Assembly (NCBI GenBank): GCA_030248225.1
Contig: JASANE010028136.1
Coordinates: 1-64,000 of the forward strand
Direction: 5' to 3'
DNA length: 64,000 nucleotides
DNA from: Trileptium ribeirensis
Taxonomy: Eukaryota > Nematoda > Enoplea > Enoplida > Thoracostomopsidae
The position numbers were made by a program, and so were the translations under genes. Every line of letters begins with the position of its first letter. Positions within the stretch are counted from its first letter, which is position 1. Positions 1 through 64,000 of this stretch are shown here, one piece after another. The notes below the pieces were generated by a model that saw only the letters and a list, made by a program, of their open reading frames with translations, searched no databases and was not told the DNA's origin.

Positions 1-1588
1 GGGTAGCCTGTACTCTGCTCAGCTATCAGGGCGCGGCCTTATGGAGAAGGGACATCTGTGGGGTTCGCCCTACGTGGACCGTAGCAGAGATTCCAAATTT
101 CATTCCTGTACCTGAAATGTTATACTCTTGAAGCATGGCATAGATAGTTTTTCTTTTGCTTATATTAAAAGGTAGGTATTCAGTTGGCGTGGTGGAGAGA
201 CTTGTTAACAAATGGTGTGGATCCACTACATCTTGCTTAAAAGACAAACGAAGCTACTACCTTGGAAAATTTTTTGAAAAAAATCGCGTGGGAATCGACG
301 TGGATTATTTTTCGATTTAATGGGTATGCAGATCCCTATGGAGATCCCACATATTTGCCACAAGGATGGGGATGTAGATCGCAATTCCACCCCCACGAGC
401 ACCCTGGCGGCAACCCCCCTCCCCCACGATTTAGGCTTAGGCTTAGTGTATGACTCATATTGGAAACATATAAAACGGTTGTCGAGCTCAGGACAATTTT
501 GGAAACTGCATTCACTGTGGAAGACAATTTTTCACGTAGTCGATTCAATTTTTGAAGAAGATCATCGACTTGATTGCGTGAATAAATCTCCAATGATCAT
601 GCATGGCGTCGTTTAAGTCAGTAATATAAAACTCGGATGAAATATAGACTGGGACAGTGTTAAATTGGACAGTAAGAAATGTGATAGCTCGAACTTTAAG
701 CTAGTGGATCCTTGCGTAGTGTTTGTTAAAAAACATTCTAGTTTAGAAATCGATAATTTAAACATTGGTAGTAGATTTAAAAAGCTACGAACGGTAGGTT
801 GGCTTATTAAAATCTCAACAGTACGTCTCCTTTACAGTTACATATTAATGAGATAAATACTGTTTATGATTGTTTTTATTAGGTAAAATAAACATAAATC
901 ACACTATATCGTAACAAATTTAGCAGGCATTTATGATTTTTCGTGTTCCTAAATACAAGTTTGAAAGATTTTGCCGGCTTAACCATCATGGTTAAGCACC
1001 AGTAATCATAATGAGACCCCGCCAACCAGCTTGTTTTGTAATTCTGCACAAAAATTGTTACGGAACGCGTTTTGGTCAAATGAGATTCGGCAGAGGTTCG
1101 GGAACTGAACCCTAACCATTTTGGTTTTCGCGAAAATTCAAGTGAAATCATCCAAAATTTTTTGAGTACGAAAATTTTTCAAATTTGGATTAAACCGGTT
1201 TTGTTCGCGAACACCAAAGTTTAACTACATGATCTCTTTGCTTGTGACGTCACCTGTGTATTAATTTTGTTCGCTAAAGCTGAATAACCCAAATTTAAAT
1301 GGTTCGGCATTAGGGAACCGAATTTCTATAAATTCAAAACGCCGAAATTCTGTTCGACTGCAGCGTATAATATCTGGCGCTTGGATATCATTTTCCGAAT
1401 TTTCTGTTAGCAAAAAAGTAAATGGAATTGTGCCTTTTTATGTAGCAAGTGTTTGCGATTCAATATCTGCACTTACAAAGTAGGATGGTTGGTGTTGTCA
1501 CCTTACGTATACTCATGCATTAAGGATTCGTGTCCATGGCCGTGCCGCATAATAAGAAGCCTTTCTTAGGTAAAGCTATTCTTCTCTT
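1..1588. other. Non-coding flank below the SLC36 gene
   Basis: No exon or RNA gene is supported here. The first 450 bases give short overlapping frames on both strands that look like chance. The leftward SLC36 transcript should end in this stretch. The nearest minus-strand AATAAA is at 875-880, about 710 nt past the stop codon, which is only a candidate poly(A) signal. A GTTCGCGAAC-containing dispersed repeat lies at about 1150-1240 and is listed separately. Confidence 0.5.
1150..1240. repeat. Dispersed repeat with GTTCGCGAAC palindrome (copy 1)
   Basis: A stretch with AAAATTTTTTGAG, a run of CAAATTTG-like bases and then the palindrome TTCGCGAA followed by CACC. It matches the reverse complement of 43197-43275 over about 75 bases with scattered mismatches, so it is an interspersed repeat. 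Family unknown. Confidence 0.5.
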
Positions 1589-1857
1589 TTAATGCTTCAG
1601 AAATGTATCTACTATTGTTTGCACCGAGCTGTAAGTCCCGGCCAGAAGGCCAACAACGCCGACCAGTAGAAAAATGATATTTTTGGCCAGCTGAAACGGG
1701 TGCAGGCTAAAATTTCGATGGTAGATTGAGGCTCGTTCACCGACACGTGATATTATGTCAAGTATTCCAGGAAATATCAGCGCTAATGCTGAACACGTAA
1801 ATGATCCAATGAGCGAAACGAACATGTCGACATGTGGAACGGCTGCCGCCAGTGCAA
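1589..1857 (-). CDS. SLC36A: SLC36-family amino-acid transporter, last coding exon
   Basis: Terminal exon of a proton-coupled amino-acid transporter, an 11-span membrane carrier moving small neutral amino acids with protons. The exon follows a TTTTAG acceptor at 1858-1863 and ends in TAA. The translation opens ALAAAVPHVDMFVSLIGSF, then SALALIFPGIL, a short loop and a last membrane helix ending GTYSSVQTIVDTF. This is the order found at the C-terminus of SLC36 proteins: a helix after a conserved proline, the SLIG..SSALAL helix, then the GTY..i end. Phase fits the exon at 11654-11829 if that exon uses its GTGAGA donor. The paralogue cannot be assigned, because the N-terminus is missing from the window. 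Confidence 0.88.
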
Positions 1858-4800
1858 CTAAAATCAATTTATTATTAAAATGTGTTAAGCAAATGCGACA
1901 TTATCGGTAACTGTTACACCTATAATTATCAAATTCTTCTGTTGCTGCGTGACTTTTAAAACGAAACTAAATACCTTCGGCAACTATAGTTGAGACTTTA
2001 ACAGGAGTAGGATGTGACATTCATTAAATACACGTAAATTAGTCTGAAAGTTGTGTTAGAAACTCCAAGTTATAGACGCACGGTGACGCGTCGCGGTGCA
2101 GCTTAGCAGATTTAAACGGTAGTTTCGCTAAATTGTAGTGCGCTGAGGAAGCAACTCAGAGGGCCAACTTTGAACTCTCTGATATTACCTCAATTTTTAG
2201 TATTTGGTTTTTGTGATATTTTCTACATAATAGACACATTTCATCACAAAGTTTGGTTGCATGAATACAGTATCGTCGAAATACCAAGGTAAAGAGACAG
2301 ATATATTACGAACGTTGTATGTTATGCATATTTTCCAAAATTTTAGTTTACGTATTACGGTATGCCTAAAGAATAGAATGAAATCTAAAATTCATAATTT
2401 ATTACAGAATCATTAAAACATGAAGATCTCTAAATGTGGCAGTCGGGAAATAGCACTGCTAATGACGGCATTTCTTTGACACTTCTTTAGTCGGGATATT
2501 TTAGACCTCTTAATCGGTTTTCAAATGGAAAGTTATTTGCAAATAAAATAGCCGAAAAGATAATATTCAGTCATGGCGCAATGCCACTGATAGAGTAAGA
2601 AAGATGGCATCAGTTTAACCCTTTAGCGCCCAAGCTAGATTGTGTATTGTACAATGTCTGACAAACTCAAACCGATACCACAGCTTGAACCCCGATCAAA
2701 TGCATGAGAACGGCGCGCTCAAACCACTGAGCTATCTGTGAGATGTTGCTCGGTTCCTTAAAGAACGTCGTAAAGTGAGCTAGTAACAACGCGCGTACAA
2801 ACATACGTAACGCAGCACAATCTGCACAAAGCGTTGCAATATGTGCAGATGCCAATTGGAAGAGTTGTGCATGAAAGGGTTATGATCGATATTTAGTAAG
2901 TGCAGCAGATGTAGATAACTGAGTTGTAAAATGATAGCTTGATAATTTAATCAACGAATTCGAAGGCTAATCTGTCAATTCAGACACTGATCCATCAGAA
3001 TAAAGAAGCTACTTACTTTACACTTATCGCTATCTTCCAGGGGAGTGGCCACAAATTTTTGCTGGGCATGGCACATTATGGTATTGTATCAAGAGATTGA
3101 TCTGACGTTGAAAGTTGAAAAAATGCGTGCCCCAACTTGGGACTCCAACTAAAACTGAAGTCCAACTAAAACTAAGTAGGGGCTTGTTAAGTTACCAGAT
3201 GCAAAAATGAATACATTAGCATCGCAGCTTGACGCTAAGATTGAAAATTGTGTACTTAAATGTTATTTTTGTGGTTAAGAGGATGAAAAATTTTTGTATT
3301 GAAACAGCAATTTGAACTAATTCTAGAAATGTTACGCTATTAGTTTCCGAGGCGCAGTTACGAATGTCTACAATCAACGAGTTGTAGATTTGTCCCACTC
3401 AGCTATCTTTACCTATGTTTGGCTATTAGGTTCTGCTATTTTATTTAGACGACGTCCTGGTGTGTACCAATTCGTTATTATATCGGTGTCTAAATCGTTT
3501 AGCTAAACCACAGGCTTGATATGGTCAGTAACCGGAGGTTCAGTGTCAAATATCCGTGTTTATAAATATCTGTATCGGCGTTTTGCAACTGCATTTTCCA
3601 AGAATTTTTGAAAACCTCAAAATCACATTTTATCGATTTGAAAGAAAAGTGTTATGACATGAATTTGACGGAATTTCTTCTCGACTTCGTTCATGAAAGA
3701 ATTATAAAAAACGTTACTATAATCAAAGAAATACATCATATCTGAGATAGAAATTTTGTTGTTTGCTTGTTGCATGTTGCTAAATTGCAATCGAATTTCT
3801 ATAAATTGATAAACTATAAAACTAAAAAAAACGAAAAATATCCACTCAATAGGCTGCAGAGTTATTTGCAATGCTAAATAAAGCAAATCATATGTATAAT
3901 CATTTTTAAGTACATATTTTGTATACGTAATGCATGAGTCCACTTTAGATGCGTACACCATGGTAATTCGGCACTAGGTTTACATTAGTTTAACACAACC
4001 CTAAATGAGTCGAGGAAGCATCGATTCGAAAAGTTATTCCAGCGGGTTACTCTAAAATTGGCAACCAAAGCAGTCTTTATGTCAGAACCGCTCGCGACTA
4101 AGTTATGATAAATTTTTCCTTGCATTTTCGTTTTGACCTTCATAATTTGTCGAATTTTTGAACAGGTAACACTGGCATAGTTAAACATTTCATCTTGTCT
4201 TCCAATCAATCTGTTCAGAACCATTGCAAATAATGATGATGCGACTGACTCATTCGATTCAGGACATGATTACGTTTTAGTGAATTTGGGCAGTTTTTTG
4301 AATACTCCGTACAAGAGTTGCAGAGGGCAACCAATAAACCGTAAAATATTCTTTTCTAATGAACAATTAATATAACCAGTACCCATCAAACCACCACGCA
4401 ACATAGTTACGATCATTCATGTTTTTGCAACCGATTCCCTAAATTGAAGCCCGACTCCGAGAATTTACCGCTACATACAACAACATTTACCTACTAATGT
4501 CAGTCTTGTATAATTCCAATCGAAAGACTCTCCATAAAAAGTCAATGTCGACTGCCAACTATCGAACACCATTTCAATATACAAAGAACGTTGTTAGCTG
4601 TACTAGCAGTATTTCCATTTCTTTTATAAAGTAACAACAAAGGAGACCATCCACTATAATTGTTTATAAAACGTGTTTCTAGGTACTTATATTCAACAAG
4701 CCTCTCAATAGTATTGTTTTGCTTCAGCTATACTATATATCAAAAAAAAACAACCAACTATGCGTAGGCCTGCGGATATATGGCAAAAAAATGCATGCAT

Positions 4801-6952
4801 GATCTGCCAAATAAATAAGTTATAAAAACACGGTGGTATTTAGTTTACATATTTTTACGTACTATATATGGTACATAATGTATATTCTATATGTTTTCAG
4901 GTGTTTAGCACCCTGTTTAGTGGTAGATATGACGGGTTACAACAATCATTCGGCTGAGTTTTGCTTGACCGTTTGCCCTTGCTAGATAACACAGGGAAAA
5001 GGTCCATGACGAATTATTCTCCGAAGTTGCAGAAAATACTAGAAAGCAGGTTGATTAAGGCACATGCGATCCACAGTTATAGAGCGAAATAAGCGCGTTT
5101 CCACTAACCTTGCTAGGGAAGTCCGAAATTATACCTAGGGCATCCGAGCGTCACGGCTAGCCGAATGCTGGCCAATTCTAAGCGACACATTATACTTCGG
5201 AACCGATAATTTGCTTTTCCGTTTTACTATACTTAAGCTAAACGGTCCCTACTGTTCATAAGTTACAATCCTTCTGTCATCGCCTTTACTTCTTAGTTGT
5301 CCTACCTGTGTGATAGCACAGAAATGCGAAATATGTAGCGCTAGCTAACTATCAAAAGTTAATATCTATACATGAATTTGCAACTCTATATTGCGATTTC
5401 ATGATTTAATAATCCGTCCACCTATTAGATTAAAAGTGGTTTGTAACAAAATTGTGTAAGACTACGGATACCTGGCCATAGACTACCTGGCTGGCAGCAT
5501 TATAATTTTAAAAGTTTTCGATAAAACTCAACCGTTTACTACGCAGATGTACACAAATGGTGGAATTCCGAATGATCACTTTGCTCAATATTGCCATGCA
5601 TACATAGATTACCCACGACTGCCAAAAGTGGCTAGCTGATGAAGCCAAAATACCTAGACACCTGAAATACCAGCGCTTCGGCGATGTTGTACAGCTTTGT
5701 TCTTCAAACTTCTATATTATTTGTAAACAACAATGTCCCTATGGCTGTACCATTGGCGACTATTATCGTTTTGAGACAAACGAAAAGCAAGAAAACGATC
5801 CCTACAGGATACTGCAAAAGAAAAGAAATTAGAACGTAAAAGCTTACAGGTATACACTAAGATATAGCGAGGCTACTATGTGTTACATGCAAACTGTGTC
5901 TGAATGATGCCTCAGCTGCATGTACTGGTATCAGAGGTCTGGACCAATGTGTAGCCCACATTTCACATCCTAAAAGTACTTCCAGTGACTAGATCTATTA
6001 CAACAGGTGATTTTCAATTGAATTGCACAAATATAATACTAACCAATAGCACAAAATTTGTATAATCAAGTCATCCGTGCTCCAATATGCAAAAACTAAA
6101 AATTGGCTTTGGAGAGTTAAATTTGATAACGAGTTACGCGCTCTACAGTTTAATTTTCGACAGGGATGCAGATTCGCGCCTGTATTCTAGTGTATTCTAG
6201 TTGTGCCGTTAAGTGTACATAATCTGGCATGTTATGTATTTTCAGTTAAATTGCGCATATTCATAGTATTTTCGTCATTGATCCATTATTCGATATGGCA
6301 TTAAAATTGGGAGCACACTATGTGTAAATCTGTTTTAGACAGTGACGTGATATCACCGTCACCAAAGTAACTCGCTGATCCGTATAAAATTATTGATAAA
6401 CCGCTTTGCGAAATTGGTAATGACAATGCAAGCTGAAATTTAATAACACGGTTATGTACTTTTATTGGACGAACACCGGGGCAAAAAAGGAATGACAATT
6501 AGGAATATATAGCTTTGCAGTTGCCTGAGAGCTAGGAGTGATATGTTAGAATATCCCCAAAATTAAATTAGTGTGTAGCTATAAACGCTAAATCTCCGAA
6601 AAATATAATTCTGTAAAATAGCTTTGTTTTCAAAATAATTGTAATGACGAATTGTCAAGGCACACAACTTTACCCCACATTGTTGCAAACAACGATGTTA
6701 CAATTATTTTGAAATATCTCAGAAATTCTTAGAAATCGGAATATATTTTTTGATTTTATTTCGCGTACAATGTGGCCAATGTAGCACCTAAGGTAAAGGT
6801 AATTAAAATGATTATAAGCCTTCATATGTGTTTAATAAAAAAATTGGCACTTGATGCGGGCATGTTCAGCAATGATTAACTAGGTAAACTGTATACAAAC
6901 ACTGGCCAAAGAAACCATGAATTGAGAGTAAATAATATAAAAAATGGAGATT
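1858..6952. other. SLC36 intron, first part
   Basis: Part of the ~9.8 kb intron between the last two SLC36 exons. It is AT-rich. Apart from a piggyBac-like MITE at 2619-2879 I see no supported element. Frames of 112 and 79 codons on the minus strand at 3623-3961 and 3985-4224 have no recognisable domain, and their composition matches the surrounding intron. Confidence 0.5.
2619..2879. mobile_element. piggyBac-like MITE with tRNA-like A/B boxes
   Basis: About 261 bp bounded by inverted ends. The left end reads TTAA then CCCTTTAGCGCCCAA. The right end, read inward, gives ATAA CCCTTTCATGCACAA. A TTAA target site plus CCCTTT ends is the signature of piggyBac-type non-autonomous elements; the right flank has TTAT, so one base has decayed. 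On the minus strand the interior holds TAGCTCAGTGG, a perfect tRNA A-box, and about 40 nt later GGTTCAAGCTG, close to a B-box. The sequence may be carrying a tRNA-derived segment. A related copy lies at 46675-46912. Confidence 0.55.
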
Positions 6953-8812
6953 TGTGAGGGAAATCCGTCCCCGGCGAAAACGCTTTCACTCACCATCGTC
7001 ACGTTATTATATCACTACGTATAGGCTATTGGTGACGTCACATCATGGTTGCAGCAGTCCATATGCGTGCGCCGGTTTAAAATGGTGTTTTTCTTAGTGC
7101 CATTGTATGAGTTTTGCCTAACGGTAATACTTGTTTTGCAGTATTATCTGTTGTTGACTATTTTTCTTGTTATCTTTGCCGGTTGCATAATTAGTTGACA
7201 CTGCAGTGCGATGCAGTGCAATTTATTGCATTTTGCTTAAACTTACAACAGATAACTCTTATCTCGTACACAATTCACTGATATTTGTTTTCCTTGTCGG
7301 GGTTTCTTTCTAGTAACAGTTTGGGCTTTGGTAAACTTTAACTTATCTCTTTTCCGGTGAATATTCAAAGTCTTATCTTATACTTGGGTATAAAAGGCAC
7401 TTGCGCAGTCGCTCGAGAAGTTCAGTAAGGTTTAGACTTTTTCATTTTTGGTTGTTTGATTTTGTTCAAATATAGGCTGAGCAGTTTAGTAGTTTAACTT
7501 TTCGACTTTGCTTCTGAACGGTGATCCACGGTGTGGTTTACTATAGGCGTTTTGTATGTGGTTCATGCTTGTATTTTAGCGCTTTGTTTCTCATGTTACT
7601 GTAGGCGCAATTCCAGTTGCCACTCAGGATCAAGAATTTTGAGTAGATAGCGTAGCTATCAAACAAAAGACAAAGTAGACCGTGCAGTTTGTGTTACAAA
7701 TATAACCTAAGCTGCGAGCGGTCGCGTACTACAAGACCTGCTCATATAAGCGCAGATTTCATTTCTCCACGACCATGGCACGATTAGGCTTTAAGAAGTT
7801 TCATGGTATAACGTCAACCTATGAACGACAAAATCTTTTGGTTTTTAATTTTCGTTCAACCTATTGTCACCATTCTCGTTTAACTGATTAGGCGGCCAGC
7901 GACCGTACACTTGCAAGTCCAAAATTGGCGCGCGTACTCTGTTTTTCAGCCCGGCATAACATAGGACTGAATTTGTCGACCATTGTTGGCCATGTATGCT
8001 ACTACATACCGTTGATTTTTGCCATTTTTATTGCGTTTGCTTTATTATGCTTGTATCTGGATTCGGTCAGTAAATCACTAATGTTGTTTACGATTGAATT
8101 TACGACTAAAGTTTAACGTTGACACGAACCCGTTACGAAAATAAACTGAAACCAAAAAGTAGGGATCGCTGTCGGCCATAGGCTCAAAACACACTCCCAG
8201 CGCAAATTCCCTTTCTTCTCTCGGGCTGTTGGGCAAAGTCTTGACAACCCGTAACACCCCTTACGATCATTCTCTTGTGCTTATTAAGAATACACTTGCG
8301 CTATTTCTCTACTATGACCGCCCTGTCCGTTGACCGTCCTCCACATTTCATTCAAATCAAGTTGGGCTAAGACCTGACTAGGCTTTTAAGCTCTCGCCCC
8401 GGTTAGCCAAAAGTGTGAAATACAGTTGTCCCATTGCGTTCTAAGCCACCATATGCGATCACCCACTCGCTAGCAACCATATCTACAACTTCAATAGAAA
8501 ATCTAATCCAATACTATCTCAGACGCGGTATGCTTAACCAACGGCGTTGAACTACGGATCTCTCGGTGTGCGCTACGGATATCTTGAGAACTACGAGACC
8601 CAACACTGCGGCTGTGAGGAGGTGTCCCACTTCCCCTTCATTTGGGTGAACGGGTCGCCACACCCGGGGGGGCCTATATCATCCACTAGGCAGCGTAGGC
8701 CATATTCGCAGGGGGTCCTGCCCTTGAACACTAGGCCCAGATTGCGGCAATTCTCTTCTGCTCTGAGCCACCCCACCAGGTAGAGGTTGGGCAGCCCGCG
8801 TTCCCTGTTACA
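6953..8812 (+). repeat. LTR-like dispersed repeat, copy A
   Basis: Runs from TGTGAGGGAAATCCGTCC to CCCGCGTTCCCTGTTACA. It has a TG...CA outline and matches a second direct copy at 9316-11358 in three blocks: the left end, the TATA/GCGCAGTC block and the right ~700 bases. TATAAAAG at 7389-7396 followed by a GCGCAGTC..CGAGAAG stretch looks like a core promoter, as expected of an LTR or promoter-bearing repeat. No protein-coding interior, primer-binding site or matching target duplication was seen, so LTR identity is an inference. It lies inside an SLC36 intron, opposite in direction to that gene. Confidence 0.45.
7389..7396 (+). promoter_or_regulatory. TATA box of repeat copy A
   Basis: TATAAAAG within the block TTGGGTATAAAAGG, followed within about 15 nt by TTGCGCAGTC. 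The same block is kept in copy B at 10032-10039 although the surrounding sequence has diverged, which suggests a functional promoter in the ancestral repeat. Confidence 0.4.
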
Positions 8813-9315
8813 AAATGAACTGATCACGTAAAGATCACAAACTAAATTTACTACACTTATGTACGGTGGTTGCCTGAGCTAGGCTCACGGCCTCTCCGTT
8901 TACCTTAGAAAATAAACGGTCGACCAGATATGTAAACCGACCCCGGCAAATCAAGTTTGCAGAACGTAAATAATAATCTTGACTGTCAAAGTTGCTTCGA
9001 AAGCTTATTGTTCAAAAAATAGCTCAAAAATGTGGAAAATTCCAGTTTAGGTTTCCGATTGCAAAATATATACTCGTCTGGCTCCGCGGTTTTACTTGAT
9101 TACTTTGTATATAGTAATTGTGTTATTGTTAACCAATGTCGATATATGTGTATGAATTGTTAAATGGATGTTTATAATATGCTGTTATGCTCTGTATTCC
9201 TGAAAACGGTGCACGGACAGTCTAGGTGATTGACTAACAAAGCGGCATTCTTGCCAAATATGCATGGTCCCCCAATGTAACGTCTTTACGATTCGAAAAT
9301 AAAAAAACGAAAATT
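8813..9315. other. Spacer between the two LTR-like copies
   Basis: About 500 bp with no coding frame, no recognisable primer-binding site after copy A and no polypurine tract before copy B. If A and B are a 5'/3' LTR pair, the whole interior has been lost. Confidence 0.4.
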
Positions 9316-11358
9316 TGTGAGGGAAAGTTGTCCCAGGCGAAAACACCTTCCGTCGCAACCGTCACATTATTATATCGGTCGGTCATTCCTGACATCACAT
9401 CATGGTTGCAGCGCTCCAGGTGCGTGCGCCGGTGTAAAATTGTATCTTTTTTCTTACGTTCTTTCCCTTCATGAAATCTCTTCCCCTCACAACGGCTTTG
9501 CTCAATTGCTTCTCACTTTTACTTATCCCAGTGATCGTATGGTACCGTTTACAGAGCTGGCAGTTGCGTTCGGAGTTTGATGATCATGTATATGCTGATG
9601 CTATTGTTTGATACTTGTTTTGTGTATTTTACGTCTCCAATTGCTCGTCCTCTCTTGGTACCTTTCTCCTTGATTTGTTTGATTCGCGTTCCTTTCAGCT
9701 TCTTGTTTTTTCTTATCTATACTCTTCGCAACAATCTCTGTCGTTACAGTTGTAACGGACTATACCCCTTATCTCTTCTTAGCTATGTTGCCTATCGTTA
9801 TCTATTTCCGGTTGAACTACTAGGTTACGAAGCAGTACTTTCTCTGTACTGCATTTTCCTCAAATTTAAAAAAGATAACAATATTTCAAAAGATAACCTT
9901 ATCTCGAACTTGACAATCCACTAATATTTGGCTTCCTTATCGGGGTTTTTCAGAGCTACAGTTTCGAGTTAAATAAACTTTAACTTATCTATTTTCCGGT
10001 GTATCGTCAACGTCTTATCATTGTACTTGGGTATAAAAGGCGATTGCGCAGTCCCATCGAGGAGCTCAGTACGGTTTGTGAACTTGTCGAGTTAGGTCGT
10101 TTCGTATGCAAGTTGTCTCTGCGCTTGGGTTTTCTGCACTGTTATTTTAATTGTTTAGTTTTGTGCGTTGCACTTTGGTTTTGTGGTGATAGTCCTGCTA
10201 TCGGCATAGGATATTAAACGCTGTAGCAAGCTCAGGTGTAGATTTCGGTCGAGAGGCTTATAGAAGTTAGCTTTTTAAATATTCTCCAAGCCGTACTGAG
10301 TTCCCGGTCTGCAGCTCAGCGCGAGCACAGGCTGAGTGTGCTTATGGATAGCACTTTGCTGGTTATTTGCTGAATGGTCTAGCAAGCGATTTGATTTTTG
10401 GGCGTCAGCTGAGTTCAAGGTGTGGGCGGGGTCTGAGCGCGAGATAATCGCTGTGTCATTTTACTGTGCTGGTTTCTTTTTGTCAATGTATCGTCACAGT
10501 TATGCTTAACCGGAAGGATTGGCTTTCGTGTTGTTGAGCCCCGACCAGGCGCCCCAATATTCCAGCGCTAGGAATTTTCTCAAGTTACGTCTTGTTTTTT
10601 TGGACTCGGCTTTCGCACGGTAAAGCCCGAGCGTGAGCCAAGCTCGAACAATACTACAAGCACTGACTTCACGTGTATAGCATTCTAGCAAATAATCACA
10701 CCAGGCTGCGTTTTGCTAGGTCCTAACAGACCATAAAGATACTATACAAAGCAGTCCCATTAGGACAACTAAGTAGTGCCCTTTGTGGCCGTCCGCTCGT
10801 ATTTATTAAGAGCAAACTTGAGCCCTTTCTCAACTGGGAGCGCCCGTCCTCTGGCCGTCCTCCGCATTTTATTCAAGTAAAGTTGGGCTAAGACCTCAGG
10901 CTTCAGACTCCCGGCTCCGGTTAGCTAAAAGTGTAAATATGGTTATCTCGTTCCGTTCTAAGATACCTTATGCAATCACAAACTACATCTATAATTTCAA
11001 TAGAAACCCTCACCCAATTTCACCTAGGACGCGGTATGCCTAACCAATGGTGTTGCCTTACCGATCTCTTCGGGCGCGCTGCGGATATTTTGGGAACTAC
11101 GAAACCCGATAATGTGGGTGTAAGGAAGTGTCCCACTTCGCCTTCATTTGGGTGAACAGGTCGCCACACCTGGGGGACCTATATCGTCCACTGGACAACG
11201 TAGGCCGTATTCGCACCGGGGTCCTATCCTTGAACACTAGGACCAGAGCGCGGCAACTCTCTTCTGCCCTGAGCCCACCCCCTGGTGTCCGGCTAATAAT
11301 TTGTGGGGCGCGGAGTTCCGGCAGGTAGAGGTTGGGCAGCCCGTGTTCCCCCGTTACA
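9316..11358 (+). repeat. LTR-like dispersed repeat, copy B
   Basis: Starts TGTGAGGGAAAGTTGTCCC and ends CCGTGTTCCCCCGTTACA. It is in direct orientation to copy A. It carries about 280 bp more than A between the left end and the promoter block, and has the same TATAAAAG (10032-10039). The right third (about 10780-11358) matches 8220-8812 closely, including a TTCATTTGGGTGAAC stretch and GGTAGAGGTTGGGCAGCCCG. Short frames in it (for example 9577-9924) show no known domain. A solo LTR or another promoter-bearing repeat is possible. Confidence 0.45.
10032..10039 (+). promoter_or_regulatory. TATA box of repeat copy B
   Basis: TATAAAAG in the conserved block GGGTATAAAAGGCGATTGCG, matching the block at 7389 in copy A. 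Confidence 0.4.
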
Positions 11359-11653
11359 CATGCTATGCCGTTCACGATATCATAAGTTTGACATTTATTG
11401 CCTAATTTTAGGTCCGTACGTAACCTACACTAAGCCAAAGCCAAGGTGGCAGGCGCTAGAGCCTTAGTCCCCCCACTGAACAATTTTTCCTAACGATATA
11501 GCGTAATATCCGTCCGGGTTCCTTGGGCCGGAACATTAATAGTTATATATGATAGTTGTTCATTGTAAAAGGCGGCTTTTCAACTTGCTATACGCACGAA
11601 TTTAAACAAGTAGTTTTATAAAAAATATTATTAATCAAAAATAAAAATCTCAC
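11359..11653. other. SLC36 intron, end next to exon
   Basis: AT-rich intron sequence between the LTR-like copy B and the donor site of the next exon. Nothing else is seen. Confidence 0.5.
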
Positions 11654-11829
11654 ACGTTAGTAAGACCATTCCAACACGAACAACGTATTCCCAGAACATT
11701 ATTTGTCGCTTTTGATTATGAAAACGAACTTTTAGCCATGATCGTACAATATCAATTGGGACGTAGAACTGTAAAGCATAAGTGAAATACATCGCGACGG
11801 CTAAGAGAATGCGAACAGATTGATATAGT
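11654..11829 (-). CDS. SLC36A: SLC36-family amino-acid transporter, internal exon
   Basis: Internal exon with a TTTACAG acceptor (11830-11836) and a donor reading ACGT|GTGAGA. The translation contains YQSVRILL, then YFTYALQFYVPIDI, the hallmark SLC36 helix (family form FFTYALQFYVP), then a hydrophilic loop and the start of the next helix (RVGMVLLT). The exon leaves one nucleotide over, which completes a codon with the TT that opens the exon at 1857. The alternative donor one dinucleotide upstream (AAC|GTGTGAG) would break the frame, so GTGAGA is chosen. Its first base completes the codon left open by exon 14505-14686. Confidence 0.9.
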
Positions 11830-14504
11830 CTGTAAAATATAAAATTTTTTATTACGAAAAACAAGATTTATAACAAGTTTTAACGCTAGGAAGTGAGATA
11901 GAAAATTTAGTAGAGGTATATAATTGCAATTATTCCTTTTCAAGAAATAAGTAATAGAAGTTTATTGATAAAATCTACTTCTATCAGCCTTTGAAAAGCA
12001 AAAAATCATGGCATAAAACTTTTGAATGTGTTCAATAGTCTGTGCGCAAAACTATATAGTATTTTGAAAACAATACTCGTAATGCATCCTACATCGCCTT
12101 CCCCAGAAGTTGTGTTTTACAGCCTATGATAGAAAGCTTGCGTTTAATGAAACACTCGGACAATTTCGCAATAAAATGAGCACCTCTTTCAGTGCACTAA
12201 ATATGACACTAAACTTTATTTGGGCTCGAAAATCTATCTTTCAAGCCTCACTATACAACTGAATTGAGAAAGTGGCAAAGTTTGACTATTTTTGTCCGCA
12301 AGTGATGTATTGTTAGTCATCGCAGCATCCCAAAAAGTCGGCATACTCAATATAGGTTTAAAACAATGAGATCATGAGTTTGGCGGTTTAAAAAACCTAA
12401 GCATGGTTCCGACAGGGCACAGGAGTATGGCAAGTGGTTCAGCCTAATGTCCTCAATTTCTGATAAATTGTTCCATAATTTTGCCGGTTTTCCCTAAATT
12501 TGCCAATGATATCTAATTCTTGCTAAACTTTTCCGTGCGCGTCCTGCTCACTGTGGACACCTTTGCTATAAATCCATCGTACACATCCAGTAAAAACTTA
12601 CTTAGGCAAAATGTGTTAGGGCAAAGTTGCACGCGTAGGGCTGGGGATTCCGTCCTTGTTGCGTCTTGCAAGAGTTATAAATGTTTGGGCACCTCAAATG
12701 ACAAAACCGGTTGGTTTTGTCTGATGACCGGTAGGAAACCATTTTAGCAGCGCAAACACCAGAGCCAGGTGCACAACTACATTGGAAAAAATTGTCAAAA
12801 TTCCAAGAAGACATTGAAGAATTATACGTAAAACAGCAGCACACAAAGAATTTTTTGCATAATTGAGTGTCAGTTGAGGAAACTTCGATAGCTGGGATCA
12901 CTCTGATTCAATAATATTAGGATTACATGAATGTACACATCAACAGGGTGATAACTTAGTTAATATCCTGTTGTGCTGAAACATATGCAGGAATTAATAC
13001 ATTAGCGCACATAAGTGTAACGTTTGTTCATGTAATATCGTTCGCTACAAAGATGTTCTTAGGATGTCAGCAACAGCTCCAAACTGCCTGTGCCTAACGT
13101 CCTTACTGGAAGCCAGGCTTAGGCTTCGACATAGCGTCGTGCAAATGTTTTCTCAATGCTGTAAAAATTGCGCATTAGTGTGGATATATATGAAAGGATT
13201 CATCAAATTTAGGCAATCTGTCAGATCACGTTTTAATGATCGCAATTGATTACACAGTGGTTTGCTCCATAAAACACAACGAGTGTTTTGCCTGGAACAA
13301 GTATAATATGCGCCATGCCAATAACGCGTTTTAAAGATTCCAAAGTTATTTTTACCATCGACGTTAAATGAAATGTATTAAAATTATGATGAGTAGTAAC
13401 TTATTTCCAAAAATGAATCTTTCAGACCAAAAATGAATCTTTCAGAAAAATTCTATTTTAATGAAAAAAACAGTGTTGACAAATTTCGCAGGTCCGCAGT
13501 TATTTTTTTACGACATTTAAATCTTAAGTCCTAGTGAATGTATGGTGGCAAACTTTGCCCGAAATCCATGCTTTTACTTTCTAAAATCGTACGTAACCTT
13601 TCAGCAACTGGTACCGCTTGGGTATCCGCTGACTGAATGTTGCCTGTTCATATACTGCTAGCTCGTGAGCATTAGTAATCTATTTTGCATGGAAGAAGTT
13701 TCTAAGATTTAGTTTATTTAGAGGTATGTTTAAACGTTAAGGTTCAAATGTAGCTGTATACTGATTTATAATTTGTCAGGGAATTTTTCTCTAAATTAGA
13801 TGCATGCCACGCACAGGTTCAGCTAAATGTGTCTGGGTCTAGATAATTATTTTTGAACCAGGAAAAATAAAACTAAACATTATCAATGTAACTTAAATTT
13901 TTGCTAATGTAAATTGTTCCATCTACGTAGGAGTCATTATACGAAAAAAATGCAAGTACGACGCTTCTGCCCGTGTCAAGTTATAGAAAAAAGATAAAGA
14001 CTAGCTTCACGTTGGAGTATAGCTTTAGTTTAAAATTGTTTCTAATTGAAAAAAACAATAGCAGTTAAGTACAGTAAGAGACAATAGATGCAATAACAGC
14101 TCAATTTTTAGAATTAGGTAAGAAAATAATGTTTTAGATACATTTATTTTAAAACATTCTTGAAATTTCGAAGCATGTCAGCTATTTCGGACTTTTCCGG
14201 CCCCGCCGGACCGGATCTGCTCAAATTTCCTTAGAGCCGAGCCGGGCTTCGAGCCTGTTATTGAAGATTTCTTGCCGCGCCGGGCGGGCCTACGACGATT
14301 CAATTGCAAGACCTGAAAATTTAGGAGTATTCTAACCTGTAGTACAAGGACGATAGGCATTGATACCTTGCGTTTAACGGGTAATACCAGACTTTAGTTC
14401 GCACCTTCAGTTCGTGTTATCGCTGATTAGCAAAAGCACAATTACTCGAGGTATCATAGTTACTTAAATTCAACCTAAAGAATAAAATGAAAACTGGTTA
14501 TTAC
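11830..14504. other. SLC36 intron
   Basis: AT-rich intron. A GC-rich patch at 14190-14300 stands out in base composition (GGCCCCGCCGGACCGG) but shows no coding or repeat signature I can name. A short AAAATGAATCTTTCAGA motif is repeated in tandem at about 13411-13446. Confidence 0.45.
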
Positions 14505-14686
14505 GTGGATTCAGGCAAATTTAGCGTAATAGTGCCTCTTTTCGCAGCGTCGTCACCAAATTTGAGGTATCCGAAAAACCCTACAGCAATATATAACGTG
14601 CATCCAACACCCGCTCCAGTATTGAGAATACCGGCCCAATGTGTCATCACTTCAGGGCAATTCATTCGGCTTTCCAGCGGAAGAAT
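14505..14686 (-). CDS. SLC36A: SLC36-family amino-acid transporter, internal exon
   Basis: 182-nt exon with a TTTTAG acceptor and a CAC|GTAATA donor. It starts in phase 0 with ILPLESRM, the family's conserved LPLENKM motif, and includes a membrane helix (LYIAVGFFGYLKFG) and the TITLNLP motif just before the donor. In SLC36 proteins this is the segment joining the LPLEN motif to the GSITLNLP loop. It ends with two nucleotides that combine with the first base of exon 11829, and its start is in phase with the end of exon 17550-17773. Confidence 0.92.
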
Positions 14687-17549
14687 CTAAAACATTTTCA
14701 GTACAGTCTCTCTACGAGAAAGCACTTTGTTGTCGTTGCCATATTCTCTTATTTAATCGCGCATTTTAAGGCGATTTTTAGAATTTCAAGACCTATCAAA
14801 CCTACACAGTAAAATTCACGTTAATATATACTTTTTTTCGCATAAATTGTTTTACAGTTTTTTCCGTGTAGTGAATTTGTTTCAATTCTTTTTCAGACAT
14901 GTAAATCATTCAAAACATTTGGAATCTATACCATACATATTAACACTCCTAGGTTTTTTAGGGTTTGCCGGAATCGACGGGGGAGAATGAGGTCACCTCG
15001 GCGGATTATAGGCCCTGGGAGGGAAGTTCTCCAGGCGTGTGCTGAAAAAATTTGGCAAGCCTTGTCGCCTTCCCCTCCCCGAGGACCCATGATGGCCAAG
15101 CTTACCCTCATTTTTGTCTATTCCCTACATTCTCCAATTTCTGGCGAAATTTTCCGCGCACCGGTGAGCCGGGGGTTTGTTGAGGGAGCGGGGGTTTTTC
15201 GACTACTCAGAGAGTAGCCCGCCTGAAGCTCTGCTTCCTTATGCATGATCTACATCCTTCTAATAACTACACTTGCGTTTTCTAGTTGTTCACTGTGAAA
15301 AGTAACAGTCAATAAGTATAGGTCGCCATAGCGGTCACAGTCGTACTATAGGTAATCATTGCAAAGTGTATTTATTATAAATACAAAAAGCACATAGTTT
15401 CCAAATGTTCACTTTCTTTTTTCAAACTAAACCATTTATCGTCAGTCACAGGAATCACAGTCATCCCATAGGAATGAGTGGAGGTGTATTATTAATACAA
15501 AACGTACACAGTTCTCTAACGTTCACTTCAAATTTTCAAAGTATTAACAACAAAATTATGCATTTAAATAACCAAAACTTGAAAATCACTACAATATAAA
15601 GCTTTAAAATTTTGCTAAAAATATAACATTTAGAAAATTTCGAGGGTTTTCTTTCAAAATACACAAAATTTCAAAACCCAATTGAGCAGGTTCAATCGCT
15701 TTTACAACAATACAGCATAGTTACCGTTGGGTTTAGCCTAGGAAATACCAAACATTAATTCTGCTAAAGTAGTCATGACCCATCTAGTTTCTGAACTCAT
15801 AGATGAAAATATCCAAATACAGTTCAAAGGGGTAGGTAAGGGTAACCGTCACCTAGGAAGCATTCGTGTATCGAGCCAGATACTACTCTGACCAAGACGA
15901 ACCATAAAACGAGCTAAATTAGAAATCAATAGGTATTAAAGTTTTGTGCTAAAGATAGATTATCCCGTTGCTAGGTTACCGCGCTAAACCAGAGTTTTGT
16001 TACAGCAATATTATGGCTCAGGACCAGATGGGCGCATATATATGTAATTTTTACCATTGATTGCAGTTAACCATCGACACATATTTCTAGACGCATTGCT
16101 CTGTAAGTGTTCCTTTCGAAGAGCTGGGATAAAACAAAGCCACTGTTAAGCCAAAATTACGTTGAATTTTGTTGTTTCCACCTATAACATGGTAGCCGCT
16201 AAGATGATGTTATAAAAACTTTCACTGTAAGGGAGGATTATGTTCGTGCAACTGCAGGTCTCACATCTATCCGATAACTCCTTTAGCCACTGAATAAGAG
16301 AGCAAAAACTTTTGATTTTATGTCAAAATCCCGTAGGTATTGCTATTACTAAGTTTGAGGATGACAGGCGGTGTTTGGTTTAAATTTTGACATTGAGTGT
16401 ACTTATAAGCTACATATTATACTGTCGATATTTTGTACCCACGTTCAAACTACGGCGTACATTGTTAAAATCAATACGGTCGACCAAAATTTATGTGTTT
16501 TTTGTGAAATATATGGTTTTGGAATTGTTAGTTCTATTGAAGGTCATGTTTTTACCATGTATATGTCGATTTTTGATAACCAGATAGTGCTGCTTTCATT
16601 GGAATATTTCTGTATAGCTATGAGGGGTGTATATATTCTCAGGTCAGAACGTCCAATTGTTACTGTTATCGTTGTGTAATTTTACAAAGAATAATCCGAT
16701 TTGCTTAAAGTTCAGCTGTGAATAATTGATATCAATTCAGTTTATTTAAGTATCGGTTTCGTTGAATCTAAATATTAGTCATGGTTTGGTCTGGCTAGCA
16801 AATAATTAAAAGCATTGGCGACAAACCTAACGATCCTAGCGCAGAATCTAGTTAATACAATAAAGCGAGGTGCGATTGAGAAAACTGTTTTGCATTAACC
16901 ATAATACTATCAATTAAAACGTTTGCAGATGACACATAATAGACAGCAGGGTTTCATTTGGGGACATGAGATATTTAGTGACACAATAATGACGCTACCA
17001 AATATTACAATTTAGATGACCTTTACTTCTTCACTTTAGAAATGAAGATTAGCCATCTTTGAGCTTGAAGTATCCGAAGCTTGGCAAAAAAGTTAAACAT
17101 AGCCACCCACGTTTAAGCTATGTATAACAGCGCGTGTGTCATATGACATCCTACGAAATTACGTTAGTCAAAATTCAGTATTTTGCTCGGTTAACCCTAT
17201 CGTGCATAAACTGACACATTTGTCACAACGCACATTGCGAAGCGATTTGGGAACTGAATTTGCGGTGCGGCATGGTGCGCTTGCGAGCGTCCGCATGGGA
17301 TCGAGCAACAGCACCTCAATAGCGTAATAGCTAATGTACTGGGCTTGGAGCCATTTGTTTCATATTCAAGCAGTCACTGCTACAAAAACTGTCCTAGAAT
17401 GTGCAAAATACACATTATAGCTTAAGAAGGAGAGAGTTAGATCCAATCCAGTATTCCACTCGACTAAATATAGCACTTTACTGCTGCTATCAATTATATT
17501 TTAAGGATACCTAGTGTAACATCTAGTATGGTCTTGTCCAATTCCGTAC
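14687..17549. other. SLC36 intron
   Basis: Intron, mostly AT-rich. Positions 14940-15235 form a GC-rich patch (GGGGGAGAATGAGG, CCCCTCCCCGAGG, GGGGGTTTTTCG) unlike its surroundings and open in several frames, which suggests an inserted repeat of unknown family. The 102-codon plus-strand frame at 16371-16679 shows no domain. Confidence 0.45.
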
Positions 17550-17773
17550 CAAATTTATCGCTTCAAATGCGAACATAACAATTCCAAAAAACAGCGGTAG
17601 TGTTGAAATTGTCTTTGACCCGTCGCGTGTCGAGATTGGCTTTAGGTCGGTAAAAAGGCATTGAAATATAATTACGAAGCCAGCGAGGAACAAAAAATTC
17701 GACAGCAACGATAGTGGTGCAATATATTTGAGCTCTCGAACCATAACAATTGCAAGCACTGGGATTAAGAATG
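17550..17773 (-). CDS. SLC36A: SLC36-family amino-acid transporter, internal exon
   Basis: Exon with a TTTTAG acceptor (17774-17779) and a TTTG|GTACGG donor. The translation reads FLIPVLAIVMVRELKYIAPLS, a long hydrophobic helix, then TLPLFFGIVMFAFEAINL. This matches the SLC36 order of a helix ending in R.LK..aplS followed by PLFFGt.iFafEgi and then LPLEN. Ending in phase 0 at the donor, it joins directly to exon 14505-14686. The three exons together give a continuous core transporter segment. Confidence 0.92.
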
Positions 17774-17965
17774 CTAAAATGTTTTTAGAAAAAAATTTGA
17801 GGTGAATATCCGAAGGTAGAATTAATAATCAGATCGTGTTTTACTGAAGAAAGCATCTACCAGGATATACATACAAAGTGACCAATCGATCAGCAATTTG
17901 ATCTTTTGTAATCATGTGTAATAGTAGAAACGTAGTAAATCTTGTGTTTCATTGGCAGTACTCAC

Positions 17966-18022
17966 AAAAACAATGCCATGAAGTAATTTGACTGGCTTCC
18001 TGCGTAAAGATTTTGATTAACA
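17966..18022 (-). CDS. SLC36A: Probable SLC36 small exon
   Basis: A 57-nt candidate exon with a TTTTTGCAG acceptor and a TTTTT|GTGAGT donor. The translation, VNQNLYAGSQSNYFMALF, suits the short loop and helix start that precede FLIP in SLC36 proteins (family pattern: YFVF...N, loop, Y..L.FLP). The phase is off: it leaves two nucleotides, while the next exon needs one. A length error in the T5 run before the donor, a different donor or a missing micro-exon would explain this. Exons further upstream were not found. Confidence 0.5.
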
Positions 18023-20552
18023 CTGCAAAAACTGGAGTCTCAGTTGATGGGAGATACACTTATTTCAGGAAAACTTTAATGTAGTGTGGTTTCAATGGAT
18101 TATTTATCCCTATTTTTGTTGATTATTAAGAGCTCGCAAATTATTTCCAGTACAATACAAGGCGGTGTTAATATAACTAAACTAAAAAGTTCAACTATAT
18201 CAGTATTTAGCCATTAAAAAGTATGTCCAAGTTCCTGGATTTTGCTTTATTTATTCTGTTAATCTTCCAATAATATAAATTTTTGGGTATAACGAAAAAT
18301 ATAGAAGCACAAGCTATACAGCTTTTTTGCGCCGCATAATTTCGGAAATTTTTGAAACCTAACACTTCACATTTGATTTTAAAAACACTACTTCTCGGCA
18401 TCACAAACGTAATATATTTTACCAGTACGTGTACTTCGCTCATTCAATAAATTTGGCGTATCCACTGTTGCATGATTTAGGTTTCACAGAACAATGCGCA
18501 CAGGCCAGTGCAAAATTTTGCTTCGCATAAGCCAGTGGGCGTAAGTTGTACGAGCAGTTAACCTCGCGTAAATTATTGGTTTCGTACAAATAACTGCGCG
18601 TAGAGATTACGGGCACTTAGATGCCAATAACTAGAAATTATGCACGTTTTACGGCGCATAACTTTTTAGTTATGCACGGGTAGTCGCACGTGGCTTGTGA
18701 ATTACGATTAAAGGACTTTGTGAATAGGAAAAATGTTATGCACATATTATTGCGCCTAACTGAAATACTGCTTACACTTTCTTATGCATAAGTTTTATAT
18801 ACGCATACTGGCATGCGCATAAAATTTGTTATGCACATGTAAATGCAAACAGTTAAAATTCACGCATATGTGAATGGGCGCAACAACCACGCGCATGAAA
18901 GTGTACTTGAATATTTTGCGCCACTTTGCACACATTATTCTGTGAAAGGTGCATAGTGGGGCAGCTAAGAATTATATATGTCTTTAAAGCAGCATATAGC
19001 ATTGTTGTTTATATGTACCTGAAATGATTCACTTCGGATTTTTATGAAGTATCCACTGAAAGTGCCCTACATAACTCGCTGACCACAAATTACAGTTTGA
19101 AACACATTTAGTTATTTATTGTTTTCTAAAATCATTTTTGCCATCCTTAGTTAATCATCCCGTTATTGTTGCAAGCATTGTATTAAAAGCACAAGAACAA
19201 TACCGATCGATTACTATGTGTAGCTTTTCCTTACAAAACCAACCATACTGTTTACCTACATGTACCTCCGCAGCAGAATAAGATTTTTATTTTCTTGATG
19301 GCAATCTCATGTTCCAGGACCACAAACGTAACTGGAGTTACCTGCGGCAACAACGGTACTCATTGGCATTATCACTCATTCTATTTAGATACACTAAAGA
19401 CGAGAATAAAAATTCTATTCAAAAGTAGAACGTTATTTTCTAGCATATGCATGAAAATCAAACTCGAACTACAGCATTTTGTGGCTAGCTAATACTAACA
19501 TTCACGTATTAACTCAATATTTACATTGGATATAAAACTGCACACGATTTACTGCTAATTGCAATTCTCTATTTTATAATCTGAAACGTCATTATTATTA
19601 GTATAACTAATCCAAACCTGCAATGTAACCGTATATTGGAACGCCATTGTCTTTGACTTCAAAATCGACAAACTGAAATATTGCTAAATAATTTTTAGGC
19701 TAACTAAAGCAAAAAACGTGATTATCACGTAACAAAAAGCGAACTGGATATATAATTAATTATTGTTGAAGAGACGCATGACTCGTTTTGCCTTAATCCT
19801 GATTTAGACCGATCTTTTATGGTTTTATAAAACATTGCGTGATACTATGATACATACTGTTGAACTTTTTTTGTAATTAGACATTTTCAGAAGCTTCAAG
19901 TCGTAAGTATTCTAACTCATATTCCCATTTATTTTGAGTTATGTTAGAGCGCTCCGAGTATAATACTTCAAGCATACATCCGTTGTGGTCGTAGTATCCA
20001 CTACTGAATATAACAGAAGTCACCACCGATGCGAACAAAGCACATTACTCGCTATAGAAGAAATAGGCTTGTCTAGCTACAACAACGGCGTTATCTCTCA
20101 ACTTTACCATAGAATAATATAAGCACTATTTCGAAACTACGAAGCTGAAGGATGATCACAGTGGTGTTCTCCATTAAGCTAAAGCAGAACATTTAAGATA
20201 TATGTCATCCAAACTCACTTGGTTTGATTAGATGTTAATATTTTATTGCTAATCCACACATTAACTTAACTAAATATTGCATAGCCGAACTGATTACAAA
20301 GAATAACAATGTTATATTGGGGTTTGTTGCTTTTCTCGTTGTTGGCTGGTGTGAATTTATATCTGGTGGCAGCGGTGTTGATTTAGCGCTCAGTTAGATT
20401 TTCAATGTTAGGAACAAGTGATTAATGTCCACCTAGTAGTCACACCATAAAACATTAACAGCAGCGGGTTGCAGCATTTGTTGTCCTGTGACAGTACTAA
20501 ATTCCACAAGTTGAGAACTTTTAATCACATTTTGTTGTTGCTGTTAGCTACT
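18023..20552. other. Intergenic or 5' intron of SLC36
   Basis: Expected to hold the 5' exons of SLC36, but none could be recognised by homology. A 55-nt open segment on the minus strand at about 19618-19672 with AG and GT at its ends is possible but unsupported. Degenerate TTATGCGC-type repeats at 18470-18960 are listed separately. Confidence 0.4.
18470..18960. repeat. Degenerate TTATGCGC-type repeat tract
   Basis: About 490 bp in which variants of GCGCATAA and TTATGCAC on either strand recur at irregular spacing (for example GCGCATAACTT, TTATGCACGGG, TTATGCACATATT, GCGCATAAAA, TTATGCACATG). There is no fixed period and no coding frame. It is a low-complexity or eroded array of unknown origin. 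Confidence 0.4.
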
Positions 20553-20804
20553 TCAGCCAAAATAACTAGTTTTTATATTATAATTTTCCTTTGGTTTTAC
20601 ATATTTTATTATGTTTTTCTTATTTTCGTTTGACAACTCTATCATTTGCTTTTCACGTTTGACGCTTGTGTTTGTCAGTTCTAATATAGTGCGTTTCAGT
20701 CTTTTTTTATTTGAGTATGGATTTGGTTTTCTGTCTTTGAAAAATTGGGATGATATTCGCACACTAATAAAAATTGTTTTAAAGTTTGCTATATTTAAAT
20801 CCAT
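20553..20804 (-). CDS. Hypothetical lysine-rich ORF
   Basis: An 83-codon ATG-to-TGA frame with a purine-rich coding strand. The protein is rich in Lys and Asn with a basic centre (KKRLKR) and an acidic-basic helix-like stretch (KREKQMIELSNENKK). No family is recognised, and no TATA, splice site or poly(A) signal decides it. The strong purine skew is the only reason to list it, since such skew can keep frames open by chance. Confidence 0.2.
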   Translation of the reverse strand: MDLNIANFKTIFISVRISSQFFKDRKPNPYSNKKRLKRTILELTNTSVKREKQMIELSNENKKNIIKYVKPKENYNIKTSYFG

Positions 20805-22045
20805 TCCTTGCTTATAAAAATTTTATAAACTTTTCTTTTATAAACATTAAATGTAAGTCTAGGAAGCCTTAAATAAAACATTACCTAAGCGAAGCGAGCA
20901 AACAGGTATTCGGTGTATAATTCGGCGCTAATTGGGCCTCGCAACAGTAACCATTAACCAACAATATGACGGGCATCAACCATCAATATCACATTTCTCA
21001 GAGATATTACCGCCCGCTCTCGCTGCTTTTGAATCATTCTCCCCTTCCACAGAACTGGTAAGTTTCACCGTTCAAAGTGCAGAATATATACCTTGAGTTG
21101 CTACAAGTTAAAGATACGCTAGAAATAACGAGATGTATTCGACGGTGACGGACGGCACACCTGGACTTCATTTCAATTATTGTGCATGTCACATCACGTG
21201 AGACAATACGTTTTTTTTTTTTGTTCTTCGTTCAGTTACGTATCTATCTCAGTTGGGTTGGTGTATAAGAGTCAGAGGTTAAGTTTTTGTGTCACTTTGT
21301 TCAACTTACCGAGAGTCTACTGTCTCACGGGTTATGGCGCAAATAATATTTAGATTTTGTAATCTGCGTAGTAAAAAGTATGTTTCGAGCTTAGTTCATA
21401 GTTCGGACCTAAATAGCTGGGGCATATTATCATTTCTTCTTAGCCGCCACCGGGGCTCAACAGTTTGAGCTTTGACACCTGAAGGCGCCATTATGGCACA
21501 CGTTGCAAACATTTCAAACTGTGAGCTAGGGTTGAAATACAACGCTTATTTCAAATCCAAAGTCATAACCCTGCAAGACAGGGTATAAAACGATGTTTAC
21601 AAACCTGGGTGTACGTGCAATTTATCAATCCTATGCTACAAGAACAATCCATAACACTGCTCAGGGTTGAAATCCAACTCTTATTTCAACTACAAAGTCA
21701 TAATTCTCCTGCAAGACAGGGTATAAAACGATGTTTACAAACCTGGGTGTACGTGCAATTTATCAATCCTATGCTACAAGAACAATCCATAACACTGCTC
21801 TACATTATGACTGACCTGCAGTACCAGCTTCCAAAATATTACTAATCACCTAAATCTTATGTTTCAAACCGTGCTGAGCCTACCTTTTTAACCATATAAC
21901 ATAACGTGAAAACCTGAAGTGTTTAGTCAATTCTATGGTTTTTATGCGAGTCCTGTTACATTAGCATACAGTAGTTTAGTTTCATAAGTTTTGTATAACC
22001 TGAGATAAATTTGTAGATATAACTTGTAGATATAATTTGGTTTTA
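20805..22045. other. Intergenic region with a duplicated block
   Basis: No gene seen. It contains a T13-like run near 21211 and a tandem duplication at about 21523-21799. Confidence 0.4.
21523..21799. repeat. Two-copy tandem duplication, period 138 bp
   Basis: The block around GCAAGACAGGGTATAAAACG starts at about 21573 and again at 21711. About 90 bases from that point (through CTACAAGAACAATCCATAAC) are essentially identical, while the part before is more diverged. The identity suggests a recent duplication or gene conversion. Confidence 0.7.
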
Positions 22046-22196
22046 GGCATAAGAATTTAGCGCGCCAATGAAACGTCCGGCAGATATTGACGATGATACC
22101 TGCAATTGTTATCAGGGCAAAATAGACCTGGTTGACCCGGCATCGGCTGATCTGGATGACCTCTTTAGCTGAAACAATCAGTGAAACTACAGGCCA
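22046..22196 (+). pseudogene. Possible upstream exon of the 23-27 kb gene (weak)
   Basis: Between a TTTTAG acceptor-like site and a GGCCAG|GTATAG donor-like site, an ATG at 22069 opens a frame that is acidic and Asp-rich (MKRPADIDDD..., then PASADLDDLF) and then meets a TGA before the donor. Another frame is open for the last ~50 bases to the donor. Either this is not an exon or it has one frameshift, like the next exon. The composition agrees with the Asp/Glu/Ser-rich exon at 23115. Confidence 0.25.
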
Positions 22197-22554
22197 GGTA
22201 TAGTTTCATATTACGTACATCATAGCGTTAAACGTTATAACCTGTAGCAGCACTAATCGACCCACAATAAGTTCATAAAATTGTTTTAGCGGAAATCTTT
22301 AAGAATACATAATAAAGCCGGAAACAAATTTTGACGTCACGTCATAGTTTTTCATGGAAAATAGTTATCTCAAAAATATAGCTGTGTAAAGTAAACACAA
22401 TGTAAATATAATGGCGTTGAGTAGAATGTAATTGGAAAACATTAGTTTTGGCACATTAGGACTCATAAGTGCACATACATTGGGTCCATGATAAAATTAA
22501 TCGGAAAGTTTTGTCCCATAGCCGTAGCGGTTACTGACGTTTGCTAAGCTCATT

Positions 22555-22720
22555 AAAGCCGTTTATTAAAACTGTTTGTCAATTTGATATCAGCATTAAA
22601 ATTACATCAATTTTATAGATACATATTTCAAGATCTTTAAGCCGTTTATTAAAACTGTTTGTCAATTTGATATCAGCATTAAAATTACATCAATTTTATA
22701 GATACATCTTTCAAGATCTT
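22555..22720. repeat. Two-copy tandem duplication, period 83 bp
   Basis: The block AAGCCGTTTATTAAAACTG through CAAGATCTTT occurs twice in direct succession with one mismatch in about 83 bases. It is a recent local duplication with no coding content. Confidence 0.8.
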
Positions 22721-23114
22721 TCCATGAAATTGTGCTAATTAATATGAAACAAAATTTTATGGGCTGATTTTAACCCTAGTAATTATGCAGAAGCGCCTCT
22801 TCCTGCGAGATCCCAACTTCCCTTAACTATTAAAATTAATTAAAACAAAGACAAAAAGCGTTGATCCAATTACTATACTTTAATGTCTTTAGCTTGGGAA
22901 AATACTTGGTTACAATACTGAGAAAAAAATTGCTGCTGCGAAACTAGCAACCATGGAGTGGATCCATAGTTTCAGTGAGATAATCAGTAGTGATGAACTT
23001 CACCGAATCTATATCCCCCATAACGCCTAGTTGTTAACTTGTGTATACTGAAATAATCAATCATTTTTCTTCTAATTATTTTGATGAAGTTAATATAAAA
23101 TTGTATTACTTTAG

Positions 23115-23377
23115 AGCACGTCTCCAGATTCCGAACAAGAAGCATGCGAAAATATGGACCACAGCGACACAGATCGTGAGCAATCTGATGTTGAGGATAT
23201 GGAAAGTAATGACGACAATGAAACCGAGTCAGAAGATTATTCCATGCATAAAGATCAATCTATGAGCGAGTCTAGTATCACACAGTACGACTGCAGCAAC
23301 TATGACCATAAAAAACTTGTTATCCCAAACCGCAACCTGAGCTTCACGTTTTGTCGGACTTACTAGAACTTAGACCG
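23115..23377 (+). CDS. Unrecognised host gene, acidic exon (one frame break)
   Basis: Exon between an ACTTTAG acceptor and a CCG|GTGAGA donor. The first part reads as a Ser/Asp/Glu-rich segment (MDHSDTDREQSDVEDMESND and onward). The final part, ELHVLSDLLELRP, lies in another frame and joins in phase 0 to the next exon. The two halves meet at an A6 run near 23311, so one A too many or too few would explain the break, either as a sequencing error or a mutation. Homology is not recognised. The acidic serine-rich composition is typical of disordered nuclear protein regions, but function is unknown. Confidence 0.5.
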
Positions 23378-24126
23378 GTGAGAAAAATTCACAGTTTAAC
23401 GATACAACAATAAGCTATAAATAGGAGACATAATAAATGTAACCTGGCAATCACAAAAGTAGTACCATGACTTTGTGTTTTGTGATAGTTATTAACTATT
23501 GCGCTGTTCTAAGCAAAAATGGGTTAAATATTTAACTAAATTGTAATTCAAAAAGGAAGTAAATTAATGGAAAATGTAAACCTTACATTACGGCGGACCG
23601 CTAAGCCATTATATAAGTAATATAAATATTTAAGACCACTGGATTTATACCCCAAATCCATGCACGCACTTATTCCGTAATACTTTTCGCCTTCTTTGTA
23701 GTTATTGTGCTAAACAATGGTTGTTATATTTGGCGAGTCACTTGTCCATTCTATGCCCCATGCATAATTGAAGAAACCACCCTAATTAACGAGAATGCCT
23801 GAGACGCCTCAGTGCAAATCACAGCTAATAAAATCTTATTTTGGTTGGCTTGAGTCATTATTATGAAGGTTTAATTCTTTGTAATTTTCTATAAAAGCTT
23901 AGGTTTTAAGTTTAATGATTTTACCTACCATTCCCATAGTTTAATTATTTGGGTTTAGTTTCAACACTTGGCAACATGACCTGGTAAGAACATTGTATAA
24001 AACATACATCCATTGCATTAAACTATTCTAACCCTGCAAAAATGTGACAACTATAGATAAGTGTAGTTTGCGTTTAATATGTTTGTACTCAGCGATTAGT
24101 TACATAGTTGGGAAATAAAATTTTAG

Positions 24127-24321
24127 GTACCATTGTCGGAAACAACTAACGTATGGTTGGGTAAAACTGGTCCATTACAAATGGCTTCTCCCAGAGGTGA
24201 ATATTTACGAGCAGAATACAGTCGAGCGTCAGTAACTGCATCATCGGATGAATTAAACGAAAACGCTCAAGAGCCAGAATATCCACGCAGTACAGCAATA
24301 TGGCCAGATCCTGAAGACCAG
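24127..24321 (+). CDS. Unrecognised host gene, middle exon
   Basis: A 195-nt exon (65 codons, phase 0 at both ends) between ATTTTAG and CAG|GTTAGT, both good consensus sites. The translation includes SETTNVWLGKTGPLQM and ends AIWPDPEDQ. The matched phase with the flanking exons is the main evidence. No domain is identified. A resemblance of VWLGK to the start of BEN domains was considered, but the rest does not follow that fold. Confidence 0.6.
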
Positions 24322-26340
24322 GTTAGTTGTATTGTTTTATACTGTTTTGTTAGTGTCTTATAATATAGACCCTACTTCATTTTTACCAAAGAGTAAATAC
24401 CTGCTGCTCGATTTTAACTACATGCTACGCGAAAAACTTTGTGTTGGGCAAACCAAGTTTACATAGATACCGAACTGTAAATTTTATGTCTCTTAACCCA
24501 GATCATATATTCATATAACTTTGTTTTTTACTCTGATATGGTGCGAAACAGAGCTTTTCGGTTCCTTATTTTCGCTTGTTGATTACATGAGAGCAATAGC
24601 CATAGCCAGTGTTGACAAAGCACTATGCACCAATACTTTAAGAAGCGAAATTTAACATACATAAGTGAAATCAATATAGTTTGTAGGTCGCGACAGCAAA
24701 ACTCACTCGGTTCCGAAAAAATGCTTTCACTTGGAATCTGTTTGAAATAAATCATTGCAGCGGGAGCTCTGTCTAACGCTCCATACTTTCCGAAAATTTC
24801 CACTTAATAATCTTAAGCTTTAGAATGTGGTGTTATAAAGTTAGAGTCTATACATAAAATGCGCCTTATTTTGGCCTGAAAAGGTATTTGTTTAAACTCC
24901 GTTTGTCAGCTACAAAACTTACGCAGATGCGACTGGAACGGTATGTGCCAAATTTTAATTGCACTGAATTGTAAAAAAAATTGTGCACTTTCGCCAATGC
25001 CCTCCTGTAAGACCCGTGCTTTACGCATCCATAGCCCCAATTTTGGGAAGGGTGCGCCGATAGTTAGGGGTTATCATCCTGAATTGGATGCAGACACATC
25101 TGTCCGTCAGGTGAAATATATGATTTTAATTGACCCATCTTGTCAGGGCCTGAGGAGTAGACCCCATGTGCTCATATTTGGAGGGGGCTACCACCACCTA
25201 AGCACGTTACTGCTCCGCAGTTATAGTTGTTGCAAGCTGTATACAGATCCGTAATGTCGTTGCTAGACAGAAGTATGATTTATCGTTGTATAAGATATAC
25301 ATTCAGCAATTTGCGACTTACTTTGCGTATTTGTAGTACAGGTAAAAATGAGTCATACTGATTTCAAGTTCAATTAATGTCTGCAATCACCTAGGGCATG
25401 ATACAAACCATTTGTAACACCAAAAGTAAACAGGACATTATGTTTTACGTATCACAATGAGCAAGCTTTATTACTCTAACACGACTTGCCCTCAGCTACA
25501 ATATTTCCTAGTAGTTAACGTATTTCACGTTGCGTTGGTGAATTTTTATTATACATGTATATATGTATAACCGATGGTTAAAGTTAACGGTGCAATATTG
25601 TTGGCTATGTTCTTTAAATTAGAAGAATCATACCAGTCGCAATATTTATCTAATAGTGTCCGCTGAGCAGCATTGATATGACCAAATATTGTTTGTACTT
25701 AACCACTTGGAACATCATAAATATTATATATTACTGACATTACTGAATTTATTTTGTATTTGCATTTAGCCTAATTAGGTTATGGCACCTCACTTGTCCA
25801 TGATATAGTCCATACATAATTAACACACCATATTAATTCAACACATTTCTCCAGGTCCAAGGTCCAAAACATAGCTATTGGCATACCGTATCATTTGCCG
25901 CAAATTAACCACAGGCCTAGCTTTTTTAAATGGAAAAACATTATTTCTATAATCAATGGCTTTAGTGGCGGCTCTGATGTTCTATTTTCATTTTAGTCTA
26001 ATTTAGGTTAGTATTTATCGATATAAAAGGAAAGACAGTGCTCACCCTACGGTCCAGCAAAGCGACTAGTTATAAGGAAGCATTTCTAATAGCTAATTTT
26101 TCCAACAGTGAAGTGATTTAACATTAATATGTCAAATCATTATATACTGTTTGAAATGAAGCTTTGAGAAAAACTACTCAGCTCAAAGTTTTATGTTTGT
26201 AGTTTCTGACCACAGTTTTAGTATATAAGCATATTCTTCACATCGCAATTGATCATCGATAGTGTGAACGCTTGTCGCACAAACCTCTCCACACAGATTT
26301 AGTATTAACGGTACTATTTCGTTTGTACTGTACATTATAG

Positions 26341-26757
26341 GAAAACCATGTTCCAGTGGAACCGCTTTTTCCACCATTGCTTAATGGGAAAGACTATACA
26401 CCGACTGCCAGCACGGACACAATTTGTTCAAGGTGTGAACAAATTCGACCACCCAAAGTATCTTTGCCTCTCAAGCCATCCCTGGGAACAGGTCAGGAGG
26501 GCTCAGTCAATCACGCTAGCGAATCGCTGTTCGCCTCGCCTCAACCACCCATGGTACCTACGGTTGGGCCAACTTCCCAGGCTTCGGTCGCAAACCAGCA
26601 TCCAATAGCGCATACAAGCAAGATGGTAATTCAGCTGCCTGGATCACGAGAAATTGTTCTAGAGGGAATGATCCTCAAAGGTGTAAATTACAGGCTTCAG
26701 TACACATCCGATGGCGGCGCCATGATAAATTTCGCGCCAAGTGGCAACGACAATTAG
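26341..26757 (+). CDS. Unrecognised host gene, last exon
   Basis: Exon after an ATTATAG acceptor, in phase 0 with the previous one, running 138 codons to TAG. The translation opens ENHVPVEPLFPPLLNG, has a CSRCEQIRPP segment, a proline/serine-rich middle and a compact end (MVIQLPGSREIVLEGMILKG) that looks like a small beta-rich unit. An AATAAA at 26792-26797 lies 35 nt past the stop, supporting this as the 3' end of a real gene. Three clean phase-0 junctions and the poly(A) signal make a spliced host gene likely. Function is unknown. Confidence 0.65.
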   Translation, partial: ENHVPVEPLFPPLLNGKDYTPTASTDTICSRCEQIRPPKVSLPLKPSLGTGQEGSVNHASESLFASPQPPMVPTVGPTSQASVANQHPIAHTSKMVIQLPGSREIVLEGMILKGVNYRLQYTSDGGAMINFAPSGNDN

Positions 26758-26791
26758 AAAAACCTTGACTGCTGAGAAACATTGAAATGGA

Positions 26792-26797
26792 AATAAA
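26792..26797 (+). terminator. Poly(A) signal of the unrecognised host gene
   Basis: AATAAA 35 nt after the stop codon of exon 26341-26757, in the transcribed orientation. Confidence 0.55.
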
Positions 26798-28262
26798 TAG
26801 TAGCAGTGTTTTGTTAAATCCTAATGTTTGCATTTTGTTTTATATCTAGTGCGTTTGTCTGATATTTTTTTGCTGTGACTATTTCAATATAATACCTGCT
26901 CTGATTAGCAACTGAGTGCTTGTAAGCATGTAAGTCCGCTTTTAATAGCTTGCGATGACAAACATACGCGATTGGAAAGTAAGATCAATATATTTATAGT
27001 TGTCCATCGACCCTGTAGAGTAAGCCATGATGCATGACGAATGCATTTTGGAGTGACGAACACAGACTACTGTATTTTGGGAATCTGATTATACCCGACC
27101 GGTTTTCAAATATAGTTATTGCTAGCTTGAAATTTCAACTATAATACCAGGCATCATGACCATGAATCTTCAGTTAATTGGAAATGAATATACATTTGGC
27201 GCATAACGAACTGGTGTTAGCCTGCGTTTTAAATAATGCACCACAAGTTTTAGTTTAGCGCTAGCCAACCATGTATTATGTATTACAGTCATTTTAAGGT
27301 TCAAACCCAGACCAGAATGCACCGGTACAGCCGCTTGTAAAACTCTATTGCTATTTTCGCATGAATATTTTAAAATTCGACACCTGACCATGTCTATAAC
27401 GGTTCCTTAACTAAAAAGGTATGGTGTTCTGTAATGATTTTAAAATAACCGTGTGTTGTGTTAGGTTGTAGTGCAGTATTAGTAAAATAAACTTCTTCAA
27501 GTTAACTAAGGATGCGATTTTGGAATGCTTTAGGTATGGTCTTCTATATATTATTTTACAATAGTTTCTATTTAGCAGTATAGTGACCGCGCAAACGTAG
27601 TAGCGAGGTTGACTTTGATTTTAAGTGTAGAAAGAAGACTGATAAAAGGTGGAACAGGCCCATAGATGTTTACTTTAAATAGGCTTAACGACGCACTGTA
27701 AGATTTGTTGCTTGAAAGCGAAATTATTGAGTAAATGAATAACCGCTTTATGGATTAAAATATAGTTTCTTGTCACCAAAAGGCAAGTGAATATAGACAC
27801 AAAACGGTTAATGAAAATAGTCCAATACATAGTATGTTTAGTTTTCTTCACAATTCTTTTGGTGCAACTTTAAGAATTATGTATTTTTCCAGGCGCAAAA
27901 ATATTTTCCCACGTATTGATACTTGAGTGTTGTTGTCTTGGTCTTATGATTTTGAAATAAACACCATGGGTATTTTTGATTTTAATTTCAAAAAGCACTA
28001 TTGGTGACAAATAAGCGATGGCTGTAAATATATGGATTAAGTTTAGCGTGCCTATGGTCAAAGAAATAGGTAAATAAATTTCAAAATGATGTTAGTTTAG
28101 TGTTTGGATTTACTGAGAAATGGTGGAAAGGCCGGGTGATGATGAAAAGTTATAAACGTATATAGTTGTAAAAGCACTAATATATTATATTTTTGATAAT
28201 ATGGTTCTAGACGTATTTTTATGATCTATATTTAGTGGTGGAAACCGATATGTATTTAAATG
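26798..28262. other. Spacer between host gene and Polinton
   Basis: AT-rich with no supported frame. The left end of the Polinton should fall in or near this stretch, but I found no sequence here that is an inverted match to the 42.9-43.4 kb side. Confidence 0.5.
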
Positions 28263-28278
28263 AAAAAAAAATAAATAC

Positions 28279-28284
28279 TTTATT
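28279..28284 (-). terminator. Poly(A) signal at the end of the leftward gene array
   Basis: AATAAA on the minus strand, overlapping the TAA stop codon of the CARD-like gene (reading GAATAAAG). It probably ends the leftward transcripts. Confidence 0.5.
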
Positions 28285-28882
28285 CAAAGTAATCCCAAAT
28301 CTGACCACACAAATCCACAGTTGAATAATCACACTGACTGTTTCTAACAAAATAGTTGATTGGCACGTCTCGACGATGTCCACACTTTTTACATACATGA
28401 ATCAAAAATTCTCTATTCTTTTCACGTTTGTGTAGATAATGTCGACTTCCCGGTCCGCAAATGTCTTCGGCCTGTTGTTCGAGCTCCAATTCATGCTGCC
28501 AAAACTTGAGCTGCCCGTTGAACAAATAATTTTGAATAAAGTCCATCTTTGTAAGAACTTCTTTCGGTGTGTATTCCAAACCGGCTGCACGGGCCTCATC
28601 GCGGAATACTGAATACAGCGTTAGTTGACCTGTAGTATAAAGAGCATCGATAAATTCTAAGAACACAAGGAGGGGTTGTGTTTTAAGCCAATCGTAGAAC
28701 CGCTGCTGAATGTCGCCATTTGCTGGGTGGCATATCTTTTCACGCGTCTGGAGAGACATATATCGGTATAGACATTGCGTCACCGGAACAACACTAAGCT
28801 GGTGATGGTGAATAAGATTATCAATTATATTATTAGCCACAAGTATAGATCTGAAATACGTAAACTGCTTTATGGCAAACAA
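28280..28882 (-). CDS. Possible CARD-like / zinc-ribbon accessory protein
   Basis: An intact 200-aa frame, the last of the leftward array. Residues ~8-100 are predicted helical. The spacing resembles a death-fold CARD: a first helix around NNIIDNLIHH, then QLSVVPVTQCL, then a TREK..., helix around IQQRFYDWL, then PLLVFLEFIDAL followed by TTGQ. CARDs have the same TxxEK / LLdxL / FxxFxxAL pattern. The C-terminal 45 residues hold CKKCG and two more cysteines (QCDYS, DLCG), a possible zinc ribbon. If the CARD reading is right, the protein could touch host apoptosis or innate signalling, but this is inferred from pattern only. Alternatively it is an unrelated helical protein. The stop lies inside the poly(A) signal. 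Confidence 0.5.
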   Translation of the reverse strand: MFAIKQFTYFRSILVANNIIDNLIHHHQLSVVPVTQCLYRYMSLQTREKICHPANGDIQQRFYDWLKTQPLLVFLEFIDALYTTGQLTLYSVFRDEARAAGLEYTPKEVLTKMDFIQNYLFNGQLKFWQHELELEQQAEDICGPGSRHYLHKREKNREFLIHVCKKCGHRRDVPINYFVRNSQCDYSTVDLCGQIWDYFE

Positions 28883-28996
28883 GTACGTAAACTATCAACT
28901 TCGCTCACACTTGAGCCAGGAATTTTTTTTTGGTTTTTTAATATATTTGGCTTTTTACTTTTATAGAAATTAACTTATTACCAATTAGCACGGTGA

Positions 28997-29529
28997 TTAG
29001 GCCCTCAATGCTTCGCGAACCTTCACAAGTATCTGTCCCAGCACATTAGTTCCTGGAAATGGTTCGGTTTCATAGTGCGGGTCGTTCATTTCCCATGCGG
29101 ATCCCACATAACCATCATGCTGGGTGGAAATGACTAATGTTTTGTCGCCTGTTGCTAGAAGTTGGGCCTTTGAACATGGGTTACCGCTAAACTTTGCCAT
29201 AACAGCATCGTGCATCACGTCGTATTGACATCGAACCATTTAGCCTGATCGTATCCGTCAACGGTTTGACCCAACTGATAAGCCTTTGATGGGGACCAAC
29301 ATTGGAGTGTACGGTAATAGGTTTTAGTGTCATTGAAGAAATATGCTTTGCGTGCTTGGTAGTACTGTTAAACACTATGGTACGGAATGCCACTCACGAC
29401 GAACTTGGCCACATAAAAATTAGAGAATGGCGACCATCCTGTTGAAAACAAATATAATTCCGCTCCGTCGGGACTGTTGACAACCCGGTAGCTAGTATTC
29501 CCATTTGAGCTTTTTGGGTTTGCTGCCAT
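28997..29529 (-). pseudogene. NADAR-domain protein (broken)
   Basis: A NADAR (YbiA-like) domain of about 177 codons from the ATG at 29529. NADAR proteins act on ADP-ribose-type adducts; family members are N-glycosidases or ADP-ribosyl-guanine hydrolases. Seen motifs are WSPFSNFY near the N-terminus, IPYHSV, then after a TAA stop QYYQARKA, and at the C-terminus MAKFSGNP, LLATGD and GTNVLGQILVKVREAL, all in family order. The TAA at 29368-29370 sits exactly where the family has the invariant Glu of SVE.YYQA. A second lesion, a frameshift, lies at about 29225-29235. The start overlaps the end of the upstream gene in another frame. NADAR is not a usual Polinton gene to my knowledge. Confidence 0.82.
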
Positions 29530-29887
29530 CCCGTAAGCTTCTTCCAATTGCACTTGTGGGAACGCCTGCCTTTTTAATGATAGCTGCAAACCGTGACGCG
29601 TCGGCTGGTCGGTTAACTTTGAGTATCGGGGAAGTTATGAAATACCGCACCAAATCGATAAAATGCGAACCGATATGACCGTCGGGGTATATGACACGTT
29701 CCTGGTTGTCGACTTGAATTTGATCCTCTAGATAACGAGCAAGGATTTTCGCCTTGTTCCGTAACCTTGGTGCAAGAACGTCCACAATAGTTTGTAACGC
29801 AGTTTGCGATGGTGTGTTAATAACTTCAACGGGTCGCGGGGTTACCTGAGGTGGTTGCTGGTGGTTAGCCTTAAGTTTTTGAAACAA
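29492..29887 (-). CDS. Small conserved protein with DGxxGSHxxDLVxxF motif
   Basis: 131 aa. A Pro/Gln-rich start (residues 6-22) is followed by a compact domain: TALQTIVDVL, a KAKIL.RYLED helix, then YPDGHIGSHFIDLVRYF and a C-terminal part with FAAIIKKAGVP. From memory, short ORFs of mobile elements in marine animals share the pattern KAK.ll..l, G...GS.i.DL. and a final nmP/vP..l; I know no function for it. A structural or DNA-associated role is only a guess from its place beside the capsid and ATPase genes. The frame appears complete and its end overlaps the NADAR start by ~38 nt. Confidence 0.6.
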   Translation of the reverse strand: MFQKLKANHQQPPQVTPRPVEVINTPSQTALQTIVDVLAPRLRNKAKILARYLEDQIQVDNQERVIYPDGHIGSHFIDLVRYFITSPILKVNRPADASRFAAIIKKAGVPTSAIGRSLRDGSKPKKLKWEY

Positions 29888-29923
29888 ACTTTCTTAAAAC
29901 AAACTAAAGCGTACTTTTTGGGT

Positions 29924-30256
29924 TCACTCATAATTAATTAAATTTTGTAATCTCATTTTTACCACGTTTGAAAGTTTAGGGATAAGAGTAGCTCCCACCC
30001 TTTTTAATATTAATTTCTTCCGAGCTATTGAATTTCGTCTAGATGCCAATGCTGCTACCTTACGGCTTTCTTTCTTGAGCCATAATTTCTGTTCGTTGTT
30101 TAATTTCACATTACCGTTTTCAATGTTCCTACAAATTTCTGATATTGCCCGAACGAGAGACATACTTGGTTTAGAAAGTATAAGCCTAACATATTGAGTG
30201 GGAGCTGTCTGGAGGAACCGAAGAGTGTCTATGTTTTCTTTCACGTCAGCGCTCAT
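29924..30256 (-). CDS. Small conserved Polinton/adintovirus protein (helical, basic)
   Basis: 110 aa, starting at the base where the ATPase frame stops. The pattern LR.L..A...QY.RLIL followed by ISEICRNIENGNVKL, a Lys/Arg-rich helix (KLWLKKESRKVAALASRR) and an amphipathic end is one I associate with small proteins seen repeatedly in Polinton-type elements, where the centre reads EI..N.l.GN(V/I).L. The role is not established. The basic middle and hydrophobic tail could suit a minor virion protein such as an adenovirus pVI counterpart, but that is speculation. Confidence 0.6.
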   Translation of the reverse strand: MSADVKENIDTLRFLQTAPTQYVRLILSKPSMSLVRAISEICRNIENGNVKLNNEQKLWLKKESRKVAALASRRNSIARKKLILKRVGATLIPKLSNVVKMRLQNLINYE

Positions 30257-30906
30257 TATATATAAACGTATGACTGCTCGTAGGGCAAAAGTCCTTCTGA
30301 TAAGATAAATTCTGATGGGATATTAGGTTTAAGATTGACAAATAGGTAACCATACTGCTTTTTTAATGATTTTCTATATGCACCACCAAGATAGTTCTTC
30401 TTCCCGGGAAACATACGTATCCCGAGTGCTGCTATCATTGCATGGTCACCCCTATTTTCAAACAAAAAGTAATAATCCGTATTGCGTCTTATGCAAGGTC
30501 CTACCTTGGGACAAAAATATAAATTTTGTAAAATAAAAATAACGGAAACTAATCTATGTCTGAGTTTAGTGAATAGTGTGATTAAGCGCTTGTCTCCTAC
30601 TAACTTATCCATGAAATCGTCTAATATAACAAGTGTATGGACTGGGGTTTCTGTTTCTTCGAGCAAAAAATCTGGAAAGTGTGGAAGCAACCGGACTTTC
30701 GGATTCCCAATTTCTAGCAATTGTGATTCTGGCATGTTATAATAATAAAAAATTCTATCAAAAGATAGAACATGAAGAGTTTGACAATGTTTTAGAATTT
30801 CACGAACAAAATACGATTTACCTGTCTGTGTGGACCCCGAAACTATTGCATTATACGGCTGCTCGAGTAAAATAGGAGTATCACTGTTCCCAACTGAATT
30901 CTCCAT
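30256..30906 (-). CDS. FtsK/HerA-type genome-packaging ATPase
   Basis: An intact 216-aa ATPase, the motor that pumps DNA into the capsid in Polintons, adintoviruses and related PRD1/adenovirus-lineage viruses. The Walker A motif GSTQTGKS is at residues 24-31, the Walker B LVILDDFMD at 92-100, and a conserved Gln in FILQN near 127 matches the sensor position of the A32/HerA group. Length is at the short end of the family. The ATG at 30906 lies inside the 3' end of the capsid gene (26-nt overlap in another frame), a compact viral arrangement. No lesion is seen. Confidence 0.93.
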   Translation of the reverse strand: MENSVGNSDTPILLEQPYNAIVSGSTQTGKSYFVREILKHCQTLHVLSFDRIFYYYNMPESQLLEIGNPKVRLLPHFPDFLLEETETPVHTLVILDDFMDKLVGDKRLITLFTKLRHRLVSVIFILQNLYFCPKVGPCIRRNTDYYFLFENRGDHAMIAALGIRMFPGKKNYLGGAYRKSLKKQYGYLFVNLKPNIPSEFILSEGLLPYEQSYVYI

Positions 30907-32211
30907 TTTGTTTTATAGTCAACACGCTATCGAGTTCTGACATAGCTAATAGCATTATAGGTTCTGTTAATGGTTTACTATAGGTGAGTTCTATGTCAAC
31001 GTTACCATGCTGCGGGGTTGATTGGTAACCACAGCTGGTGGACCCATCTCTCGTAAGTGTTATGGGTATAAGAAAATAACCTGCTGCGTAGCCAAAAGCG
31101 TCAAACCCTGGATCTAAGTTTGCGAAATCCGTTCCCCTAAAGAAATTTAGATAAGACCTGTAAATGTCACCGAATCTCTAGAAAGTTAGTGGAACACTTG
31201 TGGGAAATGACTTTTTATTGACAAAAACTTGTAAACTTTGTAAGCCGAAATCTTCAAAGTTATATGGATTCTTATCAATCTGTCCGTTATAAGCTGATGC
31301 CCTAACCTGAAAATAATTTTCCGGGGAACTTTGCCATTGCAAATATATGACCATGAAACATTCATATCTCCCACACCTAGTGATTTTGTGGTAATATTAT
31401 GCCTCACAACTGGATATTTATACCCTGAAGATGATAATATCCGCTCATGTTTACCTAAACTGGCCGGAGCAAGAGTAACATACGGAGTGTAAAGTTTTGC
31501 TGCCTTTGTCTTAATGTTGTAAGATTTATTAGGTTTTCCAATTATACAAAAAGAGGGTTTAGTTCTATGAAATATGGGGCTCATTGGTACATTTCCCGGT
31601 AGGAATCGGCCCGTATTAAGAAAATCTGTGAATACTCGACCACAAATTTCACCTTTATTTGTTTCGAGGTTTGTTGATCTCTGAGCTAGTGCATCCGGCT
31701 CACTTTCGAAACCATATGGTTGCTCTGCCTTATATATTGCCGTTTGCAGAAGGTTTTTGCGGACCTGAGCGGGGAAATAAAGATGAAACATGGCATACAT
31801 TATATATTGGTAATTTGACTGTTCGAAGGAAACAGTTTTACCTGCAATTTTTAGTTCAACTCTATCAAACATAGAGTATAGAAATAAATTAGCTGGACCG
31901 TCTACATCTGTTTCCAACTGCCTCTTTGGTTTTTTCGTAGTTGGAGGCTTAGAAGGGGGTGTGGTAGTTTTAGGTTGTGTAATTTTCTTGGTTATTTCTA
32001 CTAGTAAATATAACATTACAGAATCATCATCGATATAGTCCGATGTCCCTCCGAACCTGAACTCAAGTGGAGTTAAATAGTCATCTGATGGTAAACCTGT
32101 GAAACATGCGCTCTCAACAACTTGTGTACTTTCAATTTCATCCTGAATTGGGGGAAGAGAATTTAAGTCCAATCCGGAAACACTACATTTGGGTTTTGCG
32201 GAAAAGGCCAT
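30881..32211 (-). pseudogene. Major capsid protein, double jelly-roll (broken)
   Basis: The Polinton/adintovirus hexon-like capsid gene. The N-terminal 300 codons are open from the ATG at 32211. Family features are the stretch FLYSMFDRVELKIAGK (first jelly roll), YIMYAMFHLYF, GRVFTDFLNTGRFLPGNVPM and KYPVVRHNI, then NGKVPRKI. After a frameshift near 31310 the continuation lies in another frame, with an in-frame TAG at 31178-31180, and then runs to a TGA at 30881-30883 through the conserved end containing GNVDIELTYSKPL and LLAMSELDS. An unusual Thr/Pro/Lys-rich insert (residues ~78-95) separates the first strands. It lies 2 nt after the core peptide and overlaps the ATPase start. Two lesions make it a pseudogene. 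Confidence 0.9.
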
Positions 32212-32213
32212 AT

Positions 32214-32369
32214 TTAGTATAGGCGTTTTCTTTGCTTTCGACGTTTACGTGTACTGCGTTTGCGTTTCTTTGTTCTCTTTTTAATAGTTTTACGCCTCGC
32301 CTTACTTATTTTAAGAGGGACGGAACGTTTAGCACTGCCTACCAATAGACGTACTAGTGCTGGATCCAT
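32214..32369 (-). CDS. Basic core peptide, adenovirus pX/mu-like
   Basis: A 51-aa frame (ATG 32369 to TAA 32214) between the small 108-aa gene and the capsid gene. About half the residues are Lys or Arg, packed in the second half (RRKTIKKRTKKRKRSTRKRR). Adintoviruses carry such a small peptide resembling adenovirus core protein X/mu, which condenses DNA in the virion. The position immediately before the hexon-like gene, with only 2 nt between them, agrees with this role. The sequence is too simple for homology, so the call rests on composition, size and context. Confidence 0.7.
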   Translation of the reverse strand: MDPALVRLLVGSAKRSVPLKISKARRKTIKKRTKKRKRSTRKRRKQRKRLY

Positions 32370-32462
32370 TGCGGTAAACTAATGATTACTTGGAATTCCA
32401 ATTTGCTTTGAAAATTTGTTTCGAGATTAAACTAGTTAGGATAATTATATTTAATTGGCTTT

Positions 32463-32789
32463 TTAATAATTTTGTATGTGCAAAAGAGTCTGAACCTTTT
32501 TCTGAGACGTAAAGGGTAATCCCAAATCTATTATTATGCTGTCCAAGTAAGACACACGGATGCGGTGATATACCGGAATAGTAGTATTTTTGGCGTTGAC
32601 GTAAAGGATGCGACAATGCTCGTCGTTATGAACGGAGGGTTCTATTATATCTGTTTGCAAAGGGGTGACCTCTGGTGGGAGCGTACACTGAACAACAGCT
32701 ACTCTGGCACGGGAAGTGTCTATAGGTTGAGAACAATGAGCCGAAACGTAGGGCGATCCCGGAGTAACTTGGTCAATTACCACATACAT
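32463..32789 (-). CDS. Small protein, possibly minor capsid remnant
   Basis: 108 aa, starting inside the 3' end of the TBP-like gene (17-nt overlap). It is beta-rich in appearance (YVVIDQVTPGSPYVSAHCS, RARVAVVQCTLPPEV, HCRILYVNA). The element should have a penton-type single jelly-roll protein, and this is the only unassigned structural-looking frame near the capsid gene, but it is less than half the usual penton length and lacks a clear match. It may be truncated: a separate frame covers 32386-32616 without any recognisable continuation. Treat it as unassigned. Confidence 0.4.
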   Translation of the reverse strand: MYVVIDQVTPGSPYVSAHCSQPIDTSRARVAVVQCTLPPEVTPLQTDIIEPSVHNDEHCRILYVNAKNTTIPVYHRIRVSYLDSIIIDLGLPFTSQKKVQTLLHIQNY

Positions 32790-33303
32790 AGTTGGCTAGT
32801 ATATCGGCCACTTTGTTAACAAATGGTTCAATGTGCTTGGTCTTTTTAATACCTGTTAGAATAAGTTTGCCTGTGTGGTGAATTAGCACCGTTCGACCTT
32901 CAAGTTTTAACAATAGCGGTGGCATATGCTCATGAGGATCGAAACTTGCCAAGTAATTTGAACTCTGTAAATATGCACATAATTTATGAAGATTGAACTT
33001 TTGTTTCATGTCGAGCGACAGTACATAATTTTTGACTGAAAACTTGAAGTAGCCTTGACCTATCGCATGCGAAACTTGTTCTACGATAGACCTTGCCTCT
33101 ATAGGATTTCTTAGGCCAACGATAGTAAATTTTCCAGAAGCAAACAGCAAGCAGCAACCTCTAGGCTCGGGGTGCCATACTAGTCCACTGGATTTGTTAG
33201 AATCATACTGAGTGGGTGGATAGAGTTTGGGACCCAGTGAGCATAGATCTATAGGATTATCGAAGAAGCCACAAATTGTAGTGTTAACAACCGACCACTC
33301 CAT
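32773..33303 (-). CDS. TATA-binding-protein (TBP) homologue
   Basis: An intact 176-aa frame the size of the TBP core, with its two-fold repeat visible. Repeat 1 has the start VNTTICGFFDNPIDL, then CCLLFASGKFTIVGLRN (residues 50-66). Repeat 2 has YVLSLDMKQKFNLHKL, FDPHEHMPPLLLKL (121-134) and VLIHHTGKLILTGIKK (139-154), followed by a C-terminal helix. These are the TBP hallmarks: (I/L)F.SGK...TGa in each repeat and Y.PE.FPgL in repeat 2. TBP recognises TATA boxes and nucleates transcription initiation. In repeat 2 the DNA-kinking Phe of the LiF.SGK strand is His, so binding may differ. It is encoded without introns between integrase and capsid genes, so it belongs to the element. No lesion is seen. 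Confidence 0.85.
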   Translation of the reverse strand: MEWSVVNTTICGFFDNPIDLCSLGPKLYPPTQYDSNKSSGLVWHPEPRGCCLLFASGKFTIVGLRNPIEARSIVEQVSHAIGQGYFKFSVKNYVLSLDMKQKFNLHKLCAYLQSSNYLASFDPHEHMPPLLLKLEGRTVLIHHTGKLILTGIKKTKHIEPFVNKVADILANYVCGN

Positions 33304-33339
33304 AGGGATACAAATTTTAAAATGATAAAGATAAGTGAA

Positions 33340-33873
33340 TCACAACCTTTTTATATCCTTTTCGGTTACCCAAGATGCCTGCTCGAAGGGATACCCCTTC
33401 CATCTAACAAAATATTCTGTGCCCCCACGTTTAGTTTTCCGCCTCTTTAGAATTGTTTCAATTTCATATATTTCGTCTTTTCGCGTTACCTTTCGCATTT
33501 CTTGTTCATAAAAAAAACCAAGAATAGGTTCTGCAGTGACAGTTTTAATACGGTATGTTGGTGGCATGCTAGGGATCCTATGGTCAATAAAGCACTCTTC
33601 CTCGGTCCAGTTAGGATAAAAAGATTTTGGGAAAGGGGATTTACGCTTCAGTAATTTTATTCTGTCACCAACTTCAAATTTATACTTCCTCGGCAGCTTG
33701 GTAAATACTTTGGGCTACAACTTGCGCCTAACAACATGTTTATTTTCGCGCGTAACGTGAACTGGTCGAAATCCAGTGGTTCTAACTTTGCGCATGTTAA
33801 TGGACTCAACGATGTCGCTTAAGGCATCAATGTATCGCCATGTGTATTGGTGACGTAGGTATATGTATATATA
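33340..33873 (-). pseudogene. Integrase C-terminal part with chromodomain
   Basis: The 3' half of the Polinton integrase, cut off from the catalytic half by a hAT insertion at 33883. Reading from 33860: a helix typical of the integrase C-terminal end of the core (YTWRYIDALSDIVESIN), a TAG at 33715-33717 in frame, an SH3-like segment with KFEVGDRIKLLKR, then a chromodomain (YEIETILKRRK, YFVRWKGYPFEQASWV). Chromodomains in integrases direct insertion to particular chromatin marks. The aromatic cage-type residues Y, W and W/Y are present. The TBP-like gene begins 36 nt after the stop. Confidence 0.9.
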
Positions 33874-33882
33874 TATATATGT

Positions 33883-35060
33883 CAGGGAATAACCGGAACC
33901 AAAATTTACCGGAACTGGAACCAGCAACCGGAACCGTCCATTTAAACCGGATCCGGAACCTGGTCTTCGAAATTTATATATAGTAAAACAGATGATGGAA
34001 GAAATGAAGGTATAGTGGATTTAAAATGCATTAAAGCTTTTACATTAAACTCAATGTTTTGCGATGGTATTAGTGCCTTTCTGAAACTTTAAAGAGACTG
34101 AGGAAGCTAATAATGTTTATTTATCGATCAAATATGTGGACTTTTGGACACCCAGAGCAAAAATACCTTCCACTATACACCATTGCATATACTGCGTCAA
34201 ATCGAATATGCTTACAAAGCTTGGAGCGTAGAATACACACTTTCGCGCTGTCTGCAGTCGCCTCCCTTTACTTCACATACGTTTGTTGCATGTTCATCTG
34301 TAGGAAACTTAAAATTATTGGTTTATATTATATGATTTTAAGAGAAAATAATAGATAGAAGGTAATTTTCTGATCAGTGGTCAGGGACACTGTTTAGACT
34401 AGTGCCCGTAAGTTTTGGACAAACAGTGCCTGTAAGTTAGATGATAATGATAACTTTCTAATCAGAATGCTATAAATGAGACACACTGTGATGCTGCTCG
34501 CACAGTTTCAATAAATACAGTTCTTTGCCAAGAAAGCAGTTTCTAGCTGCGTTGCAGATAACGTTCGTTTACTTCAATTTAGACTGATTTACTAAGTTTA
34601 CAAGCGCACTGGCGGGTGCCTGACGCAATTTATGTTAGCCAAGCATACCCTAAGTACTTATGTGTAAGCCATACTCTGTTACCGAGTTGGACCGGTTTAA
34701 TTCAAATGTATCCCACAAACTTCTGAATGTGTAAAATAGCTGCTACAAGCATCGACCTGGCTTTGATTTAACAAACTCCTGCATGTTATTATGAAAAATT
34801 CCTGCTCAAATTGTGTGCCCTACTTACATTTTACACGGCAAATTGGTTAGTTAATCTTTTCTTTTGCTTGGTTGTATTGGAGCTTGATCATTGTATAATA
34901 TATATTACATATGTTTGGATTACAGGATAAAGCAAAAACGTGGAAAATTTCAAACAAAATTTTTAAACCGGAATTCCGGTTCCGATATGGTTTTTGCCCT
35001 TTGCCGGAACCACAACCGGAACACGATTTTCGCCGGAACCAGAATTCCGGTTACTCCCTG
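33883..35060. mobile_element. Non-autonomous hAT element inserted in the integrase gene
   Basis: 1178 bp between inverted ends CAGGGAATAACCGGAACC and, read inward from the right, CAGGGAGTAACCGGAATTC. CAGGG ends fit the hAT superfamily. Flanks are ATATATGT on the left and GTATATGT on the right, a 7/8 match consistent with an 8-bp target duplication altered by the TA microsatellite beside it. Sub-terminal arrays of GGTTCCGG-type motifs occur at both ends. No transposase is encoded; short frames inside show no domain. A second, inverted copy lies at 54932-56085. Confidence 0.88.
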
Positions 35061-35094
35061 GTATATGTATATTTTACGCTTTATGTCCCTAATT

Positions 35095-35628
35095 TTACGC
35101 TCGGCAAACACAGTTTTTTGAGTCATCGTTCATGGTGTAAAGAAGTTTTATCCCCCGTTCTTTGAAAACATCTGTAAAAGCCTTGCTATAATGCTCCTTA
35201 GCTCTGTCTACTATAAAGTTTCTCGGCTTTTCCGGTAATAAGGAATTCAATACTGTAGTTAGTGCTAATGTTAGCGCTTGTCCCGTTTTTGTCTTAAGAG
35301 GAATACCCCACCAGTACTTGGAAAAACAATTTATAATTACAAAAATATATCTATACCCATCATTGTACTTAGCCAAAGCCTGCATATCCGCAAGATCCGA
35401 TTGAAAAATATCATATAAATCTGAGACCATGTACCGAACACGCTTGAAGTTATGTTTAGGTCTTTTACGAACGAGTGTGTAGGGTGTTTGGCCTGATAAA
35501 AATTGTTTAATTTGAGACAATGTAACCTCCAACCCCTCTTTTTTAGCCGCCTTATAGAGGCTATATGCTGAGCCTAGCCCCAATGGATTAGTTGTGTCGT
35601 AGTATATACGGTGAAGTTTAGAATCCAT
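35095..35628 (-). pseudogene. Integrase catalytic half (RVE family, truncated)
   Basis: N-terminal 177 codons of a Polinton integrase, which inserts the element into the genome. Residues ~5-50 are the family's leader (IYYDTTNPLGLGSAYSLYKA, FLSGQTPYTL). The RNase-H-like core follows, with the first catalytic Asp in QSDLADMQAL and the second in FIVDRAKEHY. The frame ends at a TAA just after NDDSKNC, before the point where the family carries its third acidic residue (Glu of the KA..vER motif). The catalytic triad is therefore incomplete, and 27 bp later the hAT element begins. The starting ATG is preceded closely by the end of the membrane-protein gene. Confidence 0.93.
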
Positions 35629-35671
35629 TTTGGATGCTAAAATATTATCTTAACCTATTTTCTTAGCCTAT

Positions 35672-36025
35672 TCAAAGATTATAAGGCTCTAAAACTTCAA
35701 ATTTATCTAAGGTTAGAGCTTTCCCCTGCATAGTGGTAATTGTGTGCTGTTTAAAATTGGAAGGACCACTACAAGTCTTAACTTTGAATTCGCTCAACTG
35801 GTTGGGAGTAATAGCATACTCTTCTTTGTTTTTGGTAATGTATATCTCACGAGAACATAAAGTGATCATGGTCTGCGGGCTGAAGTAGTAAACCTTGCAA
35901 TACTCCAATTCCTGCTGTGGTACCTCGTCCGAAAGACCCAAATGAATGAATACTACGACATTATAGATGGATAAAAGCAAAGAAACAAATATGACAATTG
36001 CTGCGACTATTTTATCTCGCTCCAT
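35672..36025 (-). CDS. Small membrane protein of the Polinton
   Basis: 117 aa, intact. One clear transmembrane segment at residues ~7-31 (IVAAIVIFVSLLLSIYNVVVFIH) after a short charged start (MERDK), then a soluble ~85-residue domain with three cysteines (EYC, TLCSRE, TCSG). The topology suggests a signal-anchor protein with the C-terminal domain outside or in the ER lumen. No homologue is recognised. Many Polintons and adintoviruses have a small single-span protein near the integrase, so a virion-membrane or entry-related part is conceivable but unproven. Confidence 0.6.
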   Translation of the reverse strand: MERDKIVAAIVIFVSLLLSIYNVVVFIHLGLSDEVPQQELEYCKVYYFSPQTMITLCSREIYITKNKEEYAITPNQLSEFKVKTCSGPSNFKQHTITTMQGKALTLDKFEVLEPYNL

Positions 36026-36106
36026 ATTGCGATTTAGATATGTGACCAGAAATTACACGCTTTTTAATAACTATTTATTAAGAACTTAGCAAAGAATATG
36101 TACCAC

Positions 36107-36663
36107 CTAATAATTATCGCATTTACAAAGTAGGTCAATATCATATTCAAAATTTAGATCATTAGGCTTTAGGAGCATCAATTCTGTCATGGCTTCAGTC
36201 AAATAGCTCATGTTGGTTTTACTCTGTTTCAATTCGTGTATCTTCTTTACGATCATACCGTAGTGTTCTTTAGTAGCCACAATTGATAGAGAGTTTTCGA
36301 AAAACATTGCCCGGAACATTTGGTCTTCTAAATTGTCAGCAACCGGCTTGGGTGTTGATGTTGGAAGACGTCGTAGTAGTAATTAGTGATAATCTGAAGC
36401 GTCGTGTTCCGGCCTGAGTATGAGAGTGCCAGATCATCAACCGATTGGTCTAAATATATATCGGCGTGGAAATCGAACACGTAGAGGCCACCGTGTTCCC
36501 ATGGCTCGTCTTCGACTGATTTATTTTCTTGACATCCTGAGCAGTTGTTCTTGACCAATTCCATAATTTTGTTGCAAATGTTGTTGAGGTCTTGGCGGCT
36601 GATTTGGCGCGTCATGGCTGATGAAATGTCTATGTGGATTCCTGGGGAACGGGGTGTGATCAA
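36107..36663 (-). pseudogene. Small CxxC Polinton protein, frameshifted
   Basis: Two frames that read as one gene. 36328-36663 gives a helical start (SRQDLNNICNKIMELVK) and NCSGCQEN, then an acidic middle (FDFHADIYLDQSVDDLALSY). Near 36350 the frame is lost, and 36107-36345 continues as DNLEDQMFRAMFFENSL, a Lys-rich helix and an end LLCKCDNY. From memory, short Polinton proteins often carry C.GCQ followed by a helical domain; no function is known to me. The likely start is the ATG of MTRQ at about 36615. One indel at 36340-36355 separates the halves. Confidence 0.5.
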
Positions 36664-36814
36664 AGCGTATTATGCGGTTGATATGAACTAGTTGTTCCGG
36701 AGTAAATAGTTTTTGTTCTACTTTGTGAAAGTTACAGCGCACGATAAATAAAGTATCTAAACGTAAATGGCTAAATTTACTAATAATATTTTCAGACATT
36801 ATATAGGATAGCAA
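36521..36814 (-). CDS. Hypothetical Polinton ORF
   Basis: 97 codons from about 36814. Residues 1-50 (with HLRLDTLFIVRCNF and FTPEQLVHINRIIRF) look coding, but the second half overlaps the CxxC gene in a different frame and becomes Pro/Gln/His-rich, suggesting that only the first ~50 codons are genuine. It may be the displaced N-terminus of the next gene after an indel near 36660. Confidence 0.35.
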   Translation of the reverse strand: MLSYIMSENIISKFSHLRLDTLFIVRCNFHKVEQKLFTPEQLVHINRIIRFDHTPFPRNPHRHFISHDAPNQPPRPQQHLQQNYGIGQEQLLRMSRK

Positions 36815-37188
36815 GTAATAATTTTATGACTAGAAGACACATAAGCTATTCTCAAAGTTGACGACAATTCATTAGTATCTCGGACGCGGCCAATAAACCT
36901 GGGGAATTCCTTTGTGACAGCAAATTTATCATTGGATTGTTTCTCCTTGGTATCGTAGTAAAAGTAAGTGTCATAAATGTACTCCTTGAGTTGTTCTTTT
37001 GTAATAATGAAATAGGATTTGCATCCATCAGGGTCAAAATGACCATTGGGAAGCGTCGACGTCCATTGGCTCTTCTCAGAACATTTCTCGGATGGTGCCG
37101 ATGTTGCAGATGCAATGGTGTGGTGTGTATTTGAGGAATTTGTTGTTGAAAAGCGACAATTTCTGGAAGAGGTTTTGCCAGCGGTCAT
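36799..37188 (-). CDS. Hypothetical Polinton ORF overlapping the exonuclease end
   Basis: 129 codons. The first ~38 overlap the exonuclease C-terminus in another frame and are Ser/Thr-rich, so the true start may be internal. The rest has a coherent composition (SYFIITKEQLKEYIYDTYFY, KFAVTKEFPRFIGRVRD). No family is recognised. It could also be the original C-terminal extension of the exonuclease joined by a frameshift at about 37100. Confidence 0.4.
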   Translation of the reverse strand: MTAGKTSSRNCRFSTTNSSNTHHTIASATSAPSEKCSEKSQWTSTLPNGHFDPDGCKSYFIITKEQLKEYIYDTYFYYDTKEKQSNDKFAVTKEFPRFIGRVRDTNELSSTLRIAYVSSSHKIITCYPI

Positions 37189-37819
37189 TATCGAATGTTA
37201 TTGTTATAATTTTTAGTTCTTTTGTACGTGGAGCGTATATTACAAAGTCTGTTAAGTGTAATCCTGTGATAGCTAATTGCCCTAAAACTTGAAAATAATA
37301 CTTGTGATTAGCTTTTAAAGTAAATGCCCCAGTATCTTTATTTATAGCACAATAGAACTGAGACTTCCTACTTTTACCTATTTCCATAATTGTCCTGGCA
37401 TTGTCTGCTGTATCGTAAAGGCACTTAATCTCCAATATCCTAGGTTCTGGGAATGTATGGGATGTAACAATATCGTCGGGAGTAGTACCTAGATAGGGCG
37501 CTGAAACTGGGATGCACAAACCTGAAGCATGAACGGTGACATGAACTCCATGATCTTTGTAGTACCGGATGTAAGCTTGCCTTGCATTTTCTTCGTCCGT
37601 TATACCAAGCAATCATGCTGTGGGAATAGGGCGATTAATGGCTCGAGGTGCTCTGATGTCATACAACAGCTTTTGAAGTACATGATCACTACTAGCACTA
37701 TGTAGCCTACAAAAATAGGAGGACGTTATTCGCACTTTACGTTCATCCCACCATGTGGAGCATTCGCCCTGGGGAATTGTGGAGTAAAATATGGACTTGT
37801 AGATACGGCCGTCCATCAA
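37076..37819 (-). pseudogene. YqaJ/lambda-type exonuclease with one internal stop
   Basis: First gene of the leftward array. The family (PD-(D/E)XK alkaline exonucleases, with viral recombinases) digests DNA ends for recombination and repair. Motifs are STWWDERKVRITSS near the N-terminus, ITDEENARQAY, PYLGTTPDDIV with the catalytic Asp, ILEIKCLYD with the Glu and Lys of E.K, and YYFQVLGQLAITGL, the conserved substrate-channel helix. All are in the usual order. A single in-frame TGA at 37613-37615 splits the N-terminal 68 codons from the catalytic part; the frame is otherwise continuous. The start is ATG at 37819 or the next codon, downstream of a minus-strand TATA box. Some Polintons carry this gene. 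Confidence 0.9.
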
Positions 37820-37968
37820 GAAAGTAAGCCAATTAAACCTCGAAACAAAACACGAGTAAATGCGTAAACACGAACAGCAAATACAACGTTAACAAGACGA
37901 TTGCAATAAACGCGGGTGGTTATGACAAAAGAAAAGATAAACTAAACTACGATTTCTATGTGTCAGTG

Positions 37969-37976
37969 TTTATATA
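37969..37976 (-). promoter_or_regulatory. TATA box for the leftward transcript
   Basis: TATATAAA on the minus strand, about 150 nt before the exonuclease ATG. Confidence 0.5.
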
Positions 37977-38013
37977 CACATAACCTCGCAAACCGACGCC
38001 ACTTGTTTATAGT

Positions 38014-38205
38014 AATTAATCATTTTTGACAGGCGGCAAGATCAAAGAGCGGCGTCATTTCGGTACCAGGCACTGATGACTCGTCACTTTAGAATGTTGC
38101 AGAAGCTTGGACAATTAATCATTTTTAAGAGGCGGCAAGATCAAGGAGTGATGTCATTTGGTAAAAGGCTCGGATGACTCATCATTTTGGAATGCGACGC
38201 AAGTT
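38014..38205. repeat. Two 99-bp direct repeats in the divergent promoter
   Basis: Copies start with AATTAATCATTTTT at 38014 and 38113 and share GGCGGCAAGATCAA, GTCATTT and GATGACTC blocks. A partial third copy of the end (CGACGCCACTTGTTTA) lies just before, at 37994-38009, resembling GCGACGCAAGTTGTTTA after the second copy. The TGACTC core resembles an AP-1-type site. Probable reiterated regulatory units. Confidence 0.7.
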
Positions 38206-38267
38206 GTTTACGTTTTGAAAATTTTAAAGTGTAATTGTAGAAATTGTTTCATTTTAGTTTTGACACT

Positions 38268-38275
38268 CTATAAAT
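38268..38275 (+). promoter_or_regulatory. TATA box for PolB
   Basis: CTATAAAT 45 nt upstream of the PolB ATG at 38320, implying a very short leader if transcription starts about 30 nt downstream. Confidence 0.5.
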
Positions 38276-38319
38276 CGGCGGTGTTATTAAAAGGGATCAT
38301 TTTCTTTGTTTTTCACCAG

Positions 38320-41300
38320 ATGATGGAATGCAACGAGTGTGACAAAAGTTTTACGCAAAAGAAGAACTTGGTACGACATAAGAAGTCGACGCACGAAGGA
38401 GAGAAAAACAAGTGTTCGGTGTGTGGTAGGTCCTTCTCACGCAAAGACGCCGCCGATCTACACTTGCGGAATAGTCACAACGAGTCAACCGAATCAGCGT
38501 CCCGAAAGAGAGCAACGTCATCGACGGAGGATCTACCGGCGCCAAAATGTCCGCGAGTTAACCTCAAACAACCTAAGTTGCGGCCACATGTACTGCCAAA
38601 TGAAGACCCTTTGGGATACAAAGGCAACGACGAACACCTACGTCACAATTGGCATCAAATCCGCACCCATTATCACCGAGGTCGCCCGGTTCAAGACAAG
38701 TACAATTTCCGCTTCGAAACGGCATCGGAGGAAGAAATAAAGAACTATATAAAAGCGGTCTACAAAATTCAGCGGTACAAAGCGAAGCGGAATATTTCGT
38801 TCGGATTCGTTTTGCGAAACATCGTAACACAGGAGGAGTCGTACTTTTACAGCAGCAATAACACCCGGTTCTTTAAGATACCTATATTGATCGCCGGTCG
38901 GAGTGACTTTAACGGTTTCATTGAACGATTAGATGGTCAGGATATTCTCGAATGGGCTCGACAACAGCGACCGAATACAAAGTTCATTGAGGATCGACTT
39001 ACCAACGTAACGGTTGTGGTAAACAAGTTGATGTCGCATGCGCTAATAGGTCGCCCAGTTTATCTACCACCGTGAATTAAAGGTAACAAAAGTGTAATAG
39101 CATTGGACAAAAATCGTCATGGAGTTCCATACGACGACAGTCCGTGCTTTTTTTCGGTGTTTAGCGCTACACCGCGGTTTCCAAATGAATCGTGCCGCTG
39201 AATTTGAAGAGTACGTTAAAGAACAATGTCAGATATGGTGTCAGTTCCGAAGCCAAGATGTTTTCGAGGGAGTGAGGATCGATGATATGGAGGAACTAGA
39301 ACAATTATTCAAAGTAAATATTGCCATTTACGAATTGAGTGAAAAAGAAAGAATTAGAAACCAATTAGAAGAACTAATGGATCGTGCTGAAGAAATGATG
39401 CCGCAATTTGAGCCAGCTTTATTGGAGATGGTAGATGAGAATGAAAAGCTAATGCCACAGGAAGACGAATATGAAGACAATGAGGATGAAGAAGATCGAT
39501 GTGGTTTGTTTATAGACGACATGGCAGAAGATGAAACAATTGAAGAAGTTGAATCAACGGATATGCCGATTTTAGAAATAGAAGGAAGACATGATGCAGC
39601 TAGCCGTTGCCGCAGATATACCTATTTCGATGCGACAGACTAACGATGACAATCCAGGGGGACCTATAGCAGGGTTGAAACGAAAATCTGAAGGACTGCA
39701 GCATGAGACATTAAACGTTAATTTATACAATGGTCATTTTTCTTTTATAAAAGATTTAGCAAATTTTTCTAAATCATGGAGGTGCGAAAAATGTGATAAG
39801 CTCTGGGCCGACAGTTACAAGTTCGACATACAAATACATGTGATGGTTAAGCCACAGCAGTAATATACAAAGGCGGCGGCTATGGTTTACCTAAAACAAT
39901 TCACGATGAACTGCGAGAAGAGGGTTTTCAAGTAAATAACGAATTCTATCGATACCGAGCAACATACGACTTTGAAGGCCGATTCCAAACGAAATCGAAC
40001 AGTGAAGATGAAGAAAGAAAACTAATATACACCAAGGTTTTAATACCGGCTAGTGTTTCGGTTGCAAGCAATGTTCCGGGCTTCGAAGAACCGAAATGTT
40101 TTATTGGCGACAGCGATGACATTGTTGCAGAGATGCATGCATATTTGTGTGAAATTAGCGAAGCAGGTTTCCAGCTAATGTACGAAGAATTGGGTGAGAT
40201 ATATGACGAACTAAAACGGAGGCATGACGAAAGCAAAGAGTTCGAAAGAGAATACAGAAGATTGCTACGCCAAAGCAAGCACGGTCAAGACGTACAGGAA
40301 TGCCTTGATGAAGCAAAAGATAAAACCCGAGAAAGCAGAAGATGGAAATATTTGTTCGAACGTTTTGGAAAATGGATGCAGCAACTAATAGTGTTGGGCT
40401 TCAACAGCGCAAAGTTCGACTTTAACCTCATCAAACAACATTATGTGCCTTATCTTATTATGAATGGCGACAAAATCCACAACACGATCAAGAAGAATAA
40501 CGCTTTTATGAGTGTAGCAACGGATAAATTGCTTTTTTAGATATAGCCAACTATCTAAGTCCCGGCACGAGCTACGTGAAGTTCTTGCAAGCGTTCAATG
40601 TGCAGCAAAAGAAAGGGTTTTGGCCATACGAATGGATCGAATCTCTTGAGCAGCTGGATGAAACAGACTTGCCACCCATTAATGCGTTTTACAGCACTCT
40701 AAGGCAGAAAGAAATGAGTAGAGAAGACTACGAAACGCTACGAAATATATGGAAAGAAGAAAAGATGGAAACAATGCGTGATTTATTGATATGGTACAAT
40801 AACTTGGACCTTGTGCCGTTTTTGGACGCGGTACAAAAGATGTATAGCCAATTTGAAGAATGGGGAATTGACATGTTCAAGCAAGCAATAAGTCTTACCG
40901 GCGTAGCTTTGCAGCGCATGATGCAACGGCTTCCCAAAGGAGGTCTCTTCGTATTGTTCAACGATAGGTTTAAAGGTATTCATGACCTCATTAAACAAAA
41001 CATTGTAGGCGGTCCTTCTATAGTTTTCCACCGTTATCACGAAGCTGGAAAGACATTGATAAGGGATATTAAGATAGTGAAGAAAATATTGGGCTATGAC
41101 GCCAATTCACTCTATCTATGGTGTTTGTGCCAGGACATGCTCACTGGCCTATTTGCAGTGTGGCGTCCAGCCGATGGCTACGCTGGAGAAGAAGTACCGT
41201 TTGGATGCGGAATGGATGAAAAGCAATTTTTGCAAACTACAAAAAGAAACTATGACATTAATTTTACTCCGATTCAGGGTTATACGCGTGGAACCACTGA

Positions 41301-42870
41301 ATTAGTGTTTGTAGAATATCAAACAAGGCGGCTTTGTTCAAGGCTTGGGAGAGACGATATAGTTATTCAACATCGTTTCAACGGAGGACAAAAGCGGTTG
41401 TACCGGGGATCTACAATTTATTCAGTGGATGGATACGTAGCTGCCGGAAAGTATAGAAACGAGAGAGCAATTATTATCGAATTTGATGGGTGCTATTGGC
41501 ATGGATGCAGCACGTGTTTTGTCGTGCCTATCGACGAAGATCTCAGACAGAGAGACGAAAGAACACGAGCTAAACACGAATTCCTTAGAAGCCTCGATGC
41601 CGAAATTATAATTGGGAAAGAACGCCAATTCGGGCCAGTGATTGAAAACGAAATTAGACACAATGACAGCTGGAAAGAGTGGATATCTCTACATGCGAAA
41701 ACAGAATTCAAGGACAACGTCAAAATGAGGGGTATCGTAAGTCATATAATGGCAGACAAAGAGTTTGGAGTAGTGGAAGTGGACATTCAGATGCCTTATT
41801 GGAATAAACAATTGTTGGAAAGGTGGGAAGAACTACCGCCAATATTTAAAAACGTGGATATTGCGAAAGAAGACATTGGAGATAATATGAAACAATACGC
41901 CAATGACAATGGTGTGATGTCAACACCGCGGAGAGCACTCATCAGTTCATACCACGGTGAAAATATACTTCTCGCAACACCTCTTCTACGCTTTTATATA
42001 CAAAGGCGCCGAATGAAGGTTACCCGGGTCCAACAATTCATAGAATTCCAACGCGTGGCAGCCTTCGAGCACCTAGGGGTGGAGGTTGCCGATCAAAGAC
42101 GTAAAGCCGATAAGGACCCAAATGAACGAGTGAAGGGTGGCTGATAGGTAACAATTATTATGGTCGACTATTGGATAAAACAAAATTCGATGAGGTGCAT
42201 TTTGCTCCGCAGCACGAGGTACAACGAATGGTCAATGATCCGCGATGTAAAAGGATGGATGAGATAGCGGAAGGGGTATTCGAGGTTCATATGTCTAAAA
42301 AGAAGATAGTTCACGATCTTCCAAACATTATTCCATTCTTTGTATACCAATATGCAAAGTTGCGGATGCTGGAGTTCTATTTATTCCTTTTGGAACGTGT
42401 GGGAAAAGAGAATTTCCAGCTAATACAAATGGATACAGACAGCATGTACTTCGCAGTGCCAAGGGATTCGCTGGAAGCTAGTGTTCCGCCGGAAAAACTC
42501 CAAAAGTTCAATGGGATGAAGTCAAAGTTTATCGCGACAGACGATCACAGCCAGCGTACACCGGGGTTGTTTAAACTCGAATGGAGCGGCGAGGGCATGG
42601 TGGCGTTAAATAGTAAAACTTAATACGGTTGGACTGAAGATGAATCTACCAAAATTTCAACGAAAGGACTATCGAAAACGACAAACTAAAGAAGCATTTT
42701 TTAACGTACTATTTGATAAAACTAAAGAGGGTGGAGTGAACCATGGATTTCGAATTTTAAAAGACTGCGGATTTGTACAGTACAAGCAGTATAAAGACAG
42801 TTTGACGTACTTTTATCCCAAACGTATTGTGTGTGCTGATGGTATTTCTACAAAACCGTTGCATTTGTAA
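38320..42870 (+). pseudogene. Protein-primed DNA polymerase B with N-terminal zinc fingers (broken)
   Basis: Polinton replicative polymerase. The chosen start is the ATG at 38320, because two C2H2 fingers begin directly after it (CNECDKSF...H, CSVCGRSF...H) and the 54 upstream codons look like leader. Next come the N-terminal domain (FGFVLRNI, FIEDRLTNVTVVVNKL), RCLALHRG, an acidic insert (39450-39510), CEKC.K.W, ExoI YDFEG (39965), ExoII GFNSAKFDFNL (40398), ExoIII YNNLDLVPF (40795), motif A GYDANSLY (41093), a segment with EFDGCYWHGC (41480), motif B-type NNYYG (42150), motif C MDTDSMYF (42430) and the end FYPKRIVCADG. Lesions are a TGA at 39073, an indel in T7 near 39150, and frame breaks near 39640, 39860, 40540, 42145 and 42630. 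Motif A ends LY followed by L, not the usual P. Confidence 0.95.
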
Positions 42871-42891
42871 AATGTTATTGTATTTTAATGA

Positions 42892-42897
42892 AATAAA
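42892..42897 (+). terminator. Poly(A) signal of PolB
   Basis: AATAAA 22 nt after the PolB stop codon. Confidence 0.6.
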
Positions 42898-44448
42898 CGT
42901 GAATTGTTCAATGATGCTTACGGCTTACCAAAGATATCCATTACTGAAAAATATTTCACCCTAAAAGTCCTGTGCTGAGGCCAGAATAGCACAAGGTTGG
43001 CCCGAAACGAAGTGGGTTACTGTAGATGACTTGATGGCTCCATATGGAGCGAGCACGAAAACCCCCTCTTATACTACTAACGTCCCTCCGGGTTACTTGG
43101 GAGGGTGAATTTGATTCAGTTTTTCACTAACTGAAAATTGCGGAAATCAAATCCTAGCACCGAAAATTATATATTGCGTCTGAACTTTATGAAATAATGA
43201 TAAACTCCTGGTGTTCGCGAACAAAGCCTGCTTAATTCAAATTTGTCAAATTTTCGTTCTCAAAAATTTAGGCAATTTCAATTAATTTTTCGCGAACACA
43301 GAATGGCTATATTTCAATTCTAGAGCAGTGTGTTCGCGAACAGTTTTGCGCCGAATTGCTATTGATCAAAAAGCGCCTCGTAACAAATTACGAGAGAAAC
43401 TACAACATAGGATAGTTGATAGGGTCACTTTATCTTTACTTACGCGTTAGTCTTTTCATGCTAATGGCAGTAGGAAACATCACTAAAGTGAAATGTATAC
43501 ACCAATAACAAAACTTCAAATACGCAATTCTACATTCTATCTCGCAGTTTTCATTTGGGTAAGTGCCACGCAAGCCGCATCCATAAGTTGTAGGTATTCA
43601 TCGGCACCGTCCAAAAGACGCTTGTCACAAACCTGAAATACCTAATACTGATTTAATTTACACATGAATACAGTATAGATAAATTGGAAGACATGATACC
43701 TACTACTGAAATGTATGAAACATTCACTTCCTCGGACATCGATTAACCCAGTCACCGCAGCTTTTTCAATGATACGTATGTACATTTTACACAATGTTTG
43801 GAACAGCAACTTTTAATTAATATAACTCTTCTAAAAACAGATTTGCCAGTAAAATTAACCCCATTTTCATTTTTTGAAAACCAGTCATTTGGTAACTTAG
43901 GTATAACCAATATACACACTGGTGCTTAAACACAACAGGGATTTACCTGGTACAATTTTAAAACAATAAAAATAATTCCACTAGAGACAAATGTGTATTC
44001 ATTGAGTGACCTTTGTGGCCGAGTACCTCTTTAATATGACAGAAGGGCATATGAAAGAAAATTCCAGGAATTTTAATAAAATTTTCTAATTGGTTCAATG
44101 GCTACTTTAACACAACACGAAGCAAGATCCCAACCGTGTAAAGAAAAGCGAAATAAGAAATATGGTTGAAATTTATATTTAGGAAGAAGCTGGATCGGTT
44201 AACACAGTGCTACTCGTGCAATTTTAAACAAACTACCTCAGCGTTACAAGTCTTATGGTATTTAAATGACACAAATTCCATTTGTCAAACTCACAAAGCA
44301 AGTTTTGCTAAATATCTATCAGTGCTAAAAGTACAGAGGTAAGTAAGTGTTCTCACCGCCAGCTTGTCACAAATATGTGCCTTCTGATCGTCTTTGAGCA
44401 ATACGTGTGCGATCACAATATCGAAGAACTGCGTTAATACTTGATATG
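42898..44448. other. Right flank of the Polinton
   Basis: No gene. A GC-richer block at 42970-43110 (with GGCCCGAAACGAAGTGGG and CCCTCCGGGTTACTTGGGAGGG, the latter a small hairpin) might belong to the element end, but no matching inverted copy was found on the left. A GTTCGCGAAC repeat lies at 43190-43370. Confidence 0.4.
43190..43370. repeat. Dispersed repeat with GTTCGCGAAC palindromes (copy 2)
   Basis: Three TTCGCGAA cores within 150 bp (GTGTTCGCGAACAAAG, TTTTTCGCGAACACAG, GTGTTCGCGAACAG). The first 75 bases match 1150-1240 in inverted orientation. Confidence 0.5.
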
Positions 44449-46050
44449 CAGCAAAACCTTCGGACATCAATTGCTAAAAGTAAGTGAAAGCTAAACTTGT
44501 ATAAAGTTACAAAAACACTTGCCAGACGGATACAAAGTTAAGTTGGCAATATTTGAAAAAAATATCAGTAATAATTTTTTTCTGCAAAACCTTCGGACAT
44601 CAATTGCTAAAAATAAGTGAAAGCTAAGCTTGTGTAAAGTTGCAAAAACACTTGCAGACGGATACAAAGTTAAGTTGCCAATATTTGAAAAAAATATCAG
44701 TAATAATATTTTTTCTGCAAAACCTTCGGACATCAATTGCTAAAAATAAGTGTATGCTAAACTTGTGTAAAGTTGCAAAAACACTTGCCAGACGGATACA
44801 AAGTTAAGTTGCCAATATTTGAAAAAATATCAGTAATAATATTTTTCTGTAAAAGCTTCGGACATCAATTGCTAAAAATAAGTGTAAGCTAAACTTGTGT
44901 AAAGTTGCAAAACACTTGCCAGACGAATACAAAGTTAAGTTGTCAATATTTGAAAAAATATCAGTAATAATATTTTTTCTGCAAAAGCTTCGCACATCAA
45001 TTGCTAAAACTAAGTGAAACCTAAACTTATGTAAGGTTACAAAAACACTTGCCAGACGGATACAAAGTTATGTTGCTAATATTTAAAAAAATATCAGTAA
45101 TATTTTATCTACAAAAGCGTCGGACATCAATTGCTAAAAATAAGTGAAAGCTAAACTTGTATAAAGTTACAAAAACACTTGCCAGACGGATACAAAGTTA
45201 AGTTGCCAATATTTGAAAAAATATCAGTAAAAATATTTTTTCTGCAAAACCTTCGGTCATCAGTTGCTAAAAATAAGTGAAAGCTAAACTTGTATAAAGT
45301 TACAAAAACACTTCCCAGACGGATACAAAGTTAAGTTGCCAATATTTGAAAAAATATCAGTAAAAATATTTTTTCTGCAAAACCTTCGGTCATCAGTTGC
45401 TAAAAATAAGTGAAAGCTAAACTTGTATAAAGTTACAAAAACACTTGCCAGACGAATACAAAGTTAAGTTGCCAATATTTGAAAAAAATAACAGTAATAA
45501 TATTTTTTTCTGCAAAAGCTTCGGACATCAATTGCTAAAAATAAGTGAAAGCTAAGCTTGTGTAAAGTTGCAAAAACACTTGGAGACGGATACAAAGTTA
45601 AGTTGCCAATATTTGAAAAAATATCAGTAATAATATTTTTTCTGCAAAACCTTCGGACATCAATTGCTCAAAATAAGTGTATGCTAAACTTGTGTAAAGT
45701 TGCAAAAACACTTGCCAGACGGATACAAAGTTAAGTTGCCAATATTTGAAAAATATCAGTAATAATATTTTTTCTGCAAAAGCGTCGCACAGCACTTGCT
45801 AAAAATAAGTGAAACCTAAACTTGTGTAAGGTTACAAAAACACTTGCCAGACGGATACAAAGTTAAGTTGCCAATACTTGAAAAAATATCAGTAAAAATA
45901 TTTTTTCTGCAAAACCTTCGGTCATCAGTTGCTAAAAATAAGTGAAAGCTAAACTTGTATAAAGTTACAATAACACTTGCCAGACGGATAAAAAGTTAAG
46001 TTGGCAATATTTGAAAAAAACTATCAGTAATAATGTGTTTCCGCAAATCT
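44449..46050. repeat. Satellite, about twelve ~132-bp tandem units
   Basis: The unit marker CTTCGG(A/T)CATCA(A/G)TTGCTAAA or a close variant recurs near 44458, 44591, 44723, 44856, 44988, 45118, 45250, 45384, 45517, 45650, 45782 and 45915, a spacing of 130-134 bp. Each unit also carries CAGACGGATACAAAGTTAAG and AATATCAGTAA. Units differ by point changes and 1-3 bp indels, mostly in A or T runs. Before the array, at about 44330-44450, the sequence is related to no unit. Minus-strand frames repeating the same peptide are a by-product of the unit length being near 44 codons. Confidence 0.9.
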
Positions 46051-46674
46051 GGCAAATATAGTTAAGGACCAAAAATCTGCCACACAAATTTGCAAGTTTT
46101 TAGAAATACGCTTTTTTAGAGCAACCGCTGAATTGTCATGAATTTTTTCATGAAATTAGGTACATCGTTTCTTTAATCGTAAGCAATTTTCGTGGTGATT
46201 TGCTCAGTGATTATGGATCTTTGTGATGTTAGTGCAAGGAAACCAAGAACTGACGCACATTCGGGGGAGCTTTCATTGTGAGTCACGTATATTCATATAT
46301 TTTATAACATATAATGTATGTATATATATATCTCAACGAGGAAATTTGCAATTCATGTTAACAAACATTGGATTTTATCATTTATTCACGAACCCGCTTT
46401 TCTTTATTAAACACACTTGTTGAACTGCTACATTTCAATTATCCGACTTATATATATAATTGCATATATATGCAATTTACATTGTTAATCGAGAAATTCA
46501 AGAGCGCAAACAAAAATTACATATTCCCTTCCGCCATATGATTTGGGCCCAAGATGCCAATTTCAAAACAATTTCCATGGGCATTTCGAATATTTCAATT
46601 TCTGCAACTCTTAGATATATTAATTGCTAAAAGTGGCGAGATAACAACTACCACCAAGACTCCTTGAAAACAAC
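46051..46674. other. Spacer after the satellite
   Basis: AT-rich with TATATA runs at 46319-46332 and 46449-46470. Nothing else seen. Confidence 0.5.
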
Positions 46675-46912
46675 CATTTCATGCCCCAATTAATTTGTGT
46701 ATTCTGCAATGTTTGACAAACTCAAGCCTGTTTCAGAGTTCGGACCTGGGACGTTGGGTGAAACTTGCGTACGCAATCCGATCAGTTATCTATGACCTCA
46801 TAACACGAGCGAGTAACAACGTAGGGGCAAACGTACAACATACGACAAGCTCAGTAAACACAACGACTCACAATGTGTGGTAGCTCCATTTGGACCTATT
46901 GGGCATGAAACT
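46675..46912. mobile_element. MITE related to the 2.6 kb piggyBac-like element
   Basis: Inverted ends: left CATTTCATGCCCCAAT, right ATTGGGCATGAAACT. The interior shares GAGTAACAACG and GTTTGACAAACTCAA blocks with 2619-2879 in the same orientation. The tRNA-like boxes are decayed here (minus strand GGTCCGAACTC remains). No TTAA is kept at the right border beyond ATTAAA. Confidence 0.5.
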
Positions 46913-47750
46913 ATTAAATTTTTATAACGTATATAAATTGCCTAAAATTGTATTTTCTCGAAAAGATGGGAATGAAACAGTGGGGCAATAAATTTTTATT
47001 GTTAAGTGGAAGAAACAAGTACCTGACAGAAGTATCTAAAATTTTGGCGTGAAGAGATGGTGTCTTCGGTCACAGCTTGGCATCAAAGCCGTTTATACTC
47101 CTATATAAGAAAACATGAGAAGCTGCACAGGAGTTGCAGACGTTAAAATGAAAATTAGCAGATTTGGACGTTTTATAACGTAAAGCTGTGACAAAAGCAT
47201 TTTGAGCCATCACCGACCTTGGTCCGACAAGTCGCTGTGCTATGAGTGTCACAGAATTTATCGTAATTAAATATTTTAAGACACAACTAAAAACAACCAA
47301 TATAACAGTACTTGGAAATAGTTTAATAATACAAGACCTATTGCCTACGACAGTTGGGAATCCCAAACTTTCCAGTTCCCGAGGAAAGTAAAACAAATTT
47401 TTTCAAACCCCGGAAAATTTAACGAAGTACCAATGGGATGAATCTAACAATTTCTTTTGAAGTTGCTCGGACCCTTGAGGAACCTCGCAAATCGAGCATG
47501 CCAAACAACAAACTCATTAGCCCATCACTTCGTAACGCATGCTGAGACAAATGTGCCACTTTAAGCAACTAACGGTTGAAATCATGAGCGAGGTTCCATT
47601 ACTGACCAGCTTAAATAGCTTAGCGTTCGGGGAGCGTAACCTAACGATAAGCTTGAACCAAGGCGTATTCTTATAATGTCGACAGTAGTATGGTGTCTAC
47701 ATTTCATCTACCTTCCTCAAAGTTTTTTTACGCTTTATGGTACGGTGAAG
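46913..47750. other. Intergenic stretch
   Basis: A 108-codon minus-strand frame at 47070-47396 has no recognisable domain and no flanking signals. Nothing else seen. Confidence 0.4.
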
Positions 47751-48092
47751 GGCGTAGCCAGGAATTTTGAAAGGGGGGGGGGTCGCGGCCCACGGTGCGT
47801 ACCTAAAAGGGAGGGGGTTGCGCCCAGATATGTGAAAGGGCGGTCCAGAATTAGTATATTAAGTACGCCATAAACAAGTAAAAATGCAACTGTTGCCAAA
47901 ATAACGAATTTTAATACAAAAATGTGAAGTTTGGTCAAAAATACGGTTGAAAGTAATAGTTTTCTAGTGCAAGAGAGGCTAGTTTTAGGACAATTTCCGA
48001 CATTATTTTCAACCGGAATCATTCAAAAAAATTTGTTTGCGGTTGAACCAAGAAGGGGGGGTCGCGACCCCTGCAACCCCCCTGGCTACGCC
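47751..48092. mobile_element. MITE with GGCGTAGCCAGG ends (copy 1)
   Basis: About 342 bp bounded by GGCGTAGCCAGGAATTTT and, at the right, CCCCCCTGGCTACGCC, its inverse complement. A G10-like run (47776) and GGTCGCGACCCC on the right resemble each other inverted. Both flanks show GGTACGGTG (47739 and 48097), possibly an imperfectly placed target duplication. Copies with GGCGTAGC..GG ends are, from memory, common in marine invertebrate genomes. Confidence 0.6.
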
Positions 48093-49698
48093 GTTGGGTA
48101 CGGTGGCTACCTATTTTAATCTTCACACTATATCGCCAAGGGTTCTATCTTGTATGCTATATTGTTTATATATAGTTATTAGTGATGGGCAAGGATATCC
48201 GGTTACGATTTTATATTCGAATATTACCCGTGACGTCGGTATTATAATCAGGCTGTTTTAACATTTCGTTATTTCGCATAGCAAAATTTTACCAGTAAAG
48301 AATGACAAGAGCATAATTTGAGAATGTCAAAATGAGGTATTCGTCGTTATATCAAATATATTTTGGCTTTAGGCAGTCAATTTTAGGTGTATAGTACATT
48401 TGCCTTAGACCAAGGAACGAAGAACTTCATTTGATCACCTCGAATTATAGGTCAGTTGGAAACCCAAAATACTGCATTTTCATAACTGTATAGATTGCGA
48501 ATTTTCGGCTGTCCTTCTCCCTCGTGGCTTATTATCACATGGCGGCCGGAGGGTATTGGGTAGGAAAGAACCATCCTAACGTTGAGAATATTTATTTAAA
48601 TCTAGATGTCAGTTCGATGTTAAAATAAGTTGCGAGTTTATAAGTAATGAATGTAAGGAGACACCAAGAGATGCGTCGGCATTACCAACACATGTATCGG
48701 TAACAGCGGTAGCGTTACCTTTTTACAAAAATTGCGCGAGTTTTCTAAGGTAGATGTGGTTGTACCCGATCTGGATAAATCTGTCAACGTTTTGTCAATC
48801 TGTTTCTAATATCCAGTGTGTTACTTTGAAGCAATGGTGACGGTTGTGCCTTTAAAACAAGCAGGGTTGAAGCCAAGCAGGTCAAGCATGACGAGGATGA
48901 TAACTTAACCGTAGTTAAGTGATCGTACCGGTTGAGGGAATTCGCGAAACAAGAAAATAAAGAAGGCCATGATAGCTATAGTATAGCGGCCTGTGATCAC
49001 ACAGGCTCAGAAGCTAAACTATGTACCGCATTTAATTAAACCACACTGGTCTAGGGAAATATTTATCGTGTTATTTATTGAACCACAGCCTGCAGGGTCA
49101 CAGCAGAATGGCTAAGGGTGCGAGTCAAAATTTGCCTTATCACGAAGCTAAGTGATTCAATTATAAGGATATTGTAAATTTTGTCCTAGTAAACATAGTA
49201 AAATAAACTCTACGACGTCTCCCGTCTCAACATATTGTCAGCGAAAGGATCAGTGCCCACACAAGCCGAAGATAATGCAGCTGATATAAATAAAACTATT
49301 ATATCAAACAATGTTTTATTACGGTTCAAGGCTCACTTCATGCAATAAATTTCAGATTTGTCTTGTGGATCTTGTGCGACGTTGTGGTAACAAAATGAGC
49401 TAAGTTCATTTTCAATCGCAGTCTCACCCCTTTTTTAAAAAAAGTCGACTAACCCAATTTTTTCAACAAAATCGATAGTATTTGGCGTCAAAATTTTATA
49501 TGAAAATGTGTTAATATGGTCAAAATGCGTACTTGAAACATAAAAAAGAATCCATAGCTGAAACATCGACAAAATACCAGAAATAAGCTACACAATAATA
49601 GTAAAGTATTAAGTAATGGTCAAATTACATTAGTAAGTAAAGTATTATACAAATTTATTTAATTTCATATTTATGTATATACACTTGTCCATAAACAT
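48093..49698. other. Intergenic stretch
   Basis: No coding frame, RNA or repeat that I can support. Confidence 0.5.
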
Positions 49699-49950
49699 GG
49701 GCGTAGCTAGGAAAAATTTCAGGGGGAATGGTCTGACTCAGGCCGAGGTCTTATGTCGTTTCGTTCTTCCCGGACGGTGTGTTTTTGCCCCGCACTGTCG
49801 AATTTTAGATTTATAAAGCGAAAAAGCAATTTCCAGGCTACTCCGACAGGAAAAATGCAGTCCAGCTGAGAAAAAAATTTTACAAGAGGGACCATTGGTA
49901 ATTTTTAAGGTCAAAAAAATTTCGGGGGGAATTCCCCCTGGCTACACCCC
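49699..49950. mobile_element. MITE with GGCGTAGCTAGG ends (copy 2)
   Basis: 252 bp bounded by GGGCGTAGCTAGGAAAAATTTC on the left and GAATTCCCCCTGGCTACACCCC on the right, inverse complements with some mismatches. It is the same family as 47751-48092 but shorter and with a different interior. Confidence 0.6.
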
Positions 49951-52395
49951 TGTCTATAAACATATATATTCTCAAAATTAATTTAAGGCGTTACCACATT
50001 TTGAAATATAACATTAGTGTGTTACAAGAAAACAGCATAATATTGTGCACGTGGCGCTGTGAGGCCGCTGGTACCGTCTACCCGTGGGGTAAACATTTGA
50101 ACTCGTACCCGCGCGCAGCTTTGCTGTAACTTTTAAATAGTTAATATGTCATACCTATCTTGGCCCATGTCAAAATTAGGAGCCAGTCGTTATATCGTTA
50201 TAAAAGAACTCGACTTAGTGTTAGTATATGGACAATACAAGGACCCTAGCCTAGGTAAAGGATTATGATATCGAGAATTGCATGGCAAGCATTCAACTTC
50301 CGCCCCTAAAAGTTACATTGGCCCTATTTTCAATGTGAGCTACAACTGCTATAAATATAACTTTTTGTGACACAGCAGTTCTACGACAATGTTGACCTTC
50401 AATTTTTTGTGGGGCAACTCCCTGGGTCGCTGTGGGCCCGAATATGGCTCGTCGACCCCTTGCCAGAAATAGCGATTTTTTCAAATTTCGGAATGTTGTT
50501 GCGTGGGTTTGCCTTACAACGACCACCTATTAGGTTATAAAGCATGCTGAATAAGATGGTTTTGCTATTTAGAGTCGAAATTAACTATATTATAGCTTTT
50601 CATGCCCCATTAGGCTGGAGCCGCATCGGATCCAAATTTTCAGATCCGATACGACCCCACAATTCGCAGACCCGATCAGACTATAGACGTTCAAGATCTG
50701 TGTAGCACAACATATCCGGAATGAAAACACTAAACCATGTTTAATAATATATGGTCGCGTTCTAGTATATTTTGCGCCGTAAATCTATTTATAGCACATG
50801 CATTACACGAGCATTGTCATGGATCACAGCTGGGTGCACCAAATTTGTTGGTATTGTGCAAAACTGCGTATAGAACATGGTCAACATTACTTTGTCATAT
50901 GTGGACACAAGTTTGACTTGACGACACAAGTTGGATGTATGACCAGATCCGACCCGACTGCGGTCTCTAATTTAGACAATTTAGTTATTCCAGTGACAGC
51001 GCACACTGCCGAATAAAAGTACCCACGAAATGGTGAGAAAACGAAATCAACTAGTAATTTCGACAGCGGGTGCTAAAAATAACCACCAAGTTTTCATGAC
51101 GTCGGTCCTAGTATGTCTTTTTGATGGCGCTAACTGTACAGAGCTGCTTAATCATTCCGACAATAATGCTTACCGCTGAACGTGTAGGATTATTAAGGGG
51201 AACGTTACGTGCACCCACTACTCACGGTTACCCGCTACTTGCGTTCTCAAGATTTGAGCCCGCATCCGACCCATGGGTATCCCGTACGTGCGCACACTTC
51301 TGTTACAACATGTCATTATGTATTAAAAATTAAAAAAATTCCAACTTCTATTTGGGCGCGGGTACGGAACTCTCTGTTTCGCAACATTAAACAGACACGT
51401 GTTGCGGAAGCCCAAGCCGTGAAGATAAACATTTCCGAGACCGAAACCACGTTTTCCCTTTCGAGGAAGGTGGAACCTGTTTTACACGTGGGTATCTAAG
51501 CTACATAGCATTATAATGTATACATAACATTATAAAATGTATATATATAAAGTTAAAATTTCGCTAAAACGACTAAATATCAACTTTGGTACTTCTCAGC
51601 CCGTAGACACTTGCCGATTTCCAATACAAACGCTGCCGATCATTATATAATGTAAAATCGCTCTAGTATCATAAAATCGAAGCTAAGCTTTAGTAATAAC
51701 AAGCGGCCAGAAAATTGAAAACGCGGCATTTTTTCTAGAACCCGCAGAGCAAGAACCACGACAGCTGTATTTTTCCTATGGAACGGGCAGTTTTAGCGAC
51801 GAAAAACCAAACGCATTGTATTAGTTGGACAACTAACAAATAATAACCCGTTCACAGTTTACATTATTTTTTGCCTGGAACAGTGTTAATATATTTTGTG
51901 TGTTGAATGTGAAAATTTCATTCCAAATTAGCTTTACTATGTTTACGTTTTCAGGCATAGCAAAACTCGAACGATTTTTGTAGTATAGAGGCTAGACGTT
52001 GAGACACAGAGCAAATTAGAATTCGCTGTGTACTAACATTACATGAAATTATTTACTGTGTAATAATATTGCACAAAATTATTTCATAGCCCATAGAGTA
52101 CATATCTTGTTATGAATTCATATCATGCATTAACTACAGTTGGCGGTGAAGCAAAGATATATCGCCATAAATTCGGACAATTTTAGCACTAAACATAGTT
52201 GCCAGATATATAATTTGATCCACGAATTTCAAGCGATCACGGCGAAGTTCAACGATGCAGTTTAATTTGCGAAATATATCGCAGTGGTTATCAACCATTA
52301 AATGAAAAACGTAACTACATACTATTTCTAACAAAATTCGACCCCTTTGGCTCAAAATCCCATTTCCTGTCATACAGGTATTATATACTGCATAT
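49951..52395. other. Intergenic stretch with repeat debris
   Basis: A TTTTCATGCCCCATTAGG end at about 50597 resembles the MITE end at 46678. From 50620 to 50700 motifs of the type AGATCCGA and AGACCCGA recur, and related ACCCG motifs appear again at 50940 and 51230-51290, which suggests a decayed non-autonomous transposon. No gene is supported. Confidence 0.35.
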
Positions 52396-53029
52396 TAGTG
52401 TTGGGAAACGGCCGGTTTTGCAGTCGAACGGCCCAGCTGTCAGCTAATGGCCGGTCGAGGCAAATGGACAGTTGACTGCCAAGAAGATTCTCTTACTACG
52501 ACACTAATTTAATATTCGTATAATACTTCTTCAACATTTGTTAAAAAATCGTTCGTATCTCAAGGTCGTACACAAGGTACTATAGCAAGTGCCGATTCCT
52601 ATAGCAGACTATAGCAGTGTTGTACTATATTTAATGCTGGGCGATGGCCAGCTTTGGAGCCTATCATTAAACATTGATGCATATTCACTTAATAATAAAC
52701 ATATACCGTTATTTGCTTAAATATGGCAAGATGGTAAAAACCCTTGATTATATAGTACTAGTAACACGTAAACGTGGGTGACGGAGGCATGGTGGTTAAC
52801 AACGGCGTGAATAGTGCATACAGTTTGTGGAATTTCTAACATTTTTGGTAACAATAATAAGAGGAAGACATGAAAACGTCTAGTTATTTATACAGTAGAA
52901 TGACAATACATCTATCAAGTTGTACCCATCAATGAAATTTAGTCCAAATCGGCCGAGTCATTCAAAAGTTATAACACACTTAATAATTTTTCACTCATTT
53001 TTAAGAGAATTTATAAAGGTAAGTAGATC

Positions 53030-53275
53030 ACTCGTATACAGTCTTTTAGAAAACGTGAAGTTACATGTTATGTCAAAAAATGACCGAGATAGCACGAACG
53101 GTTGTCGAGATATGATGAACTTAGGTTTCCCTAAGTCAATTTTAAGAGAATTTGCTTAATTTTTAAGGAAAGAGATGAAATACGTCAATCAGCTATATAC
53201 AGCTGTTTAGAAAACGTGAAAATACATTTTATGTAAAAAAATCGCCGAAATAGCACGAACGGTTGTCGAGATGCG
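53030..53275. repeat. Diverged tandem duplication inside the AGTGTTGGG element
   Basis: TTTAGAAAACGTGAAGTTACAT..., then AGCACGAACGGTTGTCGAGAT, occurs at 53044-53114 and again with changes at 53206-53272. Confidence 0.55.
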
Positions 53276-53520
53276 GTGAAAAAGCTGAAAAAATGGCAAA
53301 AATCCCTAAATTTGAGCAACATTTGCTTAATTTTGAGTACAAAGCAATTTTCGTAGAAAAAAGTGCTCAATGAAAGGGCACTCCGCAAGAGAATATGCAA
53401 CACGAAGAAAAAAAATTTCTAAAATCGGCCCAGGCGTTCAACCTGCAGACCTGTCTGTGACAAACAAAAAAAAGTCACAGAGAAAATTGAAATTTTGCGT
53501 CTAGTATATTGATATATAAA

Positions 53521-53649
53521 AAGTTAAATGTACGCCTCCGGCTGCGACTCACCACCTTCGGTGGCTCGTCTTGCCTCCGTCAATAAAGTTAAATGTACTC
53601 CTCCGGCTGCGACTCGCCACCTTCGGTGGCTCGTCTTGCCTCCGTCAAT
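53521..53649. repeat. Two 66-bp tandem repeats
   Basis: GTTAAATGTACGCCTCCGGC through CTCGTCTTGCCTCCGTCAAT occurs twice in direct succession with a few mismatches. Each unit contains CCACCTTCGGTGG, a perfect hairpin, so each can fold on itself. Confidence 0.75.
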
Positions 53650-53819
53650 TATGTATGCATTAAAAAGTTCCACCAGTGCGGTTTTCAATTTACTTGCTAT
53701 GTAGTTGTAAACGTGTAGAGCACGACGGTCGGGACAATCTTCGGATTTGGGGCTAGTAACGGACGCGACAATCTTCGGCCGGGCGGCCGACCGCTTTCAC
53801 GGCCGTTGCCCAACACTAG

Positions 53820-54923
53820 CTAGCATAGTAAAAAAGGACCAATCAATTTTACAATTAGACCCGGGCACATACAGCCAGATTGATCTTTTTATTGCCTAAA
53901 TTCCAAGCCACCCATCGCAATTATTTGTCAGTATGTGGTATGTTTTTCAAGTTCCGAGCAGCTGTCCGGATGTATGCATAAACAATTTTTTTCTGTCACA
54001 CCATCACATATGTATTTATATTTTAAAATCAATTTTTTTGTTATAATGAAAATACGTATATATATACAGTTTGTTTGCATTGATATAACTCAGTGAAAGC
54101 AATTAGTTTTCAGCTTTTATAAACGAGTTTTATTGGTTACACCAGAACAACGTATTTCATCCCACAAGCGTCAAAGTTCATAAGGCAAATTTAGGAGTGT
54201 ATTTTCGGCGAATTATAATCTACTGTTGTTGTGAGTCTATATCATACATATCACTTTGTACGCGAAGCAACTGCGCAGTAGCGTCAGCAGCAGTTTGCAC
54301 TGTAGGTAGGGCACAGTACCAGATCCTATATATATATTACACTAGTAGGGAATATTCTTTTTATGGGCATGGAAAAAGAAAGGATCAATTCAAGTTCCCC
54401 CTATAACAGAGTAGGAGAAAACTTGAAAAGAGCACTATAGAGGGCAACTTGAATTGGTGAATTTAATAAATTTAAGCGTTCCTTACAAAAATGCTATATA
54501 CTGGGAATGAATATAACGTTAGGTAAAGTAAGCTTAATTGGCTCTGCGAAACAGGTTTGCCGGTGAAAAATGCTCGGCCACTAATAAAAAATACCGAGCT
54601 ATTGCTATAATGAAAAAAGGCGCTACCACGGTAGTTGCCTTGCTTTGAAAAATACACTTATTTGCTTAATGTGCTAGAAACATGTCGTTGGTCGCTGCGG
54701 TGGAAAAATGCTATTACGTTTTCAACTTAGCACGGCGTTATGTGGTGTTTTGAGCTTAGTGTCGTGGTTAGTATATACTGTATCATAAGGACACTGCAGG
54801 AGATAAATGCGCTTTTCAACATAAAAATGTTTAGATTTTTGGAACGATGGGCATGTAGAGTTACTTAAGGGGTTAAACACGGTTTTATTGTTTTGAAAGT
54901 ACATTCTGTACACACGTCGTTAC
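53820..54923. other. Intergenic stretch
   Basis: AT-rich with no supported gene or repeat. Confidence 0.5.
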
Positions 54924-54931
54924 CTTCTGAG

Positions 54932-56085
54932 CAGGGAGTAACCGAAATTCCGGTTCCGGCGAAAATCGTGTTCCGGTTGCGGTTCCGGCAAAGGGCAAAA
55001 ACCATACCGGAACCGGAATTCCGGTTTAAAAATTTTGTTTGAAATTTTCCACGTTTTTTGCTTCATCCTGTAATCCAAACATATGTAATATATATTACAC
55101 AATGATCAAGCTCATATACAACCAAGCAAAAGAAAAGATTAACTAACCAATTTGCTGTGTGAAACGTAAGTAGGGCACATAATTTGAACTGGAATTTTTC
55201 ATAATAACCTGCAGGAGTTTGTTAAATCAAAGCCAGGTCGATGCTTGTAGCAGCTATTTCACACATTCAGAAGTCTGCGGGGTACGTTCGAATTATACCG
55301 GTCCAACTCGGTAACAGAGTATGGATTACGTAGAAGTACTTAGCCTATGCTTGGCTAACATAAATTGCGTCAAGCACCAGCCGGTGCGCTTTAAACTTTG
55401 TAAATCAGGTGAAATTGAAGTAACGTTATCTGCAACGCAAGCAGAAACTGCTTCCTTGGCAATGAACTGTATTTATTGAAACTGTGCGAGCACCATCACA
55501 GTGTGTCTCATTTAGAGCATTCTGATTAGAAAGTTAACATCATTATCATCTAACTGACGGGCACTGTTTGTCTAACGCTAGCCTAAACAGTGTCTCTGAC
55601 CACTGATCAGAAAATGACCTTCTATCTATTATTTTATCTTAGAATCATATAAACCAATAATTTTAAGTTTCCTACAGAAGAACATGCAACAAACGTATGT
55701 GTAGTAAAGGGAGGCGACTGGAGAGTGGAGACAGAGCGAAAGTGCGTATTCTACGCTCCAAGCACATTCGATTTGACGCAGTATACGCAATGGTATATAG
55801 TGGAAGACATTTTTTGCTCTGAATGTCCAAAAACCGACATATTTGATCGATAAATAAACATTATTAGGTTCCTCAGTCTCTTTAAAGTTTCAGAAAGGCA
55901 ATAATACCATCGCAATACATTAAGTTTAATGTAAAAGTTATTTTTAATGCATTTTAAATCCACTATACCTTCATTTCTTCCATCATCTGTTTTACTATAT
56001 ATAAATTTCGAAGACCAGGTTCCGGTTCCGGTTCCGGTTTAAATGGACGGTTCCGGTTGCTGGTTCCGGTTCCGGTTATTCCCTG
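54932..56085. mobile_element. Non-autonomous hAT element, second copy
   Basis: 1154 bp with ends CAGGGAGTAACCGAAATTCC and, read inward from the right, CAGGGAATAACCGGAACC. It is flanked by a perfect 8-bp duplication CTTCTGAG (54924-54931 and 56086-56093), which proves transposition and fits hAT. It is the inverted counterpart of 33883-35060, similar along its whole length, with the same GGTTCCGG-rich ends. No transposase inside. Confidence 0.95.
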
Positions 56086-56093
56086 CTTCTGAG

Positions 56094-59000
56094 GTGCTGC
56101 TTGGGGATATAACATGCAAAATTTCGGCAGCAAAATTCTGAAATTTTGACGTTTTTCATCTAGTTATACGTTGGGGTTTCCTGAGTCTATATCTGCCACG
56201 ATGAATGCAACTGTACCTACGTTGAAAGCAGCCAGTTCGGTAAGCGCTAGAGCCCTACATCGAAAATTTTTTCTTAAAGTTATACTTTTTTGAACGCCAT
56301 TGGTTTATAAATTTCGAATGTTTCTACCTACCGCCGTTTTGTTAACATAAGTTTAAGAAAGACGAACAATACCTACATCACTAGATAAAGATCCTACTGG
56401 CTGTACCGAAAATGTATCAACCTGCATCGCGAAACCAAAATATTCTCTGATTTCAAAATTTCTCCGCTCATGGTGTTAGCCCCCGTCATGCTGTAAAAAC
56501 ATCTGAATCAAAATGCGTGTAACATTGGTCGCGTTTTTAGTAGAATTATCTGAAACAAACGCATTTGGTAGATGTCATAGAATTTGGTGTTTCTTCGACA
56601 CTTCTTCATTCCCCCACTTAGCAACTCAACAAGGTCCCTCAATTTCCACGTTTGTACGAAGAAGCCAGTAATGTGCACCGAAAATTTACAGCCACAAGTT
56701 TTTATGTGCAGCCATATGTGTATTTTTGTCTATCTAGGCCTTTGACTGGTGCTCAGAAACTCAATTTGGAATCCGAATTATGCGAACAGCCAGATAACCA
56801 CGTTCGCCCGATTTCCATCAGCGGCGAATAACTATTTTAGACAATTTTCAGCAAAGTGAAGCATTCGATATTGCTAAACGTTGTCTCTCCAGCATATCAA
56901 AATTAACTGATAGAGAAACAACTGGCAGCAGTTATCTGTGGCAAGTTACAGATTAACTAGCGTTACATCACTGTGTCTTAAAACTGATTTGTCGAGATCG
57001 AGAAGGTACGGAATTAAAGGCAACAAGAATACCAGAATGAATTGAAAGATAGAAAATAATCTGTTAGACAAATAGCGCCAATAAAATTGGTGCACTTACG
57101 CTGTATTCCCTTAGCTAACTTTGACAAGGAAGTGGAGAAATTTTATTACAATTTTAGATATGCAGATATCCAAAAAATGGTGAAAGCAGAACCTCGATCC
57201 TGGCAAAAAAATTAGCCGAAACCGGATCTCGTGATCAGCACCGGAATTTTGCGGGAATGCCTGTTACTCTCATATATATAAATATATATGTATGTACATA
57301 TATGTTTATATTTACATAATCATATGCTGGGCTCCTCAACAAGTAGGTTTTAGCAGATAATCGATTCCATTTCCGCTAATAAGTCACGCAACCCATAATC
57401 AAATGAGATTTAATATATTGGTTTAATATTAAAATCGAATATGTAAGGTAGTTAGTTGTACAACATTTTAGAGGTTGGAGTTTTAAGGCAACGGAAATGA
57501 ATTGCGTGCTGCTTTTTGATACAACGGCGAGTCGACAAAACTAATTTTTATAAAGTAATGAAGAAACAACGCAAATTTCAAATACGGATTTTGCAATAGG
57601 CTCACAACAATATTAGCATATGCAACTGAAAAATTGCTCAATGACTTAATTAGACCGCCGCTAAAAATGAAGAATTTATTTAAAAACTCCCCGAGTACTC
57701 ATCATTTGAAAAACTAAGCACTGGTTATGTCTTGCTTTACTCTAGCGTAGTTTTTATATATTCTCATATTTAACAACTTATTTCTGAAATGTGAGTGTAG
57801 TGAGTGAAACGAAAGAAGCGAAGAATACTTTTATTAGCCGAAACGGTGGTAAAATTTGACAATCTCCGTTACTCGGTTTTAGGGTGACACGCATAACTAA
57901 ACTTTGGCAAGGAGTCTTTATTCGCGCAATAGCTCATTATAAGACTGTACATAATGATTTGATACGATGTTATCTCATAACGTAGAATTTGTGTCAAGAT
58001 GGCTCCCAAAGGAGGCCCACGATACACAAAAATGGCAATATCTTCACATCATATCGTTTTAGTAGAGCCATTTTCCTCTATGCTATCATTACCATTATTT
58101 AAGCTGTAGTGTTGGATCAAAAATGTTTTCCAGTAAGACCATGCGACTCGAAAAACACGAAAGCGGCAATCCTTCCACCTCAAATGCTCGAGCTATATAT
58201 ACGGGTATTATTTTAGATTTAAGTAACCGCTGTGCATTTCTATTAGTTGATATATTTTTCCTATATTTTCGGCCGACATATAGCGCTAACCATCACAAGC
58301 ACGGCTGATAGCATAAAGCGTTCTCTTTTAAAGCTTTCAACGTAAGGCTCTGCTTCACTGATGACGTGTGCGGAACAAAATATTACAAAACCAAAATTTT
58401 TGGACAAGCCTGCGCTCGCACTAATCAGCGCTATATTCGTACAATGAAGCCCAAGACATAATTGTTTCATGCCTATAATGCGCGTAAATTATAGCCTACC
58501 AATAAAGTTACCCGTGTATCTTATAAATAGCAATGCCCGTGGACCATTTTTTAAAATTTATGGGTCTGAAGCGCTAGACCGGCCCAAGTCGTTGAAATTT
58601 TCCCCATGACAACTGAAATTCACAAAGTTGTTTCAGAACATTTTTTGACCGTGGTCAGTTCGCATCGGTTCGTACAAGAAGATTTGCTTATGTTGCATCA
58701 AAAGTTTTAAAATCTTCTTAGCTTATGCACAGTGGATTTTTCGCTATCACCATCTTCACTACGAGAACGATTTAAAATATATTTTCACGCTACAGTTAAA
58801 TTTTGCGTTTACATTAGATGGTAGCGAATACTAAGTGTTTTTCCATCTGGCTCATACCGACGCGGTCTGCTAGCACATCACGCTAATAATCGCGTGTTAA
58901 TAAGCACTGTAATACATTTGAATCACAGACTATCTGAATAAGATATGTTATCTTTCCTACTCTCTAAACTTTAGTATGCTGTGTACGTATAAATTTATAA

Positions 59001-59189
59001 GCGATAATATACCACATAACAGTAGTTATTAGCCATTCCTCACCATTTTCCTGATTCGTTCTGTATTGTTGCATGCAAAAACAATTTTTGAAACTCCCTG
59101 CTAATTCTTTCCGAACATTCTGGAAATACTTATCTCAGTTAGCCATGTTGAGATAATCATCGACCGGCGTAATATAGAATTATGTAGTC
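56094..59189. other. Intergenic stretch
   Basis: About 3.1 kb in which no coding frame, RNA or repeat could be supported on either strand. Confidence 0.5.
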
Positions 59190-59629
59190 TTTGGTAACGG
59201 TCGGGTTTGAAGCCAGGCTGCAGACAGATAGACGATCGATAGCCTAACGACCATCTGACGCCTCAATGGCTGGCCGACGTCCAGCGGAGAACCGGCTGCC
59301 TAGAAACTTGTCTTACTACGAAACAAATTACATTTTCGTAGCGTACTTCTGCGTTTGTTAGAAAATTGGCCGAATTTGTATACGGTTTATGCCCTGCAGT
59401 GCAACAGTGTCGAAACCCAGCTTAGACGGACAGTAGGCATAACACATACACTAGATTTAGTATTGAGCAACGGCTGACATTGAGGTGTATGATTCAACAA
59501 TGACGCTCGCGGGTTTAATAATTAATATATTAACTTAAATATGCATAGACAGCACAAAATTGTTCCGTGTTGTTTACAAGGATTACATCAAAAAGTTTCC
59601 GGCGCCTGGCTTAGTGCACTACCTGTACA

Positions 59630-60379
59630 CAGGGCCGTCTCAATCTCATTGTGGCCTGTGGGCTGATGGTTTGATGTGGCCTGTGGGCTGATGGTTTGAT
59701 GTGGCCTGTTTGCCGAAAACGTTTCAGATACTGGTATGTTCCACTAGCTCACATTCACTAATTCTCTATACTGTGGCACAGAAAACACTTCACAAATACT
59801 ATGACCAATATACATTTTAACAAATACCAATTATATTTCATGTCGTTTCTTACAAGCATCAAGCTCCAGGCCATGCAACTTGAGGAAGCGATATATGGCT
59901 GAAGGAGACGAAATATCATTTATTTCCTGGCTCTGTTTCATGAATATGAAAATTGTTTGTATTCTGAGAAAAAATCTTCTGCAAGGTCATCTGGATAATC
60001 AGCTGACAGTTGCCGCAAAGCTGCTTCTGCTTCGTGTTCAGTAAGCTTGTTCCAGCGAAGTACTGCATCAAACCTTTTTGAAAATTTGGCATAAGCATTA
60101 GCTCTGAGATCAATGGCAGATATGATTCGGTCCACTATGACATTAAATGTAGTTACACGGAATCGCTCTGATCCTGACCTGGAGGATTTATGGCCTGGAA
60201 TTACAGTTTCATAGCAATTCTTGGGTGGTCGCTATCCATGAATGGCCTGACTTAGATAAAAATTTAAGCCTTTGTTAGAAAATTGGCATTAAAATTTATG
60301 CAGTCGCCCAAAAATGGCCTGTCCCCAAAGGTGGCCTATGGGCTATAGCCCAGTTAGCCCTACCCTAGAGCCGGGCCTG
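59630..60379. mobile_element. hAT element relic with 8-bp target duplication
   Basis: 750 bp with ends CAGGGCCGTCTCAATC and, read inward from the right, CAGGCCCGGCTCTAGGGT. Perfect 8-bp flanking duplication CCTGTACA (59622-59629 and 60380-60387). Near the left end a 31-bp GTGGCCTGTGGGCTGATGG-type unit is repeated. It contains a transposase fragment, listed separately. Confidence 0.92.
59865..60150 (-). pseudogene. hAT-type transposase fragment (zf-MYM/TTF-like)
   Basis: About 90 codons in one minus-strand frame. It has DRIISAIDLRANAYAKFSK, then LTEHEAEAALRQL, YPDDLAEDFFSEY and, past a TAA, a stretch with SAIYRFLKLHGLEL. In hAT transposases of the zinc-finger MYM-type group this segment (D.l...L..R..ay..f...F, then Y..Dl...f..E..qf) precedes the C-terminal dimerisation part, which is missing here. 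The large deletion and the stop show that it is a dead internal-deletion derivative. Confidence 0.65.
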
Positions 60380-60510
60380 CCTGTACAGCAGTAACCGTAT
60401 AGACCACGGCCGGCCGAATTTCGCGGCAGTTAGTGGCAAAAAATGTTATTGGTTGGGCAACGTTAACGGCCGGCCGTTAGCTTTCACGGCCGTCGGTCAA
60501 CTTAGTCAAA

Positions 60511-62390
60511 CATTTATAGCGATAACAGAAAGCCGATAAAAATACATAGTAAATTGAAATATCTCACAGCAGTTCACCTGACGTCGGCCCTTTACTTATA
60601 TCATAAGCAAATAAAACATAATTCTTATATAAATTTTATTACACTATGTTAGTGTACGGCGCCACTTCGTCAAGCAACACTATAGTGAATCTATTCTATA
60701 AAAGAAAAGCAGAATTGTTTGCGTCACTAACAGAGAAAGTAGTTGTACACACCTCACAGTTTTATAATCTGGTGCGATCCTTATAACCAGAATCAAACAG
60801 TGTCGCATGCAGCAAGGAACAAGGAAAAAAATAACTGGCCTGTGCACCGCTGCTACTAACAACATGATTTATTTAAAATAGACATTCCATGACAGTTTGC
60901 ATATTACGCTATCTACATCGCATTATAAAGCCGTATTGTACTCGCAATCATTCATATTGTCGATTATCATTGGGTTCGCACAAAGTTAATTCCTTGCGTC
61001 ATTAGCGAAAATAGCTCAAAATTCAGCGAACTGGCTCTTTCCATTGCCAAATGTATTTCCATTTGCTAATGAGCCCACATCAGCATTGATGTTCTTAAGG
61101 CAACAAATATAATTTTGATTTAAATCTGAATTTGGGCTTCATTAAGATCAGTTGCTTTTTAGATATGTTCAGGCAAGCAATGCAAATATTTTGCTTTGTT
61201 CGTATGTATACAAGCTTGGCATACAGACGGCCTGTGTATATTAGAGTCGAGAAGGAACCCGATTTTTAAAGCTAGGCACGGCTCTTTCTGAGCCATAAAC
61301 GGCTCGGTTATTCCGCCCGTCTGTCAGGCCCCTGCGAATGCGAAAGACAAACAATTACGTGTACTGAAATGTTTAGAAATTTTGAATTCTCCTTGTTTGC
61401 TTGCTACTTCTGATACTTAGTTCTTTTAATATAGAACAGCTTTTAGCAACTGCCATCATTTTTTCAGTTAATATAGTTTCGTCTTTCCATGAAACTTCGC
61501 GTGGCTGCACAGACGGATGTTCATACAAACCGGCTCTTGCAATGATTTAAAGCTCAGCCATAACATAACTCATTGTGATATGAACTGAATATTTATCGCC
61601 TTTCTGTCTGCGGTTCAACGAAGAATTTTTGCTACTACCGCAATGCTTGCTGTGCTAAAACATGTATCGCTTACGGATAATTGGAATTTCAGACCTTTAA
61701 TCAAATATATATTAACATCATATATTTTTGAAAAATAATTCTGTGAAAGTTCCAAGAACAGCTCTTTGAATTTTAAAAGAATATCTGGCGGTGCAAAACG
61801 TGTCGCCGTCTAAGATAATGTCCGCATACAAGTTCACCGGCCGACCATGAAAGTCGTGCAACAACTATTGAAGTATATATATATTCCGTTTCAAAATATT
61901 TTATAGGTTGAGTATCTAATGACCAATCCAGAGTAACATACCAAAAACTATTTTTACCAAGTCTCACCAAAAAATGCAAAATTTAAACCTTTTAAGTGCT
62001 TCATTAACAATTTATCAAATCTTTCTATATATATATTCTTTATCAAAAACACCGGATTAGTTGCGTAGTCAATATTACATTAACGATTTAGGTTTTAATT
62101 CCTTAATTTTTGCGCAATTTTCATGGTAAAAGCTACCAAATCACAGAAATTTGGGCCGTTTGATCATCATGCGTTAGTCTCTTGTCCAAAACGTTTTTGA
62201 ACTTACAGATACAACGGTTTTTATCACCTGTGGCTAATCAGTGTAATTCGCTTTCATTAAATAGTAAAAACGCAATGCATACAAGTAACATAGCCCATTG
62301 TAAGTTGGAGATAACTAAAAATAAAAATGTTTAAGAGTAGGTGATACGAAATTGGCGCCCTCATTAAGAACGTGTACGAGCTTATATGTA
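60511..62390. other. Intergenic stretch
   Basis: AT-rich, with TATATA runs at 61875 and 62025. No supported gene, RNA or element. Confidence 0.5.
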
Positions 62391-62575
62391 TCAGAGAGTA
62401 ACCCGAATTCGGTCCCGGTGAAAATTTGTTTCGGCACAACAGAAGCCGTACCGGATCCGCAAATCCAAAAAATTTGTTTGACATGCTCCGCATAGTTCTT
62501 GGTTCACATTCCTTCCTCTAATACTACCTATATACAGGCAGATAAGACCAGGTTCCGGTTCATTTGCGGTTTAAA
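62391..62575. mobile_element. Relic of the CAGGGARTAACCGG hAT family
   Basis: About 185 bp. The left side (CAGAGAGTAACCCGAATTCGG, then GGTGAAAATTTGTTTCGGC and AAAAAATTTGTTTGAC) matches the left end of 54932-56085, and the right side (CCAGGTTCCGGTTCATTTGCGG) matches its right end. The interior is deleted. Ends are too decayed to see a target duplication. Confidence 0.55.
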
Positions 62576-64000
62576 ATAAACATACTCATTCTCGATTACT
62601 CACTAATATGTACACGCCTATAACCAAGAGATCATGATGAACCCTTGAAGAAGGGTGTGACACTCATGCCACACTACACTATATATGCTGTAAGGTGACG
62701 CGGTCCATTTTTGCGTCATGTGTCCCACTTTGGGGCCAAGTTTCGCATTTTCAACTGCCCCCCCCCCCGCTTTCGTTCCATACAATGAAATAAAATTGGC
62801 AGAAAGTGCAAAAAAATACAGTCGTTGGGCGACCGGGTATAACATAGGTGTGTTACTATGCCGCCTAAAAGTGGTTGCTCAACCGTTAAACAGATCACTA
62901 AATGCCGTATCTAAGTGCCATATTTAATTATACAGTGTATCGGCGATCTGCATTTCCGACACAAAAGTATATTTTTTAATTATACATGCTTTTTACATTC
63001 AAATTACACACGCAATGCTTGTTTTGTAAACGGATTAAAGAATAACCGTGTTGAACAACACCAACAGCGTAGCAAAATTATAAATGGATTAAAGCGAAAA
63101 CATGTAGAAATGTACAGACTTTAGCGAAATCCGAAGTTAGTACCATACTATAATTTTATTATATATAGCCAATATTCGCGTTCGACAACTTCGGTATTTT
63201 TGTTTGTTTTTAGTTAAGTATTTGCGTTTATTTTTCAGCCCCACTTCAACCCAGAGAAACCAAATTTGATGCTACCAGTTCGATTCTCACTGTACATTTC
63301 ACACAGTTTGAAAAAGCCAATTATAACTGCAATTGCGCATGCAGTTATCGAATAATGGCTAACTGCGCTTAAGAAATATTAAGCCATCCAAACTTCACCC
63401 CTGATTACTTTGACTACATCCGAGTGACTGGTGTCTTTCCTTACAGATAAAACTTATAACCCAGCCAACCATGCGCGGATAAGAGTAAGTTCAGCACTGA
63501 CATAAGCCGGAAACAGCTTTATTATTATTGTGGAGATTGGCCTTGACGACAGCATAACGATTTTAGTTGACTAGTTTTATGATTTTTTTGTTTCGCTTTC
63601 ACATTAATCCAAATAAATATATTTATTCTGCCGTTCCTAGCTTTTTAGCTTATTTTATCGTTGTACATTGTAAACATATATTTGGTACGCCGGAGAATGG
63701 CATGGAGCAATCTAAATGTACTAAAAACAGTTCGACCTGAGAGTGCGCATGCAAGAGGCAAACCGGAAAACACAGCGCAATGGGATAGCGCCTCGCCATT
63801 TAGCCGACTACTGTCATTGGGTCAAACATTGATACAACAATGTTTCATACTGGGCAGAGACTCAAATCTTGAACCGACTGGTAGTGGGTACCAGTAATGT
63901 GCACAACCCTGCATGTTCAGTAGTCTGCGCCAGTGATGAAATGGCTAGGTGGTTCAGTTTGGTTAGCGGCATATAAAGACAATGTGGTATTCTTAACAAC
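62576..64000. other. Right end of window
   Basis: No gene supported. A C10 run at 62759-62768 sits among overlapping short frames. The last 80 bases carry ATGGCTAGGTGGTTCAG and TTGGTTAGCGGC, which could be the start of another tRNA-like repeat, but the copy runs out of the window. Confidence 0.35.

Follow-up and report, generated by a model that had tools for sequence, protein, structure and literature searches.

The window, the whole 64,000-nucleotide stretch of DNA analysed here, carries an element that spans about 15 kb and has a divergent layout, with a leftward cluster on the minus strand, including a gene for a TATA-binding protein (TBP), and a PolB gene running rightward on the plus strand from 38320. 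The following genes and features were recognised:

28280..28882, minus strand: 200-aa ORF, listed start TTG; CARD-like middle recognised by eye, then a CxxC stretch; unmatched in Pfam, NCBIfam and PHROG
28997..29529, minus strand: NADAR-domain gene, broken over two frames or more, ATG at 29529 assigned by hand; PF08719 pieces, E 1.2e-15 and 1.2e-7
29492..29887, minus strand: ORF131, nothing over cut-off; listed start (29887) TTG
29924..30256, minus strand: ORF110, no matches
30256..30906, minus strand: A32-type packaging ATPase; PF04665, E 6.5e-7, 29.5 bits against a cut-off of 22.8; relative P0019, 69%
30881..31177, minus strand: probable final piece of the capsid-type gene, read in a different frame, assigned by eye; no matches
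31186..32211, minus strand: first piece of the capsid-type gene, assigned by eye alone; no Pfam, PHROG, NCBIfam or PDB match
32214..32369, minus strand: gene for a small Lys/Arg-rich (basic) protein, ATG at 32369; no Pfam match
32463..32789, minus strand: ORF108, start inside the TBP gene; no database match
32773..33303, minus strand: TBP gene, 176 aa, intact; PF00352, PDB 1mp9, hhalign 99.4, relative P0001 44%
33340..33714, minus strand: integrase C-terminal piece with chromodomain; PF00385, E 6.8e-12
33908..35060, unstranded: interspersed repeat interrupting the integrase gene; a further copy (89%) at 54932-56076
35095..35628, minus strand: integrase core piece (rve); PF00665, E 6.1e-9
35672..36025, minus strand: ORF117, nothing over cut-off
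37076..37612, minus strand: YqaJ-type nuclease (viral recombinase/exonuclease type); PF09588, E 6.4e-8
38320..42870, plus strand: PolB with N-terminal C2H2 zinc fingers, in several broken frames; PF00096, E 2.5e-10; PF03175, E 2.5e-5

The integrase, A32-type ATPase and PolB genes bear out the Polinton-like character that a first-pass annotation of this DNA had proposed, but the adintovirus affinity put forward with it is not established. The capsid-type gene is unmatched, no adenain-type protease rose over the cut-off among the ORFs scanned (a set covering not all small frames, in a decayed element), and terminal inverted repeats of at least 30 bases are absent within 25000-48000, with no convincing pair in the wider flanks, although the ends may be eroded. 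Searches for tRNA and against Rfam gave no match. The protein-primed PolB model PF03175 reaches 23.8 bits on the broken frames, slightly under its cut-off of 25.8, and the 5' piece of the NADAR gene taken alone has no Pfam match. The NADAR gene also matches a NADAR anti-phage model, far under cut-off. We regard the provirus as decayed because its integrase gene is interrupted by a repeat of about 1.15 kb and the frames of PolB, the capsid-type gene and the NADAR gene are no longer intact. The two copies of this repeat (33908-35060 and 54932-56076) are mutually inverted and could help to date the provirus.

Several further features lie in or around the element. The divergent control region that separates the two transcription units contains an 83-base direct repeat with 83% identity (38014-38194), directly before PolB. 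Immediately right of the element, a 133-base unit is repeated in tandem about 12 times (44451-46034). On the minus strand, two exons matching PF01490 (transmembrane amino-acid transporter) were found at 1589-1900 and 17523-17828, the second slightly under cut-off, which points to an intron-bearing eukaryotic host gene beside the element.

The TBP gene is read from 33303 to 32773 on the minus strand, where the open-reading-frame list gives an intact frame of 176 aa with both TBP repeats; the plus-strand reading of 32773..33303 contains many stops. Such a frame had been described in the first-pass annotation together with the motifs SGKFTIVG, TGKLILTG and FDPHEHMP, and both descriptions hold. 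All three motifs are found in the translated protein, and PF00352 matches it in two stretches with E 2.4e-20 and 72.6 bits, against a cut-off of 22.9, so that the lack of a TBP match, named there as a ground for rejection, does not apply. The best PDB match is 1mp9, an archaeal TBP (E 6.1e-11), and hhalign aligns the protein with a four-TBP profile over 160 columns at a probability of 99.4. Ten TBP models of NCBIfam match as well, all far under cut-off (the best at 61.8 against 181). Judged by these matches, a chance resemblance to TBP is excluded.

The gene is also tightly set among its neighbours. The end of the integrase frame and the start of TBP are 36 nt apart, and at its other end TBP overlaps ORF108 by 17 nt, which agrees with the overlap already remarked on. 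Its earlier placement between integrase and capsid genes is right for the integrase, whose chromodomain piece adjoins it, but the capsid-type gene (a label given by eye) lies two small ORFs further. Taken together, the Pfam, PDB and hhalign matches, the tight packing with integrase, A32 ATPase, PolB and YqaJ genes, and the existence of the relative P0001 support the view that TBP is the element's own gene, probably a resident gene of a Polinton-like virus that is now a decayed provirus. The intact frame in itself does not speak for selection, as luck may spare a gene of 0.5 kb from breaks.

P0001 is a metagenomic protein and the sole strong match to the window TBP in a set of 5.8 billion proteins (44% identity over 99%, E 1.8e-36). 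It derives from a contig of 3962 bases and scores 78.2 bits against PF00352. Common to both proteins are a MEWxVVNTT start, an HHTGKLI strand and the Met and His replacements described below. A two-sequence profile made from them found 17 more TBPs at 24-30% identity, one of them named (Promethearchaeota). In a tree of 20 rows the window TBP and P0001 form a clade (100/100) whose stem measures 2.75 changes per column; the wider placement is not resolved. Identity to the cellular TBPs compared, among which the host's own TBP was not included, is 22-27% (22% for yeast), and yeast and Sulfolobus TBPs are 46% identical. This distance, and the presence of the same peculiarities in P0001, make a recent retrocopy of the host gene very unlikely, including the near-identical copy considered in the first-pass annotation.

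Seven scans of viral contigs, using the window TBP, P0001, their alignment, the capsid-type piece, the ATPase alignment, P0019 and a strand motif, returned no relative, and none was found in the genome contigs scanned. A scan of the viral contigs with cellular TBPs gave 11 TBP contigs, and the phage records yielded one weak TBP match, in a haloarchaeal virus. Conservation of TBP as a Polinton gene would rest on one relative, P0001, known from the protein alone, together with the ATPase relative P0019 (69% identity), which is on a separate short contig.

In the MAFFT alignment the minor-groove Asn is kept in both repeats, N7 and N92 aligning with yeast core N9 and N99, and it is also kept in P0001. 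The four positions of the intercalating Phe read S38, F54, M127 and H142 in the window TBP and F, F, M and H in P0001; both repeat-2 losses (Met and His) are thus common to the two proteins, and the repeat-1 Ser is private to the window. The His for Phe in repeat 2, on which the first-pass annotation had commented, is correct in this alignment and is joined by two further changes, M127 in repeat 2 and S38 in repeat 1. Both repeat-2 Phe are kept in all 10 readable viral-contig TBPs (of 11 found; 8 once two near-identical pairs are merged) and in 8/8 other TBPs of the alignment. The segment ahead of repeat 2 has one residue extra and reads DP-H/C-E/D-H-M against EP-E-L-F. The Phe replacements weaken the case for canonical TATA binding, not that for TBP descent. 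One viral-contig TBP (L010, match 10001-10528) lacks both repeat-1 Phe and keeps repeat 2, a mirror image of the window TBP.

A recurrent box, (T)ATTAAAAAG, was first noticed when the 120 nt upstream of every gene start were listed. Five of its six exact copies read TATTAAAAAG. This shared promoter-like box is new and goes beyond the first-pass annotation. The sites are distributed as follows, together with the canonical-type box found before TBP:

28934..28959, minus strand: two one-mismatch variant boxes, upstream of the left-end 200-aa ORF
29570..29578, minus strand: ATTAAAAAG box, upstream of the NADAR gene
30000..30008, minus strand: ATTAAAAAG box, upstream of ORF131
30359..30367, minus strand: ATTAAAAAA variant box, upstream of ORF110
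32277..32285, minus strand: ATTAAAAAG box, upstream of the capsid-type gene
32459..32467, minus strand: ATTAAAAAG box, upstream of the basic-protein gene, distance 98 nt
32842..32850, minus strand: ATTAAAAAG box, upstream of ORF108, within the 3' end of the TBP gene
33347..33355, minus strand: TATAAAAAG, canonical-type TATA box, 52 nt upstream of the TBP start codon
36060..36068, minus strand: ATTAAAAAG box, upstream of ORF117
38286..38294, plus strand: ATTAAAAGG variant box (TATTAAAAGG from 38285), 35 nt upstream of the PolB zinc-finger ATG at 38320; single

Counts were made over the 8071 bases of the leftward genes, with the inserted repeat left out. Exact ATTAAAAAG occurs six times on the gene strand of this cluster and 0 times on the element's other strand; outside the cluster and element, the same strand of the window has none and the plus strand two. 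It is the most extreme of all 9-mers in the cluster (6 against 0.19 expected, p 5.4e-8), and an equally extreme 9-mer arose in 0/300 order-2 simulations, with 0/300 likewise for 10-mers. At the level of 8-mers the motif is not significant (111/300 simulations). A 9-mer more extreme than the box does occur in two of the six segments of 8 kb taken from outside the element. Both of these 9-mers sit in tandem arrays (44451-46034 and 56018-56077), whereas the boxes are spread over 6.5 kb.

Position relative to gene starts provides additional evidence. If a single mismatch is tolerated, the gene strand has 10 sites outside the inserted repeat and the other strand has 1. Nine of the ten lie 43-121 nt upstream of a gene start, two of them sharing one ORF, a count in which the NADAR and basic-protein starts were fixed after the motif was known and the starts at 29887 and 28882 are TTG in a decayed element; the exception, at 31219, is far from every start. 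When the 12 mechanical ORF starts alone are used, 7/10 sites fall in the zone 40-125 nt upstream, which makes up 11.7% of positions (p 2.7e-5), and ATTAAAAAG ties for the best zone p among 1346 9-mers. Six of these 12 starts have a box in the zone, and as many starts were served in 8/8055 circular shifts. The mechanical starts without a box there are those of the ATPase, TBP, INT and YqaJ genes and of the frames at 36663 and 37188. The related TATTAAAA occurs seven times on the gene strand of the cluster, against 1.1 expected from the flanks, and 0 times on the other strand; five of the seven are in the start zone, and one (33550) lies 247 nt upstream of TBP. TATA(A/T)A is not enriched in the cluster (14 against 21.7 expected from the flanks). 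Codon use contributes somewhat to the box count, since four exact boxes lie inside coding frames and three of these read Ile-Lys-Lys.

In cellular TBP the half formed by repeat 2 touches the 5' half of the box. It is the 5' half that separates TATTAAAAAG from TATAAAAG, and repeat 2, which sits on that half, is the most changed part of the protein; on these grounds we pair the TBP with the box. This match, and the precedent of the herpesvirus TBP mimic, lead us to favour, with a confidence slightly better than even, the explanation that the protein is a dedicated viral TBP by which host RNA polymerase II is steered to promoters of a dedicated TATT type. The suggestion in the first-pass annotation that the polymerase might be directed to the element's own promoters thereby gains circumstantial support from the shared (T)ATTAAAAAG box; we infer that the window TBP recognises this box, but host TBP may also read it.

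The mechanism that we envisage can be outlined as follows. The viral TBP would bind the TATTAAAAAG-type box and, once bound, would assemble TFIIB and the RNA polymerase II of the host at viral promoters; the polymerase is assumed to be that of the host because none of the ORFs scanned was recognised as an RNA polymerase gene. Host TBP could first switch on the TBP gene through its TATAAAAAG box, after which the viral TBP would turn on the genes that carry the box, the capsid-type gene and PolB among them. Such an arrangement would parallel, in a small virus, the late system of herpesviruses. More tentatively, and with somewhat less than even confidence, we put forward that small Polinton-like viruses, probably infecting animals, form a lineage in which a TBP remodelled in repeat 2 evolved along with promoters rewritten from TATA to TATTAAAAAG, the TBP gene alone keeping a canonical TATA. 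Host TBP might start the programme and viral TBP complete it, as a two-component switch independent of the herpesvirus late system.

Whether the box is a promoter element at all deserves consideration, as it could be a poly(A) signal or a by-product of Lys-rich coding. ATTAAA is a known variant of the poly(A) hexamer and is found 12 times on the gene strand against 2 on the other, one box shares bases with the end of ORF108, and the Ile-Lys-Lys reading of three of the four exact in-frame boxes would suit a coding origin. Nevertheless, 5/9 start-linked sites lie inside the upstream frame, at 71-86 nt ahead of its stop in four cases and at 111 nt in the fifth, where polyadenylation would cut the message short; AATAAA is spread evenly between the strands (8 against 9), and the coding strand on the PolB side has no such site except the one before the ATG. 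Core promoter elements are favoured by the strand bias, by the placement ahead of gene starts and by the several sites that fall within the gene before, and we consider the poly(A) or coding explanation improbable. Still less credible, to the point of being nearly discounted, is that the TBP frame was inserted by chance or from the host and does nothing for the element. A single copy is known, which would suit such an origin, but the frame overlaps the next gene and is not close to the cellular TBPs compared, and P0001, with the same peculiarities, largely refutes it.

Two other scenarios accept the TBP and the boxes but assign the reading of the boxes to host TBP. The protein might act as a decoy that engages TFIIA, TFIIB or TAFs but does not bind DNA properly, and so dampens host transcription. 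With three of the four intercalating Phe gone, DNA bending could be abolished, and the acidic stirrup residues before repeat 2 (DPHE in the window TBP, DPCD in P0001) fall near what we take to be the TFIIB-contacting Glu positions. Against this, both minor-groove Asn are kept in the window TBP and in P0001, the recurrent non-TATA box is left unexplained, and a compact virus gains little by damping the polymerase on which it depends; we give the decoy a small chance. Alternatively, the gene might have been captured from a host TBP or TLF/TRF2 and serve a general role unrelated to the boxes, which host TBP would read as weak TATA. TLF is a metazoan TBP relative without the intercalating Phe (no TLF sequence being among those compared here), and canonical TBP tolerates some TATTAA sites. 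The 22-27% identity to the cellular TBPs compared and the long stem speak against such a capture, as does the recurrence of the box while TATA is not enriched, so that its chance appears small. A dedicated viral TBP reading its own TATT boxes is the explanation that we favour.

Should this be true, a provirus of about 15 kb with both a TBP and a matching box would indicate that even small eukaryotic dsDNA viruses can own parts of the machinery of Pol II initiation. It would add another instance, next to the late system of herpesviruses, in which a viral TBP goes with TATT boxes, and would offer a compact natural test of the correspondence between the halves of TBP and those of the TATA box that they read. 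Gene control in a Polinton-like element becomes directly testable.

In its overall composition the element resembles Polintons, Mavericks, adintoviruses and 'meldviruses', with which it has in common the rve integrase with chromodomain, the A32-type ATPase, the zinc-finger PolB and the divergent layout. It differs from them in its TBP, NADAR and YqaJ genes, in its unmatched capsid-type gene and in that no terminal repeats or protease were recognised. A search of the Polinton, adintovirus and Maverick literature in combination with TATA or TBP, covering titles and abstract starts with few subscription journals and no supplementary tables, gave no Polinton TBP. TATA and TBP are absent from the main text of PMC11071308, PMC11071296, PMC10120064 and PMC12721341, and in part of the text of PMC10675990 and of PMC12220804 there is no Polinton TBP.

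TBPs of archaea and haloarchaeal viruses provide another comparison, given that the best PDB match, the named protein match (Promethearchaeota) and the match in the phage records are all on the archaeal side. The further protein matches are 24-30% identical to the window TBP, and the NCBIfam subfamily scores are far below the cut-offs. For large dsDNA viruses, TBPs are reported in three families known earlier and in four added ones (PMC11410667). Asfarvirus B263R is reported to keep three intercalating Phe (PMC5825884), nimavirus wsv303 is listed as a TBP (PMC10871703), and algal elements that putatively derive from mirusviruses are mentioned as containing TBPs (PMC10675990). These proteins (asfarvirus, nimavirus and mirusvirus) are likewise virus-encoded and have the same two-repeat TBP architecture. 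The viruses in question are large, whereas the element here is about 15 kb, and repeat 2 here is without both Phe, a distinction drawn from their descriptions.

The closest functional parallel may be the late complex of beta- and gammaherpesviruses. In KSHV, the vPIC boxes of late genes follow TATTWAARV, for example TATTAAAAG before ORF4, and the TBP mimic is ORF24 (PMC6541308). There too a viral TBP-like protein goes with TATTWAA boxes, and TATTAAAAAG fits TATTWAARV (PMC6541308). The herpesvirus late system is a six-protein complex, whereas here the TBP is recognisable by sequence and no counterparts of the partners were recognised. The likeness between the two systems would be convergent.
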